64,000 bases of DNA from Halobacillus mangrovi (GTDB lineage Bacteria > Bacillota > Bacilli > Bacillales > Halobacillaceae): assembly GCF_002097535.1 (NCBI RefSeq), contig NZ_CP020772.1, positions 3,388,501 through 3,452,500 on the forward strand, written 5' to 3'. Position numbers and translations under genes: made by a program. Positions 1-64,000 of the stretch are shown here, one piece after another (position 1 is the stretch's first letter; each line of letters opens with the position of its first letter). The notes beneath the pieces were generated by a model. It searched no databases, was not told the DNA's origin, and saw only the letters and a program-made list of their open reading frames with translations.

Positions 1-34
1 CTGCACCTAGAAAAGCAATCTTTTGAGTGATCAT
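1..34 (-). CDS. Partial Rossmann-fold oxidoreductase, probably pyrroline-5-carboxylate reductase
   Basis: Only the first eleven codons are inside the window: the minus strand reads M-I-T-Q-K-I-A-F-L-G-A and runs off the left edge. A start followed by KIAFLGAG is the classic N-terminal NAD(P)-binding glycine motif of ProC and its relative ComER. A GGGAGAG ribosome binding site lies about 11 bases upstream. The family call is an inference from very little sequence; other F420/NADP oxidoreductases begin the same way. Confidence 0.45.
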   Translation of the reverse strand, partial: MITQKIAFLGA

Positions 35-103
35 ATTGGGTTCATCTCTCCCGTTCGGATTTTTTGTTCGCGTTTTTTGTTCGCTTTTTCAATGACGTTA
101 ATC

Positions 104-131
104 ATCATAACACTGGCAAAAATTGATTCAA
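104..131 (-). promoter_or_regulatory. Putative sigma-A promoter for the proC-like gene
   Basis: On the minus strand TTGAAT (126-131) and TATGAT (104-109) are separated by 16 bases, and they lie upstream of the start codon at 34. This is read from sequence only. Confidence 0.4.
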
Positions 132-447
132 GGGCTTTTTTGCAAGTCGGGTCTATAAGAGCCAATTAGTTAGTGTAAACGGTTTCAGCGCGAGATATTT
201 CCACATGAGGACGTCTCATCGCAAATAATTGTGTCTCAGGAAAATATTTGGAGGTTCAATTTTTATGAATTGGCGGATTTACCCCAATAGAGGGAAAAGA
301 CTAAATGTTCTGAAAGTTTGTCATGAAGCGGTTTCAGGTACTTTATATAAAAATTGATACCATGCATATCCACTCTTTAACAAAAGCCTCCTTATCCAGA
401 AGACTTAAATTCGAGATATTCTCGGGGCAGATGTGTAATAAGCGTAA

Positions 448-571
448 GGTTGGCTGGAAAACAACTCGCTTTCCTGCGGGGGAACTGGCGAGCCTCCTCG
501 CTCGCTACGCTCTCAGTGGGGTCTCGCCTAAGTCCTTCTCCCACGGGAGTCTCGCCGTTTTCCATCCAACC
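448..571 (+). repeat. GC-rich palindromic intergenic element, copy A
   Basis: A 124-bp block bounded by inverted termini GGTTGGCTGGAAAAC (448-462) and GTTTTCCATCCAACC (557-571), matching at 14 of 15 positions. Inside are the shared blocks CTCGCTTTCC, GAGCCTCCTCG, GGGGTCTCGCCT and GGGAGTCTCG. It is much richer in GC than its surroundings. Four related copies occur in the window (676, 30699, 39200, 39516). Copies A, C and D point one way; B and E point the other. Confidence 0.8.
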
Positions 572-675
572 CATCTATAGTGTAAGGAACGGCCCCATTT
601 AACAGGAGTAAGGAAGCTCTGATTTCCAAAATTACAGATTAACAATAACGTTTCCGTTCTTCCCAACAGCGGTAA

Positions 676-795
676 GGAGGTCCGAGAAATCGAGAGACTC
701 CTGTGGGATGAACATGATAGGTGAGACCCCGGAGAGCTCTAGCTCGAGGAGGCTCAGCACATGCCCACGGAAAGCGAGTGATTTCTCGGACCTCC
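676..795 (-). repeat. GC-rich palindromic intergenic element, copy B
   Basis: Perfect 15-bp terminal inverted repeats, GGAGGTCCGAGAAAT (676-690) and ATTTCTCGGACCTCC (781-795), enclose the same internal blocks as copy A in reverse order (GAGACTCC, GTGAGACCCCGGAGAG, CGAGGAGGCT, GGAAAGCGAG). Copies A and B therefore face each other 104 bp apart. Confidence 0.8.
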
Positions 796-873
796 AAATT
801 TACTTTGGGCAACGGAAAGCCCACAGTACCTCGAAATCGAGTATTCAACTATCCTGCTATATAGTTGAATATA

Positions 874-910
874 AAAACCATGCTGATCACAATTTGACCA
901 GCATGGTTTA
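874..910 (-). terminator. Intrinsic terminator of the thioredoxin-like gene
   Basis: AACCATGCTG and CAGCATGGTT pair around a 13-base loop; on the minus strand the stem is followed by TTTTTATATTC. It lies directly after the stop codon at 914. Confidence 0.75.
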
Positions 911-913
911 TCG

Positions 914-1243
914 TCACCCTTCATTAATGAAATGATTGTACTTCGCTAATTGATGATTCAATTCTCCAATCGGAACAAATCTCGCTTTACGGTAAAGTTC
1001 TTTCCCTTCTGAAAAGAGTAAAACAGCGGGCACCGTCATAACCGAGTACTCCCCTGCGACCTCTGGAACTTCATGAGCATCAATATGTCTGGATGAAATG
1101 TTTGGGTAATCCTCTAATAGTTCTTTTATTTGTGGAAGAAGAGCATGACAGACAGAGCAATTTGGTTGAGAAATATAGAGAATAGATAAAATTTCATCGT
1201 CAACAAAAGATTGTGCTTCTTCTATGGAGTGAACGGATTTCAT
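914..1243 (-). CDS. Thioredoxin-like protein
   Basis: A 109-residue protein with the thioredoxin fold pattern: a beta strand (ILYIS), then the redox pair Cys29-Ser-Val-Cys32, and later a cis-proline strand (MTVPAVLLF). It should act as a cytoplasmic thiol-disulfide protein, of the type of B. subtilis YtpP/YusE. The active site is CSVC instead of the thioredoxin CGPC, so the redox potential and partner may differ. The start at 1243 is chosen because GAGAGG lies eight bases upstream; a GTG three codons earlier overlaps that site. Divergent from the argS leader. Confidence 0.8.
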   Translation of the reverse strand: MKSVHSIEEAQSFVDDEILSILYISQPNCSVCHALLPQIKELLEDYPNISSRHIDAHEVPEVAGEYSVMTVPAVLLFSEGKELYRKARFVPIGELNHQLAKYNHFINEG

Positions 1244-1390
1244 TAAGATCACCTCTCTATTATGATGTTCTTATTGTAGCAATGAAATTCTCTTTCATCC
1301 TCCTATTTGCTTATATATAGGAAGAAACATCTATTAATACTCAACGCTGCTATTTTTCCATATACCTTGCTATTTATTCCTTAATGAGAC

Positions 1391-1419
1391 TTGCAAATCC
1401 TTTTACCTTCCGCTATAAT
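1391..1419 (+). promoter_or_regulatory. Sigma-A promoter of the argS leader
   Basis: TTGCAA (1391-1396) and a perfect TATAAT (1414-1419) are separated by 17 bases, about 30 bases upstream of the T-box leader. Confidence 0.7.
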
Positions 1420-1449
1420 CTTTTCAAATATCTTAAATTCTAAGAAAAA

Positions 1450-1660
1450 GAGAGTAGCTAATGTGGAACGGACAGCGAGTCAGGGAAGGTGAAAGCCTGA
1501 TACGATTCCCAATAGTGAACCGGACTTTTGAGAAGCCATGCCGAACGTTAAGTAGGTATGGCCGGGGATCCCCGTTACCAAAAACCAAGCGGCTTTTTAG
1601 CTAGAAGAGTGGTACCGCGAGCACAAACCTCGTCTCTTACATGGAGACGGGGTTTTTTAT
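1450..1660 (+). promoter_or_regulatory. T-box leader of argS
   Basis: The leader contains the hallmark T-box sequence GAGTGGTACCGCG (about 1607-1619), which binds the uncharged tRNA acceptor end and forms the antiterminator, followed by a terminator hairpin (1628-1652). The upstream stem I region holds AGCGAGTCAGGGA and GGTGAAAGCC, typical of T-boxes. The likely specifier is CGG (1521-1523) within GTGAACCGGAC, an arginine codon followed by a purine, which fits control by uncharged tRNA-Arg. The specifier assignment is inferred from position, not from folding. Confidence 0.85.
1628..1658 (+). terminator. T-box attenuator terminator
   Basis: CCTCGTCTC (1628-1636) pairs with GAGACGGGG (1644-1652), followed by TTTTTT. 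Read-through requires the antiterminator formed with the T-box sequence. Confidence 0.8.
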
Positions 1661-1725
1661 TTTTATGCTAGATCAGTCTCTGCACCCCCGTTAAATTCCA
1701 CACCCCAATGAATAGGAGGAGTATT

Positions 1726-3408
1726 ATGGAAAAGCATATCTTCGCTTTACAATTATCTCATTTATTAGGAGAAACCTTTACTCGAGAATGGATCTATGAA
1801 CAAATAGAAACACCGAAACAAGCCAGTTTAGGAGATCTCGCCTTTCCGTGTTTCCAGTTAGCAAAAACTTTTCGCAAGAGCCCTTCAGATATTGCTGCTG
1901 AACTTGCTCCAAAGATCAAACACGATGTCTTCTCAGATGCTAAATCAAATGGAGGGTATTTGAATGTTTTTCTGAATCAGTCTTTCGTTACGGATCATAC
2001 ACTCAAGCAAGTTCTGACAGACCCCTCTCTCTACGGTCATCATGATTTCGGTGATGGAAAAACCATTGTACTCGACATGTCTGCTCCAAACATAGCCAAA
2101 CCTTTTTCGATGGGACACCTACGCTCAACCGTTATTGGAAATGCCATCGCCAATTTAGCAAAGAAATGTGGTTATGAGACGATAAAAATCAATTATATTG
2201 GAGATTACGGTACCCAGTTTGGAAAACTCCTGGCAGCCTACAATAAATGGGGGGATGAACAGAAGATTAAAGCCAACCCCCTCAAACAACTGACGAAAAT
2301 TTACGTGAAGTTCCATGAAGCAGCAAGCGAGAATCCTTCACTTGTAGAAGAAGGAAGAGATTGGTTTAAAAAACTTGAACAGCAGGACCCTGAAGCTCTT
2401 CAACTATGGAAATGGTTCAAGGAAGTATCGTTAGAGGAGTTTAATAAAATCTATGAACTTCTCGGTATTTCTTTCGATCTGACACGGGGGGAAGCGTACT
2501 ATAACAATAAAATGGAACCTACCTTTGATTTACTGAAGGAAAAAGGATTATTGGAAGAATCAGAAGGTGCTCAGGTAGTACGCCTTGACCAAGAAAACCT
2601 TCCTCCCTGCCTCATTCGAAAAAGTAATGGAACGACCATCTATGCGACTCGTGACCTTACAGCAGCCATCGATCGTTTCCAGTCCTATCAATTCGATGAA
2701 GCCTTATACGTTGTCGGTCACGAGCAAACCCTGCACTTTCAGCAAGTAAAGCGTGTATTAGAGAAAATGGGCTTTTCATGGGCGAAAAATGTTAAGCACA
2801 TCCCTTTTGGCATGATGTTGAAGGATGGGAAGAAGATGTCTACCCGCCAAGGGAAAACCATATTACTTGAGGAGGTTCTCAAGGAAGCTGTCCAAAAAGC
2901 CTCTATCAATATAGAAGAGAAGAGTCCTTCTCTGAAAGATAAATCGGAAGTCGCAAAGCAAGTTGGTGTGGGAGCTGTCATCTTTCATGATTTAAAACAC
3001 GACCGACGCAATGACGTTGAGTTCTCACTTGATGACATGCTCACCTTCGAAGGAAACACAGCCCCTTACTTACAATACGCTTATGTACGTGCCAGCTCTC
3101 TCCTTACAAAAGGGAATTTTGATCATGAAGTAACTTCAACAGAGCTTGGTGATTCACTGACTTGGCCGTTAGTAAAATTAATTCGAGAGTATCCGTATGT
3201 GGTTAAAGAATCTTACGCCAATTATGATCCATCAAAAATCGCTAAATACCTTCTTGACCTAGCCAAAGCATTCAATAAATATTATGCGGAGTCGAAGATA
3301 TTGGAGAGTGATAATCTGAATGCAAAATTAACATTGGTCTATGCCTTTACAATTGTATTAAAAGACGGGTTGGCTCTTCTAGGTATCGAAACTCCAGAAA
3401 AAATGTAG
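1726..3408 (+). CDS. argS: Arginyl-tRNA synthetase
   Basis: A 560-residue class I aminoacyl-tRNA synthetase that charges tRNA-Arg in the cytoplasm. Visible signatures: the HIGH-type box SAPNIAKPFSMGHLRS near residues 119-134, the KMSK-type loop KKMSTRQG near 370, and an anticodon-binding C-terminal region beginning after NTAPYLQYAYVRASS. Length fits the family. The ATG at 1726 has AGGAGG nine bases upstream and is preferred over the in-frame ATG at 1708, which lies inside that ribosome binding site. Expression is controlled by the preceding T-box, so it should rise when tRNA-Arg is uncharged. Confidence 0.97.
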   Translation: MEKHIFALQLSHLLGETFTREWIYEQIETPKQASLGDLAFPCFQLAKTFRKSPSDIAAELAPKIKHDVFSDAKSNGGYLNVFLNQSFVTDHTLKQVLTDPSLYGHHDFGDGKTIVLDMSAPNIAKPFSMGHLRSTVIGNAIANLAKKCGYETIKINYIGDYGTQFGKLLAAYNKWGDEQKIKANPLKQLTKIYVKFHEAASENPSLVEEGRDWFKKLEQQDPEALQLWKWFKEVSLEEFNKIYELLGISFDLTRGEAYYNNKMEPTFDLLKEKGLLEESEGAQVVRLDQENLPPCLIRKSNGTTIYATRDLTAAIDRFQSYQFDEALYVVGHEQTLHFQQVKRVLEKMGFSWAKNVKHIPFGMMLKDGKKMSTRQGKTILLEEVLKEAVQKASINIEEKSPSLKDKSEVAKQVGVGAVIFHDLKHDRRNDVEFSLDDMLTFEGNTAPYLQYAYVRASSLLTKGNFDHEVTSTELGDSLTWPLVKLIREYPYVVKESYANYDPSKIAKYLLDLAKAFNKYYAESKILESDNLNAKLTLVYAFTIVLKDGLALLGIETPEKM

Positions 3409-3472
3409 AATTTATGCCTGTAGAGAGGGGGTTGCTTTTTACTACCCCTTCCCTTTTCCTTCCTTTATAATG

Positions 3473-3494
3473 ATCTTTGTGACTACACAAAGAT
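3473..3494. promoter_or_regulatory. Candidate operator in front of the MFS gene
   Basis: A perfect inverted repeat, ATCTTTGT (3473-3480) and ACAAAGAT (3487-3494), follows immediately after a TATAAT -10 hexamer (3466-3471). A repressor of the TetR or MarR type bound here would block transcription of the exporter. No regulator gene is adjacent. Confidence 0.45.
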
Positions 3495-3507
3495 TGGAGG
3501 GGCTGAC

Positions 3508-4989
3508 ATGGATGATACAACTAATAAGAGCACTTATGAATTTTTGGCTGATGATCCTGACTTTAATGTTAAACCTATTATGATCTCCCTGATCATTGGT
3601 GCTTTTTTTGCCATATTAAATGAAACGCTTCTAAATATTGCTTTAACGACCTTAATGGAACAATTCAATATTACAGCTCCTATCGTTCAATGGATGGTAA
3701 CAGGTTTCATGCTTGTGATGGGAGTCCTTATTCCTGTATCAGCCTTACTCCTGCAAACATATACGACGAGGCAAATGTTCATGGGAACGATGATCGTATT
3801 TACTTTAGGAACGACCATCTGTGCTCTTGCGCCAAACTACGGAGTCTTACTGACCGGAAGATTGCTCCAGGCAGTGGGCACTGGCCTGTTAATCCCTATT
3901 ATTTTTAATACATTCCTATTGATCTTTCCGCCAGAACGTCGTGGTGCTGTGATGGGCGTTGTGGGAATGGTAATCATGTTCGCTCCTGCTATCGGCCCGA
4001 CACTTTCAGGAGTTATTGTAGAACACCTCGGCTGGCGCTATTTATTCATAACGGTCATCCCGTTTGCTCTATTTTCCATTGCATTCGGATGGAAATACTT
4101 AAAAAATGTTGGAGAAGTTACGAAGCCGAAGGTCGATGTCATTTCCATTTTACTTTCTACAGTAGGATTTGGCGGGATCGTTCTTGGCTTCAGTTTTGCC
4201 GGAGAAGGAGAAGCCGGGTTTCTTCAGCCTCACGTCTATTCATCGATCTTTGCGGGGATCATCGCCCTTGTCCTTTTCACGTTTAGGCAACTAAAAATTG
4301 ACGATCCGCTTCTGGACGTACGTGTATTTCGTTACCCGATGTTTTCTTTAGCCGTTATGTTGTTCATTATTGTTATGATGGCGATGTTCTCTTCAGAGAT
4401 TATTTTACCAATGTTTATGCAAGGTCCATTAGAACTTACCCCAGCTGCTGCCGGACTGATTTTGCTTCCAGGTGCATTATTAAACGGACTGCTCTCACCG
4501 GTGATGGGAAAGCTGTTTGATAAGTTCGGTCCGAGATGGCTCATGATTCCAGCAACAGGTATTTTGGCCGTCACCATGTTTTCCTTGAGCCAGGTCAGTG
4601 CCGATACACCTGTCATCCGGATCATTATCAGTTATTTACTGTTGATGCTTTCCATCTCCGCGGTCATGATGCCTGCTCAGACGAATGGATTAAACCAGCT
4701 TCCTAAAAAGCTCTATCCACACGGCACTGCCATTATGAATACGTTGCAGCCTGTTGCTGGTGCTGTAGGAGTGGCAGTCTTTATCAGCATTTTAACAGCC
4801 AGACGACAACTGTTCTTAGACAATGCGGATCACCCAGGTTCTCAAGCGGCTATTAGCCAATCAATGGTTGCAGGTGTCGAACTCGTTTACTTCATTGCCT
4901 TTGGAGTTTCAGTGGTCGGTTTTATCATTGCTTTGTTCGTTAAACGAGCAACTCCACAAGATATTCAACCTACAGCAACCGAGCAATAA
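3508..4989 (+). CDS. MFS drug exporter of the DHA2 (14-TMS) family
   Basis: 493 residues with about 14 hydrophobic segments. Motif A-like and motif C-like patterns are visible: GRLLQAVGTGLLIPI near residue 115 and GVVGMVIMFAPAIGPTLSG near 150, which mark the EmrB/LmrB-type proton-driven multidrug antiporters. It should pump hydrophobic drugs or toxic compounds out across the cytoplasmic membrane. An AGGGG ribosome binding site precedes the ATG. It is a single-gene unit with its own promoter, putative operator and terminator. The substrate cannot be told from sequence. Confidence 0.85.
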   Translation: MDDTTNKSTYEFLADDPDFNVKPIMISLIIGAFFAILNETLLNIALTTLMEQFNITAPIVQWMVTGFMLVMGVLIPVSALLLQTYTTRQMFMGTMIVFTLGTTICALAPNYGVLLTGRLLQAVGTGLLIPIIFNTFLLIFPPERRGAVMGVVGMVIMFAPAIGPTLSGVIVEHLGWRYLFITVIPFALFSIAFGWKYLKNVGEVTKPKVDVISILLSTVGFGGIVLGFSFAGEGEAGFLQPHVYSSIFAGIIALVLFTFRQLKIDDPLLDVRVFRYPMFSLAVMLFIIVMMAMFSSEIILPMFMQGPLELTPAAAGLILLPGALLNGLLSPVMGKLFDKFGPRWLMIPATGILAVTMFSLSQVSADTPVIRIIISYLLLMLSISAVMMPAQTNGLNQLPKKLYPHGTAIMNTLQPVAGAVGVAVFISILTARRQLFLDNADHPGSQAAISQSMVAGVELVYFIAFGVSVVGFIIALFVKRATPQDIQPTATEQ

Positions 4990-4995
4990 AAAAGC

Positions 4996-5027
4996 AAGAT
5001 CCCATTCTTTTAAAGGATGGGATCTTT
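4996..5027 (+). terminator. Intrinsic terminator of the MFS gene
   Basis: AAGATCCCAT and ATGGGATCTT form a stem seven bases after the stop codon. Confidence 0.75.
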
Positions 5028-5127
5028 GTAATCCCAGATTATAAAGGAGGAAATGAGGTCTACTAAAACAGAAATTTCGCTTAGAACTATGTCATCTTAT
5101 ATAATAGAAATGAAAAGGAGCGGATCT

Positions 5128-5361
5128 ATGATGATGAGCCCGATTTATTATGTAATTATCATTGCAATCTCTGTTATTGCGCTCACAGGAACGCTGATGG
5201 TCGCCAAACAAATGACGAAAGTAGAAAAAGAACTTACCTCTGAGGACGAAATAGAGAGCTTAAAAAATGATGGTAAAAACTCCAGCATCCCATTACTATC
5301 TATCATTTATGCCATCACGGCTGTCATCACGGTTATTCTTGTATGGATTTTTATCTTTTAA
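5128..5361 (+). CDS. Small two-TMS membrane protein
   Basis: 77 residues. Two hydrophobic helices (IYYVIIIAISVIALTGTLMV and PLLSIIYAITAVITVILVWI) flank a charged middle rich in Lys and Glu (KQMTKVEKELTSEDEIESLK). The start at 5128 (ATG ATG ATG) has AAAGGAG eight bases upstream; the longer frame from 5053 has no such site. No family recognised and no function can be assigned. It precedes a convergent CPBP protease gene. Confidence 0.6.
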   Translation: MMMSPIYYVIIIAISVIALTGTLMVAKQMTKVEKELTSEDEIESLKNDGKNSSIPLLSIIYAITAVITVILVWIFIF

Positions 5362-5377
5362 TAATGTTTTCTTCCTA

Positions 5378-5995
5378 TCACACAATATAAAGCCAGTACA
5401 CAGTTAAGATGCCGGCGTCAGCCATGGCGTGACTGAGGATAGGGGCAAATAAGGAGCCCGTCTTTTTTCTCAGGTAACTCCAGAAAAGTCCGGCAAGGAA
5501 TACAGGGATAACCGAAAACATGTTCATCGGCCATTCAAACAATGGCAGGACAGATAATAAATGATAGATTGTATAAAAACCAGCAGTCAATACAACAGCA
5601 ATTCTTTCTTTAAAACTCCTTAACAAATATCCATGCATCACCCCTCGCCAATAAACTTCTTCCAATATTGGATTAATGACAAGTAAAACAAGTACAAGAC
5701 CGATCCCGGAAAATTTCCACCTCCCCAAAAGTAATTGGATATTCTCCACATCTAAGACAAAGGAATGAAGCATGGTTACCGCCCCTACAATGCCTGTAAA
5801 AAGAACAAACCCACTGAATACACCTGAAATAACAGATAAACGTGGACTCCCTTTAGGAAGGTATTTTCTTAGAATTAGGCTTCCCGTTAATAACCAACCG
5901 TAAAAAAGCAGAAATGTAACAGGGACATTAGAAAAAATAGATAAACCGATGAAAATCATCGAAAACGGACCAAATAAGGAAATGAGCATTTTCAT
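5378..5995 (-). CDS. CPBP family intramembrane glutamic protease
   Basis: 205 residues, about six transmembrane helices. The CAAX/CPBP (ABI) signature is complete: motif 1 EEVYWRGVMHGYL (EExxxR) near residue 112, motif 2 with His in TIYHLLS, and motif 3 SHAMADA near the C-terminus. In bacteria these membrane proteases act in bacteriocin self-immunity, protein maturation or signal processing. No bacteriocin gene is visible nearby, so the substrate is unknown. Divergent from the TspO-like gene. Confidence 0.85.
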   Translation of the reverse strand: MKMLISLFGPFSMIFIGLSIFSNVPVTFLLFYGWLLTGSLILRKYLPKGSPRLSVISGVFSGFVLFTGIVGAVTMLHSFVLDVENIQLLLGRWKFSGIGLVLVLLVINPILEEVYWRGVMHGYLLRSFKERIAVVLTAGFYTIYHLLSVLPLFEWPMNMFSVIPVFLAGLFWSYLRKKTGSLFAPILSHAMADAGILTVYWLYIV

Positions 5996-6112
5996 GTAAT
6001 TTCAGACCCTTCAGTCATTAATTTCGGTTTCTAACATACACTGTACTAGCTCTAAGTTGCCTTTCGCAAAGGATGCAAGTAAAACATCAATAAAGGTAAG
6101 GGAGATTACATC

Positions 6113-6814
6113 ATGAAATTACTTGGATTGAAACTGCTGAACTTAGCAAGTTATATTTACTTATTGGTCGCGTCCTTTTTCCTCGCCGGAAACTTTATGA
6201 ACAGCCCTTCAGACAATGTGCTGGTCATGCCTGCACCGTTCGCTTTCTCGATTTGGTTCGTCATCTACCTTCTACTGCTATTCTTTATTTTCAGATCCTT
6301 CTTTGCCTCAGAAGAGTTGAATGGTGTGATAAGAAAGATCGGATTATGGTTTCCTTTCAGCATGATTCTTTCCGGTACCACCGTCGTTGTCGGTACGACT
6401 CCATCGATTTTATTTATCGCCCTGTCCCTCGTGACTCTTTGTGTTGTGTACACCCTATTGCAATCTATTCCTGGACTACCCAGAAAAAACCGTGCTCCAT
6501 TTTCTATCTATCTGGCATGGACATCAATTGCTGCGATTGTGGATACGTTTGTCGTATTAAAAGAAAATCAGGTTAGCGAACTATTCGCCATTGGAGAGCT
6601 TGGATGGTCTGTGATTATACTTACGGCCGGCGGGCTAATTGCCATCGCATTTCACTTTTACAATAAAGACTACCTATTCCCTCTTGTTTTCGTATGGGGC
6701 TACGGTGCCATATTCGCTTATCAGGAAAACACCTTGATTCGTTTTATTACAGGTGCCTTTGTCATTATTCTATTATTTATTGTATTCTTCAGTTTTTTAA
6801 AAAATAGAAGATAA
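6113..6814 (+). CDS. TspO/MBR-related integral membrane protein
   Basis: 233 residues with about seven hydrophobic helices. The segment PAPFAFSIWFVIYLLL near residues 43-58 resembles the P-x-x-F-x-I-W-x-x-I-Y motif of the tryptophan-rich sensory protein (TspO) superfamily, and the overall length fits the longer bacterial relatives. The role is unknown; TspO proteins bind porphyrins, but that is not shown here. The ATG has AAGGGAG upstream. A hairpin (GGGGTGC/GCACTCCC, 6824-6848) follows the stop. Confidence 0.6.
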   Translation: MKLLGLKLLNLASYIYLLVASFFLAGNFMNSPSDNVLVMPAPFAFSIWFVIYLLLLFFIFRSFFASEELNGVIRKIGLWFPFSMILSGTTVVVGTTPSILFIALSLVTLCVVYTLLQSIPGLPRKNRAPFSIYLAWTSIAAIVDTFVVLKENQVSELFAIGELGWSVIILTAGGLIAIAFHFYNKDYLFPLVFVWGYGAIFAYQENTLIRFITGAFVIILLFIVFFSFLKNRR

Positions 6815-6823
6815 GAAACTTAA

Positions 6824-6848
6824 GGGGTGCTCTTCAAAAGGCACTCCC
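6824..6848 (+). terminator. Possible terminator of the TspO-like gene
   Basis: GGGGTGC and GCACTCCC form a stem with a ten-base loop; the U-tract is poor (TATTCATTT). Beyond it, up to 7035, I see no gene. Confidence 0.45.
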
Positions 6849-7035
6849 TATTCATTTCCAGACTTTTTACATGAATTTATTATTCAATTGGGATACTAGA
6901 AACAGAGTCATGATAAGCTTAAATGACCCACCATTAAATAATGGACGCATTCAACTAGTACTTCGTGAATATCTTATTACAACCATGTTCCTACTCAGCT
7001 TGTTTCAAGATAAAGAGAGGTAAGGGGTGTACGAA

Positions 7036-7560
7036 ATGGCGAAACGATTCTTGTTCCAGAACATTTCGCATAAAAAAATGGATTTCGAACAAGTCTTTTC
7101 CCACATTCTTCATTTTATGAAAAAGGAGCCGCTGGGAAACTATCGGTTGATGTTAGGTACAGATTCACAAGTTCATCCAGATCATACGATATTTATTACA
7201 GGGATTGTCATCCAACGTGTAGGCAAAGGTGCCTGGGCCTGTTTTCGAAAAGAACGAGTGAAGCGTCTAATGACCACATTGCATGAACGAATTTCCTATG
7301 AAACTTCATTGACGGAAGAAGTAGCAAGTCTGTTTACCGAGGAAAAGAAGAATGAGTTGATTGAGGTTGTTCTTCCCCACATCTATAAAGGGGCTACGTT
7401 TACGATAGAAGGACATATTGACATAGGCTCAGGGGAAAGAAATCGGACAAGGGTATACGTCAATGAAATGATGGCGCGGATTGAATCTCTAGGTATGGAA
7501 GCGAAAATTAAACCAGACTCCATCGTAGCAAGCAGCTATGCCAACCGTTATACAAAATAA
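7036..7560 (+). CDS. ykuK: YkuK-like RNase H-fold protein (DUF458)
   Basis: 174 residues. The pattern LMLGTDSQVHPDHTIFITGIVI near the N-terminus, with an acidic Asp in a GTDSQ strand, and the C-terminal IKPDSIVASSYANRYTK match the ribonuclease H-like YkuK family of Bacillaceae. In the family the exact substrate is not established. The ATG at 7036 has AAGGGG about eight bases upstream; a GTG at 7027 with GAGAGG six bases upstream is an equally possible start giving 177 residues. Confidence 0.8.
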   Translation: MAKRFLFQNISHKKMDFEQVFSHILHFMKKEPLGNYRLMLGTDSQVHPDHTIFITGIVIQRVGKGAWACFRKERVKRLMTTLHERISYETSLTEEVASLFTEEKKNELIEVVLPHIYKGATFTIEGHIDIGSGERNRTRVYVNEMMARIESLGMEAKIKPDSIVASSYANRYTK

Positions 7561-7626
7561 AAGCAGTGAATCCTTTGTTCCCTATCATACGTATAAGTAT
7601 ATAGAGATAAGAATGGAGGACTGGTC

Positions 7627-7878
7627 ATGAATCAAAAAGCGATTACATCGTTAACTCTTGGTATTATGTCTTTATTCATACCAATTGTGGGTTTAATCTT
7701 AGGAATCCTCGGTCTTGTGTATGCGAACGGAGCATTAAAATCCATCTCCTATACAAGTGAAGATGGAAAGAAAGCAGCCGTTGCCGGAAAAATCTGCAGC
7801 ATTGTGGGGATTTGCGTACAAGTAGGAGTTATTTTATTGGCAGCGCTAGGTTCGATTTTCTTTTTTAGTGTTGGATAA
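7627..7878 (+). CDS. Small DUF4190-type membrane protein
   Basis: 83 residues with two hydrophobic hairpin segments: LTLGIMSLFIPIVGLILGIL followed by a Gly-rich turn, then GKICSIVGICVQVGVILLAA. This N-terminal ITSLTLGI plus GLxLGILG pattern is that of DUF4190 proteins, membrane proteins of unknown function. GGAGG lies just upstream of the ATG. Single-gene unit with its own terminator. Confidence 0.7.
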   Translation: MNQKAITSLTLGIMSLFIPIVGLILGILGLVYANGALKSISYTSEDGKKAAVAGKICSIVGICVQVGVILLAALGSIFFFSVG

Positions 7879-7885
7879 GAAGAGC

Positions 7886-7919
7886 AAAAACGTCCAGGGC
7901 TCATCCCTTGACGTTTTTT
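7886..7919 (+). terminator. Intrinsic terminator after the DUF4190 gene
   Basis: AACGTCCAGGG and CCCTTGACGTT pair, followed by a T-run. Confidence 0.8.
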
Positions 7920-7975
7920 CATTTTAATAAAATGTATTCTCTTTTAATCTTTAAGATAATTTAACTTCAGCGAAA

Positions 7976-8287
7976 TTAACCCATCTTATATTGTTGATAT
8001 TTTGAATCGTTATCCACCTTCTTCCTGAAAAATATAGTGATAAATATAAAAGGTACAGAAAAAAGCAGCACTAAAAATGCTAATGGGTGGATGAAGATGC
8101 CGATTACTAGTATATAAATGAAATAAAGAGTATTAACAGTGTAAATAAATAAGAACATAAGATTAAAATAAGCTAAAATCAAATATTTACCCTTCGCTTT
8201 TATAGAACTTGCTCCGATCATCTGCTTCCAGAAGTACTTTATATCTCGATATGAATTTTTAATTGGAGTAAGAAAAACTTCCAACAC
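7976..8287 (-). CDS. Unrecognised small membrane protein
   Basis: 103 residues, GTG start with GAGGTGA eight bases upstream. Basic, amphipathic N-terminus (KNSYRDIKYFWKQM), then two long hydrophobic stretches rich in Phe, Ile and Leu, and a basic tail (RKKVDNDSKYQQYK). It is more AT-rich than its neighbours, which may indicate recent acquisition or relaxed constraint. I do not recognise the family. Confidence 0.55.
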   Translation of the reverse strand: MLEVFLTPIKNSYRDIKYFWKQMIGASSIKAKGKYLILAYFNLMFLFIYTVNTLYFIYILVIGIFIHPLAFLVLLFSVPFIFITIFFRKKVDNDSKYQQYKMG

Positions 8288-8375
8288 AAGGTCACCTCAA
8301 ATACATTGTTAGATAACATCATAATACCAAAATCCTTCTTTCGTATATACGAATGTAATAGAGTTTGGTTTCATT

Positions 8376-8413
8376 AAAAAATCAGCATTCCGCTTCTGGA
8401 ATGCTGATTTTTT
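8376..8413 (-). terminator. Terminator of the peroxiredoxin-like gene
   Basis: A perfect stem TCAGCATTCC/GGAATGCTGA with T-runs on both strands, directly after the stop codon at 8418. Confidence 0.85.
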
Positions 8414-8417
8414 ACAA

Positions 8418-9068
8418 TTATTTAGTATTCTTTAACACTTCTAAGACCTGGGAAGGTTCTGCACGGTCCTTGTAATCAGCTTTCGTATATTCGTAGACAA
8501 TTGTTCCATCTGTATCGATGACATACGTTGCTGACACAGGTAATGTCCACGTTTCATCTCCATTATGCTGATCTACATTTAAGCCTTTGTCTTTGTAAAT
8601 ATCAACGAGGTAGTCTGGAAGTTGATAAACGAGATTGAATTGGTTCGCGACTTCATTGCCGACATCGCTTAGAACAAGAAACTCAAGTTCATTTTTTTCT
8701 GAAGTAGATAAAGAATGGTCGGGGTTTTCTGGACTGATGGCCATCAGTTCTCCACCTGCTTCATGGACTTCATCAAGGATCTCCTGGTAAGCCCGAAGTT
8801 CCATGTTGCAGTATGGGCACCAACCGCCACGATAAAATGTCACAATGACAGGGCCTTTTTCTAATTGCTCGTACAGTTCAACCGCAGTTCCTTTTGCATC
8901 AGGTAAATTGAAGTTAGGTGCTTTTTCACCCTTATCGAGACCTTTGCCTTGATCGGATTGTTCCAATTCATCAATAGCCTTTTTCATTTTTTGCTGAACG
9001 TCTTCCGGAGTAGCCGCTTTAAACTTAGAGATGTATTCTTCGAAATGTTTTCGCATTGTCGTTTCCAT
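8418..9068 (-). CDS. AhpC/TSA-type peroxiredoxin-like protein
   Basis: 216 residues. After a helical N-terminal extension (about 45 residues), a thioredoxin-fold domain starts at KGEKAPNFNLPD; the redox site GGWCPYC places Cys84 and Cys87 in a CxxC pair. This is the peroxiredoxin-like AhpC/TSA group and should reduce peroxides or disulfides in the cytoplasm. The ATG at 9068 has AAAGGAG upstream; the longer frame to 9101 lacks one. A second member of the fold lies at 37119. Confidence 0.85.
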   Translation of the reverse strand: METTMRKHFEEYISKFKAATPEDVQQKMKKAIDELEQSDQGKGLDKGEKAPNFNLPDAKGTAVELYEQLEKGPVIVTFYRGGWCPYCNMELRAYQEILDEVHEAGGELMAISPENPDHSLSTSEKNELEFLVLSDVGNEVANQFNLVYQLPDYLVDIYKDKGLNVDQHNGDETWTLPVSATYVIDTDGTIVYEYTKADYKDRAEPSQVLEVLKNTK

Positions 9069-9122
9069 GAGAAAAACTCCTTTCCTCGTACTCATAACCA
9101 AGTATACAAGTCAGCAATAAAA

Positions 9123-10214
9123 TCATAAAATCATCTGCTTAGACTCTTTTGTAAACACTAAGGCTAATCCGATGGCAAGAAGCCCTGCTGTCAGTTTTCC
9201 GATTAAAACTGGCAGGATCATATCCTTCTCTACCCCAGCTACAAATGCAAAGTGGCTTCCTACTAAAAACGCACCGCTGACAGCAAACGCGGCGTTCACA
9301 ACTTTTCCCCTATCATCCATATCCTTCATTGTTGCAAGCATCGGTAAGTGGTGAGCGATGGAAGCGATAAGTCCTGTCATCGCTGTTCCATTCACCCCTA
9401 GCTTCTTACTCCACTTCGCAAAGTACTTTTCTCCTCGCTGATTGATGAACCCGACCAATGGATACGCACCTGCCAGGGTAACCGTAATTCTTCCTACGAT
9501 CGTCACCCCTTCAGATAATGGCGCCATACCAGGAATCACGGTAAAATCAGTAAGCGTCTCAATGATAATGGCAGCAAGCCCAGTAATGATTATGAGCTCT
9601 ACGACTTTTCCGAAATATGCAAATAACTGGATCGTCGCATTCGAAAACAGCCATAGTCCTAAAGCGATAAATGCAGAGACTAAAATGGTTGGAAGCAGAT
9701 TTTTTATCATCCATATCCACTCATATCCCGCAATAAATCCCCCAACGAGACAGCCAACCGGTATGGTCATCAAGCCGATGAGAATGCCTTGTGCGAAATA
9801 TCGACGATCGCTCTTTTGAATAACGGTCAAGGCCACAGGTATAGTGAAGACGAGCGTCGGTCCCATCATCGTGCCTAAAAAAGCCCATGAGAAAACAGCC
9901 GCTTCCTCCGTTTGTGCAAGAGAATTGGCTAATGGATATGCCCCCATATCAATCGCAAGAATCATAGAGGCAAACATGGATGGATCGGCTCCGAAACTAT
10001 TATAAACAGGGGCAATGACTGGTGCGACCCACCTGGACAATACAGGAGCAAGCGAAATGATCCCAACCATTGACAGGGCAAGCGGTCCCATCATTGAGAA
10101 AGCTTCATAGAAACGCCAACCTAATGAAAGACGATGATGTAGCACATAATAGTCCAATGCCCCCAGCACCATAAAGACGCACATAAGAATTAAAATTGCA
10201 TCATTCAACCACAT
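9123..10214 (-). CDS. eutH: EutH-type ethanolamine transporter, orphan
   Basis: 363 residues with about ten transmembrane helices. The segment SMILAIDMGAYPLANSLAQ and the following FLGTMMGPTLVFTIPVAL are characteristic of EutH, the membrane protein proposed to move ethanolamine into cells at low pH. No other ethanolamine genes (ammonia lyase eutBC, microcompartment shell) are nearby. The gene overlaps nothing and lies 28 bp after the DUF1835 gene, so the two may be cotranscribed. Confidence 0.88.
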   Translation of the reverse strand: MWLNDAILILMCVFMVLGALDYYVLHHRLSLGWRFYEAFSMMGPLALSMVGIISLAPVLSRWVAPVIAPVYNSFGADPSMFASMILAIDMGAYPLANSLAQTEEAAVFSWAFLGTMMGPTLVFTIPVALTVIQKSDRRYFAQGILIGLMTIPVGCLVGGFIAGYEWIWMIKNLLPTILVSAFIALGLWLFSNATIQLFAYFGKVVELIIITGLAAIIIETLTDFTVIPGMAPLSEGVTIVGRITVTLAGAYPLVGFINQRGEKYFAKWSKKLGVNGTAMTGLIASIAHHLPMLATMKDMDDRGKVVNAAFAVSGAFLVGSHFAFVAGVEKDMILPVLIGKLTAGLLAIGLALVFTKESKQMIL

Positions 10215-10242
10215 GTCAACCCCACCAACCTAACAACAAAAT

Positions 10243-11163
10243 TTAATGGCGGCTCTTATAGAGACGAACACCGCCCGCCCACCAGTCAATACCTACGAGT
10301 TCAAGTCTATCCTGCTTATTGGCAAGGACATCTTTCCCTTCAGGTGTCATAAATAAACGAGGATTTGCCTCTGCATTTTCAAAATCAGGCAGTGCTCCCT
10401 CTACAGACAACAGAGGGGGATTACCAGTGCACATTTCTTTTAAGAGCGCTGCGGTATGTAAATCACTTAGTCCGTCATTCACCCTATATTCGGAAACCCT
10501 GTGAAATAAATCTCTAAACGTCATTACTTTTTCTTTCAGAAGTTCCAGCATAAGGTGCTCCACTTTATTCAGTCCCTTTTCTGCAGAAGGGAAATAATCG
10601 AGGTGAGTTTCCATTGCTTGCTTTAAAAAAGGAAGCGGATGTTCTTCATCATTCAACCATTGGAAAACATCCTGGTTATTCTTTGACGTATAGGCTTTCC
10701 AGCCCGATTGAGCTTCAACTAATTGGTCTGAACTTAATTGTTGTCTATATACAAAGAGATCGGATAGCTGCTTGCTATCTAATTGACCTAATCCATAGAA
10801 CGGTTCAATACCAGGGTACCTGTCTATAGTCACCATGTATAGGGAAACATTTTTATCTGCGAGTTTATGTAAAAGATACATGAGCATGGTCTGATCGTAG
10901 CGGTCGTGTTCCATCCACAGACAGATCTCTGACCCTTCGGGAATGCCTTCCAATTTCATTTCTTGATTACGGCAATTTCGTATGAACAAAGGCGATGGAA
11001 TTTCTAATTTCTCTTCGAAAAAAGCAGCTCTTCGACTGATCATTTCTTCACTATTCCAGGAGCAGTGAAGCGGACCCATGTCATACATTTCTCTCCAAAC
11101 GATCATGTCTCCTTCGACATTTAACTTCTTGCCCACTTCATCTCCATTGACAATATGAATCAT
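10243..11163 (-). CDS. DUF1835/DUF3658 domain protein
   Basis: 306 residues. N-terminal IHIVNGDEVGKKL plus VWREMYDMGPL is the DUF1835 signature, seen in small Bacillaceae proteins of unknown role; the C-terminal part (NPRLFMTPEGKDVL...) is a helical region like DUF3658. ATG at 11163 has GGAGG seven bases upstream and is preferred over the in-frame start at 11181. No catalytic motif is evident. Confidence 0.75.
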   Translation of the reverse strand: MIHIVNGDEVGKKLNVEGDMIVWREMYDMGPLHCSWNSEEMISRRAAFFEEKLEIPSPLFIRNCRNQEMKLEGIPEGSEICLWMEHDRYDQTMLMYLLHKLADKNVSLYMVTIDRYPGIEPFYGLGQLDSKQLSDLFVYRQQLSSDQLVEAQSGWKAYTSKNNQDVFQWLNDEEHPLPFLKQAMETHLDYFPSAEKGLNKVEHLMLELLKEKVMTFRDLFHRVSEYRVNDGLSDLHTAALLKEMCTGNPPLLSVEGALPDFENAEANPRLFMTPEGKDVLANKQDRLELVGIDWWAGGVRLYKSRH

Positions 11164-11249
11164 GTCAGCGCCTCCAATCATCGAGTTATTACCTTCCCTT
11201 TCTATTCTTCAAAGCAGAAATCCTTCTTCTCTCCTAATCGGAGACAACA

Positions 11250-11277
11250 AAAAAGACCTCATAGAGAGAGGTCCTTC
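11250..11277 (-). terminator. Terminator of msrA
   Basis: On the minus strand GACCTC/GAGGTC pair around a short loop and are followed by TTTTTTG. Confidence 0.7.
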
Positions 11278-11293
11278 AATCTTATCGTTATAA

Positions 11294-11767
11294 TCAGCCA
11301 ATCCCGCACGCAACGGAACCATTCTTTTGGAAATATTTCTGGTGATACTCTTCAGCTTCATAAAAAGTGGATGCTTCTATAACCTCTGTAACAATCGGGC
11401 GTTTAAAGATACCTTTTTCATCCCACTCATTGATTTTTTCTTCAGCGATATATTTCTGGCTGGCACCCTCATAGAAGATCACAGATCGATACTGATGTCC
11501 CACATCAATGCCTTGTTTGTTTCTGGATGTTGGATCATGGGATTCAAAGAAGATATTGATTAGTTCAGAATACGTAATAATCGTTGGATCATATTCGATT
11601 TTAATTGCTTCCGCATGACCAGTTTCACCAGATTTCACTTGTTCATAAGTGGGATTCTCAACAAAGCCACCTGTATAACCGACTCGAGTTGCTGTTACAC
11701 CTTCAAATTTTTCAAAGAATGCTTCTACTCCCCAGAAACATCCTGCTCCAAAAATAGCTGTTGCCAT
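11294..11767 (-). CDS. msrA: Peptide methionine sulfoxide reductase A
   Basis: 157 residues. The catalytic motif GAGCFWG is at residues 7-13 with the nucleophile Cys10, and the family strand YRSVIFY follows. It reduces the S-epimer of methionine sulfoxide, free or in proteins, using thioredoxin. No msrB is adjacent. The transcript passes through a SAM-I riboswitch and terminator upstream (11834-12006), so expression should fall when S-adenosylmethionine is plentiful. GGAAAGG precedes the ATG. Confidence 0.93.
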   Translation of the reverse strand: MATAIFGAGCFWGVEAFFEKFEGVTATRVGYTGGFVENPTYEQVKSGETGHAEAIKIEYDPTIITYSELINIFFESHDPTSRNKQGIDVGHQYRSVIFYEGASQKYIAEEKINEWDEKGIFKRPIVTEVIEASTFYEAEEYHQKYFQKNGSVACGIG

Positions 11768-11833
11768 GTCTCATCTTTCCTTTCCCTAACGCAACTTCTA
11801 CCGAGAGCCTGACGGTTGTATATAACACTAAAA

Positions 11834-11868
11834 GACCCCTTTTCTTATCCAGTGTAAGAAAAGGGGTC
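11834..11868 (-). terminator. Expression-platform terminator of the SAM riboswitch
   Basis: A perfect 14-bp stem (GACCCCTTTTCTTA/TAAGAAAAGGGGTC) with a seven-base loop, followed on the minus strand by TTTTAG, between the aptamer and msrA. Confidence 0.85.
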
Positions 11869-11872
11869 GTAA

Positions 11873-12006
11873 TTATCCGTACGATCCTCTCATCTCTTAG
11901 AATGCCTTTGCACTCTACAGGAATTGGCACCGTTCTCGTCAATCCTTAGATTGATTCGATGGTTGCCGGGCATCAAAGGGCCAGTCCCTCCGCCTCTCTG
12001 GATAAG
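11873..12006 (-). promoter_or_regulatory. SAM-I (S-box) riboswitch upstream of msrA
   Basis: On the minus strand the S-box core is nearly intact: CTTATCCAGAGAGGCGG, then GAGGGACTGGCCC, TGATGCCCGGCAACC, and downstream GGTGCCAATTCC. P1 can form from TTATCC and GGATAA at the two ends (12000-12005 and 11873-11878). A strong terminator follows, then msrA. Such elements switch off transcription when SAM is bound. The stretch 12007-12168 upstream holds no gene. Confidence 0.93.
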
Positions 12007-12168
12007 AAGTTTCCGTTATTATTTTTATTGTAGTTCCCATCTTACAATGTTTTGATAGTGAAGTAAAGGTGAATGCTTAAAAAAATTCCATTTTTGCACA
12101 TTCAGCTTTCTTTCCCTTATTGTATTCACCTGTTAGAAAGAAAATGCTAGGAAAAAGACCTAAAATGT

Positions 12169-12819
12169 CTACGACTGAAACATGTTATTTTTCATAGCAT
12201 AAATGGCCGCCTGCGTCCTGTCGTGGAGACCGAGCTTACTAAGAATACTGCTTACATGGGTTTTGACCGTTTTTTCTGTTATGTAGAGATCAGCAGAAAT
12301 TTCTTTATTGCTTTTCCCTAACGTAATTTGGTAAAGGACTTCTTTTTCCCTTTTTGTAAGCTTGAATACGGAATTGGACTCTGATTGTTTCTCTTTCTCA
12401 CCTGTCATTTGTGTCAACAGCAAAGATGTGGCTTTCGGATGAAGCTGCTGTTGACCTTCTTTTGCCATACGGATGGTCTTTACTAGTTCATCTGGTTCAA
12501 TATCTTTTAATTGATAGCCGACAGCTCCCGCTTGTAGAGCGGGGATTACGTGATCTTGATCGGAATAACTGGTTAAGACAACCACCTTCATGTCCGGATG
12601 TTTTTCCTTCAGCCTTTTCGTCGCTTCTACCCCATCCATTTCAGGCATCATCAAGTCCATGAGTATGACATCTGGCTGAAGTTCACCTGCAAGCCTCAAA
12701 GCTTCCTGTCCGTTTTCAGCTTCCCCGATGATGTCAATATCAGGCTGAGTATTTAAAAAGAAACGTAACCCTCTTAATACGACAAGGTGGTCATCGACCA
12801 ACAACACTTTAATCTTCAT
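12169..12819 (-). CDS. yhcZ: NarL/FixJ-type response regulator, YhcZ-like
   Basis: 216 residues. Receiver domain (about 1-120) with acidic pocket DD at 9-10, phospho-acceptor Asp55 in ILMDLMMPEMDG, and conserved Lys in YQLKDIEPDEL. LuxR-type helix-turn-helix near residues 150-205 (LTKREKEVLYQITLGKSNKEIS). It overlaps the kinase gene upstream by 11 bp. The ATG at 12819 has GGAG seven bases upstream and is chosen over the ATG at 12825. Target genes are unknown. Confidence 0.9.
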   Translation of the reverse strand: MKIKVLLVDDHLVVLRGLRFFLNTQPDIDIIGEAENGQEALRLAGELQPDVILMDLMMPEMDGVEATKRLKEKHPDMKVVVLTSYSDQDHVIPALQAGAVGYQLKDIEPDELVKTIRMAKEGQQQLHPKATSLLLTQMTGEKEKQSESNSVFKLTKREKEVLYQITLGKSNKEISADLYITEKTVKTHVSSILSKLGLHDRTQAAIYAMKNNMFQS

Positions 12820-14428
12820 GAACATTCTCCTTTTTGTTCCAAGGCAAAATCACCTTTATCCGTGTTCCTTCCCCAGACCTGCTCTCCACCTGTAAAGATC
12901 CTCCGATTAACTCTGCCCGTTCTCTCATGCTAGTTAGTCCTAAGGAACGCTTTCCGGTTTCGCGAGCAAGACGCTCAAAACCTTTTCCTGTATCTCTTAT
13001 GATCATCGTCACCCCATCTTCACTTTCCTGCAATGTTATATCAACGAATTGGACACTTGCATGCTTGCTCACGTTATTTAAAGACTCTTGAGCTATACGC
13101 CACAGAGCTTCTTCAATGGTACGCGGAAAGTCGGGCACCTCTGAAACATCAAAATTCACGGTCAATCCTAGATGTTCAGCGTACTTATGAATAGCCGTTA
13201 CTAGCCCCTCCTCTACACCCACGGGACGAAGCTGCCAAATCAAAGATCTCATCTCTTTGAGCGATCCCTGGGATAAGGAGAGCATTTCTTCTAAAGGCTC
13301 TGTAAGGGAAGGGAAATCCTTTGAGATTACTTCTCTTGCCCCCCGAGCAAGCAAAGAAAGAGAAAACAACTTTTGATTAACGGAATCATGAAGATCCCTG
13401 GCTAGACGTTTCCGTTCTTCATAAAGCAGCATTTCTCCACGCTGTTCCTGCAGACGTATACTTTCAAAAGCCAGTGAAATATGAGCTGCCAGGGCTTGCA
13501 GCACTTCCAAATCACTTTCACTCAGCGCTTCTGGATCAGAAGTGGCTGCAAATAAAACTCCAATATGTTCATCCTTCATGGTAATCGGGGCAGCGATGGA
13601 TGAAGATCCTTCTACGATATGTGAATGGAGCTTTGTCAAAAGTGGTTTTTGCTGTTGGAAACAAGAAGTAATTTCGTTTACTTCTTCTATAGGAATGTGA
13701 TCAGGCAGAGGGCTTGGAAAAAGATTAGAGCTCGAAGATCTTAACTGTAATCCGCTCCCACCTTTTGTATAGAAACCAAAATTCGGCCATGGGAATTTTT
13801 CTTTGCTTTTTTGAACCACTACATCGGTAAGAGAAGTTAATGTGGACGCCTTCCATATAAGCCTGGTCAATTCATTTAGATTCGCAAAACTTTCTGCACG
13901 CTTTTGCTGAGCGTGAAAGAGCTTCGTCCGTTTTACCGCGGTACCAATTTGATAAGCGACTGATTGCAGCAACGTTAATTCTTCCCTAGTAAAATGTTCT
14001 TTTCCTGGGGAGGCAACATTCAAGATTCCAAACCGCTCTTCTCCTGCTGACAGAGGAACAGTCGCATGATGGGTAATTCCTTTCGTATCTCCCCAGTCAT
14101 ATTGCACAGCGTCATCCAGTCGCTTACATTCAATAATATTAATTGGGTCCACCAAATCTCCCTTCCAATATCTGTTTAAGCAAGAACAGCTCCCCGCACA
14201 CATCGGCTTTTTCTCTTCCCATGACAACGCAGGCGGTAAACGGACGTCGGCCACAAATCGGTAATGAGGTTTGTCACCAACAAGAAATATCCAGCCGGTC
14301 TCCAGTTTGGTAAGTTTCAAGAGCTTCTCTAATACCGTTTGCAGCATCTGCTCAAGGTCATTGGAACGATTTAAAGTTTCCGCTATTATTTTTAACGTAT
14401 TCATTTCCTGGTCGTTTTCGTAAGACAT
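12809..14428 (-). CDS. yhcY: GAF-domain sensor histidine kinase, YhcY-like
   Basis: 539 residues, no transmembrane segment, so a cytoplasmic sensor. Two GAF-like modules occupy about 10-170 and 185-335. A HisKA_3 dimerisation domain carries the phospho-acceptor His in RLARDLHDSVNQKL near 350, and an HATPase domain ends with IRDTGKGFERLA and GLTSMRERAELIGG. The first GAF contains a Cys-rich stretch (CAGSCSCLNRYW, and an earlier-later Cys in IIECKRL) that could hold a metal or redox cofactor; this is an inference. Partner of the downstream regulator. Confidence 0.9.
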   Translation of the reverse strand: MSYENDQEMNTLKIIAETLNRSNDLEQMLQTVLEKLLKLTKLETGWIFLVGDKPHYRFVADVRLPPALSWEEKKPMCAGSCSCLNRYWKGDLVDPINIIECKRLDDAVQYDWGDTKGITHHATVPLSAGEERFGILNVASPGKEHFTREELTLLQSVAYQIGTAVKRTKLFHAQQKRAESFANLNELTRLIWKASTLTSLTDVVVQKSKEKFPWPNFGFYTKGGSGLQLRSSSSNLFPSPLPDHIPIEEVNEITSCFQQQKPLLTKLHSHIVEGSSSIAAPITMKDEHIGVLFAATSDPEALSESDLEVLQALAAHISLAFESIRLQEQRGEMLLYEERKRLARDLHDSVNQKLFSLSLLARGAREVISKDFPSLTEPLEEMLSLSQGSLKEMRSLIWQLRPVGVEEGLVTAIHKYAEHLGLTVNFDVSEVPDFPRTIEEALWRIAQESLNNVSKHASVQFVDITLQESEDGVTMIIRDTGKGFERLARETGKRSLGLTSMRERAELIGGSLQVESRSGEGTRIKVILPWNKKENVHED

Positions 14429-14449
14429 AACTTCACCTCTTCACCGATC

Positions 14450-14962
14450 CTAGCTTTTAATGAATAAATAACGATTAAATTCACTTAAAATCCTGCTTAT
14501 TTGTTCATACGCTTCCTCAGATAATCCGCCTATTTCTGTAAAACAATCAGGGTCAAACACAAATTGTTCCGGGATAACCAACGCATAGAGACCTCTTGCC
14601 ACTGTTCGCATTTGGTTGAGAGTATTGATGCCGCCTTTTCCACCGCCAGCAACCGCAAGTAATAATATTGGTTTGTGCCGGAATGTATCACCGTCCAGGA
14701 ATTCCAACGCGTTTTTTAATGATGCACTTATACCATTATGATATTCAGGAGAAAGCCAAACAAATGCATCCGCCCACTCGGTTTTTTGGCGTAATTGCTG
14801 TACTTCAGGCCATTCATCCTGTTCCTTTTCTCCATTGAATAAAGGTAAGTGAAGTTCACTCAAGTCGATCAGGTCGGCTCCTAGTTGTTCTGCAACGAGA
14901 CGTGCCGCAATTCTTGTTTTCCCCGTTCTTCTCGGTGTCCCACTTATGACTACGATGTTCAT
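14450..14962 (-). CDS. azr: NADPH-dependent FMN reductase (azoreductase, YhdA-like)
   Basis: 170 residues, flavodoxin-like. The FMN phosphate loop is SGTPRRTGKTR near residues 7-17 and the flavin-contacting SPEYHNGISASLKNALEFL is near 75. The family reduces FMN, azo dyes or quinones with NADPH. It heads the unit with the yhcYZ-like two-component genes, 21 bp before the kinase. In B. subtilis the same three genes are clustered but the reductase is last, so the order differs here. GGAGG precedes the ATG. Confidence 0.85.
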   Translation of the reverse strand: MNIVVISGTPRRTGKTRIAARLVAEQLGADLIDLSELHLPLFNGEKEQDEWPEVQQLRQKTEWADAFVWLSPEYHNGISASLKNALEFLDGDTFRHKPILLLAVAGGGKGGINTLNQMRTVARGLYALVIPEQFVFDPDCFTEIGGLSEEAYEQISRILSEFNRYLFIKS

Positions 14963-15138
14963 GAGAAGACCTCCTTTTCTAATACCCTATGTGAAAAACA
15001 GTCTTCATTCATCGGCATTAGGAGGGTTCGAGAAATCGTAAAATAGTCTGAGCCTTCTACAACTTTAGTCTAATAGTTATACCTGGAAGAAACCAGATTT
15101 TTCTCGTGTGAAAATTCTATTGATGCGCCTCATTACGC

Positions 15139-15381
15139 TCAACGTCCAAACAAAAGGCGTATAGCCTTTGCTGCCAGCCCTGAACTGAAAGTCAGAATCG
15201 TATAGATCCATACCCACATAAAAAAGGTTGTGTTAAAGACGGTGAACATGAGGGTAATAGATACAAGAGCAACGATCAAAGGCATCACCCACAAATCCTT
15301 GAATGCAAAAAACCCTAAAAACCCTAAAACGATCGATGCAGCAGGAAATAAAAAGAGAACGAGCTGAATTAAACCTACCAT
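15139..15381 (-). CDS. Small membrane protein, possibly DUF2651 (YbeF-like)
   Basis: 80 residues, three hydrophobic helices (LIQLVLFLFPAASIVLGFLG; LWVMPLIVALVSITLMF; MWVWIYTILTFSSGLAAKAI). Length and pattern resemble the DUF2651 group of Bacillus small membrane proteins; this is tentative. ATG at 15381 has GGAGGG upstream. Divergent from the DinB gene across a perfect palindrome. Confidence 0.6.
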   Translation of the reverse strand: MVGLIQLVLFLFPAASIVLGFLGFFAFKDLWVMPLIVALVSITLMFTVFNTTFFMWVWIYTILTFSSGLAAKAIRLLFGR

Positions 15382-15405
15382 TTTTCCACCCTCCAAGTCG
15401 TTTTA

Positions 15406-15419
15406 GTGTAATATTACAC
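15406..15419. promoter_or_regulatory. Palindromic operator candidate between divergent genes
   Basis: GTGTAATATTACAC is a perfect 14-bp palindrome 25 bp upstream of the DUF2651-like start and about 60 bp from the DinB gene. It is placed to affect both promoters. The binding protein is unknown. Confidence 0.4.
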
Positions 15420-15478
15420 CAGTTTGTAGTGGCATTCAAATATATGGAAAACTGCTACCAAACAGAAAGGATGATTCT

Positions 15479-15967
15479 ATGTACGGATTAGATGAAAAAA
15501 GAGATCAAGTTTTAAGCTTTGTTGAAGAGATTTCACTTGATGAGGCGAAGAAAAAACCCTCCGAGGATCAATGGTCGATTTTAGAAGTGCTTGAACATTT
15601 ATTTTTAATGGAGCAGCTTATTGTTCATCAAATTGAACAGGCACTTAAGAGAGGAGATCAGCAGCAAACTTCTGATAAGCCGATTCATCAAACTACAAAC
15701 AGGAAATACAAAGTGGAGGCGCCTGAAGCTGTCCAGCCCAAAGGTCAATTGCAGAGCCTTGAGGATGCGAAAGAAGGTCTGAAGAAAACACGTGAAGCTA
15801 CTCTGTTTCTTATACATAACAAAGATACAGAGACATTAAAGAACCGGGTCTTCCCTCACCCCGCATTCGGCGATATGAATCTTGCTCAATGGATTGAATT
15901 TATAGGTTGGCATGAAATTCGTCACCTTGACCAAATGAAAGAAGTCAAAGCACAACTGAATCAATAA
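15479..15967 (+). CDS. DinB-family (DinB_2) metal-binding protein
   Basis: 162 residues forming a likely four-helix bundle. Family histidines are visible: EHLFLMEQ near residue 41 and GWHEIRHLDQM near 142-151, which would coordinate a divalent metal. Family members include bacillithiol transferases and uncharacterised stress proteins; the present protein cannot be placed more narrowly. A bidirectional terminator (15970-16003) separates it from the convergent nhaC gene. Confidence 0.8.
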   Translation: MYGLDEKRDQVLSFVEEISLDEAKKKPSEDQWSILEVLEHLFLMEQLIVHQIEQALKRGDQQQTSDKPIHQTTNRKYKVEAPEAVQPKGQLQSLEDAKEGLKKTREATLFLIHNKDTETLKNRVFPHPAFGDMNLAQWIEFIGWHEIRHLDQMKEVKAQLNQ

Positions 15968-15969
15968 AG

Positions 15970-16003
15970 AAAACCCTTGAGCCTCTAGTGCTCAAGGGTT
16001 TTT
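15970..16003. terminator. Bidirectional terminator
   Basis: AAACCCTTGAG and CTCAAGGGTTT pair, with A- and T-runs on either side, between the convergent dinB and nhaC genes. Confidence 0.85.
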
Positions 16004-16006
16004 AGG

Positions 16007-17488
16007 TTACTTATGATCCTTTGGTTTAACCTCTTCTCCATTTTTGCCTGAGTAACGAAGCCCCCAGCCTGTCCATGCTGCAATGAACATGACAATCAGA
16101 AGCCCCCAGCCTTGAAAGACAAAAGGAAATACTTCAGTCGGACTTATAACTGGAAGAAATTCATATTCTTCCGCGGCTCCCTGGATGGTTGCCCATGCAA
16201 GAAGGACACCTCCACTCCAAGGAAAGATATAACCAAGCGAAGATGTCACGGTATCAAGGAAGTTGGCTCTTCGATACGGGTGGATCTTCATCTCCTTTCC
16301 AAGTTTTCTTACGAACGGTGCGGCCGCAATTTCTGCTGCCGTATTAATTGTAATAAAGATATTTAAAAAGGCTACAATTCCGAACATGGAAAGTTCTGCA
16401 CGTCTGACCACATTCTTAATCATACGTAAAAAGAAGTTCTTAATGACTTCCATCGTCCCTGCTACTTCCAACAGGTGCGCCGCTGCTAAAATAAACAAGA
16501 TAAGGATTGCCATATTGAAGTAGCCTCCAATCCCGCTCATCAACGCTCCTTCAATCACCGCATCACCTGCGTCATTTTGATAAATGTGAATCACTTCCGT
16601 TAAAGAAGTTCCCGTTAGTATAATGAACACAATGGATACAACAATCCCCCATGACAGGGACGTAAGCAAGTGATGCCCGCTTAGAGCCAGGTAAAGGACA
16701 AGGGCAAATGGCGCTAACATGAGTAACCCGTTCGGTGAGACTTGGTTTTGCAACTGAGTGATGACTTCACGGCTGCCTTCGTCTCCGCCGCCTCCAAAAA
16801 TAATGAATAAGAGCAAAGCCGGAATGGCAGCGGCAATCGAATATTTGAATCTTGAACGTACAACCCCTGGGACATCTGCTTCTTGCGTCGTTGCCGAAAC
16901 AATCGTTGTATCTGAAACAGGCGCAAGGTTATCACCGAATACTGCACCACTCAAAATGGCTGCTAACAAGATGACTGGATCAGCCCCTAAAATTACTCCT
17001 GCTGGATACATTAGGATACCGAAGGTTGCTACCGTTCCATACCCAGTTCCTACAGCTGTGGCAAATAGCGCTGAAAGAAGGAAAGTAATGCCTACAAAGG
17101 CTCCTCCTTCAAGTCCTGTTTGAAATCCAACCCAGATTAATCCGTCAACAAGACCGCCTGCGGATAAAAGTTTCGCAAACATTCCCGCCCAAAACCAGGC
17201 GATAACAGCCACGACACCTACCGGCTGCGCCATACCAGATATTAAACTCTGGGCATAATCAGCCCATTTTGATTTACAGAAAAACAGGCCAAGCGCGACA
17301 CCGATTACCATCCCAAGCACGAGTGATTCTTCGGTTACTAGTTCTGTCACACTCAATGTGATGGCCCAAACGATGAAGAACACTAAAGGAATCGTTGCAG
17401 CAAAAACGCCGCCTCTAAATTCAAGACGCTGAATCGATTTTTCCCCTAATGCTTCATCAATGACTTCGTTATTTTCATGATGTGCCAT
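16007..17488 (-). CDS. nhaC: NhaC-family Na+/H+ antiporter
   Basis: 493 residues with about twelve transmembrane helices. Family features include SGAVFGDNLAPVSDTTIVSATTQ near 195-215 and the C-terminal FLDTVTSSLGYIFPWSGG. It should exchange cytoplasmic Na+ for protons (some members exchange malate and lactate), suiting a saline habitat. GGAGG precedes the ATG. A distant relative lies at 46390. Confidence 0.88.
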   Translation of the reverse strand: MAHHENNEVIDEALGEKSIQRLEFRGGVFAATIPLVFFIVWAITLSVTELVTEESLVLGMVIGVALGLFFCKSKWADYAQSLISGMAQPVGVVAVIAWFWAGMFAKLLSAGGLVDGLIWVGFQTGLEGGAFVGITFLLSALFATAVGTGYGTVATFGILMYPAGVILGADPVILLAAILSGAVFGDNLAPVSDTTIVSATTQEADVPGVVRSRFKYSIAAAIPALLLFIIFGGGGDEGSREVITQLQNQVSPNGLLMLAPFALVLYLALSGHHLLTSLSWGIVVSIVFIILTGTSLTEVIHIYQNDAGDAVIEGALMSGIGGYFNMAILILFILAAAHLLEVAGTMEVIKNFFLRMIKNVVRRAELSMFGIVAFLNIFITINTAAEIAAAPFVRKLGKEMKIHPYRRANFLDTVTSSLGYIFPWSGGVLLAWATIQGAAEEYEFLPVISPTEVFPFVFQGWGLLIVMFIAAWTGWGLRYSGKNGEEVKPKDHK

Positions 17489-17686
17489 AAAACTTCCTCC
17501 TTAGACAAATTACTACATTATTCTAACATTCCCACTTTATCATTGGAATCGCTCCCAAAAAAACAGAGAATTTTTTCATAATTTAAAGTAAAAAAGTGGT
17601 ATTAGCTTTATGAATTTATAGGTTAGTATCCCACTCTGTCCTCTGAATATAATAAAGGGCAAAATTGATAGTTATATGACACCCAT

Positions 17687-17705
17687 TACTGTATAATATA
17701 CAGTA
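17687..17705. promoter_or_regulatory. Operator palindrome of the padR unit
   Basis: TACTGTATA-A-TATACAGTA is a perfect 9+1+9 dyad overlapping a TATAAT hexamer (17692-17697), 22 bp before the padR start. This layout is typical of PadR autorepression. Confidence 0.6.
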
Positions 17706-17727
17706 TAAGAACTATGGAGGTGAGGGG

Positions 17728-18075
17728 TTGGCTAAATTATTGAACTCGTTGATTACAGAAATGCGGAGAGGAGCACTGACGTTAGCCGTTTTGAGCCAGT
17801 TAGACTCTCCTCAGTACGGATATTCTCTGGTACAGCGTCTAGAAGCATCCGGTCTCGTGATCGACCAGAGTACCTTATATCCCTTACTACGCCGTCTTGA
17901 AAAACAAGAATTGGTGACGAGTACATGGGATACGACAGAAAGCCGTCCCAGAAAGTATTACATGCTGAGTGAATATGGAGAGGAAATTTTTGCCCAGTTG
18001 AAGGTAGAGTGGGAAAAAACATCACAAGAGCTTCATAACTTACTAAGGGGAGAGAAAAATGATGGATCTGATTAA
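17728..18075 (+). CDS. PadR-family transcriptional regulator
   Basis: 115 residues. Winged-helix pattern with MRRGALTLAVLSQL, YGYSLVQRLEASG, STLYPLLRRLEKQELV and RPRKYYMLSEYGEE, complete over the family length. It begins at a TTG preceded by GGAGGTGAGGGG. It overlaps the downstream membrane-protein gene by 17 bp. PadR proteins usually repress their own operon, and a perfect dyad lies on the promoter. Confidence 0.9.
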   Translation: MAKLLNSLITEMRRGALTLAVLSQLDSPQYGYSLVQRLEASGLVIDQSTLYPLLRRLEKQELVTSTWDTTESRPRKYYMLSEYGEEIFAQLKVEWEKTSQELHNLLRGEKNDGSD

Positions 18076-19099
18076 TCTTTATGTGTATGAAGTTACTCGG
18101 AGGCTGCCAGAGAAGATGCAGGATGATATTGCACTTGAGTTAAAGTCAACGATTCATGATATGCTTCCCGATGGCGGGTACAATGAAAAAGATGTGAAAC
18201 AAGTGTTAGAAACTCTTGGAAATCCCGCTACACTTGCCAGCCGCTATAAAGACAGCCCTTCCCACTTAATCGGCAGCCCCTTCTATGAGTCCTACCTTTC
18301 TGTTTTGAAAATCACCTTGCCCATTGCACTTACCGTTGCACTCCTCTCTTTAATTGCGGCAGAAATCGTCAGTTACGATAGCCAGGAGAGCTTCATTGGA
18401 GTTTTATTAGCGATTTCCGGAAAAGTGATCAGAACCGCCATTGAAGTTGCCATCCAGACTTTTTTCTGGATTACCATTACATTTATTGTCATAGAAAGAA
18501 CCGTTTCATCTGACAAACTTCCCGATACGCCATTTGGAAGGAAATGGACCCCTGAACATTTGAAAGAAACAGCCGTCATTCCGAAGAAGCGGGCCATCTC
18601 CAGATGGGAAGTATTTTTTGGACTATTGTGGACTGCCATTTGGGCTACTGTCTATTTCAAAGCAAGCCACTTGATTGCCATCTATATGTTTGGTGAAAAA
18701 GAAGGGTTTAGGCAGACCATACCGCTTTTCAATGAAGAAATATTACGATCTTATTGGCCCTTTATCGTATTATTAATTGGAGTCGAAGTAGCTTTATCGA
18801 TTTACAAATGGCTAGCTCGTCAGTGGACGAATAAGTTGGCCGTAGCCAATCTTCTATCCAACCTTTTGTTCCTTGGGGTACTTTGTTTGGTGATTACAAA
18901 CGACGCTCTATTTAGCACCGACGCTATGGCATTTATGTCAGATAGCTTAAATAACCATGCTGACAGAATCGTCCAATGGGCTAAATTGACGCTTATTATC
19001 ACCTTTGTTGTCATTACTGGTCTCGATTCATTTGAAGGGTTCAGAAAAGCAAATAAGGGAATTGATTTAAATAAGAAACTTGATGTAAGCAAGCTATAA
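18059..19099 (+). CDS. HAAS-domain membrane protein
   Basis: 346 residues. The N-terminal 60 residues (LYVYEVTRRLPEKMQDDIALELKS, then VKQVLETLGNPATLASRY) form the HAAS signalling module that usually accompanies PadR regulators. About eight hydrophobic helices follow. The pair is likely a sensor and regulator of membrane or antibiotic stress, but the ligand is unknown. A strong convergent terminator follows. Confidence 0.75.
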   Translation: MMDLINLYVYEVTRRLPEKMQDDIALELKSTIHDMLPDGGYNEKDVKQVLETLGNPATLASRYKDSPSHLIGSPFYESYLSVLKITLPIALTVALLSLIAAEIVSYDSQESFIGVLLAISGKVIRTAIEVAIQTFFWITITFIVIERTVSSDKLPDTPFGRKWTPEHLKETAVIPKKRAISRWEVFFGLLWTAIWATVYFKASHLIAIYMFGEKEGFRQTIPLFNEEILRSYWPFIVLLIGVEVALSIYKWLARQWTNKLAVANLLSNLLFLGVLCLVITNDALFSTDAMAFMSDSLNNHADRIVQWAKLTLIITFVVITGLDSFEGFRKANKGIDLNKKLDVSKL

Positions 19100-19225
19100 T
19101 CCCTCACTTCCCCTAACTGGGACATCATAAAAAGCTTTCAATCTAAAGACAAACAACTAAGGATCGGAAATATTAGAAGTAATCAATTGCTCTGAATGAC
19201 TTACACACATTACTCTAACAACCAT

Positions 19226-19278
19226 AAAAAAACCGAACGATGGGAAATCTTATCAAAAACTCCCATCGTTCGGTTTTT
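19226..19278. terminator. Strong bidirectional terminator
   Basis: An 18-bp perfect stem, AAAAACCGAACGATGGGA with TCCCATCGTTCGGTTTTT, separates the HAAS gene from the convergent SMP-30 gene. Confidence 0.88.
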
Positions 19279-19323
19279 AAAATGAATAAAACACTTTTGT
19301 CCCAGTCCCTTCTTTACCCTCTC

Positions 19324-20196
19324 CTAACCCATAAATGGGTAGGATTCACAGCCGCGGACTTTAGTTTTAACTTTAAAAAGTCCACCTGCTTGAGGATATT
19401 CCTGCAATTTTTCTTCACTCATGCCTTTTCTTGCTGTGGTAATGAATAATTCATTCATGTCTTTTCCACCAAACACACAGCATGTAACGTTGAGAGCTGG
19501 AACAGGGATTTCCTCTATTTTTTCACCTGAATCAGGGTTCCACCTGGAAACTCTAGCTCCGCCAAAGTGAGCAATCCACAGCATCCCTTCTTCATCAATC
19601 GTCATCCCATCAGGTGCACCCATTTCTTCTTCAAAGGAAATAATTGAAACAGGATCGCTTATTTTTCCTGTCTCTCTATCATAGTTATACCGAAATACTT
19701 GGTTTTCAGGTGTATCAATATAATACATCTTCGTTTGATCAGGCGACCAGGCGATCCCATTGGAAATACCTACCTCTGTGATCTTTTCCTTCACAGATAA
19801 GTCATCATCGAGGCAATACAGGGTTCCGCTTCGCTCCTGTTCTTCCTTATCCATCGTCCCTGCCCAAAATCTTCCGGCTGGATCACACTTCCCGTCGTTA
19901 AACCGGTTTTGAGGCAAATGTTCTTCGGGGTTATCAATCGGATCCAATTCATCTGACATCCAATTATAAAAGTAAAACCCATTCTCAAGCGCAAGCACGA
20001 CTTCTCCATTTTCTCTTGGTGCAATCGCTCCAGGGATTTGTCCTATCTCGATAGTTGTGTTTTCATGCTGTACAGGATCATAACGGTGGATCTGCTTTTG
20101 TAAAATATCCACCCAGTAAAGGATTTCTTTTTCACGATCCCAACTGGGGCCTTCCCCTAACAATGATTTTGAATCTACGATGAGTTCTACAGACAT
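19324..20196 (-). CDS. SMP-30/gluconolactonase-like hydrolase
   Basis: 290 residues, a six-bladed propeller pattern. Key features are the metal ligand Glu in SLLGEGPSWD (near 15), RFNDGKCDPAGRFWAGTMD near 100, SNGIAWSPDQTKMYYIDT near 145 and APDGMTIDEEGMLWIAHFGG near 195, all typical of the SGL family (lactonases with a divalent metal). The sugar lactone substrate is not evident from context. GGAGG precedes the ATG. Confidence 0.87.
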   Translation of the reverse strand: MSVELIVDSKSLLGEGPSWDREKEILYWVDILQKQIHRYDPVQHENTTIEIGQIPGAIAPRENGEVVLALENGFYFYNWMSDELDPIDNPEEHLPQNRFNDGKCDPAGRFWAGTMDKEEQERSGTLYCLDDDLSVKEKITEVGISNGIAWSPDQTKMYYIDTPENQVFRYNYDRETGKISDPVSIISFEEEMGAPDGMTIDEEGMLWIAHFGGARVSRWNPDSGEKIEEIPVPALNVTCCVFGGKDMNELFITTARKGMSEEKLQEYPQAGGLFKVKTKVRGCESYPFMG

Positions 20197-20377
20197 GTTT
20201 CATCCTCCTAGGTCAGGTTTATATTTATCCTAACATTTATTTCCTCTTATTCCCGTAATTCCATTGTTTTGTAACTCATTCTTAAATAAAAATTTATGGA
20301 AATTTCGCACTTTTTAAGATAGCGCTTACAACATTATGAGCACTGGGTTTATTTTTAAATACGGAGGGAATACAGTG

Positions 20378-20443
20378 ATGTCAGGGCTTAGCCAAATATT
20401 TGACTATACACATTATTCTGATAACATTATGAAAACATGGTGA
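20378..20443 (+). CDS. Short upstream ORF in frame with ppc
   Basis: A 21-codon frame (ATG TCA GGG ... ACA TGG TGA) preceded by GGAGGG at nine bases, a better ribosome binding site than that of ppc itself. It ends 45 bp before the chosen ppc start and is in the same frame, with only TGA between. The peptide is M-S-G-L-S-Q-I-F-D-Y-T-H-Y-S-D-N-I-M-K-T-W. It may be a leader peptide or an older N-terminus cut off by a stop. The rest of 20197-20488 holds no other gene. Confidence 0.4.
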   Translation: MSGLSQIFDYTHYSDNIMKTW

Positions 20444-20488
20444 AGACTTTTGTCCATCATAAATAAACAATTACAGGAAGGTGACAGT

Positions 20489-23248
20489 GTGACTACTCAA
20501 AGTAGAACAAACGATCATACTACTCCATTACGCCAGGACATCAGTTCCCTCGGTAAGATGTTAGGAAACATTCTCGTTCATCACGGCGGTGATGAACTGT
20601 TGAATAAAGTAGAGACCATCCGAACGCTTACTAAAGATCTGAGGAACAACCCTACTGAAAAAACATATGACCAACTAAAAGAAGAAATCCATAGCCTCGA
20701 ACCACCTATGCGCGCTCAAGTGATTCGCGCGTTTTCTATCTATTTTCACCTCGTCAATATCGCTGAACAAAACCACCGTATTCGCAGACGCCGCGAATAT
20801 CAACTCAGAGAAGACCACGGTGTACAGCCTTTCTCACTCGATAGTGCTGTACAAAACCTAAAAGAAAATAACTTCTCTAAAGAAGTCATTCAAGATGTAC
20901 TAAACCATCTATCGTTAGAGCTGATCATTACCGCTCACCCGACAGAAGCAACAAAGCGTACCGTACTTGAAATCCAAAAACGAATTGCTACGATTCTGAA
21001 ACAGCTGGATCATCCTCAATTGACGAAGCATGAAAAAGAAAGCCTGCTAGACAGCCTGCAAAATGAGGTGACCGTTCTTTGGCAGACCGATGAGCTTCGC
21101 GAGCGAAAACCAACGGTCATGGATGAAGTACGTAACGGGCTTTATTATTTCGACGAAACGCTATTTGAAGTTCTGCCAGATATTCATCAGGAGCTGGAAA
21201 CGCGCTTGGAAGAAGCCTATCCTGATGAAGATTGGTCGGTACCGAACTTTTTACGTTTTGGCTCCTGGATCGGCGGTGACCGTGACGGAAATCCAAATGT
21301 TACCCCAGATGTAACGTGGAAGACACTTCAAAAGCAGCGTGAGCTTGTTTTGAAAAAATATGAAGGGGTCATCATTGAACTGATGAAACGATTCAGCCAC
21401 TCTACATCACAGATAGAGGTATCTGAAAAGCTGATTCGATCTGTCAAGGAGCAAGAAAGTCTGCTTCCTAATGACAAAAAATGGCGTGCGGATAAAGAAA
21501 TCTATCGTCGTAAATTTGCAATCATCTTAGAACGGCTGCGCCAGGTCGGAAAATCTGAAACAGGTTACCAGTATGCTGATGAGTTGCTGGAAGATTTAAA
21601 ACAGATTCAGGAAAGCGCAGTTACCCACCAGCCAGGAAAAGGCGAGTTGAAAAAATTACGTAAACTGGTTCGACAAGTGGAACTGTTCGGGTTCCATTTA
21701 GCTACACTTGATATTCGAAACCATAGTGGTGAACATGAATCAGCCATTGCCGAACTTCTGAAAAAAGTCGGCATCGTTGAAGACTATAGTTCACTTGAAG
21801 AAAGTGAAAAATTGAAGGTGCTTCAAGATGTTCTGAAAGACCCGCGTCCTATTTCTCTGTTGAATGAGGATTATTCTGAGTCAACTCAGGAAATGCTGAA
21901 AGTCTTTCAAATGATCCGCGAAGCACATATTGAATTCGGAAGACGCTCAATCGAAGTGTATTTGATCAGTATGACCGAATCGGCAAGCGACTTGCTTGAA
22001 GTCCTTGTCCTTGCTAAAGAGGCAGGTATTTATCGTCTTCATACGGACGGGACAGTGGAAAGTAACATCAATGTAGCTCCACTCCTTGAAACGGTCGACG
22101 ACCTCGTTGCAGGACCTGAAATATTGAAAACACTCTTTGAAATGGATGTTTACAACAAACACTTGGCTGAGCATGACAATCATCAGGAGATCATGCTGGG
22201 ATATTCAGATGGAAGTAAAGATGGCGGAACATTGACGGCAAACTGGCGTCTTTACAAAGCCCAGCTTGAGATTCATGACATGGCCCGCGAATACAATGTG
22301 GGACTTAAGTTCTTCCACGGCCGTGGTGGCTCCCTTGGACGTGGCGGCGGCCCGCTCAATCGCAGTCTTCTTTCTCAACCAGTAGAAACTCTAGGGGACA
22401 GTGTGAAAATTACAGAACAAGGGGAAGTATTATCTTCCAGGTACATGCTTACTGACATTGCGTACCGCAGTCTTGAACAAGCTGCTTCCACACTCCTGGA
22501 AGGGGCTGCAAATGTTTCCCAAGAATCTGAGCAGGGCCACCACCGTGAAGAAATATGGGAAAAAGCAATGGAAGAAATCTCAGAAGTTTCTCTTAAGAAA
22601 TATCAGTCTCTTGTCTTCGGAGATAAAGATTTCTTAACCTACTTTAATGAAGCGACGCCACTGCAGGAAATCAGTGAATTGAACATTGGTTCCCGCCCAA
22701 TGAAACGGAAAGACAGTTCGAAGTTTGAAAACCTGCGCGCGATCCCGTGGGTTTTTGCGTGGACACAAAACCGCCAGCTGATTCCAGCCTGGTATGCTTC
22801 AGGAGCAGGCCTATCACACTATGCTTCTCAAAGTGATGAACATCTGGCTCAGCTGAAACAAATGTATGAAAGCTGGCCTTTCTTCCGCACAACTATCAAT
22901 AACTTGCAGATGGCCTTGACAAAAGCTGATATTCAAACTGCAAAAGAATACAAGGAACTTGTCAATGATCAGGAAGTTGGCGAACGTATCTTCAATACAA
23001 TTGTTGAGGAATATGATCGCACGAAGGAAGTGCTATTGCAGATTTCAGGGGATCAGGAGCTATTGGATCACCAGCCGACCATCAAAGATTCAGTACGACT
23101 GCGTAATCCATATGTTGATCCGCTGAACTTCTTACAAGTGGAGTTAATTAAGGAGCTCCGCCAAAACGAAGATATCAACGATGACATTTTAACTGAGGTG
23201 CTGCTGACCATCAGTGGAATTGCAGCTGGTCTTCGTAATACAGGTTGA
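20489..23248 (+). CDS. ppc: Phosphoenolpyruvate carboxylase
   Basis: 919 residues. Carboxylates PEP to oxaloacetate to refill the TCA cycle. Family signatures are clear: LIITAHPTEATKR near 150, RFGSWIGGDRDGNPNVT near 270, LGYSDGSKDGG near 570 and FFHGRGGSLGRGGGP near 610. C-terminal RNPYVDPLNFLQVEL and the terminal RNTG are also canonical. I choose the GTG at 20489 because GGAAGG lies six bases upstream; an in-frame TTG at 20450 has no clear site. Single-gene unit with its own terminator. Confidence 0.95.
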   Translation: MTTQSRTNDHTTPLRQDISSLGKMLGNILVHHGGDELLNKVETIRTLTKDLRNNPTEKTYDQLKEEIHSLEPPMRAQVIRAFSIYFHLVNIAEQNHRIRRRREYQLREDHGVQPFSLDSAVQNLKENNFSKEVIQDVLNHLSLELIITAHPTEATKRTVLEIQKRIATILKQLDHPQLTKHEKESLLDSLQNEVTVLWQTDELRERKPTVMDEVRNGLYYFDETLFEVLPDIHQELETRLEEAYPDEDWSVPNFLRFGSWIGGDRDGNPNVTPDVTWKTLQKQRELVLKKYEGVIIELMKRFSHSTSQIEVSEKLIRSVKEQESLLPNDKKWRADKEIYRRKFAIILERLRQVGKSETGYQYADELLEDLKQIQESAVTHQPGKGELKKLRKLVRQVELFGFHLATLDIRNHSGEHESAIAELLKKVGIVEDYSSLEESEKLKVLQDVLKDPRPISLLNEDYSESTQEMLKVFQMIREAHIEFGRRSIEVYLISMTESASDLLEVLVLAKEAGIYRLHTDGTVESNINVAPLLETVDDLVAGPEILKTLFEMDVYNKHLAEHDNHQEIMLGYSDGSKDGGTLTANWRLYKAQLEIHDMAREYNVGLKFFHGRGGSLGRGGGPLNRSLLSQPVETLGDSVKITEQGEVLSSRYMLTDIAYRSLEQAASTLLEGAANVSQESEQGHHREEIWEKAMEEISEVSLKKYQSLVFGDKDFLTYFNEATPLQEISELNIGSRPMKRKDSSKFENLRAIPWVFAWTQNRQLIPAWYASGAGLSHYASQSDEHLAQLKQMYESWPFFRTTINNLQMALTKADIQTAKEYKELVNDQEVGERIFNTIVEEYDRTKEVLLQISGDQELLDHQPTIKDSVRLRNPYVDPLNFLQVELIKELRQNEDINDDILTEVLLTISGIAAGLRNTG

Positions 23249-23254
23249 TCGAAT

Positions 23255-23288
23255 AAAAAACTGTTGGCACAAATGCCAACAGTTTTTT
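23255..23288 (+). terminator. Terminator of ppc
   Basis: A perfect 15-bp stem AAAAAACTGTTGGCA/TGCCAACAGTTTTTT. It can also act for the convergent dehydrogenase gene. Confidence 0.88.
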
Positions 23289-23339
23289 ATGTTTTTCCTT
23301 ATTTTTTGAAAGGGACATAGATAAAGACTGATGCAGTCA

Positions 23340-24716
23340 TTAATACAATTTACCCTGACGGTACATAATGGTTGAAAGTTTCATTACTGCATGAATGTAA
23401 CTATTTTGCCTCAATGGAAATGGATCCCCAAAAAATTGTGGAAGAATCGTATCCATCGTATTCTTCATTCTATCGAAGAGACGCTGGTAAACTTCGTCCT
23501 CTGTCATAAACTGCGCTTCTCTTCCTTGAATCCATTCATAATACGATACGATCACACCACCGGCATTGGCTAAAATATCAGGGACAATCAAGACCCCTTT
23601 ATCAGCAAGGTATTTGTCTGCAACTTCCGTGATTGGTCCATTTGCACCCTCGATAATTAGACGAGCCTGAATATCCTCCATATTATCCTCATGAATTTGA
23701 TCTTCTAAAGCAGCTAAAAGAAGAACATCGACATCCAAAGTGAGTAAGTCATCGCGTTCCCGTATCTCCGCTTTAATGTCATGGTTTTGAAGGGCTTCTT
23801 CATTAGTAGGCAGATCACCGTCATTTTCTTTGGTGAACTTTACTATTGCAGGAATGTCTAAACCATCCTCATTGTATATCATGACATTGTGATCGCTGAC
23901 AGCGACAATTTTGTTTTGTAAATAACTACATTTGTATGCCTCTAAGGCTGCTACAGATCCCAAATTACCAAAACCTTGGACAGCCATAGTCAGTTTTTGT
24001 TCGTAATGATCAAGAGCTGTGTTGGCGAATATATTTTCCGTTTCACTAAGCCACTTTTTATTTTCCTTCACGTAATTGTGCATCATATAGCGGAACGTAT
24101 AGTAAACACCTTTGCCGGTTGCCTCTCTTCGTCCTAATGAGCCGCCGTTAACAATACTTTTACCCGTAAAGCTGTTCCGATAAGGCTGACCCGGGTGTGT
24201 ATTCTTATATTCTCCCATCATCCAGTCCATTTCTCTTTCTCCTGTACCTACATCAGGAGCAGGGATATCTTTATCCGGGCCCAGAATGTCTTCGAAATAT
24301 TGGACGTATTTTTTACAGATTAGGTTGAGTTCTTTAATTGTGTATTCTTTTGGATTAATAACAACGCCGCCTTTTCCTCCGCCAAAAGGGAGTTCATGCA
24401 GCGCATTTTTTAAAGTCATCAGTTTAGCTAAATTCGATACTTCTCCTTCGTTGACGGATTCGTGAAAACGAACGCCGCCTTTGTAAGGTCCAACTGTGTC
24501 ACTATGCTGGACACGGAAAGAAGGAATTCGTACAATCGTTCCATTCTCCAACGTAATCCTCAGAAAGGATTTATGTATGTGGTTAGGTGTCGAAAGCAAT
24601 GCGACAAGTGATTTAAACGCCTGTTCACGTGTCTGTGCCTGTAAATCAGGTAAAAAGGTTTCGTCTTCCATAAGAGCTTTTAAAGATTCTTCGATAATGT
24701 TTTGCTGCTTCTGCAT
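23340..24716 (-). CDS. Glu/Leu/Phe/Val family amino acid dehydrogenase
   Basis: 458 residues. Contains GPYKGGVRFHESV, the catalytic ELPFGGGKGGV region near 115, PAPDVGTGEREMDWM near 155, the Rossmann motif VQGFGNLGS near 250, and VPDILANAGGVIVSYYEW near 395. The features fit a NAD(P)-dependent glutamate-type dehydrogenase. A charged insert between GKGVYYTFRYMMH and LTMAVQGFGN (about 35 residues) makes it longer than the common 425-430 residue GdhA/RocG. Substrate among the family is not certain. GGAGG precedes the ATG. Confidence 0.88.
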   Translation of the reverse strand: MQKQQNIIEESLKALMEDETFLPDLQAQTREQAFKSLVALLSTPNHIHKSFLRITLENGTIVRIPSFRVQHSDTVGPYKGGVRFHESVNEGEVSNLAKLMTLKNALHELPFGGGKGGVVINPKEYTIKELNLICKKYVQYFEDILGPDKDIPAPDVGTGEREMDWMMGEYKNTHPGQPYRNSFTGKSIVNGGSLGRREATGKGVYYTFRYMMHNYVKENKKWLSETENIFANTALDHYEQKLTMAVQGFGNLGSVAALEAYKCSYLQNKIVAVSDHNVMIYNEDGLDIPAIVKFTKENDGDLPTNEEALQNHDIKAEIRERDDLLTLDVDVLLLAALEDQIHEDNMEDIQARLIIEGANGPITEVADKYLADKGVLIVPDILANAGGVIVSYYEWIQGREAQFMTEDEVYQRLFDRMKNTMDTILPQFFGDPFPLRQNSYIHAVMKLSTIMYRQGKLY

Positions 24717-24881
24717 AGTTCCGATTCCTCCGTTCTATTCATTTGGTCCTACGTCATTCTTCCTTATCTAAGGATATGTTTCCCTAAATCTGGTGGATGA
24801 AACGTTTTCCGGAGGATTCGTCCCTTATGAGATTTCTTAATTTTCGGAGAAGCATATATAGAAACTCATCAGCTTTAAGCT

Positions 24882-25400
24882 TTATAATACCTTCTCAAAG
24901 CATATGTATGCCTGATGATCTATTGGTTTTGAGTTGAAAAAGACGCTGCCTCTTTTCTTATAACCTAGCTTTCTATATAGCTGTAAAGCCATCACGTTTC
25001 CCTTAAAGCCATCGAGTCTGACGCTGTCATATCCTTTATCCATGGCATATGCCTCACAAAGCTTTACGAAAGCAGTACCCAGCCCTTTTCCTTGTAATGT
25101 TGGGCTAATCATTAAAGAGTGGATGACCGTTGGATTTTCCTTTTCCCAGGGTATGACTTTCCATTCCTGTGATTGCCACTCGCTTAGAACAACATGGCCA
25201 AGTATAGAACTATTGCCCATAAGAACGTAAAGCCACTCATTTTCTATACATTCATCGAAGTATGCTTTGTTTGGATAGGACTCGTCCCATTGTAGAATTC
25301 CTTGTTTCAAAAGGGTCTTACGGCAGGTCAAATAGATCGTATTTATTTCATCTAGCATTTCAATCTCAGCTTTCACAAACTTATAACACATGTCATTCAT
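24882..25400 (-). CDS. GNAT-family N-acetyltransferase
   Basis: 172 residues. The acetyl-CoA loop is visible as SPTLQGKGLGTAFVKLCEAYAMDKG (Q-x-x-G-x-G/A) near residue 105, followed by the C-terminal VRLDGFKGNVMALQLYRKLGYKKRG. The acceptor is unknown. GAGGAGA precedes the ATG. It lies downstream of fabI but a terminator separates them. Confidence 0.85.
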   Translation of the reverse strand: MNDMCYKFVKAEIEMLDEINTIYLTCRKTLLKQGILQWDESYPNKAYFDECIENEWLYVLMGNSSILGHVVLSEWQSQEWKVIPWEKENPTVIHSLMISPTLQGKGLGTAFVKLCEAYAMDKGYDSVRLDGFKGNVMALQLYRKLGYKKRGSVFFNSKPIDHQAYICFEKVL

Positions 25401-25555
25401 ATCAATTTCTCCTCTGTCTTTACGTAAGGATTAGTATTCGACAGGGCCTTGTATTTTCCTTTATAAAATAAACTATTAAGGTTTTGTAAGAATAGGATTC
25501 GATCTCCTTAAGCTTACGCTTAGAAGAACAACGACTTGTGAAAGAGTAAAAAATA

Positions 25556-25593
25556 AACAGCCCAGCTTGTAATTTTAAAACTGGACTGTTTTC
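25556..25593 (-). terminator. Terminator of fabI
   Basis: On the minus strand AACAGTCCAG pairs with CTGGGCTGTT (one G-U) and is followed by TATTTTTTA. Confidence 0.7.
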
Positions 25594-25610
25594 GTTCAAC
25601 TATGGAACAG

Positions 25611-26390
25611 TTACCCCATAATGTTGTAACCGGAATCGACGTAGACAATCTCACCTGTCACTCCACGGGAAAGGTGACTCATCATCGCAATTGTCATATC
25701 TCCGACTTCTTCCTGCGTCACGTTTTTTCTGAGTGGTGCGGTCTTTTCAATTTTGCTAAGAATTTCATTGAACGATGGAACGCCTTTCGCTGCAAGCGTT
25801 CTTACCGCTCCTGCGGAAATTGCGTTTACACGAATATTATCTTTTCCTAAATCAGAGGCCAGATAACGGACAGATGCTTCTAATGAAGCTTTTGCTACAC
25901 CCATAACATTGTAGCCATCTACAACACGTTCAGCCCCTAGGTAACTCATAGCAATTAAAGATCCGCCTTCTTTCATCAAAGATCGGCTTGCTTTGGCTAC
26001 AGCTACAAGCGAATAAGCACTTGTATCCTGGGCAAAAGCAAATCCGTCTCTTGACGTTTCAACGAAATCTCCTTTGAGATCCTCTGCATGTGCAAACGCG
26101 ATGGAATGAACGACACCGTGGATGCAGTCTACTTCTTCACCAATCTTCTTAAATGCTTCCTGGATGCTTTCATCTGTGTTTACATCACACTGAACAATCA
26201 TTTTGGCTTCCAAGCTATGCTCTTCCAGGAGTTTCTGCAGCTTCGTATAAGAACGTTCTTTTCTATATGTAAAAATGACATTTGCCCCTGCTTGATAAAG
26301 AGACTTAGCCACTCCCCATGCCAGGCTGCGTTTATTAGCAACCCCCATGACAACGATGTTTTTATCTTTCAATTTTAATAAATCTTCCAT
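25611..26390 (-). CDS. fabI: Enoyl-[acyl-carrier-protein] reductase I
   Basis: 259 residues, short-chain dehydrogenase fold. FabI hallmarks: GVANKRSLAWGVAKSL near the N-terminus, VVHSIAFAHAEDLKGDF near 95, Tyr in SAYSLVAVA near 145 and the catalytic Y-x6-K in YNVMGVAKAS near 158, with VNAISAGAVRTLAAKGV after it. It performs the last reduction of fatty-acid elongation with NAD(P)H. The ATG at 26390 has GGAGG seven bases upstream and gives the usual family length. A FapR-type operator overlaps its promoter. Confidence 0.95.
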   Translation of the reverse strand: MEDLLKLKDKNIVVMGVANKRSLAWGVAKSLYQAGANVIFTYRKERSYTKLQKLLEEHSLEAKMIVQCDVNTDESIQEAFKKIGEEVDCIHGVVHSIAFAHAEDLKGDFVETSRDGFAFAQDTSAYSLVAVAKASRSLMKEGGSLIAMSYLGAERVVDGYNVMGVAKASLEASVRYLASDLGKDNIRVNAISAGAVRTLAAKGVPSFNEILSKIEKTAPLRKNVTQEEVGDMTIAMMSHLSRGVTGEIVYVDSGYNIMG

Positions 26391-26413
26391 GTCAACCTCC
26401 AGAAATAGTTGAT

Positions 26414-26430
26414 TTAGCACCTGGTACTAA
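26414..26430 (-). promoter_or_regulatory. FapR operator of fabI
   Basis: The minus strand reads TTAGTACCAGGTGCTAA, one dyad closely matching the 17-bp FapR consensus TTAGTACCTGRTACTAA known in Bacillus and Staphylococcus lipid genes. A TATACT -10 hexamer lies just upstream (26435-26440), so the operator covers the transcription start. FapR is released by malonyl-CoA. Confidence 0.75.
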
Positions 26431-26490
26431 TCTTAGTATAGCATAAATGCGTCCCTTCTATCCTCCGTCTTTTTTGCAAGTGCTAGTTAA

Positions 26491-26595
26491 GGAACAATAG
26501 TTCTGAGCTACGGAACAATCATTTGGTGTTAAGTGACAATCCCATCCAGAACAGGAACAATACGCAACCTAAAGGGAACAAAAAGTAACAACGCC
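26491..26595. repeat. 21-bp phased repeat, five units
   Basis: GGAACAAT or a close variant recurs at 26491, 26512, 26533 (GTGACAAT), 26554 and 26575 (GGAACAAA), exactly 21 bp apart each time, while the 13 bases between are not conserved. It lies between the fabI promoter region and the end of the Dph6-like gene. Confidence 0.7.
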
Positions 26596-26597
26596 GC

Positions 26598-27260
26598 TTA
26601 CATCAACTCAATATGACAGAATCTGCCGGTCATCGTATAAAAAGGATCGGAAGTCTGGACGTGAACTTGCCGCTGAAATATGGGGCCACCATAAACAAAC
26701 GTATGAAATTCGCCATTTTCCCCACAAGGGTCCACTCCTTTTGGGAGCTTGCTCAGGAACTCTTTATCATACGGAAGCCCGACAAGCGCTTCAGAAACCT
26801 TCTCCACATCTATTGTAGTTACAATTGCCTGAAATCCTTGATTTAAAAAGTGCTCTGCGACTTTTTCTGTATCTCTTTTCCAAAGGGGGTACCAGGACTC
26901 CATATTGAATTTGGCAATCAGGCGGTCACGGTAGTTCCTAATGTCCTCAAGAAACAAGTCTGCATAAACAATGGTTTGTATACCTTGCATTTGCCATTGT
27001 TCAAACTGTTGTCCGAGCGTTTCTTCATATTGTTCGTTCGTTGCTTTGTCAGGCATTTCAATTTCATACAATGGAAGCCCGATGAAGTTCGCTTGCTTTT
27101 TTATCAAGGATCTCTTCACCTCATGGATCGGCAAGCGAGAAGACTGTTTGGAGAAAGTCGAGAAAAGACCCTTCACTTCAAAGCGTTCATCATTCATCAC
27201 CTCATACAAAGCAAGAGCACTGTCTTTTCCACCGCTCCATGAAACAATTACAGGTTTCAT
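26598..27260 (-). CDS. Dph6-related ATP pyrophosphatase
   Basis: 220 residues. The N-type ATP pyrophosphatase loop SWSGGKDSALALYEV is at residues 6-20 and the family strand GIQTIVYADLFLEDIRNYRD near 95, with CGENGEFHTFVYGGP near 180. In archaea and eukaryotes the family makes diphthamide; bacterial members have other, mostly unknown amide-forming roles. ATG at 27260 has AAAGGAGG upstream. Confidence 0.82.
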   Translation of the reverse strand: MKPVIVSWSGGKDSALALYEVMNDERFEVKGLFSTFSKQSSRLPIHEVKRSLIKKQANFIGLPLYEIEMPDKATNEQYEETLGQQFEQWQMQGIQTIVYADLFLEDIRNYRDRLIAKFNMESWYPLWKRDTEKVAEHFLNQGFQAIVTTIDVEKVSEALVGLPYDKEFLSKLPKGVDPCGENGEFHTFVYGGPIFQRQVHVQTSDPFYTMTGRFCHIELM

Positions 27261-27333
27261 ATCTTGCCTCCTTTCTCTCACTTACTTCTAAAATAACATA
27301 GAAAAAACCTCTGCCCTTAATAGGCAGAGATTG

Positions 27334-28401
27334 TTATGACTTTCCTGTCCAGTAAGCACCGTCTTCCATATGGACGAAGGGGATATCGGTATCCACCTCT
27401 CCGTGAATTTTTGCTTGAGCCAAGTCATCACCCTGGAGCCAGTTATTAAAATCAAATTCCACAGGGGTTTGATCGCCTCCAAGCGCAAACCACGCTTTCT
27501 TTTCTCTCGGTAAATAACCTGATGTATGAATAGTTCCAGCCCAGCTGCTGTAAAGCTTGGAGAATACTCCACCGTCTGTATCGTTCATCAGACGGAATGC
27601 ATCGTAGGCAGTCTTCAACGAATTCCGGTTGGATTGGATGGCATCCATGCGTTTCAGCGAATCCACAAGATGGTTGCGGTTTTCCTTTTTCATGATTTCA
27701 AAATGATTGGTGCAAACATTTGCCTCCCTTACTTCTACGCCTCTGGGAGAAGCTTCGACGACGAAGGTTTGATTTGTAGAATCGAATACAGTGTAGCTAA
27801 ACGAATGCCGGTGCGGGATTTCCCTTAGCATCGTCACTGCCTCTTCCACATTAGCACAGGACTCCAGCACAAGACGTCCAATCATACAGCAGATAAATCC
27901 GTCTCCAGGACGCTTCCGATGCATGAAATTATAGCCCATGACCAATCCCTTTTCATTCATGCCATCCATTCGACCAGTAATCCGCTGGGTGGGACCAATA
28001 ATCGCATAGCCTTGGTCAGTCGGCTGGAAAAAGCTGTACCGGCCTTCATACGTTTTCGGCATATAATCGTAATTACGGATGAAATACCCATCTCCTGTCA
28101 TAATCGAACATCCCGAGCGCTTATAATCGATCCTGTAGCCGCCAAATTCCATCAAAACTCTATCCATCGGCCATTCCAAGGCGTCACGAAGTCCAAGCAG
28201 CTCTTCCCAAACTCCCGGAGCGAAGCGGGTAATGGCTTCTCTTACTTCACTCTCTTCTACAGTGAAGCGCGGTTTTCTCACTTTCCATTGCTTGACCCTA
28301 TTTTTGACTGTCCAGGAATCCCGCAGCTTTCCTCCTTGCCAGTATCCAAAATCATAGTGTGTCCCTCTAAACTGTAAGATGTCGCTATGTATGTATTTCA
28401 T
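27334..28401 (-). CDS. C45-family autoproteolytic acyltransferase/hydrolase
   Basis: 355 residues. An N-terminal G-x-x-YDFGYWQG region is followed by the expected self-cleavage nucleophile Cys98 in KRSGCSIMTGDGYFIRNYDY, then GMNEKGLVMGYNFMHRK near 160. This is the acyl-CoA:6-aminopenicillanate acyltransferase (C45) group of Ntn-hydrolases; bacterial members hydrolyse amides such as N-acyl compounds. Natural substrate unknown. AAAGGG precedes the ATG. Confidence 0.82.
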   Translation of the reverse strand: MKYIHSDILQFRGTHYDFGYWQGGKLRDSWTVKNRVKQWKVRKPRFTVEESEVREAITRFAPGVWEELLGLRDALEWPMDRVLMEFGGYRIDYKRSGCSIMTGDGYFIRNYDYMPKTYEGRYSFFQPTDQGYAIIGPTQRITGRMDGMNEKGLVMGYNFMHRKRPGDGFICCMIGRLVLESCANVEEAVTMLREIPHRHSFSYTVFDSTNQTFVVEASPRGVEVREANVCTNHFEIMKKENRNHLVDSLKRMDAIQSNRNSLKTAYDAFRLMNDTDGGVFSKLYSSWAGTIHTSGYLPREKKAWFALGGDQTPVEFDFNNWLQGDDLAQAKIHGEVDTDIPFVHMEDGAYWTGKS

Positions 28402-28428
28402 GAAGATTCCCTTTCTCGGTTGTTTGAT

Positions 28429-28590
28429 TTAATCTACTTTATCATGCTTCATTTCCTTCAATAAAGCCAAAAGCTCTTCATTTTGTTCGACTTGTTTGTC
28501 TGTATTCTTTTTGATCATTCGAATCCAGCGGATGACGAGAGCGATGAAAAGAATAAAGGCTAAATAGATGAGTACTCCAATAGGCGCCAT
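28429..28590 (-). CDS. Small single-TMS membrane protein (53 aa), DUF4083-like
   Basis: ATG at 28590 is preceded by GGAGGAGG. The 53-residue product has one N-terminal hydrophobic helix (IGVLIYLAFILFIALVI) and a charged coiled-coil tail (KQVEQNEELLALLKEMKHD). This layout fits the small DUF4083-type membrane proteins of Bacillaceae; the family call is tentative. It is 15 bp from the next upstream gene, so it is probably cotranscribed with the VC0807-like gene. Confidence 0.6.
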   Translation of the reverse strand: MAPIGVLIYLAFILFIALVIRWIRMIKKNTDKQVEQNEELLALLKEMKHDKVD

Positions 28591-28605
28591 TTCTCCTCCT
28601 CCTCT

Positions 28606-29259
28606 CTATACTTCCTTTTTTATATCTTCTTGAACCTCTTTGATTAACTCAGGATTTTCGTTAATTATTTTTCCGATGTAAAAAAAACCGCCTATAATGA
28701 CAAACGTAATTCCCCAATTGATGATTTGGCGAAGAATAATTCCTTTATCAAAAGCTTCTACACCGTATTTAATGATCAGCCAATATTTGATTGTAGCAAG
28801 CAAAAGATCCTGAATGGCAAAAGCCACTACGATCCAATTAAAAAGATGGAACAGTTTCTTTTTATGGAATAACCGGCGGGTGAAATCTCTGTTATATCCT
28901 TGAAGTTCACTGAAATCAAGAGCAAAATAAAGTGCGATCGGCTTCTTGATGACGATAGTGAATAAGAATAATAAAGCTAATACATAGGCATAGATTACGT
29001 TGTTCCAAAGCAATTGAATAGCAGACCCTGCCAATACATCAATCAACGTACCAACAATGAGAGTAGAAATCATATAAATCCCGAAAATGTTCACTTTTTT
29101 CAAGGCAATGAATCGATAGATAGTGTAAATAATCCCAGGGATCGAGGAGAGCAGCATCGCATAGTAATCCCCAATATAGTCTCTAGAGAGGTTCCACACC
29201 GCCAAAGGGAAGACAACATAACAAATCAGATCAAGTACTATAAACTTGCTTTGCTTCAA
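28606..29259 (-). CDS. VC0807-like integral membrane protein
   Basis: 217 residues, six hydrophobic helices. Starts at TTG with GGAGG nine bases upstream. The pattern VVFPLAVWNLSRDYIGDYYAM, then LSSIPGIIYTIYRF, and a central QGYNRDFTRRLFHKKK loop resemble the VC0807 family of uncharacterised membrane proteins. No function can be assigned. The last 20 residues are acidic and basic alternating (ELIKEVQEDIKKEV). Confidence 0.65.
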   Translation of the reverse strand: MKQSKFIVLDLICYVVFPLAVWNLSRDYIGDYYAMLLSSIPGIIYTIYRFIALKKVNIFGIYMISTLIVGTLIDVLAGSAIQLLWNNVIYAYVLALLFLFTIVIKKPIALYFALDFSELQGYNRDFTRRLFHKKKLFHLFNWIVVAFAIQDLLLATIKYWLIIKYGVEAFDKGIILRQIINWGITFVIIGGFFYIGKIINENPELIKEVQEDIKKEV

Positions 29260-29504
29260 ACGAATCTGCCTCCTTCTCCCATCTTTATGTATTACTATAC
29301 GCGATGAAGGCCCTTTGGTTTCAAATGTCCCTGTTTTGATAAAATTTGACCGTAAACGCTAAGAAATGCGAAGTCCTTCTAGTTTTCTGTAGCGTTTTTT
29401 GGTAGTCTTAAAAATGTAAGAAGTCGTAAGCGTTTCCCATAACCGTATAAACACCAGACCATATAACAGCATGGATGGATTTTGATTAAGGTGGTGTGAG
29501 AATC

Positions 29505-30563
29505 ATGAAAAGAGTTGTCATCCTTGGCGGCGGTTACGGTGGTTTGAACATCTTAAACGGACTGCTCGAAAACATTCCGAAAGATGCACATATAACTGTC
29601 GTAGATCGCAACCCCTATCATTCATTAAAGACCGAATTCTATACGATCGCAGCCGGAACCGAATCAGACAGGCATGCTCGTGTAGATTTTCCAGTGCATG
29701 ATCAAGTCGATTATGTGTTCGATGAGATTGAAAAAATTGATGTAGAAAACGAACAGGTCATTATCAAGAATCTTACTGAAAACATTACTTATGATTATCT
29801 CGTAATTGGACTTGGCTGTGAAGACAATTACCACGGCATCGAGGGTGCCAGAGAGTTTACTGAAAGTGTCCAAACCTTCGCAAAGGCGCGCAGCGCGGGG
29901 TACTCGATCGGAAACCTCGGGGCCTACAAAAATGTGACAGTAGTAGGCGCTGGACTGAGCGGAATCGAAGTCGCTTCTGAAGTCCGTGAGAGCCGCTCCG
30001 ACTTGAACATCCGATTGCTTGACCGCGGTGATACAGTCCTTAAAGCGTTCGACTCCAAGATTCAAAAGTACGTGGAGAAATGGTTTAAGGAAAATGACGT
30101 CGAGGTCATCCACGGAGCAAATGTTGAATACGTAGAAAAAGACGGCGTCTGCAATAACGGGATTTGCTACATGAACGATGTTACGGTTTGGACCGCTGGT
30201 GTTCGCCCGAACTTCCTCGTAAGAGAGCTCCCTTTTGAAAAAGACAACCAAGATAAAATCATCGTCAACGACTTTTATCAGGTTCCGAGCAGCCAAAATG
30301 TGTATGTTGTTGGAGACTGTGCCTCAGCGGATCATTCCCCAAGTGCCCAGTTAGCCGGCCAGCAAGGTGAAAAAATAGCGGATGTCTTAACGGCCGTCCT
30401 CCATAACCGTGTACCAGAACGTCCAAGCGAATTGAAATTGAAAGGAACGCTTGGGTCTCTTGGTAAGAGTGACGGATTCGGTAATATGATGCAAAAACCA
30501 ATGACAGGGATGTTGCCTCGTTTAGCGAAATCCGGTGTGCTTTGGTTAAGTAAGCGACATTAA
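29505..30563 (+). CDS. NDH-2-like NAD(P)/FAD-dependent oxidoreductase
   Basis: 352 residues. FAD-binding VVILGGGYGGLNIL at residues 3-16, NAD-binding VTVVGAGLSGIEVASEV near 145, and the C-terminal FAD contact NVYVVGDCAS near 268. This is the type II NADH dehydrogenase/YutJ group; it probably passes electrons from NAD(P)H to quinone or another acceptor at the membrane, but no clear membrane anchor is seen at the C-terminus. ATG at 29505 is chosen with AAGGTGG upstream. A terminator (30567-30598) follows. Confidence 0.85.
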   Translation: MKRVVILGGGYGGLNILNGLLENIPKDAHITVVDRNPYHSLKTEFYTIAAGTESDRHARVDFPVHDQVDYVFDEIEKIDVENEQVIIKNLTENITYDYLVIGLGCEDNYHGIEGAREFTESVQTFAKARSAGYSIGNLGAYKNVTVVGAGLSGIEVASEVRESRSDLNIRLLDRGDTVLKAFDSKIQKYVEKWFKENDVEVIHGANVEYVEKDGVCNNGICYMNDVTVWTAGVRPNFLVRELPFEKDNQDKIIVNDFYQVPSSQNVYVVGDCASADHSPSAQLAGQQGEKIADVLTAVLHNRVPERPSELKLKGTLGSLGKSDGFGNMMQKPMTGMLPRLAKSGVLWLSKRH

Positions 30564-30566
30564 TAA

Positions 30567-30598
30567 AGAAGTGCCCTTTTGAAGGCACTTCTTTTTTT
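30567..30598 (+). terminator. Terminator of the NDH-2-like gene
   Basis: AGAAGTGCC pairs with GGCACTTCT, followed by TTTTTTC. Confidence 0.82.
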
Positions 30599-30698
30599 CG
30601 TTAGTGGATAGGTTTTTGCCAATTGATATCAGTATTCCATTAAGAAGTGATTAAAAGTTATTTGAATTGGATGGTTTCCTTTACCGTTAGTAGAAGTA

Positions 30699-30822
30699 GG
30701 AGCTCCGGGAAATGGCTCGCTTTCCGCGGGCATGCGCAGAGCCTTCTTGAGCTATCGCTCTCCGGGGTCTCACCTGTCATGCTCATCCCGCAGGAAAGCG
30801 AGTCGTTTTCACGCCCCCCTTT
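30699..30822 (+). repeat. GC-rich palindromic intergenic element, copy C
   Basis: Same order of blocks as copy A: GGCTCGCTTTCCGCGGG, then GCTCTCCGGGGTCTCACCT, then CCCGCAGGAAAGCGAG. The outer inverted repeats are decayed. It fills the gene-free stretch 30599-30943, where nothing else is evident. Confidence 0.75.
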
Positions 30823-30943
30823 CCCTTATCGAGTAACGGGGCCAAGAGATCTAAGTCTTCAGAACCTGGAGGTTTAAGTTGAATATAGAAGCTTCAAAAT
30901 GAAGGATCTTCTTGTACCACTTTGAATTCACAAAAGCTTGCCA

Positions 30944-31888
30944 TCAAGCGTGAACGTGATTCAATTGTTCTCTTAAATATTTGGCAAGCTCAAGCATTCC
31001 ATAAACTCCAGCTTTTGCTTCCGCGTCTGAATTATAGTTGGTGTTTGTGTTCACATCATAAGAATAAAGGTTTCCATCCTTATCCTGAATCGCTTCTATA
31101 GCAGCAACATCGATGTTATTTTCTTTTAAGAATGCTTCATAATGATCAATGATTGCTGGTCGGTAATTTTCAAGGATTTCAAACTTTGCCTTAGGTTCTT
31201 CAGCTTCCCCATCGGTTGGGCAGTAGAGATCGTCTATTGTGCAAGCATCGGCTGGGCATAGTTCAAAACCTTCAGAGGTATCGACTTTTACTCCATATAC
31301 AAACTTTCCTCCAACAAATTCATGCCGGATAATATAAGGTTCAGGGGCCTCGATGTACTGCTGCAGCAAAGTAATGCCATCAACAGGCTCATCGAACGAA
31401 GGACCATCCAAATATTCCTCTAAAGCTTGTTTCGAATGGAACAATTGCACCCCCTGCCCTTTTCCAGCGCGGTTATGCTTTGTAATAAATGACTCTAAGT
31501 TCAATTGATCTGCAGCTTTCATAATATTATTTTTACCAACAGCGGTAATGGTCTTCGGTGTCTCAATGCCAGCCTGGTTCAACGCCATATACTGGTTCAC
31601 TTTACTGACTTCCAGCCTAAGCGCTCGGCTGCCGTTGATCACTGTTCTTCCGTGACGCTCCAGCCATGCTATGACGGCCTCTGTGAATTCAGGGGCATAA
31701 CGATGATCACGAGTATGAGAAGAAGCACTGATTCGATTATAAAAGATCCCTTCAGGAGGTTCACTTGTTAAATCAAGCGTTCCTTCATCCAGATGCCATA
31801 GTTCATAAGGAAGCTCGAGTTCCTCTAAGCGCTCCGTTAAATGGCCGGTCCATTCGTCATTCTCATGAAGTACATAAATTTTGCTCAT
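30944..31888 (-). CDS. ATP-grasp domain protein
   Basis: 314 residues. An N-terminal pre-ATP-grasp domain ends near NGSRALRLEVSKVNQYMAL; the ATP-grasp core shows FITKHNRAGKGQGVQLF near 150, EPYIIRHEFVGGKFVYGV near 205 and the metal-binding end YSYDVNTNTNYN near 285. It most resembles RimK-type carboxylate-amine ligases. Neither acceptor nor product can be told. GGAG precedes the ATG. Divergent from the thiamine operon. Confidence 0.8.
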   Translation of the reverse strand: MSKIYVLHENDEWTGHLTERLEELELPYELWHLDEGTLDLTSEPPEGIFYNRISASSHTRDHRYAPEFTEAVIAWLERHGRTVINGSRALRLEVSKVNQYMALNQAGIETPKTITAVGKNNIMKAADQLNLESFITKHNRAGKGQGVQLFHSKQALEEYLDGPSFDEPVDGITLLQQYIEAPEPYIIRHEFVGGKFVYGVKVDTSEGFELCPADACTIDDLYCPTDGEAEEPKAKFEILENYRPAIIDHYEAFLKENNIDVAAIEAIQDKDGNLYSYDVNTNTNYNSDAEAKAGVYGMLELAKYLREQLNHVHA

Positions 31889-32007
31889 TGATCCGACTCC
31901 TTTTTTACAGATGTTTCTTCTATTCTAACACATAAAACCTATTGAATTACTAGGAATAAGCTCTTAATAGAGCTTGATTAATCTATCAAACTGTGGCACA
32001 GTGAAAC

Positions 32008-32013
32008 TATAAT
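32008..32013 (+). promoter_or_regulatory. -10 hexamer of the thi operon
   Basis: TATAAT, about 30 bases upstream of the TPP aptamer; a weak ATCAAA (31985-31990) lies 17 bases before it. Confidence 0.45.
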
Positions 32014-32041
32014 CTACTTGTTCATCAACTTCATAGGTTTA

Positions 32042-32131
32042 ATGTAGGGGGACCAGTGTAGCTGGTTGAGATTGTATCCTTTTTGATACTGACCCTTAGA
32101 ACCTGATCTGGTTTATACCAGCGTAGGGAAC
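32042..32131 (+). promoter_or_regulatory. TPP (THI-box) riboswitch
   Basis: The aptamer core is plain: GGGGGACC, GGTTGAGATTGTA, GACCCTTAGAACCTGATCTGG and ACCAGCGTAGGGAAC in order. A terminator follows at 32165-32195. Thiamine pyrophosphate should stop transcription of the pyrimidine-uptake operon downstream. Confidence 0.95.
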
Positions 32132-32164
32132 ATCTGAAACGACTCATGTATCGTTATAAGATAT

Positions 32165-32195
32165 GCACCCTGGGTATGGTACCAGGGTGCTTTTT
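32165..32195 (+). terminator. Terminator of the TPP riboswitch
   Basis: GCACCCTGG (32165-32173) and CCAGGGTGC (32182-32190) pair, followed by TTTTT. Confidence 0.88.
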
Positions 32196-32268
32196 ATATG
32201 CCCTGATTCCATATTCATAGGCTCTCCCTTTCTGACCAAGTGAGATGGACACATATGGAGGGAATCTT

Positions 32269-33276
32269 ATGAAAAAATTATTCATGCTAGTATTGCTTCT
32301 TATTCTGCTAAGCGCCTGCTCGAGCAACAATGAAGCAAGTTCAGAATCCGGCAGTGAGGAGAAAGTAGCAAAAGACATTAAGCTTGTGCTGGATTGGACG
32401 CCTAATACCAACCATACAGGCATATATGTAGCAAAAGCGGAAGGCTATTTCGAAGAAGAAGGACTCAATGTTGAAATTATGATGCCAGGGGAAGCGGGCG
32501 CAGACCAGCTTGTTGCTTCAGGGAAAGCGGATTTTGGCATCAGTGCACAGGAAACACTGACGGAAGCACGTGTACAGGGAATTCCGATCGTCTCTATTGG
32601 AGCAATCATTCAGCATAATACTTCAGGGTTTGCTTCACCAAAGGAAAAGAACATCACCTCCCCCGCTGATTACGAAGGAAAAACGTATGGCGGCTGGGGG
32701 GCCCCTGTTGAGAAAGCTGTTCTTTCTTCCTTAATGCAGAAAGAAAATGCAGATGTGGAAGAAGTCGATATCGTTAATATGGGAAATTCTGATTTCTTTA
32801 CCGCTGTCGAACGTGACATTGATTTTGCCTGGATTTATTATGGCTGGACTGGTGTCGAAGCCGAACTTCGTGGTGAAGACCTGAACATGCAGTACTTAAC
32901 CGACTACTCGGATAAACTTGATTACTACACACCTGTTTTGACGGCAAATGAGAAAACTATAAAAAATGACCCTGAAAAAGTGGAAGCATTCATGGCAGCC
33001 GTTTCTAAAGGGTATGAGTATGCGATCGATCAACCTGAAAAAGCTGCCGATATCCTTATAGAGGCAGTTCCAGATCTTGATCCTGAACTTGTGAAGGCAA
33101 GTCAAAAATGGCTGTCCCCTAAATACCAGGACGACGCTGAACAATGGGGAATCCAAGACGTAGAAGTATGGGAAAACTACGCGGAGTGGATGTACAGTCA
33201 TGATTTATTAGACAAAAAACTAAAAGTGGAAAAAGCATTTACGAACGAATTCTTACCAGCTAAGGAGGAAAAATAA
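32269..33276 (+). CDS. thiY: Thiamine-precursor ABC transporter, substrate-binding lipoprotein
   Basis: 335 residues. Lipoprotein signal peptide with lipobox LLSAC (Cys17), then an NMT1/THI5-like domain beginning IKLVLDWTPNTNHTGIYVAK, the ThiY signature. It should bind formylaminopyrimidine (HMP precursor from thiamine breakdown) outside the membrane. ATG at 32269 is preceded by GGAGGG; the TPP riboswitch controls it. First gene of a five-gene unit with overlapping ends. Confidence 0.92.
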   Translation: MKKLFMLVLLLILLSACSSNNEASSESGSEEKVAKDIKLVLDWTPNTNHTGIYVAKAEGYFEEEGLNVEIMMPGEAGADQLVASGKADFGISAQETLTEARVQGIPIVSIGAIIQHNTSGFASPKEKNITSPADYEGKTYGGWGAPVEKAVLSSLMQKENADVEEVDIVNMGNSDFFTAVERDIDFAWIYYGWTGVEAELRGEDLNMQYLTDYSDKLDYYTPVLTANEKTIKNDPEKVEAFMAAVSKGYEYAIDQPEKAADILIEAVPDLDPELVKASQKWLSPKYQDDAEQWGIQDVEVWENYAEWMYSHDLLDKKLKVEKAFTNEFLPAKEEK

Positions 33277-33569
33277 TGGCTAATTCTCTTGTAAGTATTC
33301 AAATTCTACCAAAGACAAAAGGTGGAGAAGACGTCATTCCTTATGTTGATCATGCGATCTCCATCATCAATGCTTCAGGTTTGAAATACGAGGTCCATCC
33401 TCTTGAAACAACCATTGAAGGTGATCTTAACGAGATCCTTCCCATGATAGAAAAGATCAATGAAGCTATGGTCGATCGTGGATGTAAAAACGTCATCTCT
33501 CAAATTAAGATTCTCTATCAGCCTGAGGGAGCTTCGATGGATCAATTGACGGAGAAGTACCGCTCATGA
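33276..33569 (+). CDS. Thiamine-binding protein of the MTH1187/YkoF type
   Basis: 97 residues, ferredoxin-like fold. VSIQILPKTKGGEDVIPYVDHAI and SGLKYEVHPLETTIEGDLNEIL match the small thiamine-binding MTH1187 family. The start codon overlaps the stop of thiY and the end overlaps thiX, so translation is coupled. It may sense or buffer thiamine or its pyrimidine moiety in the cytoplasm. Confidence 0.87.
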   Translation: MANSLVSIQILPKTKGGEDVIPYVDHAISIINASGLKYEVHPLETTIEGDLNEILPMIEKINEAMVDRGCKNVISQIKILYQPEGASMDQLTEKYRS

Positions 33570-34330
33570 GAAGAGTATTCAAAAAAGGATGGAGACCAGC
33601 TTCGGTCCTCATCCTTTTGCTCATTTTATGGGAGGGAAGCAGCCGGGCTTTTGAAGTGCCTGAATGGTTATTACCTGCTCCATCCATGATTACGCAAGAA
33701 GGTATAGCCGGGTGGAATAGTTATTCTCATCACCTTCTTTCAACAATTCAACTAACGATAGCTGGCTTCTTGATTGGTGCAAGCGTGGGGCTGATCATCG
33801 CGATTACTCTTCATCTACTCCCTGCAGTGAGAGAGGCCGTTTACCCGCTTCTCATTTTGTCCCAAAACATCCCGATTATTGTACTGGCCCCTTTGTTAGT
33901 CATTTGGTTCGGTTTTGGAGCTTTACCTAAGCTGATCGTCATCGTTCTCGTCTGTTTTTTCCCTATCGCCGTTTCTGCAATGGATGGATTAAGACAAACG
34001 ACTCCTGAATTGAAACACTACATGCAAATGGCAGGTGCAACACAAGGACAAATTTTTCGTAAGCTTGAATGGCCCCATGCCCTGCCATCGATATTCTCCG
34101 GTTTAAAAATTTCAGCCACCTACAGTGTCATGGGGGCTGTCATTTCAGAATGGCTTGGTGCTAATAGAGGAATCGGCGTGTATATGACGTTAGCCTCCTC
34201 CTCTTTCCGAACAGACCGAGTGTTTGTCGCCATCTTTTTGATTATGATCCTGAGCCTGATGTTCTTCTTTCTTATTAACTTAATAGAAAGACAGATAACC
34301 AAGTGGCAAAGTAAAGGAGCTGATGATTAA
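33566..34330 (+). CDS. thiX: Thiamine-precursor ABC transporter permease
   Basis: 254 residues, five to six transmembrane helices. The EAA loop is MAGATQGQIFRKLEWPHALPSIFSGLKIS near 155. ATGA overlap with the preceding gene. In this context it forms the membrane channel with ThiY and ThiZ. Confidence 0.9.
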   Translation: MRRVFKKGWRPASVLILLLILWEGSSRAFEVPEWLLPAPSMITQEGIAGWNSYSHHLLSTIQLTIAGFLIGASVGLIIAITLHLLPAVREAVYPLLILSQNIPIIVLAPLLVIWFGFGALPKLIVIVLVCFFPIAVSAMDGLRQTTPELKHYMQMAGATQGQIFRKLEWPHALPSIFSGLKISATYSVMGAVISEWLGANRGIGVYMTLASSSFRTDRVFVAIFLIMILSLMFFFLINLIERQITKWQSKGADD

Positions 34331-35069
34331 AATGAGTAAGTTAACGATTAAAGAGTTATCCAAGTCTTTTGACCAACAATCCATCATTCAAAATCTTTCA
34401 CTTCAAGTGGAAGAAGGTGAGTTCGTTTCGATCCTAGGGCCTTCAGGAAGTGGGAAAAGTACATTGTTTCACCTGGTTGGCGGCTTGATTCAGCCTGATG
34501 ATGGCCACATCTTTTTAAATGGAAAAGAGATTACAGGGGAAAAGGGATTCATCAGCTACATGCCGCAAAGTCCAGCTCTTTTTCCTTGGCGAACCTTACT
34601 TGATAATGTCGTTCTAGGCAGTGAAATCAAGGGAGAAACTAACCGCAAAGCTGCTTTAGAAATGATTGCTAAAGCTGGGCTAAGTGGCTTTGAACATTCT
34701 TACCCAAATCAGTTATCTGGTGGCATGAAACAACGAGCTTCTTTCATTCGAAGTCTATTAAGCCCGCAATCTCTGATTTGCCTTGACGAACCTTTCTCGG
34801 CCCTTGACGAATTTACGAGGATCGAAATGCAGGAATGGCTCCTATCAGTTTGGGAGGAACATCAGAAGTCGATCTTATTTGTAACGCACAATATTGAAGA
34901 AGCACTCTTTTTATCAGATCGGATCATCGTTTTATCAGATCGGCCGGCACGCGTAGAAAAAGAGTTTGAACTTCCTTTTTCTCGCCCTAGAGAGCAGTCC
35001 ATATTATTAACAAACGAATTCTTAGAATGGAAAAAGGAAATCTTCCAAGAATTGCAGGTGCATGTATGA
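34323..35069 (+). CDS. thiZ: Thiamine-precursor ABC transporter ATPase
   Basis: 248 residues. Walker A GPSGSGKST near 40, Q-loop MPQSPALFPWRT near 82, signature LSGGMKQRASF near 128, Walker B LICLDEPFSALD near 150 and switch His in VTHNIEEAL near 185. It overlaps thiX by eight bases. The ATG at 34332 is an alternative start; neither is ideally spaced from AGGAG at 34315-34319. Confidence 0.92.
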   Translation: MIKMSKLTIKELSKSFDQQSIIQNLSLQVEEGEFVSILGPSGSGKSTLFHLVGGLIQPDDGHIFLNGKEITGEKGFISYMPQSPALFPWRTLLDNVVLGSEIKGETNRKAALEMIAKAGLSGFEHSYPNQLSGGMKQRASFIRSLLSPQSLICLDEPFSALDEFTRIEMQEWLLSVWEEHQKSILFVTHNIEEALFLSDRIIVLSDRPARVEKEFELPFSRPREQSILLTNEFLEWKKEIFQELQVHV

Positions 35070-35848
35070 AACCTATCATAGATACACACATTCACCTTGA
35101 TATGTATGAAGAAGCGTACAGAGAACAGATGCTCTCTGAACTCGATCGATATTCCATCACGCATCTTATTTCCGTGTCCAATAACCTGAATTCTTCCTTG
35201 AAAAACCTGACTTGGTCAATGCAGGATCAAAGGATTAAACCGGCCACAGGATTCCACCCTGAACAAAATATCCCGACAGATCAAGAAATAGAGCAAATGA
35301 CGAGCCTCATTCATCGCTACGCTAACCGCATTGTTGCCATCGGAGAAGTCGGGCTTCCTTATTACACTCGAAAGAAAAACCCTGGCGTAGGTCTCTCTCC
35401 ATATGTTGAGCTGCTGGAGCATTTCCTGCTTTTAGCTAAGGAATTGGATAAGCCGGTAGTCCTTCATGCCATCTACGAAGATGCCGATCTCGTCTGTGAC
35501 TTGTTAGAAAAGCACGATATGACGCGTGCACACTTCCACTGGTTCAAAGGCTTCAATACTACCATTGATCGAATGAAAGAAAATGGTTATTTTATCTCTG
35601 TCACTCCTGATTGTGTCTATGAAAAAGAGATTCAATCCCTAATCAAAATTTATCCTTTAGACCAGTTGATGGTGGAAACGGACGGGCCCTGGGCATTTGA
35701 TGGCCCCTTTAAAGGAAAGGTGACACATCCTAAAATGATTCATGATTCGGTTGAAAAAATTAGTGAGTTGAAAGGACTTCCGGTGGAGAATATATATGGT
35801 CAGTTGTACAAAAACACGATAGATTTTTATAAAATTGATAGTTTTTAA
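35066..35848 (+). CDS. TatD-family metal-dependent hydrolase in the thi operon
   Basis: 260 residues. TIM-barrel metal sites: IDTHIHLD at 4-11, GEVGLPYY near 104, VVLHAIYEDA near 140, HFHWFKGF near 165 and VETDGPWAF near 215. It starts within the stop codon of thiZ (ATGA), so it is translated with the transporter. TatD proteins are usually nucleases, but the position suggests a role in processing the imported pyrimidine, for instance removing the formyl group as YlmB does elsewhere. That is an inference. Confidence 0.85.
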   Translation: MKPIIDTHIHLDMYEEAYREQMLSELDRYSITHLISVSNNLNSSLKNLTWSMQDQRIKPATGFHPEQNIPTDQEIEQMTSLIHRYANRIVAIGEVGLPYYTRKKNPGVGLSPYVELLEHFLLLAKELDKPVVLHAIYEDADLVCDLLEKHDMTRAHFHWFKGFNTTIDRMKENGYFISVTPDCVYEKEIQSLIKIYPLDQLMVETDGPWAFDGPFKGKVTHPKMIHDSVEKISELKGLPVENIYGQLYKNTIDFYKIDSF

Positions 35849-35942
35849 TACAGAAATGCTATCCCTCCCCTGAACTTTATTCGCTTTCCTTTATTCCGAC
35901 TAATACACTGTGTATAATAAGTCTTAAAGGAAGGTGAACGAA

Positions 35943-36350
35943 ATGAGTATTCCAAAACCTCTTGTTCAAACGAATCAATTGTTCATTGTCACGACGGTCT
36001 TACTCGGAATCTTTATCCATCATTCGATATTGTTTTTCCCCTTTGTTATTGGGATGTACACATTGATTACGAAACAAAACCCAATCATTTTAATAAGTAA
36101 GAAATTCTTAACTAAACCAGCTAATCAATATATTCCAGAGGATCGTGACCAACAGATCTTTAATCAGTGGATTGCCACAATCTGCATTGGGCTGGCGATC
36201 ACTTTCTTTTATTTTAACTTCACTATTCTTGGGTACATCTTTAGCGCTATGGTCGTTATCGCTGCAGGTGTCGCCCTTCTAGGTTTCTGCATCGGCTGCA
36301 CAATCCGTTACCGGTATATGATGTGGAAACACCAGCGGATGACTTCCTAA
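35943..36350 (+). CDS. DUF4395-type membrane protein
   Basis: 135 residues. The opening IPKPLVQTNQLFIVT, four hydrophobic helices and the C-terminal CIGCTIRYRYMMWKHQR fit DUF4395. Function unknown; some family members sit beside thioredoxin-like genes, and two redox genes lie just downstream here. ATG at 35943 has GGAAGGTG upstream. A terminator (36352-36385) follows. Confidence 0.7.
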   Translation: MSIPKPLVQTNQLFIVTTVLLGIFIHHSILFFPFVIGMYTLITKQNPIILISKKFLTKPANQYIPEDRDQQIFNQWIATICIGLAITFFYFNFTILGYIFSAMVVIAAGVALLGFCIGCTIRYRYMMWKHQRMTS

Positions 36351-36351
36351 C

Positions 36352-36385
36352 AAAAAGCCCGCCCTTAAACGGGGCAGGCTTTTTG
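36352..36385. terminator. Terminator between convergent genes
   Basis: AAAAAGCC and GGCTTTTT with an inner CGCCC/GGGGC stem, between the DUF4395 gene and the flavodoxin-like gene. Confidence 0.75.
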
Positions 36386-36395
36386 TTACATTCTT

Positions 36396-37019
36396 CTACT
36401 GTGTATTTCCAACGGCCGGAATAGGCTGTTCCTTGAAAATTTTCGCTAAATGCATTGTATTGTAAGCTAACATTTCGATATGAGTCTTCGTAAAATCGTT
36501 CTGAATGCCATTGGCCTCGATGTACGAAGGACCTGGTCCTGCTTCCCCTACCCAATAAGCATCTACATTGGGGGGAATGACGAACCCAATATGAGACATG
36601 CGATAAAGAATCGATTCAGCCGCATTTTTCGCCCCGTCTTCATTACCCGTAATGACTACACCAGCCACTTTATTATAAAAAACCGCTTGTCCTTTCTCAT
36701 TCGTTTCGCTGCTGCTGCCGTACATTCTTTCAAGTGCTTTCGTCGCAATACTGCTTTTCTCTCCCAACCAGAGTGGTGTACCCAGGACTACGATATCGGC
36801 ATCTTTAATTTTTTCAAAGATATGCGGCCATTCGTCTCCGTCACCTAAATCCTTGTCAATCCCATAGGGAATATAATAATCCGCTAAACGAACACTTTCG
36901 TGAACAATTTCTTCTTGATCGTAGATTTTTTCAACCTCTCTCCACAACGCTTCTGTATTCGATTGTTCCTCTGAATTTTTTAAAGATGCATTTAGGAATA
37001 GCGCTTTTACTTGGCTCAT
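36396..37019 (-). CDS. Flavodoxin-fold NAD(P)H oxidoreductase
   Basis: 207 residues. N-terminal ALFLNASLKNSEEQSNTEAL gives the FMN phosphate loop, and GTPLWLGEKSSIATKALERM near 82 the flavin ring contact. Members reduce quinones, nitro compounds or FMN. GGAGG precedes the ATG. Divergent from the redoxin gene. Confidence 0.82.
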   Translation of the reverse strand: MSQVKALFLNASLKNSEEQSNTEALWREVEKIYDQEEIVHESVRLADYYIPYGIDKDLGDGDEWPHIFEKIKDADIVVLGTPLWLGEKSSIATKALERMYGSSSETNEKGQAVFYNKVAGVVITGNEDGAKNAAESILYRMSHIGFVIPPNVDAYWVGEAGPGPSYIEANGIQNDFTKTHIEMLAYNTMHLAKIFKEQPIPAVGNTQ

Positions 37020-37118
37020 GTTACTCCTCCTTTCCCATTTCCTTACCCCGATCTAAGTAGTGTAAATCATTGGAAATTAGGGTAAAGAAATAATAAGGAC
37101 TTAGATAGGAGGATAGTT

Positions 37119-37625
37119 ATGAACGAATATAAATTAGGTGAGAAAGTCGCTGATTTTACTTTACCTGCTACTTCAGATACTGAATATTCGTTTGAAGACT
37201 TTAGAAACGAAAACGGAAACGATTGGCATTTACTCATTTATTTTAGAGGCTCCTGGTGCCCTGCTTGTATGGAAGAGTTGAAAGAACTACAAGAAAGCAA
37301 AGGGTATTTTGACGATAAACAAATTAAAATCACAACGATATCGACTGACCACTTAGATAGCCTGAAAAAAATGGTTGATGAGCACGATTTTACTTTCCCG
37401 GTGCTGGCAGACCAAAATTTATCCTTTCTTAAAGAATACGGCGTCCATTACCATGATGAAAGCAGTCCTTATGAGGATCACGGGACTCACGGAGAACCAG
37501 CGTACTTTTTAACTGATGAAAATGGCAAGCTTCTTTATCAGCAAAGGCAGACAAACCCCTTTGGCCGCCCCCACCCTAAGGAACTGAGAAAGATCATTCA
37601 ATACATTAAGAAAAACTTAAAATAA
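37119..37625 (+). CDS. Redoxin/AhpC-TSA-type protein
   Basis: 168 residues. Thioredoxin fold with FRGSWCPAC (Cys47, Cys50), then ISTDHLDSLKKMVDEHDFTFPVLAD. Expected to act as a cytoplasmic peroxiredoxin or thiol reductase. AGGAGG precedes the ATG and a terminator (37631-37662) follows. Confidence 0.85.
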   Translation: MNEYKLGEKVADFTLPATSDTEYSFEDFRNENGNDWHLLIYFRGSWCPACMEELKELQESKGYFDDKQIKITTISTDHLDSLKKMVDEHDFTFPVLADQNLSFLKEYGVHYHDESSPYEDHGTHGEPAYFLTDENGKLLYQQRQTNPFGRPHPKELRKIIQYIKKNLK

Positions 37626-37630
37626 ACACA

Positions 37631-37662
37631 AACCGAGTCCTCCATCTTGGACTCGGCTTTTT
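37631..37662 (+). terminator. Terminator of the redoxin gene
   Basis: CCGAGTCC and GGACTCGG pair, followed by CTTTTTC. Confidence 0.8.
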
Positions 37663-37767
37663 CGTATAGAATGTCCGAAAATCGGAAAACTAGGATTTCA
37701 TAATAAGTGTTTTACGTTTATAACTATGGGGAATTCATGCATTAACTGTAAGATGGAGGGTGTTGAA

Positions 37768-38619
37768 ATGAAAGGGATAGCTGCAGAGAACAGCATTCAT
37801 TGCGAGACGGAATACTCAGTTCTCAAAAGAGTGATTGTAGTAAAACCAGCATTTATGAAAATTAACGAAGTGATTAATGAAACCCAGAAACACTATGAAG
37901 GAACCAACATTGATATTCCTCTCGCTATACACCAGCATAAAACATTTGTGAACACTTTAAAGGAACATCATGTAGATGTCTGCGAACTCCCCACAGAACC
38001 GGATTTACCCGAGCAGGTCTTTACAAGAGACATTGCTTTTACAATTTACGACCAGCTTTTTATAGCATCCATGGGCGAAGAAGTACGTCAAAACGAAACC
38101 GAAATTCTTAAATCATGGCTTCAGAAATATGGTCTCCCTTTTCATGAAGGATTTTCAGATTCCATTGAAGGCGGAGACGTCGTTATCGATGGAACAACTA
38201 TTTGGGTTGGTAAAAGCGGTCGTACTTCGTATAGCGCTATCGAAGAACTGCAATCCCGGCTACCATCCCATAAGATTGAACCCTTATCCCTGACAGAAGA
38301 CATTCTTCACCTTGATTGTGTGTTTAATATTATTAATGATGATACAGCCCTGCTTTATCCACCAGCTTTCACATCGGAGGATTTAAGAAAAATAAAATCT
38401 CAATTTCATATTATTAACGTTACAGAAGATGAAAAATTCCATATGGGACCTAACGTGCTTTCGATTGGCAACAAAAAAATCATAAGTCTATCCCAAAATA
38501 AAAGACTGAACGGCGAAATAGAGTCCCAAGGCTTTCAAGTGATTCCTGTAGACTTTTCCGAGATTATCAAGTCAGGGGGAGCTTTCCGCTGCTGTACGCT
38601 CCCATTGCAAAGACAATAG
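37768..38619 (+). CDS. DDAH/arginine deiminase-superfamily hydrolase
   Basis: 283 residues. Substrate and catalytic motifs are visible: VFTRDIAFT near 84-92, SIEGGDVVIDG near 143, HLDCVFNIIND near 190 with the catalytic His, and Cys275 or Cys276 in GGAFRCCTLPL as the nucleophile. This is the N-omega-dimethylarginine dimethylaminohydrolase/citrullinase group. Two adjacent cysteines at the active-site position are unusual. ATG at 37768 has GGAGGG upstream and removes a Cys-rich, doubtful extension. Confidence 0.83.
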   Translation: MKGIAAENSIHCETEYSVLKRVIVVKPAFMKINEVINETQKHYEGTNIDIPLAIHQHKTFVNTLKEHHVDVCELPTEPDLPEQVFTRDIAFTIYDQLFIASMGEEVRQNETEILKSWLQKYGLPFHEGFSDSIEGGDVVIDGTTIWVGKSGRTSYSAIEELQSRLPSHKIEPLSLTEDILHLDCVFNIINDDTALLYPPAFTSEDLRKIKSQFHIINVTEDEKFHMGPNVLSIGNKKIISLSQNKRLNGEIESQGFQVIPVDFSEIIKSGGAFRCCTLPLQRQ

Positions 38620-38620
38620 T

Positions 38621-38665
38621 AAAAAAGAGTTGGAGACCACACTCGTGACCTTCAACTCTTTTTTG
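38621..38665. terminator. Bidirectional terminator
   Basis: AAAAAAGAGTTG and CAACTCTTTTTT, between the convergent DDAH-like and lipoprotein genes. Confidence 0.82.
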
Positions 38666-38672
38666 TAACGAT

Positions 38673-39044
38673 CTACTGATTGATCACATCAATAAACTTT
38701 TTGGCGTCTTTCTCGGAATAGTCTCCTTCTATTTGGATGGATTCACTATCGATGACTTGATTGATTTTCGGCGAAGCTATTTTCTTGTCCCCCAAATAAA
38801 TATGGATTTCCTCATTTAAATGGCTCTCTGTAATTTCCTTAAACTTTTGTTCATCTTCATAGATCACCGTAATCACTACTTGATCCTGTTTTTCTTGAAA
38901 ACTCGCTTTTTCAAAGTCCGCCTCTGTGACCAGTACTTCTCCTTCCTGGTCTTTGATAGAAACGTGACTGTACTTATTATCGATGCTTTGCTGACAGCCG
39001 ATGAGTAATAATAGAGCAGCCATAAAACTAATGATTAATCGCAT
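38673..39044 (-). CDS. Small lipoprotein of unknown function
   Basis: 123 residues. Signal peptide with lipobox LLIGC (Cys17), then a soluble beta-rich domain of about 100 residues with alternating acidic patches (KDQEGEVLVTEADFEKASF). It should be anchored on the outer face of the membrane. No family recognised. GGAGGG precedes the ATG. Confidence 0.65.
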   Translation of the reverse strand: MRLIISFMAALLLLIGCQQSIDNKYSHVSIKDQEGEVLVTEADFEKASFQEKQDQVVITVIYEDEQKFKEITESHLNEEIHIYLGDKKIASPKINQVIDSESIQIEGDYSEKDAKKFIDVINQ

Positions 39045-39199
39045 TCTCTCCCTCCCTTCACATTATGATAGGTCAGGGTTATTGATAGATCTATACGATT
39101 TACTATAGAAAAAGTTCCAGAATATCCGATACCTAGAAAGATTCGTTCTTCAAAATGCCTTGCAATGAATTGTTTTCGTTAACTAGTCAATAGGATAGG

Positions 39200-39317
39200 T
39201 GTTCGGGGAAATCGCTCGCTTTCCGCGGGGATGACGGCAAGCTTCCTCGGTTTACTAACCTGCGGGATCTTGCCAGCCATTCCATTCCCGCAGGAGTCTC
39301 ACTATTTCCCCTCCCAC
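39200..39317 (+). repeat. GC-rich palindromic intergenic element, copy D
   Basis: AGGTGTTCGGGGAAAT at the left end pairs with ATTTCCCCTCCCACCT at the right end (13 of 16). It carries CGCTCGCTTTCCGCGGGG and CCCGCAGGAGTCTCA of the family, but its centre differs from the other copies. The rest of 39045-39199 and 39318-39515 shows nothing recognisable. Confidence 0.75.
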
Positions 39318-39515
39318 CTTACGTTTATTCGATCAAACGAAAACAGGTAGAAAAGGCTTTCATTATTTTTACCGTTCACTTTAGAGATCCCCATCTACAT
39401 CCTATAGCTAGAGTATTTCACTCTTATTGGAGCTATTATTGTTGGACCAATACAATCTATCAGCCTTTCTAAATAGCTCTATTTAAAATGTTCGTCAAGA
39501 TCATGAAAGCGGGTG

Positions 39516-39633
39516 TGGCGGGGAAACAGCGAGACTCCCGCGGGAGAAGGAGCTAGGCGAGACCCCACAGAGAGCGTAGCGAACGAGGAGGCTTGACGGT
39601 TCCCCCGCAGGAAAGCGAGTTGTTTCCCCGCCA
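39516..39633 (-). repeat. GC-rich palindromic intergenic element, copy E
   Basis: Perfect 13-bp ends TGGCGGGGAAACA (39516-39528) and TGTTTCCCCGCCA (39621-39633). Internally it is close to the reverse complement of copy A, with GAGACTCCCGCGGGAGAAGG, GGCGAGACCCCACAGAGAGC and GGAAAGCGAG. It faces copy D across 198 bp. Confidence 0.82.
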
Positions 39634-39754
39634 CCCCATACTTATTTCATAATAACGAACCCGAGGGATATTGAATTTCAGTCTTCAAGAAAACTGCTAT
39701 TAAAAAGAATGACTTTAAACAATGAGCTACGTCAAGGGGTCTTAAACAAAAAGA

Positions 39755-39788
39755 AAACACTCCAATGCTTAGTTACATTGGAGTGTTT
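39755..39788 (-). terminator. Terminator of the cstA-like gene
   Basis: A perfect 13-bp stem AAACACTCCAATG/CATTGGAGTGTTT. Confidence 0.82.
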
Positions 39789-39802
39789 CTTATGATATAC
39801 CT

Positions 39803-41248
39803 TCATCCAGCTTTAGTCGTAATCACTTTTTCTTCACGGATGTTTTTCTGTTTGATCACTTGCCAAACGAACCAAGTCACAACAGCAAGCCAGATGACAG
39901 ATCCTATTACCATGGAAGTAGAATAAGATAATCCAAATCCTTCCGGTGCATAGAAGATATAAGAGCTGACGACGGCTGTCATAAACAAAGCGGGTACACT
40001 GCAAATCCAGTGGAATTTACTATTTTTCAGCAAGTACATAGCCCCTGTCCAAAGCATCACCGTCGCGACAACCTGGTTGGACCAGCCTACATATCTCCAA
40101 AGGAAGCTGTAATCCATCTGCGTAAGCAGGAATGTCGGGACAGCCACCGGAATAGCAAAGAAAATTGGTGACCATTTGCCGTTAAATTCTTTCTTACTCC
40201 AATGACGGAACAAATCCACAAGCATCATTCTCGATGAACGAAGAGCTGTATCTCCTGTTGTTACTGGTAAGATGATAACCCCAAGCACAGCGAGGATTCC
40301 GCCAAATGTCCCGAGGGTTGTACTACTGATTTCGTTTACGACACCTGCAGGACCGCCTGCATCAAGCGCTGCTTGCAAGCCTCCTGTACTACCAAAGAAA
40401 GTCATGCCAGCAGCTGCCCAGATCATTGCGATGAGTCCTTCTGCCACCATCGCACCATAGAAGACTTTCCTCCCCTCGCTCTCTTTTTTCAGCGTACGAG
40501 CAAGGATTGGACTTTGGGTACTATGAAAACCTGAAATCGCGCCGCAGGATACGGTAACCATAAGCATCGGCCAGATTGGTAATTCCTGTGGGTGCAAATT
40601 TTGCAAAGTCAAATTAGGAATCGGGTTGTCGAAAAAGAACATGCCGATACCGATAGAAACAGCCATAAAGATAAGGATAGCACCAAAGATTGGGTAAACC
40701 TTTCCGATAATTTTATTGATCGGCAGTAATGTAGCGATCAGAAAATAAGCAAAAATTAAGATAATAGATGTCATAAATCCAAGCGGCGTCACTTCTGACA
40801 ATAATTGCGCCGGTCCTGCAGTGAAGGCTGCAGCGACGAGGATCATAAGTCCAATTGATAGTAAGTTGATAAGCGCTTGAACGGGCCTTCCTAAGTATTT
40901 ACCTACAAGGGCCGGGTACTGGGCGCCTTTGTGACGTAATGACAGCATTCCGGAAAAATAATCGTGGACCGCTCCGGCAAAAATCGTTCCTACGACAATC
41001 CAGATGAACGCTACAGGTCCATATAGTGCCCCGAGCACCGCACCGAAGATTGGACCAAGTCCTGCTATATTCAAAAGCTGGATCAGACTCGCTTTCCACC
41101 AGCTCATTGGTGAGTAATCAAAACCGTCGTTGTTGGTATACGCAGGGGTCTTTTGCTGATCATTAATGCCAAAAATTCGCTCGACCACCTTTGCATAAAC
41201 CAAATATCCGACAATGAGTAAAACAATAGATGCGATAAACGTGATCAT
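39803..41248 (-). CDS. cstA: CstA-family peptide/pyruvate transporter
   Basis: 481 residues, about twelve to fourteen helices. CstA features: AGLGPIFGAVLGALYGPVAFIWIVVG near 70, GAVHDYFSGMLSLRHKGAQYP near 105 and GAISGFHSTQSPILARTL near 255. The family takes up peptides during carbon starvation or pyruvate (BtsT). This is the shorter form of about 480 residues. The ATG at 41248 has GGAGG upstream; the longer frame has no support. A cre-like sequence lies at 41357-41370. Confidence 0.88.
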   Translation of the reverse strand: MITFIASIVLLIVGYLVYAKVVERIFGINDQQKTPAYTNNDGFDYSPMSWWKASLIQLLNIAGLGPIFGAVLGALYGPVAFIWIVVGTIFAGAVHDYFSGMLSLRHKGAQYPALVGKYLGRPVQALINLLSIGLMILVAAAFTAGPAQLLSEVTPLGFMTSIILIFAYFLIATLLPINKIIGKVYPIFGAILIFMAVSIGIGMFFFDNPIPNLTLQNLHPQELPIWPMLMVTVSCGAISGFHSTQSPILARTLKKESEGRKVFYGAMVAEGLIAMIWAAAGMTFFGSTGGLQAALDAGGPAGVVNEISSTTLGTFGGILAVLGVIILPVTTGDTALRSSRMMLVDLFRHWSKKEFNGKWSPIFFAIPVAVPTFLLTQMDYSFLWRYVGWSNQVVATVMLWTGAMYLLKNSKFHWICSVPALFMTAVVSSYIFYAPEGFGLSYSTSMVIGSVIWLAVVTWFVWQVIKQKNIREEKVITTKAG

Positions 41249-41356
41249 CGCTGAGCCTCCCTTCAAAAATGAATGTAAGGAGTATTCTAGCGAGAGGTTT
41301 GTCGAATAGCAACCCAATTTCAGAAAATTTATATTTTTATCTTTTTTTTCTAGGAA

Positions 41357-41370
41357 ATGAATCGCTTTCA
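41357..41370 (-). promoter_or_regulatory. Possible CcpA (cre) site upstream of cstA
   Basis: The minus strand reads TGAAAGCGATTCAT, matching 12 of 14 positions of TGWAARCGYTWNCW. Catabolite repression of cstA would be expected, but the site is imperfect. Confidence 0.35.
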
Positions 41371-41381
41371 TTTAACAAAAT

Positions 41382-41412
41382 TAAAAAACCAGTAAGTACA
41401 CTCTTACTGGTC
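41382..41412 (-). terminator. Terminator of the DUF3221 gene
   Basis: On the minus strand ACCAGTAAG and CTTACTGGT pair, followed by TTTTTTAA. Confidence 0.8.
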
Positions 41413-41700
41413 TTAGTCAATTTTTATTTTTTCTGCCACTTTTCCATCTACTTCGATTCCTTCTCCTGAAACCCAGACCTGGACCTTTTCATTAGTGAGC
41501 GTATCAATAGGTTCATTGATTTCTGTATTTTCATTGATGATCACTTCATATGTCGGGTAGCTTGCTTCTGGGTCGACTGTATCCTCTCCGACTACGATGC
41601 TATTTTCCTTCACTTCGATAATTGCCCCTTCAAAGTCCGGTTTTTGTCCACAGCCTGCGAGTAAAACTGTCATTAGAAAAATCCAGGCATATACCTTCAA
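41413..41700 (-). CDS. DUF3221-type lipoprotein
   Basis: 95 residues from a TTG start. Signal peptide and lipobox LLAGC (Cys17); the rest (GAIIEVKENSIVVGEDTVDPEASYPTYEVII...) is an OB-like beta domain typical of DUF3221/YobA extracytoplasmic proteins. The TTG at 41700 has AGGAGGG nine bases upstream. That ribosome binding site is buried in a 17-bp hairpin (41706-41754), and a further structured region with a terminator lies upstream. Confidence 0.7.
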   Translation of the reverse strand: MKVYAWIFLMTVLLAGCGQKPDFEGAIIEVKENSIVVGEDTVDPEASYPTYEVIINENTEINEPIDTLTNEKVQVWVSGEGIEVDGKVAEKIKID

Positions 41701-41705
41701 GTGAG

Positions 41706-41754
41706 TTTCCCTCCTCAAGCGAGTGATACCTTATCTGTCGCTTGAGGAGGGAAA
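41706..41754 (-). promoter_or_regulatory. Perfect hairpin sequestering the ribosome binding site
   Basis: Arms TTTCCCTCCTCAAGCGA (41706-41722) and TCGCTTGAGGAGGGAAA (41738-41754) are perfectly complementary around a 15-base loop. On the minus-strand transcript the 3' arm contains the AGGAGGG of the lipoprotein gene and the 5' arm is its exact anti-Shine-Dalgarno. No U-tract follows, so a terminator is unlikely. Confidence 0.75.
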
Positions 41755-41814
41755 AAGTTACAAAAAAGCCAGTTATTTTACATTCATGGATGAATTTTCT
41801 TCATTAAAAGCATA

Positions 41815-41930
41815 AATAAAACCTCTACGAAATGTAGAGGTTTAGCCTGCCATCCCGTGGAAATGGTTAAGTTCCCGCAGTCATAATTAGCGATCGGGTG
41901 GCATTGGTTCAAATCTATCATACGTATTAA
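41815..41930 (-). ncRNA. Candidate structured RNA with its own terminator
   Basis: On the minus strand a TTGAAG-17-TAGATT promoter-like pair near 41941-41912 is followed by a region in which TGCCACCCG and CGGGATGGCA can close a long stem around GGAA...TTCC, and then by an intrinsic terminator (AACCTCTAC/GTAGAGGTT, 41819-41841) with TTTTATTTA. No start codon with a ribosome binding site is present. I do not recognise the family. It could be a small RNA or a leader attenuator of the downstream lipoprotein gene. Confidence 0.45.
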
Positions 41931-41999
41931 AGGACTTCAAAACTTTACTAACTCAGATGGTTTTTTGACATAGAAAATAGGCTTCTATGTATAACTTTA

Positions 42000-42167
42000 T
42001 TATTGTGAATAGCATCCTCTTGTAAGTCTCCTCAGCTTATTTAACAGTTCATCTAAATCCCTTGACACTTGGAGGAGTTCTTCCTCTGATAGATTCTGAT
42101 CATATAACTCATACATCCTTAAGCGCAAAACTTCAATCTTCTCTTCTAATTTCTCTTTTTCATTCAT
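42000..42167 (-). CDS. Spo0E-like aspartyl-phosphate phosphatase
   Basis: 55 residues: a two-helix protein with the Spo0E-type signature VSRDLDELLNKL (S-x-x-LD-x-LL) at 34-45. Members remove the phosphate from Spo0A and delay sporulation. GGAGG lies about 12 bases before the ATG, a little far. A TATAAT hexamer is present upstream on the minus strand (42193-42198). Confidence 0.75.
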   Translation of the reverse strand: MNEKEKLEEKIEVLRLRMYELYDQNLSEEELLQVSRDLDELLNKLRRLTRGCYSQ

Positions 42168-42359
42168 GTAAGTTAAAATCCTCCGTTCATATTATAGAAA
42201 TATAATCCTATTCCCACTATGATTTTACCCTTCTGTTCAGCTCGTTAACTTTACAATTGGATAACAATGGAATAATTACGAGAAAGGAGGTTACGATTTC
42301 CCTGTAATGAAACTTCATGTTAGGATAGATTCAATCTTACATAACAGGAGTGAAGACTT

Positions 42360-42740
42360 ATGTTTAAAGCCATCTCTACAGAACAAGCCCCTGCCGCTAT
42401 CGGCCCGTATTCTCAAGCTGTGGATCTTGGGAATCTGCTCCTTATATCAGGACAGATTCCATTAGACCCAAAAACCATGGAATTTGTATCCGATGAGGTT
42501 GGTGAGCAGGCGCACCAGGTCATGAAAAATCTTGGGGCTATTCTTGAAGAAGCCGGCTTGAGTTATAGAAATGTTGCCAAAGCAAATATTTACTTAGCTT
42601 CGATGGATGATTTTTCAGTTGTTAACGAAATATACGCCAGCTATTTGAGCGAGCCATATCCAGCAAGAGCGGCTGTTGAAGTAAGCAAACTGCCTAAAGG
42701 TGCATTAGTTGAAATTGAAGCCATTGCAGTAAAAGAATAA
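42360..42740 (+). CDS. ridA: RidA-family enamine/imine deaminase
   Basis: 126 residues. Canonical RidA features: PAAIGPYSQAVDLGN near the N-terminus, GEQAHQVMKNLGAILEEAGLS, and the active-site Arg in YPARAAVEVSKLPKGALVEIEAIA. It hydrolyses reactive enamine intermediates such as 2-aminoacrylate. AGGAGTG precedes the ATG. Terminator at 42757-42784. Confidence 0.93.
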   Translation: MFKAISTEQAPAAIGPYSQAVDLGNLLLISGQIPLDPKTMEFVSDEVGEQAHQVMKNLGAILEEAGLSYRNVAKANIYLASMDDFSVVNEIYASYLSEPYPARAAVEVSKLPKGALVEIEAIAVKE

Positions 42741-42756
42741 TTAATTGTAAAAACCG

Positions 42757-42784
42757 AAAGCAGAGCATTTGCTCTGCTTTTTTC
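42757..42784. terminator. Terminator between ridA and the HTH gene
   Basis: AAAGCAGAGC and GCTCTGCTTT pair, followed by TTTT; it serves the convergent genes. Confidence 0.8.
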
Positions 42785-43013
42785 AATCTTCATCTTTAAC
42801 ATCAGGGTCTTCAGGAATCGGCTCATTTAAATACTCCTGAATCATAGCACGATATTTTTCTATTTGTTCAAAATGAGTGCTGAATTGTTCTCTATTGATC
42901 AGGTATTGGTCCCCGTCATGAAGAGCACGAATTTTTTCCTGCTGTACTAGACGAATGATGTAGTCTTCTGGCAGATCCAAATACTCCGCCGTTTCCTTTA
43001 TAGTCAAATACAT
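42783..43013 (-). CDS. Excisionase-like helix-turn-helix protein
   Basis: 76 residues. MYLTIKETAEYLDLPEDYIIRLVQQEKIRALHDGDQYLI is an HTH_17/MerR-like DNA-binding domain, followed by a short acidic helical tail. It may be a small regulator; no recombinase is nearby. The ATG at 43013 is chosen because GAGGGG lies six to seven bases upstream. Confidence 0.7.
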   Translation of the reverse strand: MYLTIKETAEYLDLPEDYIIRLVQQEKIRALHDGDQYLINREQFSTHFEQIEKYRAMIQEYLNEPIPEDPDVKDED

Positions 43014-43158
43014 AAACATCCCCTCTTTCCATGAATACTATACCACTTAGATGCCTTTCTCAGCACTATTCAGCCAATTTCTAACAAATTGTTTCTTTTA
43101 AGCTTACTTCGGGAAATGTAATCATGAATAAACATTCTAACGAAATGGGTGAGGAGTC

Positions 43159-43992
43159 ATGAGTTCATCAATGACAACGAGCGCGCAAGCTCAACAAACA
43201 AAAGAAGAAATTAAACCCTGGATCCGACGCTTTGGCAGGTTTGGTTACATGGCGAAGGGGGTCGTGTACGGTCTCGTCGGCGTACTGGCGTTTATGGCAG
43301 CCATCGGTGTAGGAGGAAAAACAACCGGCACAAGCGGAATGCTCCGGACCTTAGCGGGAGTTCAGTTTGGAGAAATCCTTCTATGGTTAGTCGGTATCGG
43401 ATTAATTGGTTATGTTATTTGGGATTTTATAAAAGCTATCAAGAACCCTCAAAACAAGGGTGCTATCTCACGGATAGGTTATGCCGTCAGTGGTGTCATC
43501 TATGGTGCTCTCGCTTTCAATGCGATAAAAATTGCGATGAATGCTGGGAACAGCAGTGGCAATTCAGAACAGACACTCTCAGCTAAGTTATTATCCCAGC
43601 CTTTTGGGCAATGGATTGTAGGAGCGATTGGTGTCATCATTATCGGTTACGGATTATACGAACTTTACTCTGGATGGAGCGAAAGGTTCATGAAGCAATT
43701 TAAAACCGGTCAAATGGATCGTCATGAACAAAAAGTTGCCCGAAAATCTGGAAAGATGGGCCTAATTTCAAGAGGAGTTGTACTTGGACTTATTGGATTC
43801 TTCTTTGTACAGACAGCTATGACCGCTAACCCTGATCAAGCTAAAGGACTTGATGGAGCCCTTTCTGAACTGGCCCAAACACCTTATGGGCAATGGATTT
43901 TAGGAGTAGTCGCTTTAGGCTTAATTTTGTATGGGATTTACCAAATTATACGTGGACGTCATGAACATATGAGTTTCGGCAAGATTAAATAG
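43159..43992 (+). CDS. DUF1206 membrane protein
   Basis: 277 residues in three tandem repeats of a two-helix unit: RFGRFGYMAKGVVYGLVGVLAF, then SRIGYAVSGVIYGALAFNAI, then GLISRGVVLGLIGFFFVQTA, each followed by a second helix with PxGQWIxGxxGxxxxGYGxY. Six helices in total, the DUF1206 pattern. Function unknown. AGGAG precedes the ATG. Confidence 0.82.
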   Translation: MSSSMTTSAQAQQTKEEIKPWIRRFGRFGYMAKGVVYGLVGVLAFMAAIGVGGKTTGTSGMLRTLAGVQFGEILLWLVGIGLIGYVIWDFIKAIKNPQNKGAISRIGYAVSGVIYGALAFNAIKIAMNAGNSSGNSEQTLSAKLLSQPFGQWIVGAIGVIIIGYGLYELYSGWSERFMKQFKTGQMDRHEQKVARKSGKMGLISRGVVLGLIGFFFVQTAMTANPDQAKGLDGALSELAQTPYGQWILGVVALGLILYGIYQIIRGRHEHMSFGKIK

Positions 43993-44011
43993 AAGTGAAC
44001 GACTGCATAAA

Positions 44012-44041
44012 AAAGCCTTCCCTATTCAAAGGGAAGGCTTT
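44012..44041 (+). terminator. Terminator of the DUF1206 gene
   Basis: AAAGCCTTCCCT and AGGGAAGGCTTT form a 12-bp stem. Confidence 0.8.
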
Positions 44042-44174
44042 CGATTTTTGTCGCGAATGTACCGACGACCACATTCGTCGTTTAGCTTTTAAGCTTATAC
44101 TTCGTCTTACACAAACAGCTCATCGCCCTTAAACTATACAACATCTCTTGATGATTAGCAATGAATTTTTTCAT

Positions 44175-44190
44175 ACAGGAACCGTCCTGT
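44175..44190. promoter_or_regulatory. Inverted repeat within a promoter
   Basis: ACAGGA-ACCG-TCCTGT lies between TTCATA (44170-44175) and TATACT (44193-44198), which are 17 bp apart. A candidate operator for the following gene. Confidence 0.35.
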
Positions 44191-44229
44191 GCTATACTAA
44201 AATGATGAAAAGAAGACTAGGAGGATCCT

Positions 44230-44685
44230 ATGTTATCGTTTGAAGAAAAATTATCCATTATTGAAGAGTTCGAGGAACTAGAAAAGAAAGAGGTTTCATT
44301 GGGACGAGTGAACTTCCACTATGAAGAGAGCTTATATGATAAAAAAGTTGTCGTCTACCGTTTGCATCCGAATGGCAGCGGCTTCGTATATGCAGGACAA
44401 ATGGAAGACTATCCAACCGACAGTAAAGGCATGGTTAACATTAAGGACTTTGATGCGGATGAGCTGCGTCTGCTCATTAGGGACGCTATTGACTCCTTAT
44501 CTCTCTCCCCTGCTGAGAAAGATCCTGTCATGGAAGAATGGTTAAATGATTATGATCAAGCCCTTGTGCTGATGAGAGAAGAAGACGGCTACAATGTGTA
44601 CGCGGACGAACAATTAGAAGGAACATTCAATTCTTATGAAGAAGCAGCTAATTTCCTTCAACAGGAAGGGTTCAGCCGTTTATAA
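44230..44685 (+). CDS. Unrecognised soluble acidic protein
   Basis: 151 residues, strongly acidic, no membrane segment. N-terminal helix (SFEEKLSIIEEFEELEKKEV), then a mixed domain, and a C-terminal ADEQLEGTFNSYEEAANFLQQEG. I do not recognise the family. AGGAGG precedes the ATG. Its own promoter is marked by an inverted repeat. It precedes the FG-GAP-like gene by about 95 bp. Confidence 0.6.
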   Translation: MLSFEEKLSIIEEFEELEKKEVSLGRVNFHYEESLYDKKVVVYRLHPNGSGFVYAGQMEDYPTDSKGMVNIKDFDADELRLLIRDAIDSLSLSPAEKDPVMEEWLNDYDQALVLMREEDGYNVYADEQLEGTFNSYEEAANFLQQEGFSRL

Positions 44686-44779
44686 AGTTTGAAGGAGGGC
44701 TATAAGCTCTCTTTTTTTATGCCATTATTCTTCAAAACTGAGCATAAAATAGGCTAACACCTTATCAAGGATGGTGGCC

Positions 44780-45532
44780 ATGATGTATTACACCCCTTTT
44801 TACCAAAGGCAAACTCAACCCTCCGGTAATTCTTATATTCTCTCTTATGCCCAGGGAGATGTGAATGGTGATTACATTCCTGATCTTGTTTACCTTGTAG
44901 GGCAAAAATCTCCAGATAGCCCTTACACTACAGACATCACACTCGTTATCCAGGATGGGAAGACTCAGCTTTTTTATTCAGTTCCGTTAAAAACGAATCA
45001 AGGCTATCAGCCAAGCTTATTTCTTGGGGACTTCACTGGTAATAAAGTAAATGATATTTTTATACGCATGGATTCAGGAGGAAGCGGAGGTTTCGGGTAT
45101 TTTTATGTTTATTCCTTCTTAAACAATCAACCTACAGTTTTATTCGACTATGAAACGTTCGATGACCTTTACGACTATTCAGTTATTTATCAGGATCAAT
45201 ACCGAGTAAGAGTGACGAACCAGACACTCGGGTTGACGTTTATGATTGATTTAAGTAACCGGGGAGAAGAGTATTTGGCTGAAATCTACAATTCCGACGG
45301 CACATTAATTTCACCGTTAGAGGGGTCAGTATTAGGTTTGAATCAGCTTTACCCGATTGACTTTAATGGAGATGGAATCTATGAACTGTATGCGCTTCAA
45401 AGGATTATCGGCCGATATAACGCTGATGGCCTTGGACTCGTACAGACACCGCTCCAATGGGATGGCCAGCGCTTCAAGCCCTTCATTGAAAATCAATACG
45501 TTGCCGTTCTCGGACAGCCGTTAAATCCTTAA
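44780..45532 (+). CDS. Protein with FG-GAP/VCBS-like calcium-binding repeats
   Basis: 250 residues. Three Asp-rich loops of the D-x-N-G-D type recur: GDVNGDYIPDLVYL, GDFTGNKVNDIFIR and DFNGDGIYELYAL. These are typical of FG-GAP/VCBS beta-propeller blades binding Ca2+. No signal peptide is visible, so its location is unclear; spore-associated Bacillaceae proteins of this kind exist, but that is only a suggestion. The ATG at 44780 has AAGGA about eight bases upstream. Confidence 0.65.
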   Translation: MMYYTPFYQRQTQPSGNSYILSYAQGDVNGDYIPDLVYLVGQKSPDSPYTTDITLVIQDGKTQLFYSVPLKTNQGYQPSLFLGDFTGNKVNDIFIRMDSGGSGGFGYFYVYSFLNNQPTVLFDYETFDDLYDYSVIYQDQYRVRVTNQTLGLTFMIDLSNRGEEYLAEIYNSDGTLISPLEGSVLGLNQLYPIDFNGDGIYELYALQRIIGRYNADGLGLVQTPLQWDGQRFKPFIENQYVAVLGQPLNP

Positions 45533-45548
45533 ACTTATCACCGAAAAA

Positions 45549-45578
45549 AAGTTGACCTCTGCCTTGAGAGGTCAACTT
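45549..45578. terminator. Bidirectional terminator
   Basis: AAGTTGACCTCT and AGAGGTCAACTT, between convergent genes. Confidence 0.8.
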
Positions 45579-45579
45579 A

Positions 45580-46290
45580 TTAACTTTCTGCAAAGTATTT
45601 TAGTATTTCGCCAACATAATCAAAATCTCCATAGCAGGCTGAAAGCTCAGCTTCTTCAGGAGACCGGCAGCTATAATTTCCTGAGCCTTGCAATTTCTCA
45701 AACATTTTTTTTGAGTACTGAATGGCTAAATCTTTGGAGTATTTCCCTCCATTTTCCTTTACATATTGAATAAAGCCATCTCCGAAATTATACGACTGCA
45801 AAGCGAGTTTCACATCGTTCCCCGCCTTCTCTAATACCTTTGAAAAATAACGCACACCTTGCTTTACAGATTTCTCAGGGTTCTCAATACAGCCTACCTC
45901 ACCGCACAACGATTCAGAAGCCTGCATAGGATCTGCACCTTCCCCCTTGGACTCTTGCATCATCAGGGCAAGGATTACATTCGAATAGGGTTCCACACCA
46001 TATTCCTCTGCATGCTTCTCAATTTCTTGTTCATACTGAAGCACTTGCTCGGAAACATCCGGAAGCTGGCCCACAGGATAAGCATCTCCATCATATTGAA
46101 TGGTAATGTCTTCTCCCATTTGTTCATTTTCCGGTTGTTGTGAGGGCTTTTCTTGGGTTGGCTTACTTTGTTCGGTTTGTTCACTAGTTACGTGTTCTGT
46201 TTTTGAAGGAGAAAGTAGAGAAAAGAGGAATAAGCAGACTACCGTCATACACAGAGTAAAAACGGTCATCCATAAAGGTTGCTTTTTCAT
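45580..46290 (-). CDS. Lysozyme-like (CwlT N-terminal type) cell wall hydrolase
   Basis: 236 residues. An N-terminal membrane anchor (LWMTVFTLCMTVVCLFLFSL) is followed by a Gln/Glu-rich linker and a lysozyme-like domain from about 90, with VILALMMQESKGEGADPMQASESLCG holding the catalytic Glu and ALQSYNFGDGFIQYV after it. It should cut peptidoglycan outside the membrane. Four cysteines in the domain (CGEVGC and CRSPEEAELSAC) may form two disulfides. The CwlT family usually also has an NlpC/P60 part, absent here. GGAGG precedes the ATG. Confidence 0.8.
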   Translation of the reverse strand: MKKQPLWMTVFTLCMTVVCLFLFSLLSPSKTEHVTSEQTEQSKPTQEKPSQQPENEQMGEDITIQYDGDAYPVGQLPDVSEQVLQYEQEIEKHAEEYGVEPYSNVILALMMQESKGEGADPMQASESLCGEVGCIENPEKSVKQGVRYFSKVLEKAGNDVKLALQSYNFGDGFIQYVKENGGKYSKDLAIQYSKKMFEKLQGSGNYSCRSPEEAELSACYGDFDYVGEILKYFAES

Positions 46291-46389
46291 AGGAATTAAC
46301 GCCTCCTATAAACCTCTTCCCTTCTTTTTCCATAAATACTCCTTTTTGGTGGCGTCAAGTCCCCTTCTCTGTTATTTAAGGTAACACTC

Positions 46390-47691
46390 TTAGCCCTGTT
46401 GTTTTATCGTAAACTTCGGAAATCTGAAGATAATTGCTAGAATTCCTGAGACCGCCAGCAATATCGGGTAAAAACAAAACGGTACAATCGCTACAGGTGA
46501 GATACTCGCCACACCTGCCACAGATAAGATCTGTGCACCATAAGGAAGCAAACCTTGGACTGAGCTTGAAAAGATATCCAACAGACTTGCTGATCTTCTG
46601 GAATCAATTTCAAATCGTTCAGAAATCTGTTTTGCGAGAGGACCTGCAGTAATGATAGAAATTGTGTTATTGGCCGTAGACAAGTTAACAGCACTGACCA
46701 GTCCTGCGATTCCGAACTCTCCCCCTCGGTCTGTGCGGGCACCACGGCTGATCGAGTTCAATAAGAAATCGATGCCTCCATTTCTTCGAATCAATTCAAC
46801 CAGACCACCTAATAGAATAACGAGCAGAGAAAGGTTCTGCATGTTTTGGAATCCGTCTCCAAGAAGAGTTACGAAATCCATCATAGAGATCTCATTGACA
46901 GACAGGCCAATGATTCCTGCAAACAGAATGCCTCCCATTAAAACATAAATGACATTCACACCTATAACTGCGAAAATGAGAACACCGAGATAAGGCAAGA
47001 CCTTCACCAATTCATAAGGATGCTCTTCTTGCATGGTTGTAGAAGCATCCGCTGTAATCACACCGAAAATAACCGCTGTGATGATCGCTGCAGGTAAAAC
47101 TATAAAGAAATTGGCTTTGAATTTATCTTTCATTTCTGTTCCTTGTGTACGGACGGCCGCAATGGTTGTGTCTGATATGATTGACAAGTTGTCCCCGAAC
47201 ATCGCACCGCTGACAATTGCTCCCATAGTCAAAGCAACATTCACGTCAGTTTGCTCTGCAATTCCCATTCCAATCGGAGCAAGGGCAACAATCGTTCCTA
47301 CAGAAGTTCCCATTGATATTGAAATAAAACAAGCAATGACGAATAATCCCACAATCAATAAGTTGCCTGGAAGTACGCTAAGGCCTAAATTGACGGTCGA
47401 ATCAACAGCCCCTACACCTTCTGCAACGGAAGAAAATGCCCCCGCCAATAAGAAGATGATCACCATAAGGATGATATCAGGATGGCCTCCTCCTTCTGTA
47501 AGGTGACGAAGCTTGTCTTGAAAGCTCATCTCTCGATTCATTAATAATGCAACGAGAATCGCTGCAAATAAAGCAACGAGAACAGGCAGCTTATAGAAAT
47601 CTCCCGTTAAAATTCCAGTTCCAATAAAAAGTATGATAAAAACCGCAAAAGGGATTAGAGCTAAAGGATTCCCTTTTCTAAGTTGTTCCAT
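46390..47691 (-). CDS. NhaC-superfamily antiporter
   Basis: 433 residues with about eleven helices. MFGDNLSIISDTTIAAVRTQG near 165-190 and STANNTISIITAGPLAKQISE near 345 are NhaC/ion-transporter-superfamily features. It may exchange Na+, malate or an amino acid against H+; the exact substrate is unclear. It has a separate leader with a possible terminator (47789-47810). GGAGGG precedes the ATG. Confidence 0.82.
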   Translation of the reverse strand: MEQLRKGNPLALIPFAVFIILFIGTGILTGDFYKLPVLVALFAAILVALLMNREMSFQDKLRHLTEGGGHPDIILMVIIFLLAGAFSSVAEGVGAVDSTVNLGLSVLPGNLLIVGLFVIACFISISMGTSVGTIVALAPIGMGIAEQTDVNVALTMGAIVSGAMFGDNLSIISDTTIAAVRTQGTEMKDKFKANFFIVLPAAIITAVIFGVITADASTTMQEEHPYELVKVLPYLGVLIFAVIGVNVIYVLMGGILFAGIIGLSVNEISMMDFVTLLGDGFQNMQNLSLLVILLGGLVELIRRNGGIDFLLNSISRGARTDRGGEFGIAGLVSAVNLSTANNTISIITAGPLAKQISERFEIDSRRSASLLDIFSSSVQGLLPYGAQILSVAGVASISPVAIVPFCFYPILLAVSGILAIIFRFPKFTIKQQG

Positions 47692-47779
47692 TCTATTTCC
47701 CTCCTTATTAATATGAGCGCAAGTGTCCTAACCCCCCTAAAAAATTCTTAAGGGATATTTGCTAAATGAATTTTAGGAC

Positions 47780-47812
47780 ATTAAAAAAAGCCTCCACTTT
47801 AAAGCGGGCTCT
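47780..47812 (-). terminator. Possible leader terminator upstream of the antiporter
   Basis: On the minus strand AGCCCGC and GTGGAGGCT can pair with two bulges, followed by seven T. It lies in a divergent intergenic region, 98 bp before the antiporter start. The stem is imperfect, so this could be chance. Confidence 0.4.
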
Positions 47813-47968
47813 ATAAGCAATTATTCTAAGTGAAAATCTCGTTATTACTCTACACCAATGACTATATGATTAGCAAGTTTCGAGAGGCTTGATCTTTTCC
47901 ATCTTATTCTGCAATGGACTGTGAAGGCTGATATAATGATGTCATCTTATAAAGGAGGAGTGATTTCC

Positions 47969-48475
47969 ATGCATGAAGAAGCTGAAAAAATCATTAATAA
48001 ACTTGGCTTAGACCGTCACCCGGAAGGCGGTTTTTATAAACAAACGTACTCTTCTGACGAAAAAGCAGGGGATAAGACTCTAATTAAGAAATACAATGGA
48101 GAGCGATTATTTTATACGAGCATCTACTTCCTTCTTCGTTCTGAAGATGTGTCTCACCTTCACCGTTTAAAATCAGATGAGCTGTGGTACTTCCATTCCG
48201 GCAGTCCTTTGACTATTCATATGATCCATCCCAATGGAATCTATGAAGAAGTAAGATTAGGACTTGATTTAGATAACGGTGAAGTGCCGCAATACAGGGT
48301 GCCAAAGCACACGATCTTCGGCTCTTCCGTTAATGAACGTGACACATTCTCCCTCGTCAGTTGTATGGTCTCTCCTGGATTCGACTTTGATGACTTTGAA
48401 CTGTTCAATAAGGAAGACCTGTTAGAACAGTATCCGGAACATCATAAGATAATAAACACACTAGCCTCTAATTAA
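47969..48475 (+). CDS. Cupin DUF985 family protein
   Basis: 168 residues. LDRHPEGGFYKQTYSS near the N-terminus, TSIYFLLRSEDVSHLHRLKSDELWYFHSG with metal-type His, and LVSCMVSPGFDFDDFEL form the cupin_5 pattern. Function unknown; a sugar-related isomerase role is possible. ATG at 47969 has AAAGGAGG upstream; TATAAT lies at 47932-47937. Terminator at 48552-48585. Confidence 0.82.
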   Translation: MHEEAEKIINKLGLDRHPEGGFYKQTYSSDEKAGDKTLIKKYNGERLFYTSIYFLLRSEDVSHLHRLKSDELWYFHSGSPLTIHMIHPNGIYEEVRLGLDLDNGEVPQYRVPKHTIFGSSVNERDTFSLVSCMVSPGFDFDDFELFNKEDLLEQYPEHHKIINTLASN

Positions 48476-48551
48476 ACTTTTGCCGTTTAACCCCCTAAAG
48501 AAAAACAGGATGTCGAATAGTATGAATGTAAGACCTCCCCCTAAAAATTAC

Positions 48552-48585
48552 GAGCACAGCCAAAATTTGGCTGTGCTCTTTTTTG
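48552..48585 (+). terminator. Terminator of the cupin gene
   Basis: A 13-bp stem GAGCACAGCCAAA/TTTGGCTGTGCTC with a T-run. Confidence 0.82.
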
Positions 48586-48667
48586 TTTCATTACCGCCCT
48601 CTCCAAGTATGTGTAAGCATGGTAAACTGATAATAGGAGAATTCAATATATAGAAAAGGTGGTCTTT

Positions 48668-49684
48668 ATGATTAATGTAGCCCTACTTAGCAAGTGGCAC
48701 GTCCATGCCGTGGATTACGCAAAAGAAGCGCAGGAAAACCCGGATATTACGATTGAACTCCTATGGGATGAGGATGCTGAACGCGGAGCTCACTGGGCTG
48801 AGGAATTACATGTGCCCTTTGAGAAAGATTTGGATGCGGTTCTGTCTAACCCTTCCATTGATGCTGTCATTGTTTCTACTCCGACGAATTTACATAAAGA
48901 AATCATCATTGCTGCGGCTAAACACGGAAAGCATATTTTTACAGAAAAAGTGCTCGCTTTTACATCAAAAGATTGCCAGGACATATTGGATGAAGTCAAT
49001 AAAGCTGGAGTAGAGTTTATGATCTCTCTCCCAAGACTGACAGCAGACTACTATTTATATGCCCAACAAGCCTTAGATCAAGGATTACTCGGCAACCTAA
49101 CTATGCTAAGATGCCGAGTGGCCCATAACGGCGCTGTCCCAACAAAGGAAAATCAGGATGGCTGGCTTCCAGACCGCTTTTTTGATGAAGAAGCGTGTGG
49201 CGGCGGTTCATTGATCGACCTCGGCGCCCACCCTATTTACCTTGCCAATCGGTTAGCAGAAGGTAATCCAGTAACAGTGACAGGAGCATTGAAATCCTTA
49301 ATGAACCGAGGAGTCGATGACTATTCTGCCGCTCTTATAGAATATGACTCCGGAGCAATCGCAACACTTGAAACCAGTTTCGTATCCACAGGCAGCCCTT
49401 TTCAGCTTGAATTGTATGGCACAGAAGGAACTTTACTCGTGGAAGATCGTCAAATCAGGGTAAAAAGCACTCATCTTGCTGAAGAAAACTGGGTGACTCC
49501 TGACCAAATCCCGGAGGCAGATCCCATGCCGATGGAACAATGGGTATCCTCTATTATGGATGGAAAACAGGCGAATATCTATCAGAAAGATGCGATTCTG
49601 TTAACGCTTATTAATGAAGCAGCGGCTCTTTCTCATAAGGAAGATCGCAAGGTAAAGCTGATCGAAAATCAGATTAAGAAATAA
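48668..49684 (+). CDS. Gfo/Idh/MocA-family oxidoreductase
   Basis: 338 residues. NAD(P)-binding half begins INVALLSKWHVHAVDYAKEA and continues AVIVSTPTNLHKEIIIAAAKHGKHIFTEK (the E-K pair near 98), then GGGSLIDLGAHPIYLANRL near 180 with the active-site Asp-His. Its substrate is probably a sugar or polyol. The first loop has no clear G-x-G-x-x-G, so cofactor binding may be atypical. ATG at 48668 has AAAGGTGG upstream. Confidence 0.87.
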   Translation: MINVALLSKWHVHAVDYAKEAQENPDITIELLWDEDAERGAHWAEELHVPFEKDLDAVLSNPSIDAVIVSTPTNLHKEIIIAAAKHGKHIFTEKVLAFTSKDCQDILDEVNKAGVEFMISLPRLTADYYLYAQQALDQGLLGNLTMLRCRVAHNGAVPTKENQDGWLPDRFFDEEACGGGSLIDLGAHPIYLANRLAEGNPVTVTGALKSLMNRGVDDYSAALIEYDSGAIATLETSFVSTGSPFQLELYGTEGTLLVEDRQIRVKSTHLAEENWVTPDQIPEADPMPMEQWVSSIMDGKQANIYQKDAILLTLINEAAALSHKEDRKVKLIENQIKK

Positions 49685-49694
49685 TCCTCCTATC

Positions 49695-49727
49695 AAAAAA
49701 GACCACTCAAAAGGAGTGGTCTTTTCT
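49695..49727. terminator. Terminator of the ECF/nucleoside operon
   Basis: AAAAAAGACCACTC and GAGTGGTCTTTT pair; it closes the glcB end and the oxidoreductase end. Confidence 0.85.
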
Positions 49728-49728
49728 A

Positions 49729-51912
49729 TCAAACTTTATTCAAGAGCAGTTGCTGCTTCCTTTCCAGGCGGCGTTTATGAAGGATCGGCTCTGTGTATCC
49801 ATTCGGCTGCGACAGCCCTTTGAAAACTAAATCACAGGCAGCTTGAAAAGCGATGGATTGGTCATAGTTTTCAGCCATAGGCTGATAGTCAGGATCCCCA
49901 GCGTTTTGCTGATCAACGACTTTGGCCATCCGCTTCATCGTCTCCAGTACCTGTTCGCCTGCCACGATGTTCTGATGCAGCCAATTTGCCATATGCTGGC
50001 TGGAGATTCTTAAGGTCGCCCTGTCTTCCATTAACCCGATGTTATGGATATCGGGGACTTTGGAACATCCGACCCCGTGGTTCACCCAGCGAACGACATA
50101 CCCTAAAATCCCTTGCGCGTTATTATCGAGCTCTTCCTGAATTTCTTCTTCGGACCAATCCGAATTCTCTGCGACAGGGATTTCCAGGATGTCCTCTCGA
50201 TAGTCCTGAATGTTTGCGGCAATTTGCTGCTGGGTAGCTTTGACGTTGTAGTAATGATAGTGGATCGCATGCAGCGTCGCTGCGGTCGGAGATGGCACCC
50301 AGGCGGTATTGGCTCCTGCTTTCAGCTGCGAGCCCTTCTCCTCAAGCATTGCCTTCATCATCTCCGGCATCGCCCACATCCCTTTTCCGATTTGAGCACG
50401 CCCGAACAGTCCTGCCTCTAATCCAACGCTAACATTTGATTTCTCATAAGCATCCAGCCACTTCGAACCTTTCATTTCCTTCTTCCTTATCATCGGTCCG
50501 GCAGCCATAGACGAATGAATTTCGTCTCCCGTCCGGTCCAGAAAGCCGGTATTGATGAAAACGATCCGTTCTTTCGCTTTCTCGATACAGTTTTTCAGAT
50601 TCAGCGTCGTACGTCTCTCTTCATCCATAATGCCCATTTTGATCGTGTTGCGGTTTAGCTTTAACAGATCTTCAATTCTGTTGAATAGATCATTGGCAAA
50701 AGCGACTTCTTCTGATCCGTGCATTTTCGGCTTAACGATATAGATGGATTTCTTCGCAGAATTTTCATAGCGGCTGTTTCTTATTAAATCGTGTCTGGCG
50801 ACAAGCGAAGTAAGTACGCCGTCCATGATCCCCTCTGGAACTTCCTCTCCTTTTTCATCCAGTATAGAAGGTGTCGTCATCAGGTGTCCGACATTTCTCA
50901 TAAACATAAGCGAACGGCCGTGGAGCGTAATATCTTCCCCTTCTGGCGTAATATACTTTCGATCAGGGTTCAAGTTCCGCGTAACGGTTCTGCCTGACTT
51001 TTGGAAGGTAGCCTTCAGCCTCCCTTTCATTAACCCGAGGAGATTCCGATAAACAAGCACTTTATCCTCGGCATCGACGGCTGCTACAGAGTCTTCACAA
51101 TCCATGATTGTAGTCGTGGCTGATTCCATCACGATATCACTAATGCCCACAGGATCCCTCTTACCAACCGGATGATTCGGGTTAATTTCGATTTCCAGAT
51201 GGAGGCCGTGATTTTGAAGCAGTATCGCTGACGGTTCTGATGGGGAACCTTGATACCCTTTGAATTGAGCTTGATTCTTCAGCGTTACTTTTTCTCCATT
51301 TTGAAGGATGGCGGCAAGGGTCCCTGCTTCAATGGCGTATGTAACGACATCTTTGTGAGAAGCCTGTTCGAGTGCGAAGATTTCATCAAGAAACGCTTTC
51401 GCATACGCCACGACCTTTTCTCCACGCTTCGGATTATAAGAGTTTCCTTTTTCAAAGCCTTCCTCTTCCGGAATGGCATCCGTTCCGTAAAGCGCATCGT
51501 ACAGGCTTCCATAACGGGCATTGGCTGCGTTGAGGGCATATCGGGCGTTATCTGCCGGGACAACGAGCTGAGGACCTGCCTGAACAGCAATTTCATCGTC
51601 CACATCCTTTGTAGTGATGGTAAAGTCCTCGCCTTCAGGTTCTAAATAATTGATTTCCTTGAGGAATTCTTTGTAGGAGTCTTTGTCATAAAAACCTGAA
51701 TGTTCGTTATGCCAAGTATCGATTTGTTTTTGGATCTTGTCCCTTTTGGCTAGCAGATCTTTATTGATCGGGGTTAACTCGTGGATTAACGTATCAAAAT
51801 CCTCCCAGAATTGATCCTGGTCCACTCCGCTTTCCGGCAGAGCTTCGGAGACAATGAATTCATATAATTTCGAATCGACCTCTAGATTTCCGACTTTAAC
51901 ATAGTCACTCAT
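49729..51912 (-). CDS. glcB: Malate synthase G
   Basis: 727 residues, the length of MSG-type enzymes. It condenses glyoxylate with acetyl-CoA to malate. Motifs: [17 protein letters not shown] near 270, [11 protein letters not shown] and [18 protein letters not shown] near 400, [17 protein letters not shown] near 430 and [18 protein letters not shown] near 470. It lies only 27 bp after xapX with no terminator between, so it appears to be the last gene of the nucleoside operon. No isocitrate lyase or glycolate oxidase is in the window. GGAGG precedes the ATG. Confidence 0.95.
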
Positions 51913-51939
51913 ATAATTCCTCCTTCATATGTGATTGAA

Positions 51940-52110
51940 TTATTGCAACCTGAGCAGTACGGTTTCTATAATCTTACCCCCAACGTACACACCCACAACT
52001 CCTAACACTCCTGCGAGGACAGGAGGCGCCGGCAGAGGCAGTTTAATCAATTTGAATACAATACCGATAATGATACCGGCGAGCATGGCAAGCACTGCTT
52101 CCTTGATCAT
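51940..52110 (-). CDS. xapX: XapX-domain small membrane protein
   Basis: 56 residues, two hydrophobic helices: MIKEAVLAMLAGIIIGIVFKLIKL, then the conserved PLPAPPVLAGVLGVVGVYVGG. This is the XapX domain, named for its place in a xanthosine phosphorylase locus. ATG at 52110 is preceded by AGGAGG, 17 bp after the isomerase gene. It may help nucleoside or sugar movement, but its role is not known. Confidence 0.85.
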   Translation of the reverse strand: MIKEAVLAMLAGIIIGIVFKLIKLPLPAPPVLAGVLGVVGVYVGGKIIETVLLRLQ

Positions 52111-52127
52111 GAAAGCTCCTCCTGTTC

Positions 52128-53201
52128 TTATTGAAGAATGTCCACTTTCTCTCTGACCTTTCTCAGATTGGTTTCAAATGGAGCCTGGATCACTCCTTTT
52201 TCGGTAATAATCCCTGTGATCAAGCGGTTTGGAGTGATATCAAAAGAAGGGTATAAAGCCTTCGTGCCCTCAGGAGCGATCGGAACTCCTTTAATCTGCG
52301 TCACTTCACTGGAGTCACGCATTTCAACTTCAATCGCTTTACCGCTCGGTGTATGGAAGTCGATCGTATGACTGGAGGTTGCCGTAAAAAAAGGTATACC
52401 GTGTTCCTTAGCGGCGAGGGCATGCATATACGTCCCAACTTTATTCGCCAGGTCCCCGTTTGCCGAGACACGATCGGAGCCGACGACGACTTTATCGATC
52501 ATCCTCTTACTCATACAAAATCCGGACATGTTGTCGGTGATCAACGTGTGAGGGATTCCGAACTTTTTCAATTCATAGGCGGTAATCCTTGAGCCCTGCA
52601 AGTAAGGACGCGTTTCACACGTAAATACGTGGATTTTTTTGCCTTGTTCATGAGCGGTTCGAATGACAGATAACGCACGTCCTCCATAGCCCGCTCCTCC
52701 TAGGGCACCGGAGTGGCAATGAGTCATAATCGTATCTCCGTCTTCGATTAATTCCGCCCCGTTTTCTCCCAATTGATATTCAAACTGAAGCTGGCGCTCA
52801 ATGATTTCTACTGCTTTTTCCTCTAATTGAGCGACCACATCTTCCCCTGAACCTTTGAAAGAGGCGACCATCTCATCGACCGTTTTCATTAAATTCACCG
52901 CAGTCGGGCGTGTACGTTTAAGAAGTTCCCCGGCTTGCTTGATATTTTCCGGATCGCCTTTAGACTGATAGGCGGCTAAATACACTCCGTACGCCCCGCA
53001 AAGACCGATGGCCCCAGAGCCGCGGATCATCATCGACCGAATCGCATCAGCCAGCTGTTTCACTTCCGAGAAAGAATAGATGATTTCATCAAAAGGAAGC
53101 TTCGTCTGATCAATGATCTTTAATTTCCCTTCCTCAAACCAGATGGGTAAAGCAAGCTCCTTTTCCTTCAAACGCTTTGCTAATGATTCTAACCTTTGCA
53201 T
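52128..53201 (-). CDS. MtnA-like aldose-1-phosphate isomerase
   Basis: 357 residues. The family catalytic residues are in place: Cys162 in TIMTHCHSGALGG and Asp243 in VVGSDRVSANGD; MIRGSGAIGLCGAYG near 58 is the substrate loop. It resembles S-methyl-5-thioribose-1-phosphate isomerase and its relatives DrdI and ribose-1-phosphate isomerases. It should turn a ribose-1-phosphate, 5-deoxyribose-1-phosphate or MTR-1-phosphate into the ketose. No mtnK, mtnW or other methionine salvage genes are near, so a role in full methionine salvage looks unlikely. GGAGGGC lies upstream of the ATG. Confidence 0.88.
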   Translation of the reverse strand: MQRLESLAKRLKEKELALPIWFEEGKLKIIDQTKLPFDEIIYSFSEVKQLADAIRSMMIRGSGAIGLCGAYGVYLAAYQSKGDPENIKQAGELLKRTRPTAVNLMKTVDEMVASFKGSGEDVVAQLEEKAVEIIERQLQFEYQLGENGAELIEDGDTIMTHCHSGALGGAGYGGRALSVIRTAHEQGKKIHVFTCETRPYLQGSRITAYELKKFGIPHTLITDNMSGFCMSKRMIDKVVVGSDRVSANGDLANKVGTYMHALAAKEHGIPFFTATSSHTIDFHTPSGKAIEVEMRDSSEVTQIKGVPIAPEGTKALYPSFDITPNRLITGIITEKGVIQAPFETNLRKVREKVDILQ

Positions 53202-53218
53202 ACCTTGCCCTCCTTTAC

Positions 53219-53827
53219 TTAATTGGTTACTGGACTTTCGACGCTGGCACGCAGCTGCGTTAAGATAAATGATTGTTTTGCTGTAGCCTCCGCAAGGTCG
53301 ACGACGTTATAGGCGGCCTCAAGTGTAGGGCCAACCGAACACACTCCATGGTCTTTCATAAGTGTGATTTTAATTCCCGGGTTCTGGATGAAAACATCCG
53401 TCACATGCTGAGCCAGTTCTTTCGATCCGGATGGCGCCACGTCAGCTAATGGAACGTGACCGAGCAGCTTGCGGGCCGTTACAGTTGGAAGCGGCAGCTC
53501 TCTCCCTAAACATGCGTACCCAATCGAGTAATTCGGGTGGCAGTGGACAACGGCATTCACGTCAGGACGGACTTTATAAATTCCTAAGTGGAAGCCTATC
53601 TCTTTCGACGGCTTCCCTTGCCCTTCAACAACCTCGCCGTCCATGTTAACGATCAAGGCATCTTCTTTACTTACTTCCCCAAGGCTGATGCCGCTTCGTT
53701 TAATCAGCACATGATCGGTACCTGGAATACGAACGCTGATATTACCACCAGTCGCCTGGGTGTACCCTTTTTGATAGACTTTATGAGAGACATACTCCAG
53801 TTCTTTTTTTAATAAATCTAAACTCAT
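53219..53827 (-). CDS. Class II aldolase (FucA/DrdA-like)
   Basis: 202 residues. Zn ligands His95 and His97 (VVHCHPNY) and His160 (MKDHGV), with Glu76 (KPSKEIGFH), match the class II aldolase/adducin family. It would cleave a ketose-1-phosphate into DHAP plus an aldehyde: glycolaldehyde from ribulose-1-P, acetaldehyde from 5-deoxyribulose-1-P, or methylthioacetaldehyde. It lies 17 bp before the isomerase gene. GGAGG precedes the ATG. Confidence 0.9.
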   Translation of the reverse strand: MSLDLLKKELEYVSHKVYQKGYTQATGGNISVRIPGTDHVLIKRSGISLGEVSKEDALIVNMDGEVVEGQGKPSKEIGFHLGIYKVRPDVNAVVHCHPNYSIGYACLGRELPLPTVTARKLLGHVPLADVAPSGSKELAQHVTDVFIQNPGIKITLMKDHGVCSVGPTLEAAYNVVDLAEATAKQSFILTQLRASVESPVTN

Positions 53828-53844
53828 TTTCGTCGCCTCCTAAT

Positions 53845-55281
53845 TTATTTATAAAATTGATTGTAAAATGCCTTTACGTGCGGCTTCAGCTCGTCTGCTA
53901 AGGCGAGGGAAGAAGTGCTGTTTTCTGCTATTTTCTGAGAGCGGTGTTGAGCTCTTTGGATCACATGGTATTCATCGAATGACAGGATTTGATTATTTCG
54001 CATGACCCACTCCCCCTTGATCATGACGCTGTCTACCGACTGGCCCGTTTCGTGGAAGACCAGCTGTGATGGGATATGGTGGTCCGAAGCCCATGTGGTT
54101 GTAGTTTTGTTTAAGAAGACGAGATCCGCGTCATAGCCGCTTTCTATTCGACCACGGGGACTGCCTCCGATGATTTTCGCTCCATTTCCACAAACCATTT
54201 CTAGCATTTGGTAAGGAGTAGCCCAGGTTTCGAAATCTGGCTGAGAGCTGCGATGAATCATCGCCCCTAACCGCATCGTTTCAAATAGGCTATGGGCTGT
54301 TCCACAGTTGCTGGCATCGGTGCCGAGGGCGAGAGGCACCCCTTTTTCCAGATAATCATGAATCGGAGCCCTTCCGCTTCCAAGCATCATATTACTCGCC
54401 GGGTTATGAATGACGAATACCCCTCGATCCTTTAAGAGATCTATTTCGTCCGAATTCAGCCATACTGCATGAGCGACAGACAGCCTGTCATTCAGCAACC
54501 CAAGCTGATCTAATTCATAGACTAAGCCGTTTTTATAGAATCTCCTGCTATAACTCTCTTGAATCTTTGTCTCCAGTAAATGGGTGTGGACTTGGAGGTC
54601 AAAGCGTTCACTCAATTCCTTACATAGTTTCAAAGCTTCGGTACTGCAGCGCTGAGGAGCATTCGGACCTGCCATGATACGAATTCTTCCCTTTTTCTCA
54701 TGCCAGTCATAGACTAAATGAATATAGAACTCCTTCATTTCTTCGATCGTTTTTGGCTGACTGGTTTCCAGCTTTTCCATTAAATGCGGCGGTAAATCCA
54801 GCTGGAGAAACCGATGGTCCGGAATATCATGAAGCATCGGAGCTACCGAAACGTGCATCTTCGATTGTTCGTAAGCCTTTAAGGCGGCGTCCACTTTTGG
54901 AAGGTGCGGAAAATGATCGATACACCCTGTAACGCCGCTTCGGATCATTTCTGCAGCTCCTAACAACACAGCTAATTCTATATCTTCCTCTGTCAGCGAG
55001 TGACCGTAAGCGACTGTGTATAGAGACCATAGTTCCAAAGGGAGGGCGTTTTCTGTCCCTTTTAACAAATTGGAATACGAATGATAGTGGGCATTGGTCA
55101 TGCCCGGCATCACGATCATCCCTTCCCCATCAACGGCTTCCTCTGCCTGTAAAGAAGATTCATCGTAGGGTTGTGGAATCACCTTGACCACCTTTCCGTT
55201 TTCTATTACAATAGCCCCTTTGAAAATGGCCTCCCCCGGTCTCATAGACAAAATGTCAGCATTCTTTATGAGTGTACGCAT
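53845..55281 (-). CDS. Amidohydrolase, MTA/SAH (5'-deoxyadenosine) deaminase-like
   Basis: 478 residues, metal-dependent TIM barrel: NAHYHS (His pair near 65-67), HTHLLET near 235, SVAHAVW near 270 and LGTDAS near 320. It resembles 5-methylthioadenosine/S-adenosylhomocysteine deaminases, which turn the adenine base to hypoxanthine in nucleosides. Cytosine or guanine deaminase remains possible. The starts GTG 55284 and ATG 55281 follow six bases after mtnP with no clear ribosome site, which suggests coupled translation. Confidence 0.85.
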   Translation of the reverse strand: MRTLIKNADILSMRPGEAIFKGAIVIENGKVVKVIPQPYDESSLQAEEAVDGEGMIVMPGMTNAHYHSYSNLLKGTENALPLELWSLYTVAYGHSLTEEDIELAVLLGAAEMIRSGVTGCIDHFPHLPKVDAALKAYEQSKMHVSVAPMLHDIPDHRFLQLDLPPHLMEKLETSQPKTIEEMKEFYIHLVYDWHEKKGRIRIMAGPNAPQRCSTEALKLCKELSERFDLQVHTHLLETKIQESYSRRFYKNGLVYELDQLGLLNDRLSVAHAVWLNSDEIDLLKDRGVFVIHNPASNMMLGSGRAPIHDYLEKGVPLALGTDASNCGTAHSLFETMRLGAMIHRSSQPDFETWATPYQMLEMVCGNGAKIIGGSPRGRIESGYDADLVFLNKTTTTWASDHHIPSQLVFHETGQSVDSVMIKGEWVMRNNQILSFDEYHVIQRAQHRSQKIAENSTSSLALADELKPHVKAFYNQFYK

Positions 55282-55287
55282 CACTTA

Positions 55288-56088
55288 CTAGACTTGGGTC
55301 GTTTCCATCTTGGCAAGCTTCTCTTTTCTAGCTGCAAGCGCCCGCTCGTAAGCTTCATGGGCTATGGAAGGTTTATCATCTGAAGCCAGCTCGATCGTTT
55401 TTAAGAAAAGCTCTTTGATTTTCTCCTGGTTATCGATCACAACATTTTTATGGGTATCAAGATCTGGTGGAACATCCGTCGTCCCAGCCGCTAAATCTGT
55501 CGAGATCGTTACAACGGCATACGCAATGCCAAGTTCTCTTGCCAGACTCGCTTCTGTCGCATTCGTCATCCCGACAACGTCCATGCCCCACTGCTTGTAC
55601 ACATTGATTTCAAGCGATGTTTCATAGCGGGGGCCATCGACGCAAATGTAATTGGCTTTAGGCGTGACATCCATGTCCAGCTCTTTCGCAGCGGCAAGGA
55701 AGGTGTTGTTAAGATCCGGACAGTAAGGCTGAGTAATTTCTACGGAATACTTTCCGTACGTGTTCTCCCGCTTCGTTGTCATGTCCATGAACTGGTCGAG
55801 TAAAGCTAGTGCTCCTACGGGAATATCCGGATTTAATGATCCGACCGCACACATGGCGATCACATGATCAATCCCCAGCTGTTTTAACGCCAGCATATTA
55901 GCTCGATAATTGACCTGGTGCGCTAAACTATCATGAGACTTTCCATGACGGGGTAAAAAATAGATTTCCTTGCCAGCATGCGTCCCTTCAAAGACAACTG
56001 CTTCTCCATACTCGGTAGGAACCGTCATTTCCCTCAAATCTTCTACTAAGTTATAAAAGCCCGTGCCTCCGATAATTCCTATTTTCAT
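55288..56088 (-). CDS. mtnP: MTA/purine nucleoside phosphorylase
   Basis: 266 residues. GIIGGTGFYN near the start, FLPRHGKSHDSLAHQVNYRANM near 45-65, YICVDGPRYETSLEI near 150 and GMTNATEASLARELGIAY near 175 are those of the MTAP/PNP-II family. It cleaves MTA, 5'-deoxyinosine or a purine nucleoside with phosphate to a base plus a sugar 1-phosphate. Start overlaps the stop of the previous gene by four bases. Confidence 0.9.
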   Translation of the reverse strand: MKIGIIGGTGFYNLVEDLREMTVPTEYGEAVVFEGTHAGKEIYFLPRHGKSHDSLAHQVNYRANMLALKQLGIDHVIAMCAVGSLNPDIPVGALALLDQFMDMTTKRENTYGKYSVEITQPYCPDLNNTFLAAAKELDMDVTPKANYICVDGPRYETSLEINVYKQWGMDVVGMTNATEASLARELGIAYAVVTISTDLAAGTTDVPPDLDTHKNVVIDNQEKIKELFLKTIELASDDKPSIAHEAYERALAARKEKLAKMETTQV

Positions 56089-56957
56089 AGTGTTTGACCT
56101 CCCTGGTTTCCAAGTAATAGAGATGGATAGAAATACGGTTTTCCAGATTGTTTCTTCAAATCATCCCAGTAACTGAGGATTTTTGTCGCTTCCGTTGCCA
56201 CAGCAATCGACTGCTCCACCCCTTCGCCTTTATACTCAAATTCATCTTTTACTCGATTGGCGACCGCTGTAAAAATGGCGCCCGCTCGCAATTGGAAGAG
56301 ATTACTGAGCGTTAATACAGTAGCCGCTTCCATTTCAAAATTTAATACGCCAGCCCGCTGCATATCGTCCATGATCGTATGCATCCAGCTTTGGTTATAA
56401 TTTCGAAATCCCGGTCTTCCCTGTCCGCAGAAGAAGGAAGCAGCGGTATAACCAATCCCCACATGATAGTTAACTCCGAGACGTTCGGCAGCTTCAATCA
56501 GAGCCATGACGACTTCCTGGTTGGCGACAGCGGGATACTTGTCATCCACATACTGATCACTTGTCCCGTCATTCCGAACAGCCCCAGCACAAATGATCAA
56601 ATCCCCTGGTGCAATATCTTCCTGCATCGCACCGCATGTCCCTACGCGAAGGAACGTTTCCGCACCGATCTCAGCCAGTTCTTCCAACGCGCTCGCTGTC
56701 GATGGACCACCAGCTCCGGTTGAGCAAGCGGAGATTCCTACGCCTCCCACTTTACCTGTGTATGTAACATGCTCACGGTAAGTGGCTACATGCCTTTGTT
56801 CATCCCATAATTTCGCCATTTGCCCCACCCGTTCAGGGTCTCCTGGCAGCAGCACATATTTTTCTACATCCCCTGGACGGCACCGAATGTGATATTGAGA
56901 TTGATCCGCTGATTCTGGTCGATTTGCTTTTGCTTTCCATTTAAGATCTTGAGCCAA
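56085..56957 (-). CDS. Uridine/purine nucleoside phosphorylase (PNP_UDP family)
   Basis: 290 residues. VLLPGDPERVGQM near 36, TGAGGPSTASALEELAEIGAETFLRVGTCGAM near 80-110, LNFEMEAATVLTLSNLF near 208 mark the family I nucleoside phosphorylases, closest to uridine phosphorylase in layout. It starts at TTG with GGAGG nine bases upstream and overlaps the ATPase gene by 17 bp. With mtnP it gives the operon two phosphorylases of unlike families. Confidence 0.9.
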   Translation of the reverse strand: MAQDLKWKAKANRPESADQSQYHIRCRPGDVEKYVLLPGDPERVGQMAKLWDEQRHVATYREHVTYTGKVGGVGISACSTGAGGPSTASALEELAEIGAETFLRVGTCGAMQEDIAPGDLIICAGAVRNDGTSDQYVDDKYPAVANQEVVMALIEAAERLGVNYHVGIGYTAASFFCGQGRPGFRNYNQSWMHTIMDDMQRAGVLNFEMEAATVLTLSNLFQLRAGAIFTAVANRVKDEFEYKGEGVEQSIAVATEATKILSYWDDLKKQSGKPYFYPSLLLGNQGGQTL

Positions 56958-57789
56958 CTTTAACTGCCTCCTTTTGGTTTGAATCCATCCATTCTAAGAT
57001 AGAATCTACGGTTAGATAGGTTTGATTTGAATCGAAGTGCGAGATTTGATTTGCGAATGTGGTAATCTGCGGAGGCTGAAGTCCTGCTTCCTCCATAATG
57101 CTTTTATCTGAGAAAACAACCTTCGCATGATCGTCTGCAATTTTCTGGCTTTGGTTCATAACGACTGTGCGGCAGTTCAGCTCCCCGATCAAATGCATGT
57201 CATGGGTAATCAAGACGACGATATGGCCATGTTCTTTAAACATTTTGACCAGCTCCAGCACTCGTTTACAGCCTTTATGGTCCTGCCCTGTCGTTGGTTC
57301 ATCAAGCACAATAACTTTCGGCGATACCGCCATAATCGAAGCCATCGCTACTTCCTTGCGCTGACTGGAGTTAAGGTCAAAAGGGTTGTCCTCTAACTGG
57401 TCTTCCAGTTCAAAGATTTCTATGGCCTTTTGGACACGTGTTTCAATTTCCTCATCATCCATCTTTAAATTTTTACATCCATAAGCCAGTTCTTGCCCGA
57501 CCGTCGGAAGGAATGTCTGATGATTCGGATTCTGGAACACATACCCGACAAGGCTGGATAGTTTAGCGATCTTCTCTTTCTTCGTGTTTAAGCCGCCGAT
57601 CGTGATCTCTCCGGTTGTCGGTGTAAGTAAACCGTTAAAGTGTTTGACGAGCGTCGTTTTTCCAGACCCATTGCTTCCTAAGATGGCTACAACTTCGCCT
57701 TCATGAATGTCTAAGTTGATGTCCTGGATCGCCTTCACACCGCCAGGATACACATGGGAAACATTTTTCACTGAAATATACGGATTCAC
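56941..57789 (-). CDS. ecfA: ECF transporter ATPase with an atypical signature motif
   Basis: 282 residues. Walker A GSNGSGKTTLVKHFNG near 35, Walker B VIVLDEPTTGQDHKG near 155 and switch His in LITHDMHL. The usual LSGGQ signature is replaced by LNSSQRKEVAMA near 128-139, so one of the two ATP sites may be inactive. It pairs with the next ATPase under EcfT. Start GTG at 57789 has AGGAGGG six bases upstream; the longer frame overlaps the neighbour. Confidence 0.9.
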   Translation of the reverse strand: MNPYISVKNVSHVYPGGVKAIQDINLDIHEGEVVAILGSNGSGKTTLVKHFNGLLTPTTGEITIGGLNTKKEKIAKLSSLVGYVFQNPNHQTFLPTVGQELAYGCKNLKMDDEEIETRVQKAIEIFELEDQLEDNPFDLNSSQRKEVAMASIMAVSPKVIVLDEPTTGQDHKGCKRVLELVKMFKEHGHIVVLITHDMHLIGELNCRTVVMNQSQKIADDHAKVVFSDKSIMEEAGLQPPQITTFANQISHFDSNQTYLTVDSILEWMDSNQKEAVKVGSRS

Positions 57790-57809
57790 TTCTATCCCTC
57801 CTGTTGGTC

Positions 57810-58664
57810 TCACCTGTTTTTGTATGCGTTTTCAAAAATGGATACAGATTCTTCAACTGTTGTCGCTAACTTGAGATCCTGGTTAAATTTCTGATTGTAC
57901 CCTGCCAGAAATTCTGTGACTTGCGGAGCATGAAGCGTGAGGGCGTGCAACTCCTCTATTTCTGTGAAAATTTCTTCTGGTGTGCCGAACATTTGGATTT
58001 CGCCATGATTCAGGACAAGCACTTTGTCACAATATGCCGCAATTCGTTCGACTTCATGGTCGATGATGATTCCTGTCATCCCGTAGTCCTTTAAATTCTG
58101 GAGCACGTCATAAACTTCATTCTTCCCTTTTGGATCAAGCATCGAAGTTGGTTCATCCATAATCATGATCGTCGGTCTCATCGCTAATACCGCTGCAATC
58201 GCGAGACGCTGCTGCTGACCTCCCGATAAGGCAAGCGGGCTTCTCTTTTCAAACCCAGTCAGGCCTACCTGCGCTAAAGCGTCCTTGATTCGAATGAGCA
58301 TTTCATCTCTTGAAACACCGAGGTTCCCCATTCCGAAAGCAATTTCTTCCTCAATCGTCATTTGGCTTAATTGGTTCTCAGGTTCCTGGAAAACAAAGCC
58401 GACATGTTCGGACATTGCCGCTACATTGCTCTCATGGACATCGATGCCTCTTACAGTCACTTGACCTTCCATTTCTCCATTGATTACCTGGGGGACGAGT
58501 CCGTTGATACACATCGCTAACGTCGACTTCCCAGCTCCTGTAGGACCAATGATACCGAGGATTTCTCCATTTTCGATCGAAAAATTAATATCTTTCAGCG
58601 TATCTCCTTCAGTATCAGGATACCTGAAGGTGAGGTCTTTGACTTCAATGGCTATTTCACTCAT
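57810..58664 (-). CDS. ecfA: ECF transporter ATPase
   Basis: 284 residues. Walker A GPTGAGKSTLAMCINGL near 38, Q-loop VFQEPENQLSQMTIEEEIAFG near 90, intact signature LSGGQQQRLAIAAVL near 145, Walker B IMIMDEPTSMLD near 168. It starts four bases before the end of ecfT. It forms the energising module with the other ATPase. Confidence 0.93.
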   Translation of the reverse strand: MSEIAIEVKDLTFRYPDTEGDTLKDINFSIENGEILGIIGPTGAGKSTLAMCINGLVPQVINGEMEGQVTVRGIDVHESNVAAMSEHVGFVFQEPENQLSQMTIEEEIAFGMGNLGVSRDEMLIRIKDALAQVGLTGFEKRSPLALSGGQQQRLAIAAVLAMRPTIMIMDEPTSMLDPKGKNEVYDVLQNLKDYGMTGIIIDHEVERIAAYCDKVLVLNHGEIQMFGTPEEIFTEIEELHALTLHAPQVTEFLAGYNQKFNQDLKLATTVEESVSIFENAYKNR

Positions 58665-59557
58665 GAACTAACGCCTCCGATCTTCCCCTGAACTTGTTTA
58701 TAAAGAAATTTCACTAACATAAACCCGCATACGATCCACGTTCCGATTAAGGAGTAGGTCAACAATGCGTCTGTCGTAAGGTGAAGAGATCCCATCATGA
58801 ACAGTTTGAGGTAAATTTCAAACGCAAATGCAGCGAGCATCGCTAACAAAAAGGTGTAGTCAAGGGAACCAATTTTAGTTTCTCTTAAGCTCGTTTTGTT
58901 GCCCTTCCTGCTGAATGCCCGGCATTCAAGCACGTAGGAGAGCTGGTGGACCTTCATAAACGTGATGATAAATAGTGGGGCAAACATCGGTACAAGGTTT
59001 TTCACTCGTTGAATCAGGTTGCCTTTCACATCCAAACACCTGGCTTGCTGAGCTTCCATCACGATTTTCGCTTCTCTTGCGATGATCGGAATGATCTGGA
59101 ACGTCGAAAGCAAAATGAAAGCAAAAGAGTGAGGAACTTTCCATTTCACTAAGGCAGAGGCCATATCTGATGGATGAGTCGTCATAACAAATAGAACAGC
59201 TGCCGTACCGATGACTAAGATTCTGAAAGACATGACGGAAGCATAAACCATCGATTCATACTTGAAAGTCAGACCTCCGAAAATTTCAAATACAGGTGTA
59301 ACTCCAATCGGATTATAGATTCCATGAACGGTCATAATGAGGACAGCAAATAGCAGAAGGAACTGAATCGATACGAGATAAGGTTTGACTAGCTTTGCGG
59401 CGACCACTAAAGGAAATAAAGCGACAAGTAAAACTAGCTGGAGAGCCGGGTCATTTAAAATAAACGAACTGGCAACAACAAAAGCGACAAAAATCATTTT
59501 AGTCCTCGGATCTAAGCTGTGAATCAGACTATCTTTTTGCATATACAAACTGTTCAA
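58661..59557 (-). CDS. ecfT: ECF transporter transmembrane protein EcfT
   Basis: 298 residues, five to six helices. IHSLDPRTKMIFVAFVV at the N-terminus and the coupling helices EAQQARCLDVKG near 168 and LECRAFSRKGNKT near 216 are the EcfT signatures. Start TTG at 59557 has GGAGG seven bases upstream. The S component is encoded about 2.2 kb upstream at 61797-62414. Confidence 0.92.
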   Translation of the reverse strand: MNSLYMQKDSLIHSLDPRTKMIFVAFVVASSFILNDPALQLVLLVALFPLVVAAKLVKPYLVSIQFLLLFAVLIMTVHGIYNPIGVTPVFEIFGGLTFKYESMVYASVMSFRILVIGTAAVLFVMTTHPSDMASALVKWKVPHSFAFILLSTFQIIPIIAREAKIVMEAQQARCLDVKGNLIQRVKNLVPMFAPLFIITFMKVHQLSYVLECRAFSRKGNKTSLRETKIGSLDYTFLLAMLAAFAFEIYLKLFMMGSLHLTTDALLTYSLIGTWIVCGFMLVKFLYKQVQGKIGGVSS

Positions 59558-59592
59558 ATCATTTCCTCCTTCTTCATTCAGTGTATTTGTTC

Positions 59593-60609
59593 TTAGTGGA
59601 CGTCTACAACTCTGCTTGTCGACCCCCGTTCAATGAGCGTCGGCTGGAAGGTAACCGTTTCTTTGAAGTTCTTGCCTTCCTTGACGATTTTGACAATTAA
59701 TTCAACGGTTTTTTGCCCCATTTCAGAGATTGGCGTACGAATCGTCGTTAATTCCGGGTCAACGATCTCTGCAAATTGCGAATCATCAAACCCGATGACC
59801 GACAGTTGTTCAGGAACGTTCAACCCAAGCTCTCGTGCCGCCTTGTAGATCCCGACGGCAATCGCATCATTTCCTGCAAAGATCGCTGTCGGCCGGTCTT
59901 TTCTCGAAAGCATTTCCAATCCTTTGTTATAACCACTGTGAATCTTAAATTCATCAAGTTTCACATAATTATTATTCAGTTTTACTTTATAATCCTCGAG
60001 GGCTTCTTGATAACCTTTATACCGCTCGACGGTCGAATAAGAATCCGGCTGCCCGCCAATATACCCAACCTTCTGGTGACCAAGTTCCAGCAAGTGTTTC
60101 GTCGCCTGGTAGCCCCCTTCAAAGTTATCCACTAAAACTTCGTCCAGCCTTACATCTTTCACCTGACTTCCGAGAATAATGAGAGGCAGGTCAGGTCTCG
60201 TCTTCATAATTTCACGGACATTTCTATCGTTGATTTCCGGCGTTGAGAAAATGATTCCGTCAATTCCTTTTCGAAGTAGAAAGTTTAGATACTCCGACTC
60301 TTTGCTCAAGTCGTTGTCCGTGTTGCAAAGGATGACATTAAAGCCATGCTTATGAGCTTCATCTTCGATGGCCCTTGTCAGTTCGCCATAAAAAATGTTT
60401 TTAATATCCGGGATGATTAACCCAAGGGTCGATGTTTGTTTCTTGATCATCGCCGTTGCTACCATATTTTTTTGAAACTTCAGCTCATCCACTGCTTTAT
60501 GGACTTTTTCCTTCGTAGAGGCGCTCGTGTATCCACTATTGTTCAGTACTCTGGAAACTGTTGATATGGATACGTTCGCTACTTTTGCCACGTCTTTAAT
60601 CGTTACCAT
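59593..60609 (-). CDS. LacI-family transcriptional regulator
   Basis: 338 residues. DNA-binding helix-turn-helix TIKDVAKVANVSISTVSRVLNNSGY at 3-27, hinge near 55, then a periplasmic-binding-like domain with SVIGFDDSQFAEI near 275. It heads the operon and has a GGAAACGTTTCC palindrome 24 bp upstream, suggesting autoregulation. The inducer may be a nucleoside or sugar phosphate. ATG at 60609 has AGGAAGTG upstream. Confidence 0.92.
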   Translation of the reverse strand: MVTIKDVAKVANVSISTVSRVLNNSGYTSASTKEKVHKAVDELKFQKNMVATAMIKKQTSTLGLIIPDIKNIFYGELTRAIEDEAHKHGFNVILCNTDNDLSKESEYLNFLLRKGIDGIIFSTPEINDRNVREIMKTRPDLPLIILGSQVKDVRLDEVLVDNFEGGYQATKHLLELGHQKVGYIGGQPDSYSTVERYKGYQEALEDYKVKLNNNYVKLDEFKIHSGYNKGLEMLSRKDRPTAIFAGNDAIAVGIYKAARELGLNVPEQLSVIGFDDSQFAEIVDPELTTIRTPISEMGQKTVELIVKIVKEGKNFKETVTFQPTLIERGSTSRVVDVH

Positions 60610-60631
60610 TTTCACACTTCCTATCATTTTA

Positions 60632-60645
60632 TGGAAACGTTTCCC
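60632..60645. promoter_or_regulatory. Operator O1, LacI/cre-like
   Basis: GGAAACGTTTCC (60633-60644) is a perfect palindrome upstream of the lacI gene. It also partly resembles a CcpA site. Confidence 0.6.
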
Positions 60646-60783
60646 TGTATTTCGATCATTATATGGATGATCGTCGTTCCATCCCCGGGAAAATCCGTTT
60701 TCTAGTTGTTTTCATTATACTTTAATAGGAGGTTTATTTTCAATAATATTCTGAAAATATTGAAATATTTAATGAAAATTATA

Positions 60784-60800
60784 TGGAAACGTTTTTACAT
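60784..60800. promoter_or_regulatory. Operator O2, LacI/cre-like
   Basis: TGGAAACGTTTTTACAT. The identical 17-mer occurs in reverse complement at 62491-62507 (O3). It lies between the FAH gene and lacI. Confidence 0.6.
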
Positions 60801-60825
60801 GAACTCAAAATAAAGGAAGGTTGTA

Positions 60826-61608
60826 TTACACATTTACCTTACGCTTTGAACGAATGACGCGATTCTCTAAAGAACCAATTCCTTTAATCTTACATTCAAC
60901 CTCATCATGTTCACTCAAAAACTCCGCCCCAACCGGGCTTCCTGTTAAAATGACGTCTCCAGCCTTAAGCGTCATGACTTTACTCAAGTAAGAAATCATT
61001 CGCTTTATCGGGACGATCATCAGGTATGTTGGGCTATCTTGTTTCTTCGTTCCATTATGAAACGCTTGAATCCTTGCTTGAGCAGGATCGAAGTTAGTTT
61101 CTATCACCGGCCCCAGTGGCGTGAATGTATCGAACGACTTCCCGAGCGTCCAGTGCCCATCCTTATGGAAGAATTGAGGAGCTGTCACATCATTTCCAAT
61201 CGTATAGCCAAAGACGTAATCCAGCACGTCTTTTTCTTCAATATCCTTCGCTTCTTTTCCGATGACTACGGCCAGCTCTGATTCAAATTTCACTTCTTCA
61301 ATCGTTTCCGGAATGACGATATCCCTTTCCGGACCGATGACGGATGAAAGGGATTTAAAGAAAAACACTGGCATCTCTGGACCTTCTTCTGGCAAGTCCT
61401 TTTTATCGGCTACATAATTGGCGCCGATTCCGATGATTTGATTTGGCACGATCGGCGCTAGCCATTCCACTTCTTCACTCGAGAACGTCTGCCCTAGGTA
61501 AAACCAATCAGAATAGATGTCCCCACTAATTTCTGCAACACCGTCAGATGTGAGTACTCCCTGCTTTATTTCATTATCACTGTTCAATGTAAACCTGCCA
61601 AACTTCAT
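60826..61608 (-). CDS. Fumarylacetoacetate hydrolase (FAH) family protein
   Basis: 260 residues. Metal-binding glutamates appear in KFESELAVVIGKEAKDI near 107, and GYTIGNDVTAPQFFHKDGHWTLGKSFDTFTPLGP near 135-168 plus LKAGDVILTGSPVGAEFL near 220 complete the family. Members hydrolyse acylpyruvates or decarboxylate oxaloacetate. Its link to nucleoside use is not obvious and may be indirect. GGAGG precedes the ATG. Confidence 0.88.
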   Translation of the reverse strand: MKFGRFTLNSDNEIKQGVLTSDGVAEISGDIYSDWFYLGQTFSSEEVEWLAPIVPNQIIGIGANYVADKKDLPEEGPEMPVFFFKSLSSVIGPERDIVIPETIEEVKFESELAVVIGKEAKDIEEKDVLDYVFGYTIGNDVTAPQFFHKDGHWTLGKSFDTFTPLGPVIETNFDPAQARIQAFHNGTKKQDSPTYLMIVPIKRMISYLSKVMTLKAGDVILTGSPVGAEFLSEHDEVECKIKGIGSLENRVIRSKRKVNV

Positions 61609-61638
61609 CGACAGTCCTCCCTAGTTCTTTTTTTTTTA

Positions 61639-61681
61639 TTGGAAAAAGGTCAAAGCGTCAGATGATTTGACCCTTTTCCAA
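61639..61681. repeat. Inverted repeat before the FAH gene
   Basis: TTGGAAAAAGGTCAAA (61639-61654) and TTTGACCCTTTTCCAA (61666-61681) pair at 15 of 16 positions around 11 bases. On the minus-strand transcript it is followed by an A-run, not a U-run, so it is not a typical terminator for the S-component gene. Confidence 0.6.
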
Positions 61682-61796
61682 GTGTTAACCAGTTGTTATT
61701 TATTGATTTCTAGTCTTTTCTTCTATAAAATCTTAGGTAAGCTGAAAGAGCATCATACAACCCTCGTCCAAAAGTGTGTTGTGTTGATGTTCTTTT

Positions 61797-62414
61797 TTAT
61801 GCGGACATTTTTCTTTCCTTATGCTTACTCTTCACTGCTCCGATCTTTTCCCTGATATCTTTAGCGTTCGGAAGAAAGCGTACTGGGAAGATCTTAAGTA
61901 TCATCCAAACAATCCAGAATGTAAGGATTTTATCTGCCATAGTGCCAGGGATATTGGCGATAAACGCAGCGTTAAATATTTGCTGACCTGAGGCAATCAG
62001 TCCAGCCGTCAACACATCGACGGTATGACCGGAAAAACCACCAAAAACATAGACAGATATCACTGTAGCTACTGCTGAAGCTAGTAATCCAGTAACCGCA
62101 CCTGAAGTAATAACCTTCCACCCCTTCTTAAACCAGCCTTTTTTATAGAAAAAGTGGGCTAAGAAAGCGACAAATATTCCAACTGCAGCAAATGGTAAGT
62201 AGGTCCAACGAACAATAAGTGCCAGAATCACATTCGTCATCAATGCTGTGGCTCCGCCCCAAAGCGGTCCAAGCACAATGGCATTCAACACGGTTCCTAT
62301 GTTATTCAAAAACAACGGAAGCTTTAGCATCTCAACAATCGAATTCGCTACCCAGTTCAACGCAATACCGGCAGGAATCATGGCTACAATGAAACTCGAA
62401 TTCTTTTTCATCAT
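61797..62414 (-). CDS. ECF transporter substrate-specificity (S) component
   Basis: 205 residues, five to six helices. IPAGIALNWVANSIVEMLKLPLFLNNIGTVLNAIVLGPLWGGATALMTN near 14-62 is an S-component N-terminal region, and the Lys-rich tail (KSKHKERKMSA) faces the cytoplasm. Ligand is unknown; the company of two nucleoside phosphorylases and ECF energy genes suggests a nucleoside or 5'-deoxynucleoside. The start is uncertain by one codon (62414 or 62411). Operators O3 and O4 lie upstream. Confidence 0.85.
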   Translation of the reverse strand: MMKKNSSFIVAMIPAGIALNWVANSIVEMLKLPLFLNNIGTVLNAIVLGPLWGGATALMTNVILALIVRWTYLPFAAVGIFVAFLAHFFYKKGWFKKGWKVITSGAVTGLLASAVATVISVYVFGGFSGHTVDVLTAGLIASGQQIFNAAFIANIPGTMADKILTFWIVWMILKIFPVRFLPNAKDIREKIGAVKSKHKERKMSA

Positions 62415-62490
62415 ACCTTTTCATATACCTCCTCGTTTTTTTGTGGTTATACATTCACCCTCCCTAGTCGACACCCCCCTCACAGTTATT

Positions 62491-62507
62491 ATGTAAAAAC
62501 GTTTCCA
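62491..62507. promoter_or_regulatory. Operator O3, LacI/cre-like
   Basis: ATGTAAAAACGTTTCCA, exact reverse complement of O2 at 60784-60800, upstream of the S-component gene. Confidence 0.6.
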
Positions 62508-62538
62508 CAAGAAGGAAGAGATTGGGAATGCAGTTTAT

Positions 62539-62554
62539 ATGGAAACGCTTTCTT
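62539..62554. promoter_or_regulatory. Operator O4, LacI/cre-like
   Basis: ATGGAAACGCTTTCTT matches 15 of 16 positions of the cre consensus WTGNNARCGNWWWCAW, so CcpA may bind here instead of, or beside, the LacI protein. It lies between the S-component gene and the divergent P450 gene. Confidence 0.5.
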
Positions 62555-62736
62555 AAAAAGAATTATACATAGAGAGTTTTCAAATTTCAACAATTTTTTG
62601 AAAATACTAATTATTTACATTCACCTCACTCTCTTCTCTACTTTCATTTTAGCCACTTTTCTCATCCAGACTGGTTTATTCAATGGTTTTCAGAGGAAAC
62701 TAATAGAACATGTAAACCATGAGGAGGGGCATACAT

Positions 62737-63984
62737 ATGGCCATGAAAGTACCGAAAGACAGAACCTTAGACAATACACTTATTCTTTTTAAAGATGGAT
62801 ATGAATTTATACCCAAACGCGTTCAAAATCATCATTTAGATGTATATGAAACCAGATTGTTAGGTCAAAAAGTAGCACTTTTAAGCGGAGAAAAAGGGGC
62901 AGAGCTTTTTTATGATACCAAACGTATGAATAGGAATGGAGCTTTGCCTAAACGCGTTTTAAAAACGTTATTTGGAGAAAACGCAATACAAACAATGGAT
63001 GGTGAAGCTCATGCCCACCGCAAGCTTTTGTTTATGTCTTTAATGACACCTGAAGCATTAGAAAACCTCCGTGAACTCACAACTACCTATTGGGAACAGT
63101 TTGCCGGCAAATGGCAAGGGATGAAAAAAGTTGTCCTTTATGATGAGACTCGTGAACTATTATGCCGGACAGCGTGCGATTGGGCAGGAGTACCTCTATT
63201 AGAAAAAGAGGTCCCAAAACGAACCGAGGATTTAAGTAAGATGATCGATGGATTCAGCGCAGTGGGTCCTAAGCATATCGAGAGCCGAAGAGCGCGTAAA
63301 CGTTCAGAAAAATGGATAGAAAACCTTATTATTAAAGTAAGAGAAGGTAAACTTGATCTTCAGGAAGGTACAGCACTTTATGAGATGGCAAACCATAGAG
63401 ATCTTAAAGGAAAACAACTGGATGCCCGTATGGCTGCCATTGAGCTCCTTAATGTAATCCGCCCGCTTGTTGCCATATCCAAATTTCTAACATTTGGAGC
63501 CGTTGCCCTTGAGGATTTTCCTCATACAAAACCTCAAGTGGCTGGAGACGACGATTATCTCTTCCACTTCACTCAGGAAGTTAGGCGTTATTACCCATTT
63601 GTCCCTTACTTGGGTGCGTGCGTTAATCATGATTTTACCTGGCAGCAATACTCATTTAAAAAAGACCAACTTGTCCTTATCGACGTTTACGGAACGAACC
63701 ACGACCCGCGTATATGGGAGGATCCAGACACTTTCAAACCAGAACGATTTCAAGATTGGGAAGGCGGACTATTTGACTTGATCCCTCAAGGAGGAGGCGA
63801 CTATTATAAGGGACACCGCTGTCCTGGTGAATGGCCGACACTCGAAGTTCTTCAGGCAAGCTTTCAATTTATGGCACGCCACCTTCAGTACAAGGTTCCT
63901 AAACAAGATTACAGCTACAGCCTTCGTAAGATGCCCTCGCTTCCAAAGAGCGGGTTCATCATGAAAGAAGTCACTATGAGATAA
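62737..63984 (+). CDS. CYP152-family fatty-acid peroxygenase (P450)
   Basis: 415 residues. Heme-thiolate Cys362 in GHRCPGE and the CYP152 carboxylate-binding pair Arg242-Pro243 in NVIRPLVAISKF are at the family positions. Residue 85 is Gln (NAIQTMDGEAHAHRK), as in the B. subtilis hydroxylase P450-BS-beta (CYP152A1), while the decarboxylase OleT has His. It should use H2O2 to hydroxylate fatty acids near the carboxyl end. The ATG at 62737 has GAGGAGGGG upstream. The gene appears complete; nothing further can be read before the right edge. Confidence 0.92.
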   Translation: MAMKVPKDRTLDNTLILFKDGYEFIPKRVQNHHLDVYETRLLGQKVALLSGEKGAELFYDTKRMNRNGALPKRVLKTLFGENAIQTMDGEAHAHRKLLFMSLMTPEALENLRELTTTYWEQFAGKWQGMKKVVLYDETRELLCRTACDWAGVPLLEKEVPKRTEDLSKMIDGFSAVGPKHIESRRARKRSEKWIENLIIKVREGKLDLQEGTALYEMANHRDLKGKQLDARMAAIELLNVIRPLVAISKFLTFGAVALEDFPHTKPQVAGDDDYLFHFTQEVRRYYPFVPYLGACVNHDFTWQQYSFKKDQLVLIDVYGTNHDPRIWEDPDTFKPERFQDWEGGLFDLIPQGGGDYYKGHRCPGEWPTLEVLQASFQFMARHLQYKVPKQDYSYSLRKMPSLPKSGFIMKEVTMR

Positions 63985-64000
63985 CGAAAAGCCAGCCCCT

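Follow-up and report, generated by a model that had tools for sequence, protein, structure and literature searches.

A run of minus-strand genes in a 64,000-nucleotide stretch of the Halobacillus mangrovi genome (the window) probably forms a catabolic operon for ordinary ribonucleosides, in which ribose-1-phosphate would be split, by way of ribulose-1-phosphate, to DHAP and glycolaldehyde. Nucleosides would enter through an ECF transporter of their own (S component, EcfT, EcfA and EcfA'), a uridine-phosphorylase-type and an MTAP-family enzyme would convert pyrimidine and purine nucleosides plus Pi to alpha-ribose-1-phosphate, and an amidohydrolase may deaminate the purine nucleoside or base. 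An MtnA-superfamily isomerase would then convert ribose-1-phosphate to ribulose-1-phosphate, which a class II aldolase would cleave to DHAP and glycolaldehyde. Genes outside the locus would supply the enzymes that oxidise glycolaldehyde to glycolate and then glyoxylate. Glyoxylate would pass through malate to central metabolism by way of malate synthase G, together with a FAH enzyme and, in some of the relatives, with malic enzyme. A LacI-family protein is predicted to repress both promoters. Gene order, gene families, conservation, operators, clade and active-site differences and co-occurrence were observed directly; we infer all substrates, all reactions and the sign of regulation.

Organization and conservation of the locus

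Eleven minus-strand genes, from lacI to glcB, occupy positions 49729-60627 with gaps of at most 35 bp or overlaps, and all the genes listed for this run in an earlier note on this DNA are present. Upstream of lacI, a FAH gene and an ECF S component gene lie on the same strand. With every ORF read from its first start codon, 35 bp separate lacI from ecfT; ecfT and ecfA1, and ecfA1 and ecfA2, overlap by 4 bp, ecfA2 and udp by 17 bp, and udp and mtap by 4 bp. Gaps of 3 bp (mtap to the amidohydrolase), 17 bp each (amidohydrolase to aldolase, aldolase to isomerase, isomerase to xapX) and 27 bp (xapX to glcB) follow. This spacing and the conserved order suggest that the eleven genes are cotranscribed. 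Inspection by eye showed a hairpin and T run at 61679-61641, which suggests that the S component gene ends its own transcript, so the locus is probably three transcription units. The hairpin was not listed by our terminator scan because its loop exceeds the length the scan permits, and over the region the scan was at chance level (10 found, 13.0 by chance).

Regions from 12 relatives were fetched for the neighbourhood comparison proposed in the earlier note, and 11 of them hold all thirteen genes in identical order, which is beyond chance; the twelfth region (G055, from another family) has a partial set. The host is a salt-loving Bacillus relative. Across 37 genomes of its own family, the isomerase and the operon-type aldolase (at least 89%) occur together in 12 and neither occurs in 25. 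The core of lacI, S, T, two A genes, two phosphorylases, deaminase, aldolase and isomerase extends to Moorella. We counted 27 distinct loci (the window, L033, L034 and 24 named loci, L043 and L057 being the same, and L032, L035-L042 and L044-L052 the same genomes), in which gene absences from L061, L072 and L105 are weak evidence since those contigs stop inside the neighbourhood. Counts for the system (out of 24 loci) leave out 56 of the 80 aldolase loci, those without an isomerase of 50% identity.

Phosphorylases and amidohydrolase

The uridine-phosphorylase-type enzyme (56085..56957, minus strand) scores 266 bits against TIGR01718, under the cut-off of 280.3, and its Moorella orthologue is above it at 283.4. 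Its GQxR motif contains Q179 and R181, loop residues that presumably have a role in uridine-type phosphorylases; all 24 uridine-type rows retain the GQ[GN]R loop, and the enzyme was found in 23 of the 24 system loci. The second phosphorylase (55288..56088, minus strand; 20 of 24 loci) belongs to the MTAP family, has a PNP-type active site (Glu156, Asp198, His213) and is predicted to accept adenosine. Its TIGR01694 score of 234 bits is below the cut-off of 274.85, and instead of the Ser and Val of MTA phosphorylases at the purine and 5' positions it has Glu and His, the His213 position being Val in two MTAP references. Set against the PNP contacts given in the accessible part of PMC3214022, all 24 MTAP-like rows match PNP His257 with His and Glu201 with Glu, although one of the three alignment modes used shifts the PNP histidine off His213. 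The third PNP position is Asn, as in PNP, in 4 rows and Asp in 20, and one of six PNP references is without Glu and Asn. The enzyme carries residues of the PNP type, among them the histidine contacting a 5'-OH.

Searched at E 1e-8, none of the 80 aldolase loci showed an MtnK- or DrdK-like ORF, and with the same four references all 6 control loci gave the kinase; at E 1e-3 the aldolase loci gave one weak partial match only, in a locus without the isomerase. The earlier proposal that phosphorolysis yields the sugar 1-phosphate with no kinase is supported.

The amidohydrolase (53845..55284, minus strand; PF01979) is a predicted nucleoside or base deaminase. In the PDB it is closest to a triazine chlorohydrolase and to enzymes of the MTA/SAH-deaminase type, and its closest models are of the MTA/SAH/5'-deoxyadenosine-deaminase type, far under their cut-offs, which counts against our main reading. 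Some clostridial loci carry adenosine deaminase or DeoD, with adenosine deaminase in four.

The deaminase relatives would fit a different pathway, which we consider unlikely: a DHAP shunt that handles SAM by-products without a kinase, in which MTA or 5'-deoxyadenosine would be imported, phosphorolysed and isomerised and then cleaved to DHAP and methylthioacetaldehyde or acetaldehyde. The gene families also match the clusters of kinase or phosphorylase, isomerase and aldolase described in the accessible part of PMC6079011. In such a shunt, however, a uridine phosphorylase homologue would be without a role, and the sub-cut-off MTAP score, the His in place of Val and the adenosine deaminase of the four sister loci argue against it.

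Isomerase and aldolase

The isomerase (52128..53201, minus strand), a predicted ribose-1-phosphate isomerase, passes the NCBIfam MtnA model TIGR00512 (373 bits, cut-off 279), which counts against our main reading and for the SAM by-product shunt. In the tree, however, the 24 full-length system isomerases form one clade (support 99/97) apart from MtnA and DrdI. These members are the window and 23 loci, picked by motif, the same rows as by context; repeats and the truncated L072 isomerase (171 aa) were omitted. RGSG, CH[SA]G and GGR[AT]L, the last with one inserted residue, occur in 24 of 24 (RGSG, CHSG, GGRAL and GSDR in the window), as against RGAPAIG, CNAG and GTAL in eight kinase-linked MtnA references and one DrdI-type reference. 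The latter (L160, from a kinase-isomerase-aldolase cluster) keeps the MtnA motifs and falls on the MtnA side of the tree. By both clade and motifs, the window's isomerase lies outside methionine-salvage MtnA. A class-wide draw of 398 genomes, 37 of them with an isomerase match at E 1e-80, yielded no further clade member, the other 36 matches being 43-48% identical; the system is therefore rare among the genomes drawn. RGAPAI[GA] and CN[AT]G were present in 28 of 28 parsed homologues (29 of the 36 were fetched; L183, where another ORF had been picked, was left out).

Two assignments were rejected. Methionine salvage was judged by its MTR kinase, which exceeds its cut-off in 11 of 61 relatives but in none of the 13 carriers among them, and not in this genome. 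No IF-2B protein besides this isomerase occurs in the genome, and the 25 own-family genomes without the operon have none at all. The haloarchaeal R15P route fails on both models: the isomerase reaches 216.8 bits against TIGR00511 (cut-off 314.1; two archaeal references, 391 and 459) and the aldolase 91 bits against the Ru1P aldolase family NF053831 (cut-off 300).

The aldolase (53219..53827, minus strand; PF00596) is a class II, FucA-type enzyme and a predicted ribulose-1-phosphate aldolase. Its nearest PDB chains are of the fuculose-phosphate-aldolase type (best 6btd, 90.7 bits), and the aldolases of two kinase-isomerase-aldolase clusters are 30-32% identical to it. The isomerase-aldolase pair singled out in the earlier note is adjacent and conserved, its activity being predicted.

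Promiscuous enzymes might instead scavenge ordinary and 5'-modified nucleosides broadly, with no one main substrate. DrdA takes various aldehydes, according to the accessible part of PMC6079011, and two phosphorylases and a deaminase would widen the range, but the changed motifs are fixed throughout the isomerase clade, which suggests that selection favoured a single class of substrate, and we hold broad scavenging to be quite improbable.

C2-acid genes and host metabolism

Malate synthase G (glcB; 49729..51912, minus strand) scores 1234 bits against TIGR01345, over the cut-off, and a second copy lies at 3510919. A glcDEF/lactate-permease (glycolate-oxidase/glcB) cluster elsewhere in the genome holds paralogues of the operon's glcB (66%) and of its FAH-superfamily enzyme (62%; 60826..61608, minus strand; PF01557), which is predicted to act on downstream organic acids. 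Between glcB and the isomerase lies a XapX-like small membrane protein (DUF1427; 51940..52110, minus strand; PF07235, 28.3 bits, cut-off 27.1). Both glcB and FAH are present in 12 of the 27 distinct loci and both absent in 15, and these absences count against ribonucleoside cleavage to glycolaldehyde. Malic enzyme is inserted in 5 of the 12 full operons. Malate synthase G, the FAH paralogue and malic enzyme point to glycolaldehyde as a likely product. Because the genome also encodes isocitrate lyase, acetate use could be the role of malate synthase G, and glcB alone could serve the glyoxylate shunt; the FAH paralogue, malic enzyme and the joint presence or absence of FAH and glcB favour C2 acids from sugar over that shunt only.

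Neither aldehyde of the SAM by-product shunt gives glyoxylate, yet these C2-acid genes accompany the system in 12 of the 27 loci. Of the earlier note's "nucleoside or 5'-deoxynucleoside" system, the first half is supported, and the 5'-deoxy half is disfavoured by the uridine phosphorylase homologue, the PNP-type His and Glu, an isomerase outside the MtnA/DrdI clade and the glyoxylate-handling genes. Describing the system as self-contained was an overstatement, because oxidation of glycolaldehyde and glycolate, ahead of malate synthase, must come from genes outside the locus; glcD homologues are present in the genome. All 61 relatives, this genome among them, have phosphopentomutase (deoB), and a classical PNP adjoins it. 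Ribose-1-phosphate therefore already has a route, which counts against the proposed pathway, and the latter would be an additional one.

ECF importer

EcfT (58661..59557; PF02361, CbiQ), EcfA ATPase 1 (57810..58664; 272.7 bits, NCBIfam cut-off 315) and EcfA' ATPase 2 (56941..57813; 246.3 bits, cut-off 330), all on the minus strand and the ATPases conserved in position, make up an ECF importer with the S component (61797..62414, minus strand), with S and ATPase scores below cut-offs and a weak fold match. The best NCBIfam match of the S component is the CD3073-family S component (125 bits, cut-off 180), and Pfam ECF_trnsprt gives 23 bits, under its cut-off. Its AlphaFold model (pLDDT 74.5), which gives the fold and not the ligand, has ECF S components (RibU, BioY, 4huq chain S) as its top six Foldseek matches at E 0.12-0.42, and no Foldseek match under E 0.001. 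ECF importers with a dedicated module are group I. The present one shares with them S, T and two ATPases under one control, and differs in its attachment to a carbon-catabolic operon and its predicted nucleoside cargo. Gene context supports nucleoside import, as the earlier note proposed: the clostridial loci keep the enzymes and replace ECF with a Bmp/PnrA-type ABC importer. This replacement, and the overlap of ECF genes with a phosphorylase gene in one operon, make it very unlikely that the module imports a vitamin or cofactor precursor and shares only its regulator with sugar genes serving intracellular RNA turnover, even though the solved S components matched bind riboflavin or biotin.

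LacI regulator and operators

The LacI-family protein (59593..60627, minus strand; PF00356 and Peripla_BP_3) is a predicted local repressor. The strict operator AARCGTTTCCAYA has five exact matches in the 4.14-Mb genome, and four are at this locus, which supports local LacI control, the sign of regulation being our prediction. Two lie before the S gene (62539..62552, nearer the promoter, and 62493..62506) and two before lacI (60783..60796, distal, and 60631..60646, the palindromic GGAAACGTTTCC at the lacI start); the fifth genomic match falls within an ORF. Shared operators had also been claimed for FAH, and there none of this form was found within 300 bp in 7 of 7 FAH-bearing loci examined. 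Promoter-like sequences precede S (TTGAAA-17-TATAAT, 62562..62590) and lacI (TTGAAA-18-TATAAT, 60714..60743), both on the minus strand and each with 11 of 12 consensus positions, in a region where such sites are at chance level (23 found, 21.0 by chance). We take the operators to resemble CcpA cre sites, and none was found at the Moorella locus; both points count against the ribonucleoside operon as proposed.

Relation to known pathways

In the E. coli D-arabinose route, FucA splits D-ribulose-1-phosphate to DHAP and glycolaldehyde, the same cleavage as proposed here, with ribulose-1-phosphate coming from ribulose by a kinase and not from a nucleoside. The Streptomyces fluorometabolite pathway runs a nucleoside phosphorylase, an MtnA-like isomerase and an aldolase in series. 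That series is its likeness to the present operon; in the accessible part of its description, it is biosynthetic and acts on 5-fluoro-5-deoxy sugars (PMC7408626). The DHAP shunt (mtnK or phosphorylase, mtnA, ald2), known for example from pathogenic E. coli, also uses an MtnA-superfamily isomerase and a class II aldolase to turn sugar 1-phosphate into ketose 1-phosphate and then DHAP and an aldehyde (accessible parts of PMC10986504 and PMC12632272). As described there, it takes 5'-deoxynucleosides or 5-deoxypentoses, with a kinase in E. coli, whereas the present operon has no kinase, a uridine phosphorylase homologue, its own isomerase clade and C2-acid genes. The drdAIK system for 5-deoxyribose disposal in Bacillus thuringiensis shares the isomerase-aldolase pair and, in the accessible part of PMC6079011, includes the kinase DrdK; no kinase gene was found beside the isomerase and aldolase here. 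The haloarchaeal non-carboxylating pentose bisphosphate pathway shares nucleoside phosphorolysis and cleavage of Ru1P to DHAP and glycolaldehyde, but in the accessible part of PMC9700705 Ru1P is made by R1P kinase, R15P isomerase and RuBP phosphatase, and ethylene glycol is formed by reduction of glycolaldehyde; in the present operon a single isomerase would do the work of these three enzymes, and glycolaldehyde is apparently oxidised. We found no report of direct R1P splitting to C3 and C2 units in bacteria in the open-licence PMC literature, a scope that makes this absence weak evidence.

We lean slightly towards the view that Bacillaceae, Moorella and Clostridia share a further bacterial route for nucleoside ribose, with an undescribed R1P isomerase, a Ru1P aldolase, a nucleoside ECF transporter and interchangeable importers, which would stand beside the phosphopentomutase and archaeal pentose bisphosphate routes. 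If so, it would add an enzyme activity, ribose-1-phosphate isomerase, and another function for proteins whose scores would name them "MtnA", and would assign an orphan group of ECF S components to nucleosides. RNA-derived sugar would also reach DHAP and a C2 unit by a short path that needs neither ATP nor transketolase or transaldolase.

Composition and regulation of the operon

The genome of Halobacillus mangrovi is a single contig of 4,142,697 bp, of which the window covers positions 3388501-3452500, and the loci closest to the window's that carry a genus name come from Halobacillus and Thalassobacillus. Profile searches assigned families to 13 minus-strand genes running from 62414 down to 49729, in the order ECF S component, FAH-superfamily gene, lacI, ecfT, two ecfA genes, uridine-phosphorylase-type gene (udp-type), MTAP-family phosphorylase gene, amidohydrolase, class II aldolase, MtnA-superfamily isomerase, a small XapX-like protein and malate synthase G (glcB). 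The gene set and tight spacing described in an earlier note were borne out, with gaps of at most 35 bp from lacI to glcB and overlaps at four junctions. The S component scored below its family cut-off. The gene for the small hydrophobic XapX/DUF1427 protein (51940-52110, minus strand, by family profile) is also present in the relatives' 11 full operons and in the homologous loci L054, L056, L057 and L100. Divergent from the S gene, on the plus strand at 62719-63984, lies a gene for CypC, a CYP152-family fatty-acid peroxygenase (631 bits, above cut-off). Rfam matches in the window were a T-box leader (1433-1640), a SAM riboswitch (11887-12008), a TPP riboswitch (32036-32146) and the BsrF sRNA (44015-44126).

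Four sites of the form AARCGTTTCCAYA lie beside two promoter-like sequences, upstream of the S gene and of lacI. Genome-wide, the strict pattern is matched exactly five times, four times at the operon and once within an ORF; with up to one mismatch there were 53 genome matches versus 27 for a reversed control pattern. In 10 of the 11 loci examined, sites of this type lie upstream of S as well as of lacI; the exception is Moorella, where none were found at these positions. Shared operators had also been claimed upstream of FAH; that part did not hold, as none preceded FAH in any of seven loci examined, but the claim stands for S and lacI. Local repression by LacI is the natural reading of these sites. 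Because they also resemble CcpA cre sites, joint control by LacI and CcpA is possible.

Conservation of the operon among relatives

All 13 genes occur in identical order in 11 of the 12 relatives' regions fetched, and the twelfth has a partial set. Among 61 relative genomes surveyed, 37 belong to the same family, and within these the operon-type aldolase (at least 89% identity) and the IF-2B/MtnA-type protein share the same 12 genomes; the remaining 25 have neither, some of them possessing distant aldolases. Outside the family, both are found at 68-69% identity in one further relative, G055. Since the same genomes have both or neither, the isomerase is an accessory gene gained and lost with the operon.

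An aldolase-seeded scan of genome contigs, from which the best 80 of 147 loci were kept, found an isomerase at least 50% identical in 24 of those 80. The isomerase-aldolase pair was found alongside ECF genes elsewhere: two Halobacillus, Neobacillus thermocopriae and Moorella stamsii carry a unit of lacI, S, T, A, A, udp-type gene, MTAP-family gene, amidohydrolase, aldolase and isomerase. These short units have no FAH or glcB, and their lacI/S order differs.

The isomerase forms a distinct clade

The isomerase scores above the MtnA cut-off, and annotation pipelines using that model therefore name it MtnA. A maximum-likelihood tree was built from 40 proteins, among them 24 isomerases from such loci. 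Its references included nine MtnA proteins, of which eight come from loci with a linked kinase and the ninth is the MtnA of Moorella, as well as one DrdI-type protein encoded in a kinase-isomerase-aldolase cluster and two archaeal ribose-1,5-bisphosphate (R15P) isomerases. The 24 system isomerases formed a single clade (99/97), separate from the MtnA, DrdI-type and R15P references. This clade has RGSGA[IL][GA] where references have RGAPAIG, His rather than Asn after the Cys that we presume to be catalytic, and GGR[AT]L, with one inserted residue, where references have GTAL. At the matching positions the two R15P isomerases have RGAG or RGAA and CNS or CHS, a weak hint that the system isomerase acts on a 5-oxygenated substrate. 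Moorella retains a canonical MtnA separately, in addition to its system isomerase. It also encodes a further divergent MtnA-superfamily protein (L062:18920-19984; 36%) that lacks the usual RGAP and CNAG motifs and whose gene is near two others, one for an NMT1-type ABC protein and one phosphodiesterase-like; another divergent member occurs at L170.

The operon fails defining tests of three known systems: the R15P route, methionine salvage and drdAIK. Against methionine salvage stand the position of the isomerase outside the MtnA clade and the kinase distribution: methylthioribose kinase was above cut-off in 11 of the 61 genomes, but no such hit came from any of the 13 that carry the operon-type aldolase and isomerase, G055 giving one partial 20-bit match. 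For drdAIK, no MtnK-like ORF was detected at E 1e-8 in the best 80 of the 147 aldolase loci, and the same references recovered the kinase in 6/6 control loci. Neither an isomerase for plain ribose-1-phosphate nor a nucleoside ECF importer was found described in searches of open-licence papers. Two papers that use the term 'ribose-1-phosphate isomerase' apply it to the methylthioribose enzyme, and the available part of the review PMC6302742 mentions neither ribose-1-phosphate as a separate word nor glycolaldehyde nor ECF.

Phosphorylases and amidohydrolase

The udp-type protein falls slightly short of the cut-off for uridine phosphorylase, which its Moorella orthologue just exceeds. Its GQxR motif aligns with the uracil-binding GQER of two uridine phosphorylases and is present in 24/24 uridine-type rows, drawn from the window and from 23 of the 24 loci. 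The MTAP-family protein, whose gene was found in 20 of 24 loci, scores 234 against the MTAP cut-off of 274.85, and three relatives scanned were also below it. Glu156 and His213 are invariant in 24/24 rows, and at position 198 twenty rows have Asp and four have Asn. In human PNP, according to PMC3214022, the 6-oxopurine is held by Glu201 and Asn243 and the 5'-OH by His257, a role also given for His257 in PMC12648331. The His of six PNPs shares the His213 column in two of three alignment modes and lies three residues off in the third; five of these references carry the Glu/Asn pair, and the sixth has Met and Asp instead. At the His and Glu columns the two MTAP references show Val and Ser in all three modes. 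L056, L057 and L100 each encode two MTAP-family copies, one of Asp and one of Asn type, which would fit adenosine- versus inosine/guanosine-type enzymes. The amidohydrolase shows similarity to triazine hydrolases as well as to MTA/SAH deaminases; across the Bacillaceae loci its identity is 46-60%, except at the nearest locus (91%), and it is absent from L058.

Two types of importer

Five loci of Lachnospiraceae and Tissierellaceae (L059, L060, L064, L068 and L077) carry an ABC importer of the Bmp/PnrA type and lack ECF genes. Adenosine deaminase occurs in L068, L072, L077 and L105, and a DeoD-type phosphorylase in L059, L060 and L064; one member of each of these families was identified by HMM and the rest by BLAST. 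Permeases of the Bmp type are also encoded at L072, whose contig ends in the neighbourhood, together with an aldehyde:ferredoxin oxidoreductase. The ECF cargo is predicted to be a nucleoside, mainly because two unrelated importers accompany the same enzymes.

Some loci hold additional genes. In the Tissierellia MAG (L072:2195-7314), IlvD-like, LarA-like and aldehyde:ferredoxin oxidoreductase genes lie near the adenosine deaminase and the isomerase-aldolase pair. Five genes separate the ECF from the isomerase-aldolase genes at L056:683-6802, L057:695-6811, L058:3865-9959 and L100:602-6717 (HMM for L057, BLAST for the other three), namely a 2-phosphosulfolactate-phosphatase-like gene, a uridine-type phosphorylase, an aldehyde dehydrogenase, a LarA-like nickel-pincer isomerase (NPN group 22) and an IlvD/EDD-type dehydratase. 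These genes perhaps form a second, oxidative nucleoside-sugar route, and perhaps give a context clue to NPN group 22.

Proposed fate of the two-carbon product

Several observations count against a route through ribulose-1-phosphate to malate. With deoB in 61/61 genomes and a classical PNP gene about 100 bp from deoB in this genome, the usual ribose-1-phosphate route is already present. The genome also has isocitrate lyase, and FAH and glcB, both present in 12 of 27 distinct loci (window included), are both absent from the other 15.

In the proposed route, ribulose-1-phosphate would be split into DHAP and glycolaldehyde, and 5-deoxy analogues would instead give acetaldehyde or methylthioacetaldehyde; glycolaldehyde is predicted to pass through glycolate, glyoxylate and malate to pyruvate. 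The operon's malate synthase G and FAH have paralogues (66% and 62%) together at another genome site, in a cluster with homologues of glcD, glcE and glcF and a gene of the lactate permease family. The genome has three glcD homologues, one above the curated cut-off. Five of the 12 full operons have a malic enzyme gene between the S component and FAH: it lies at L047:979-2202, L047 being the same as L036, and at the corresponding position in L034, L037, L040 and L041. Together, glcB, FAH, their paralogues, the malic enzyme and the glcD set fit this route from glycolaldehyde to pyruvate. In its predicted reactions the operon resembles the DHAP shunt in working principle, and also the last steps of the non-carboxylating pentose bisphosphate pathway of haloarchaea.
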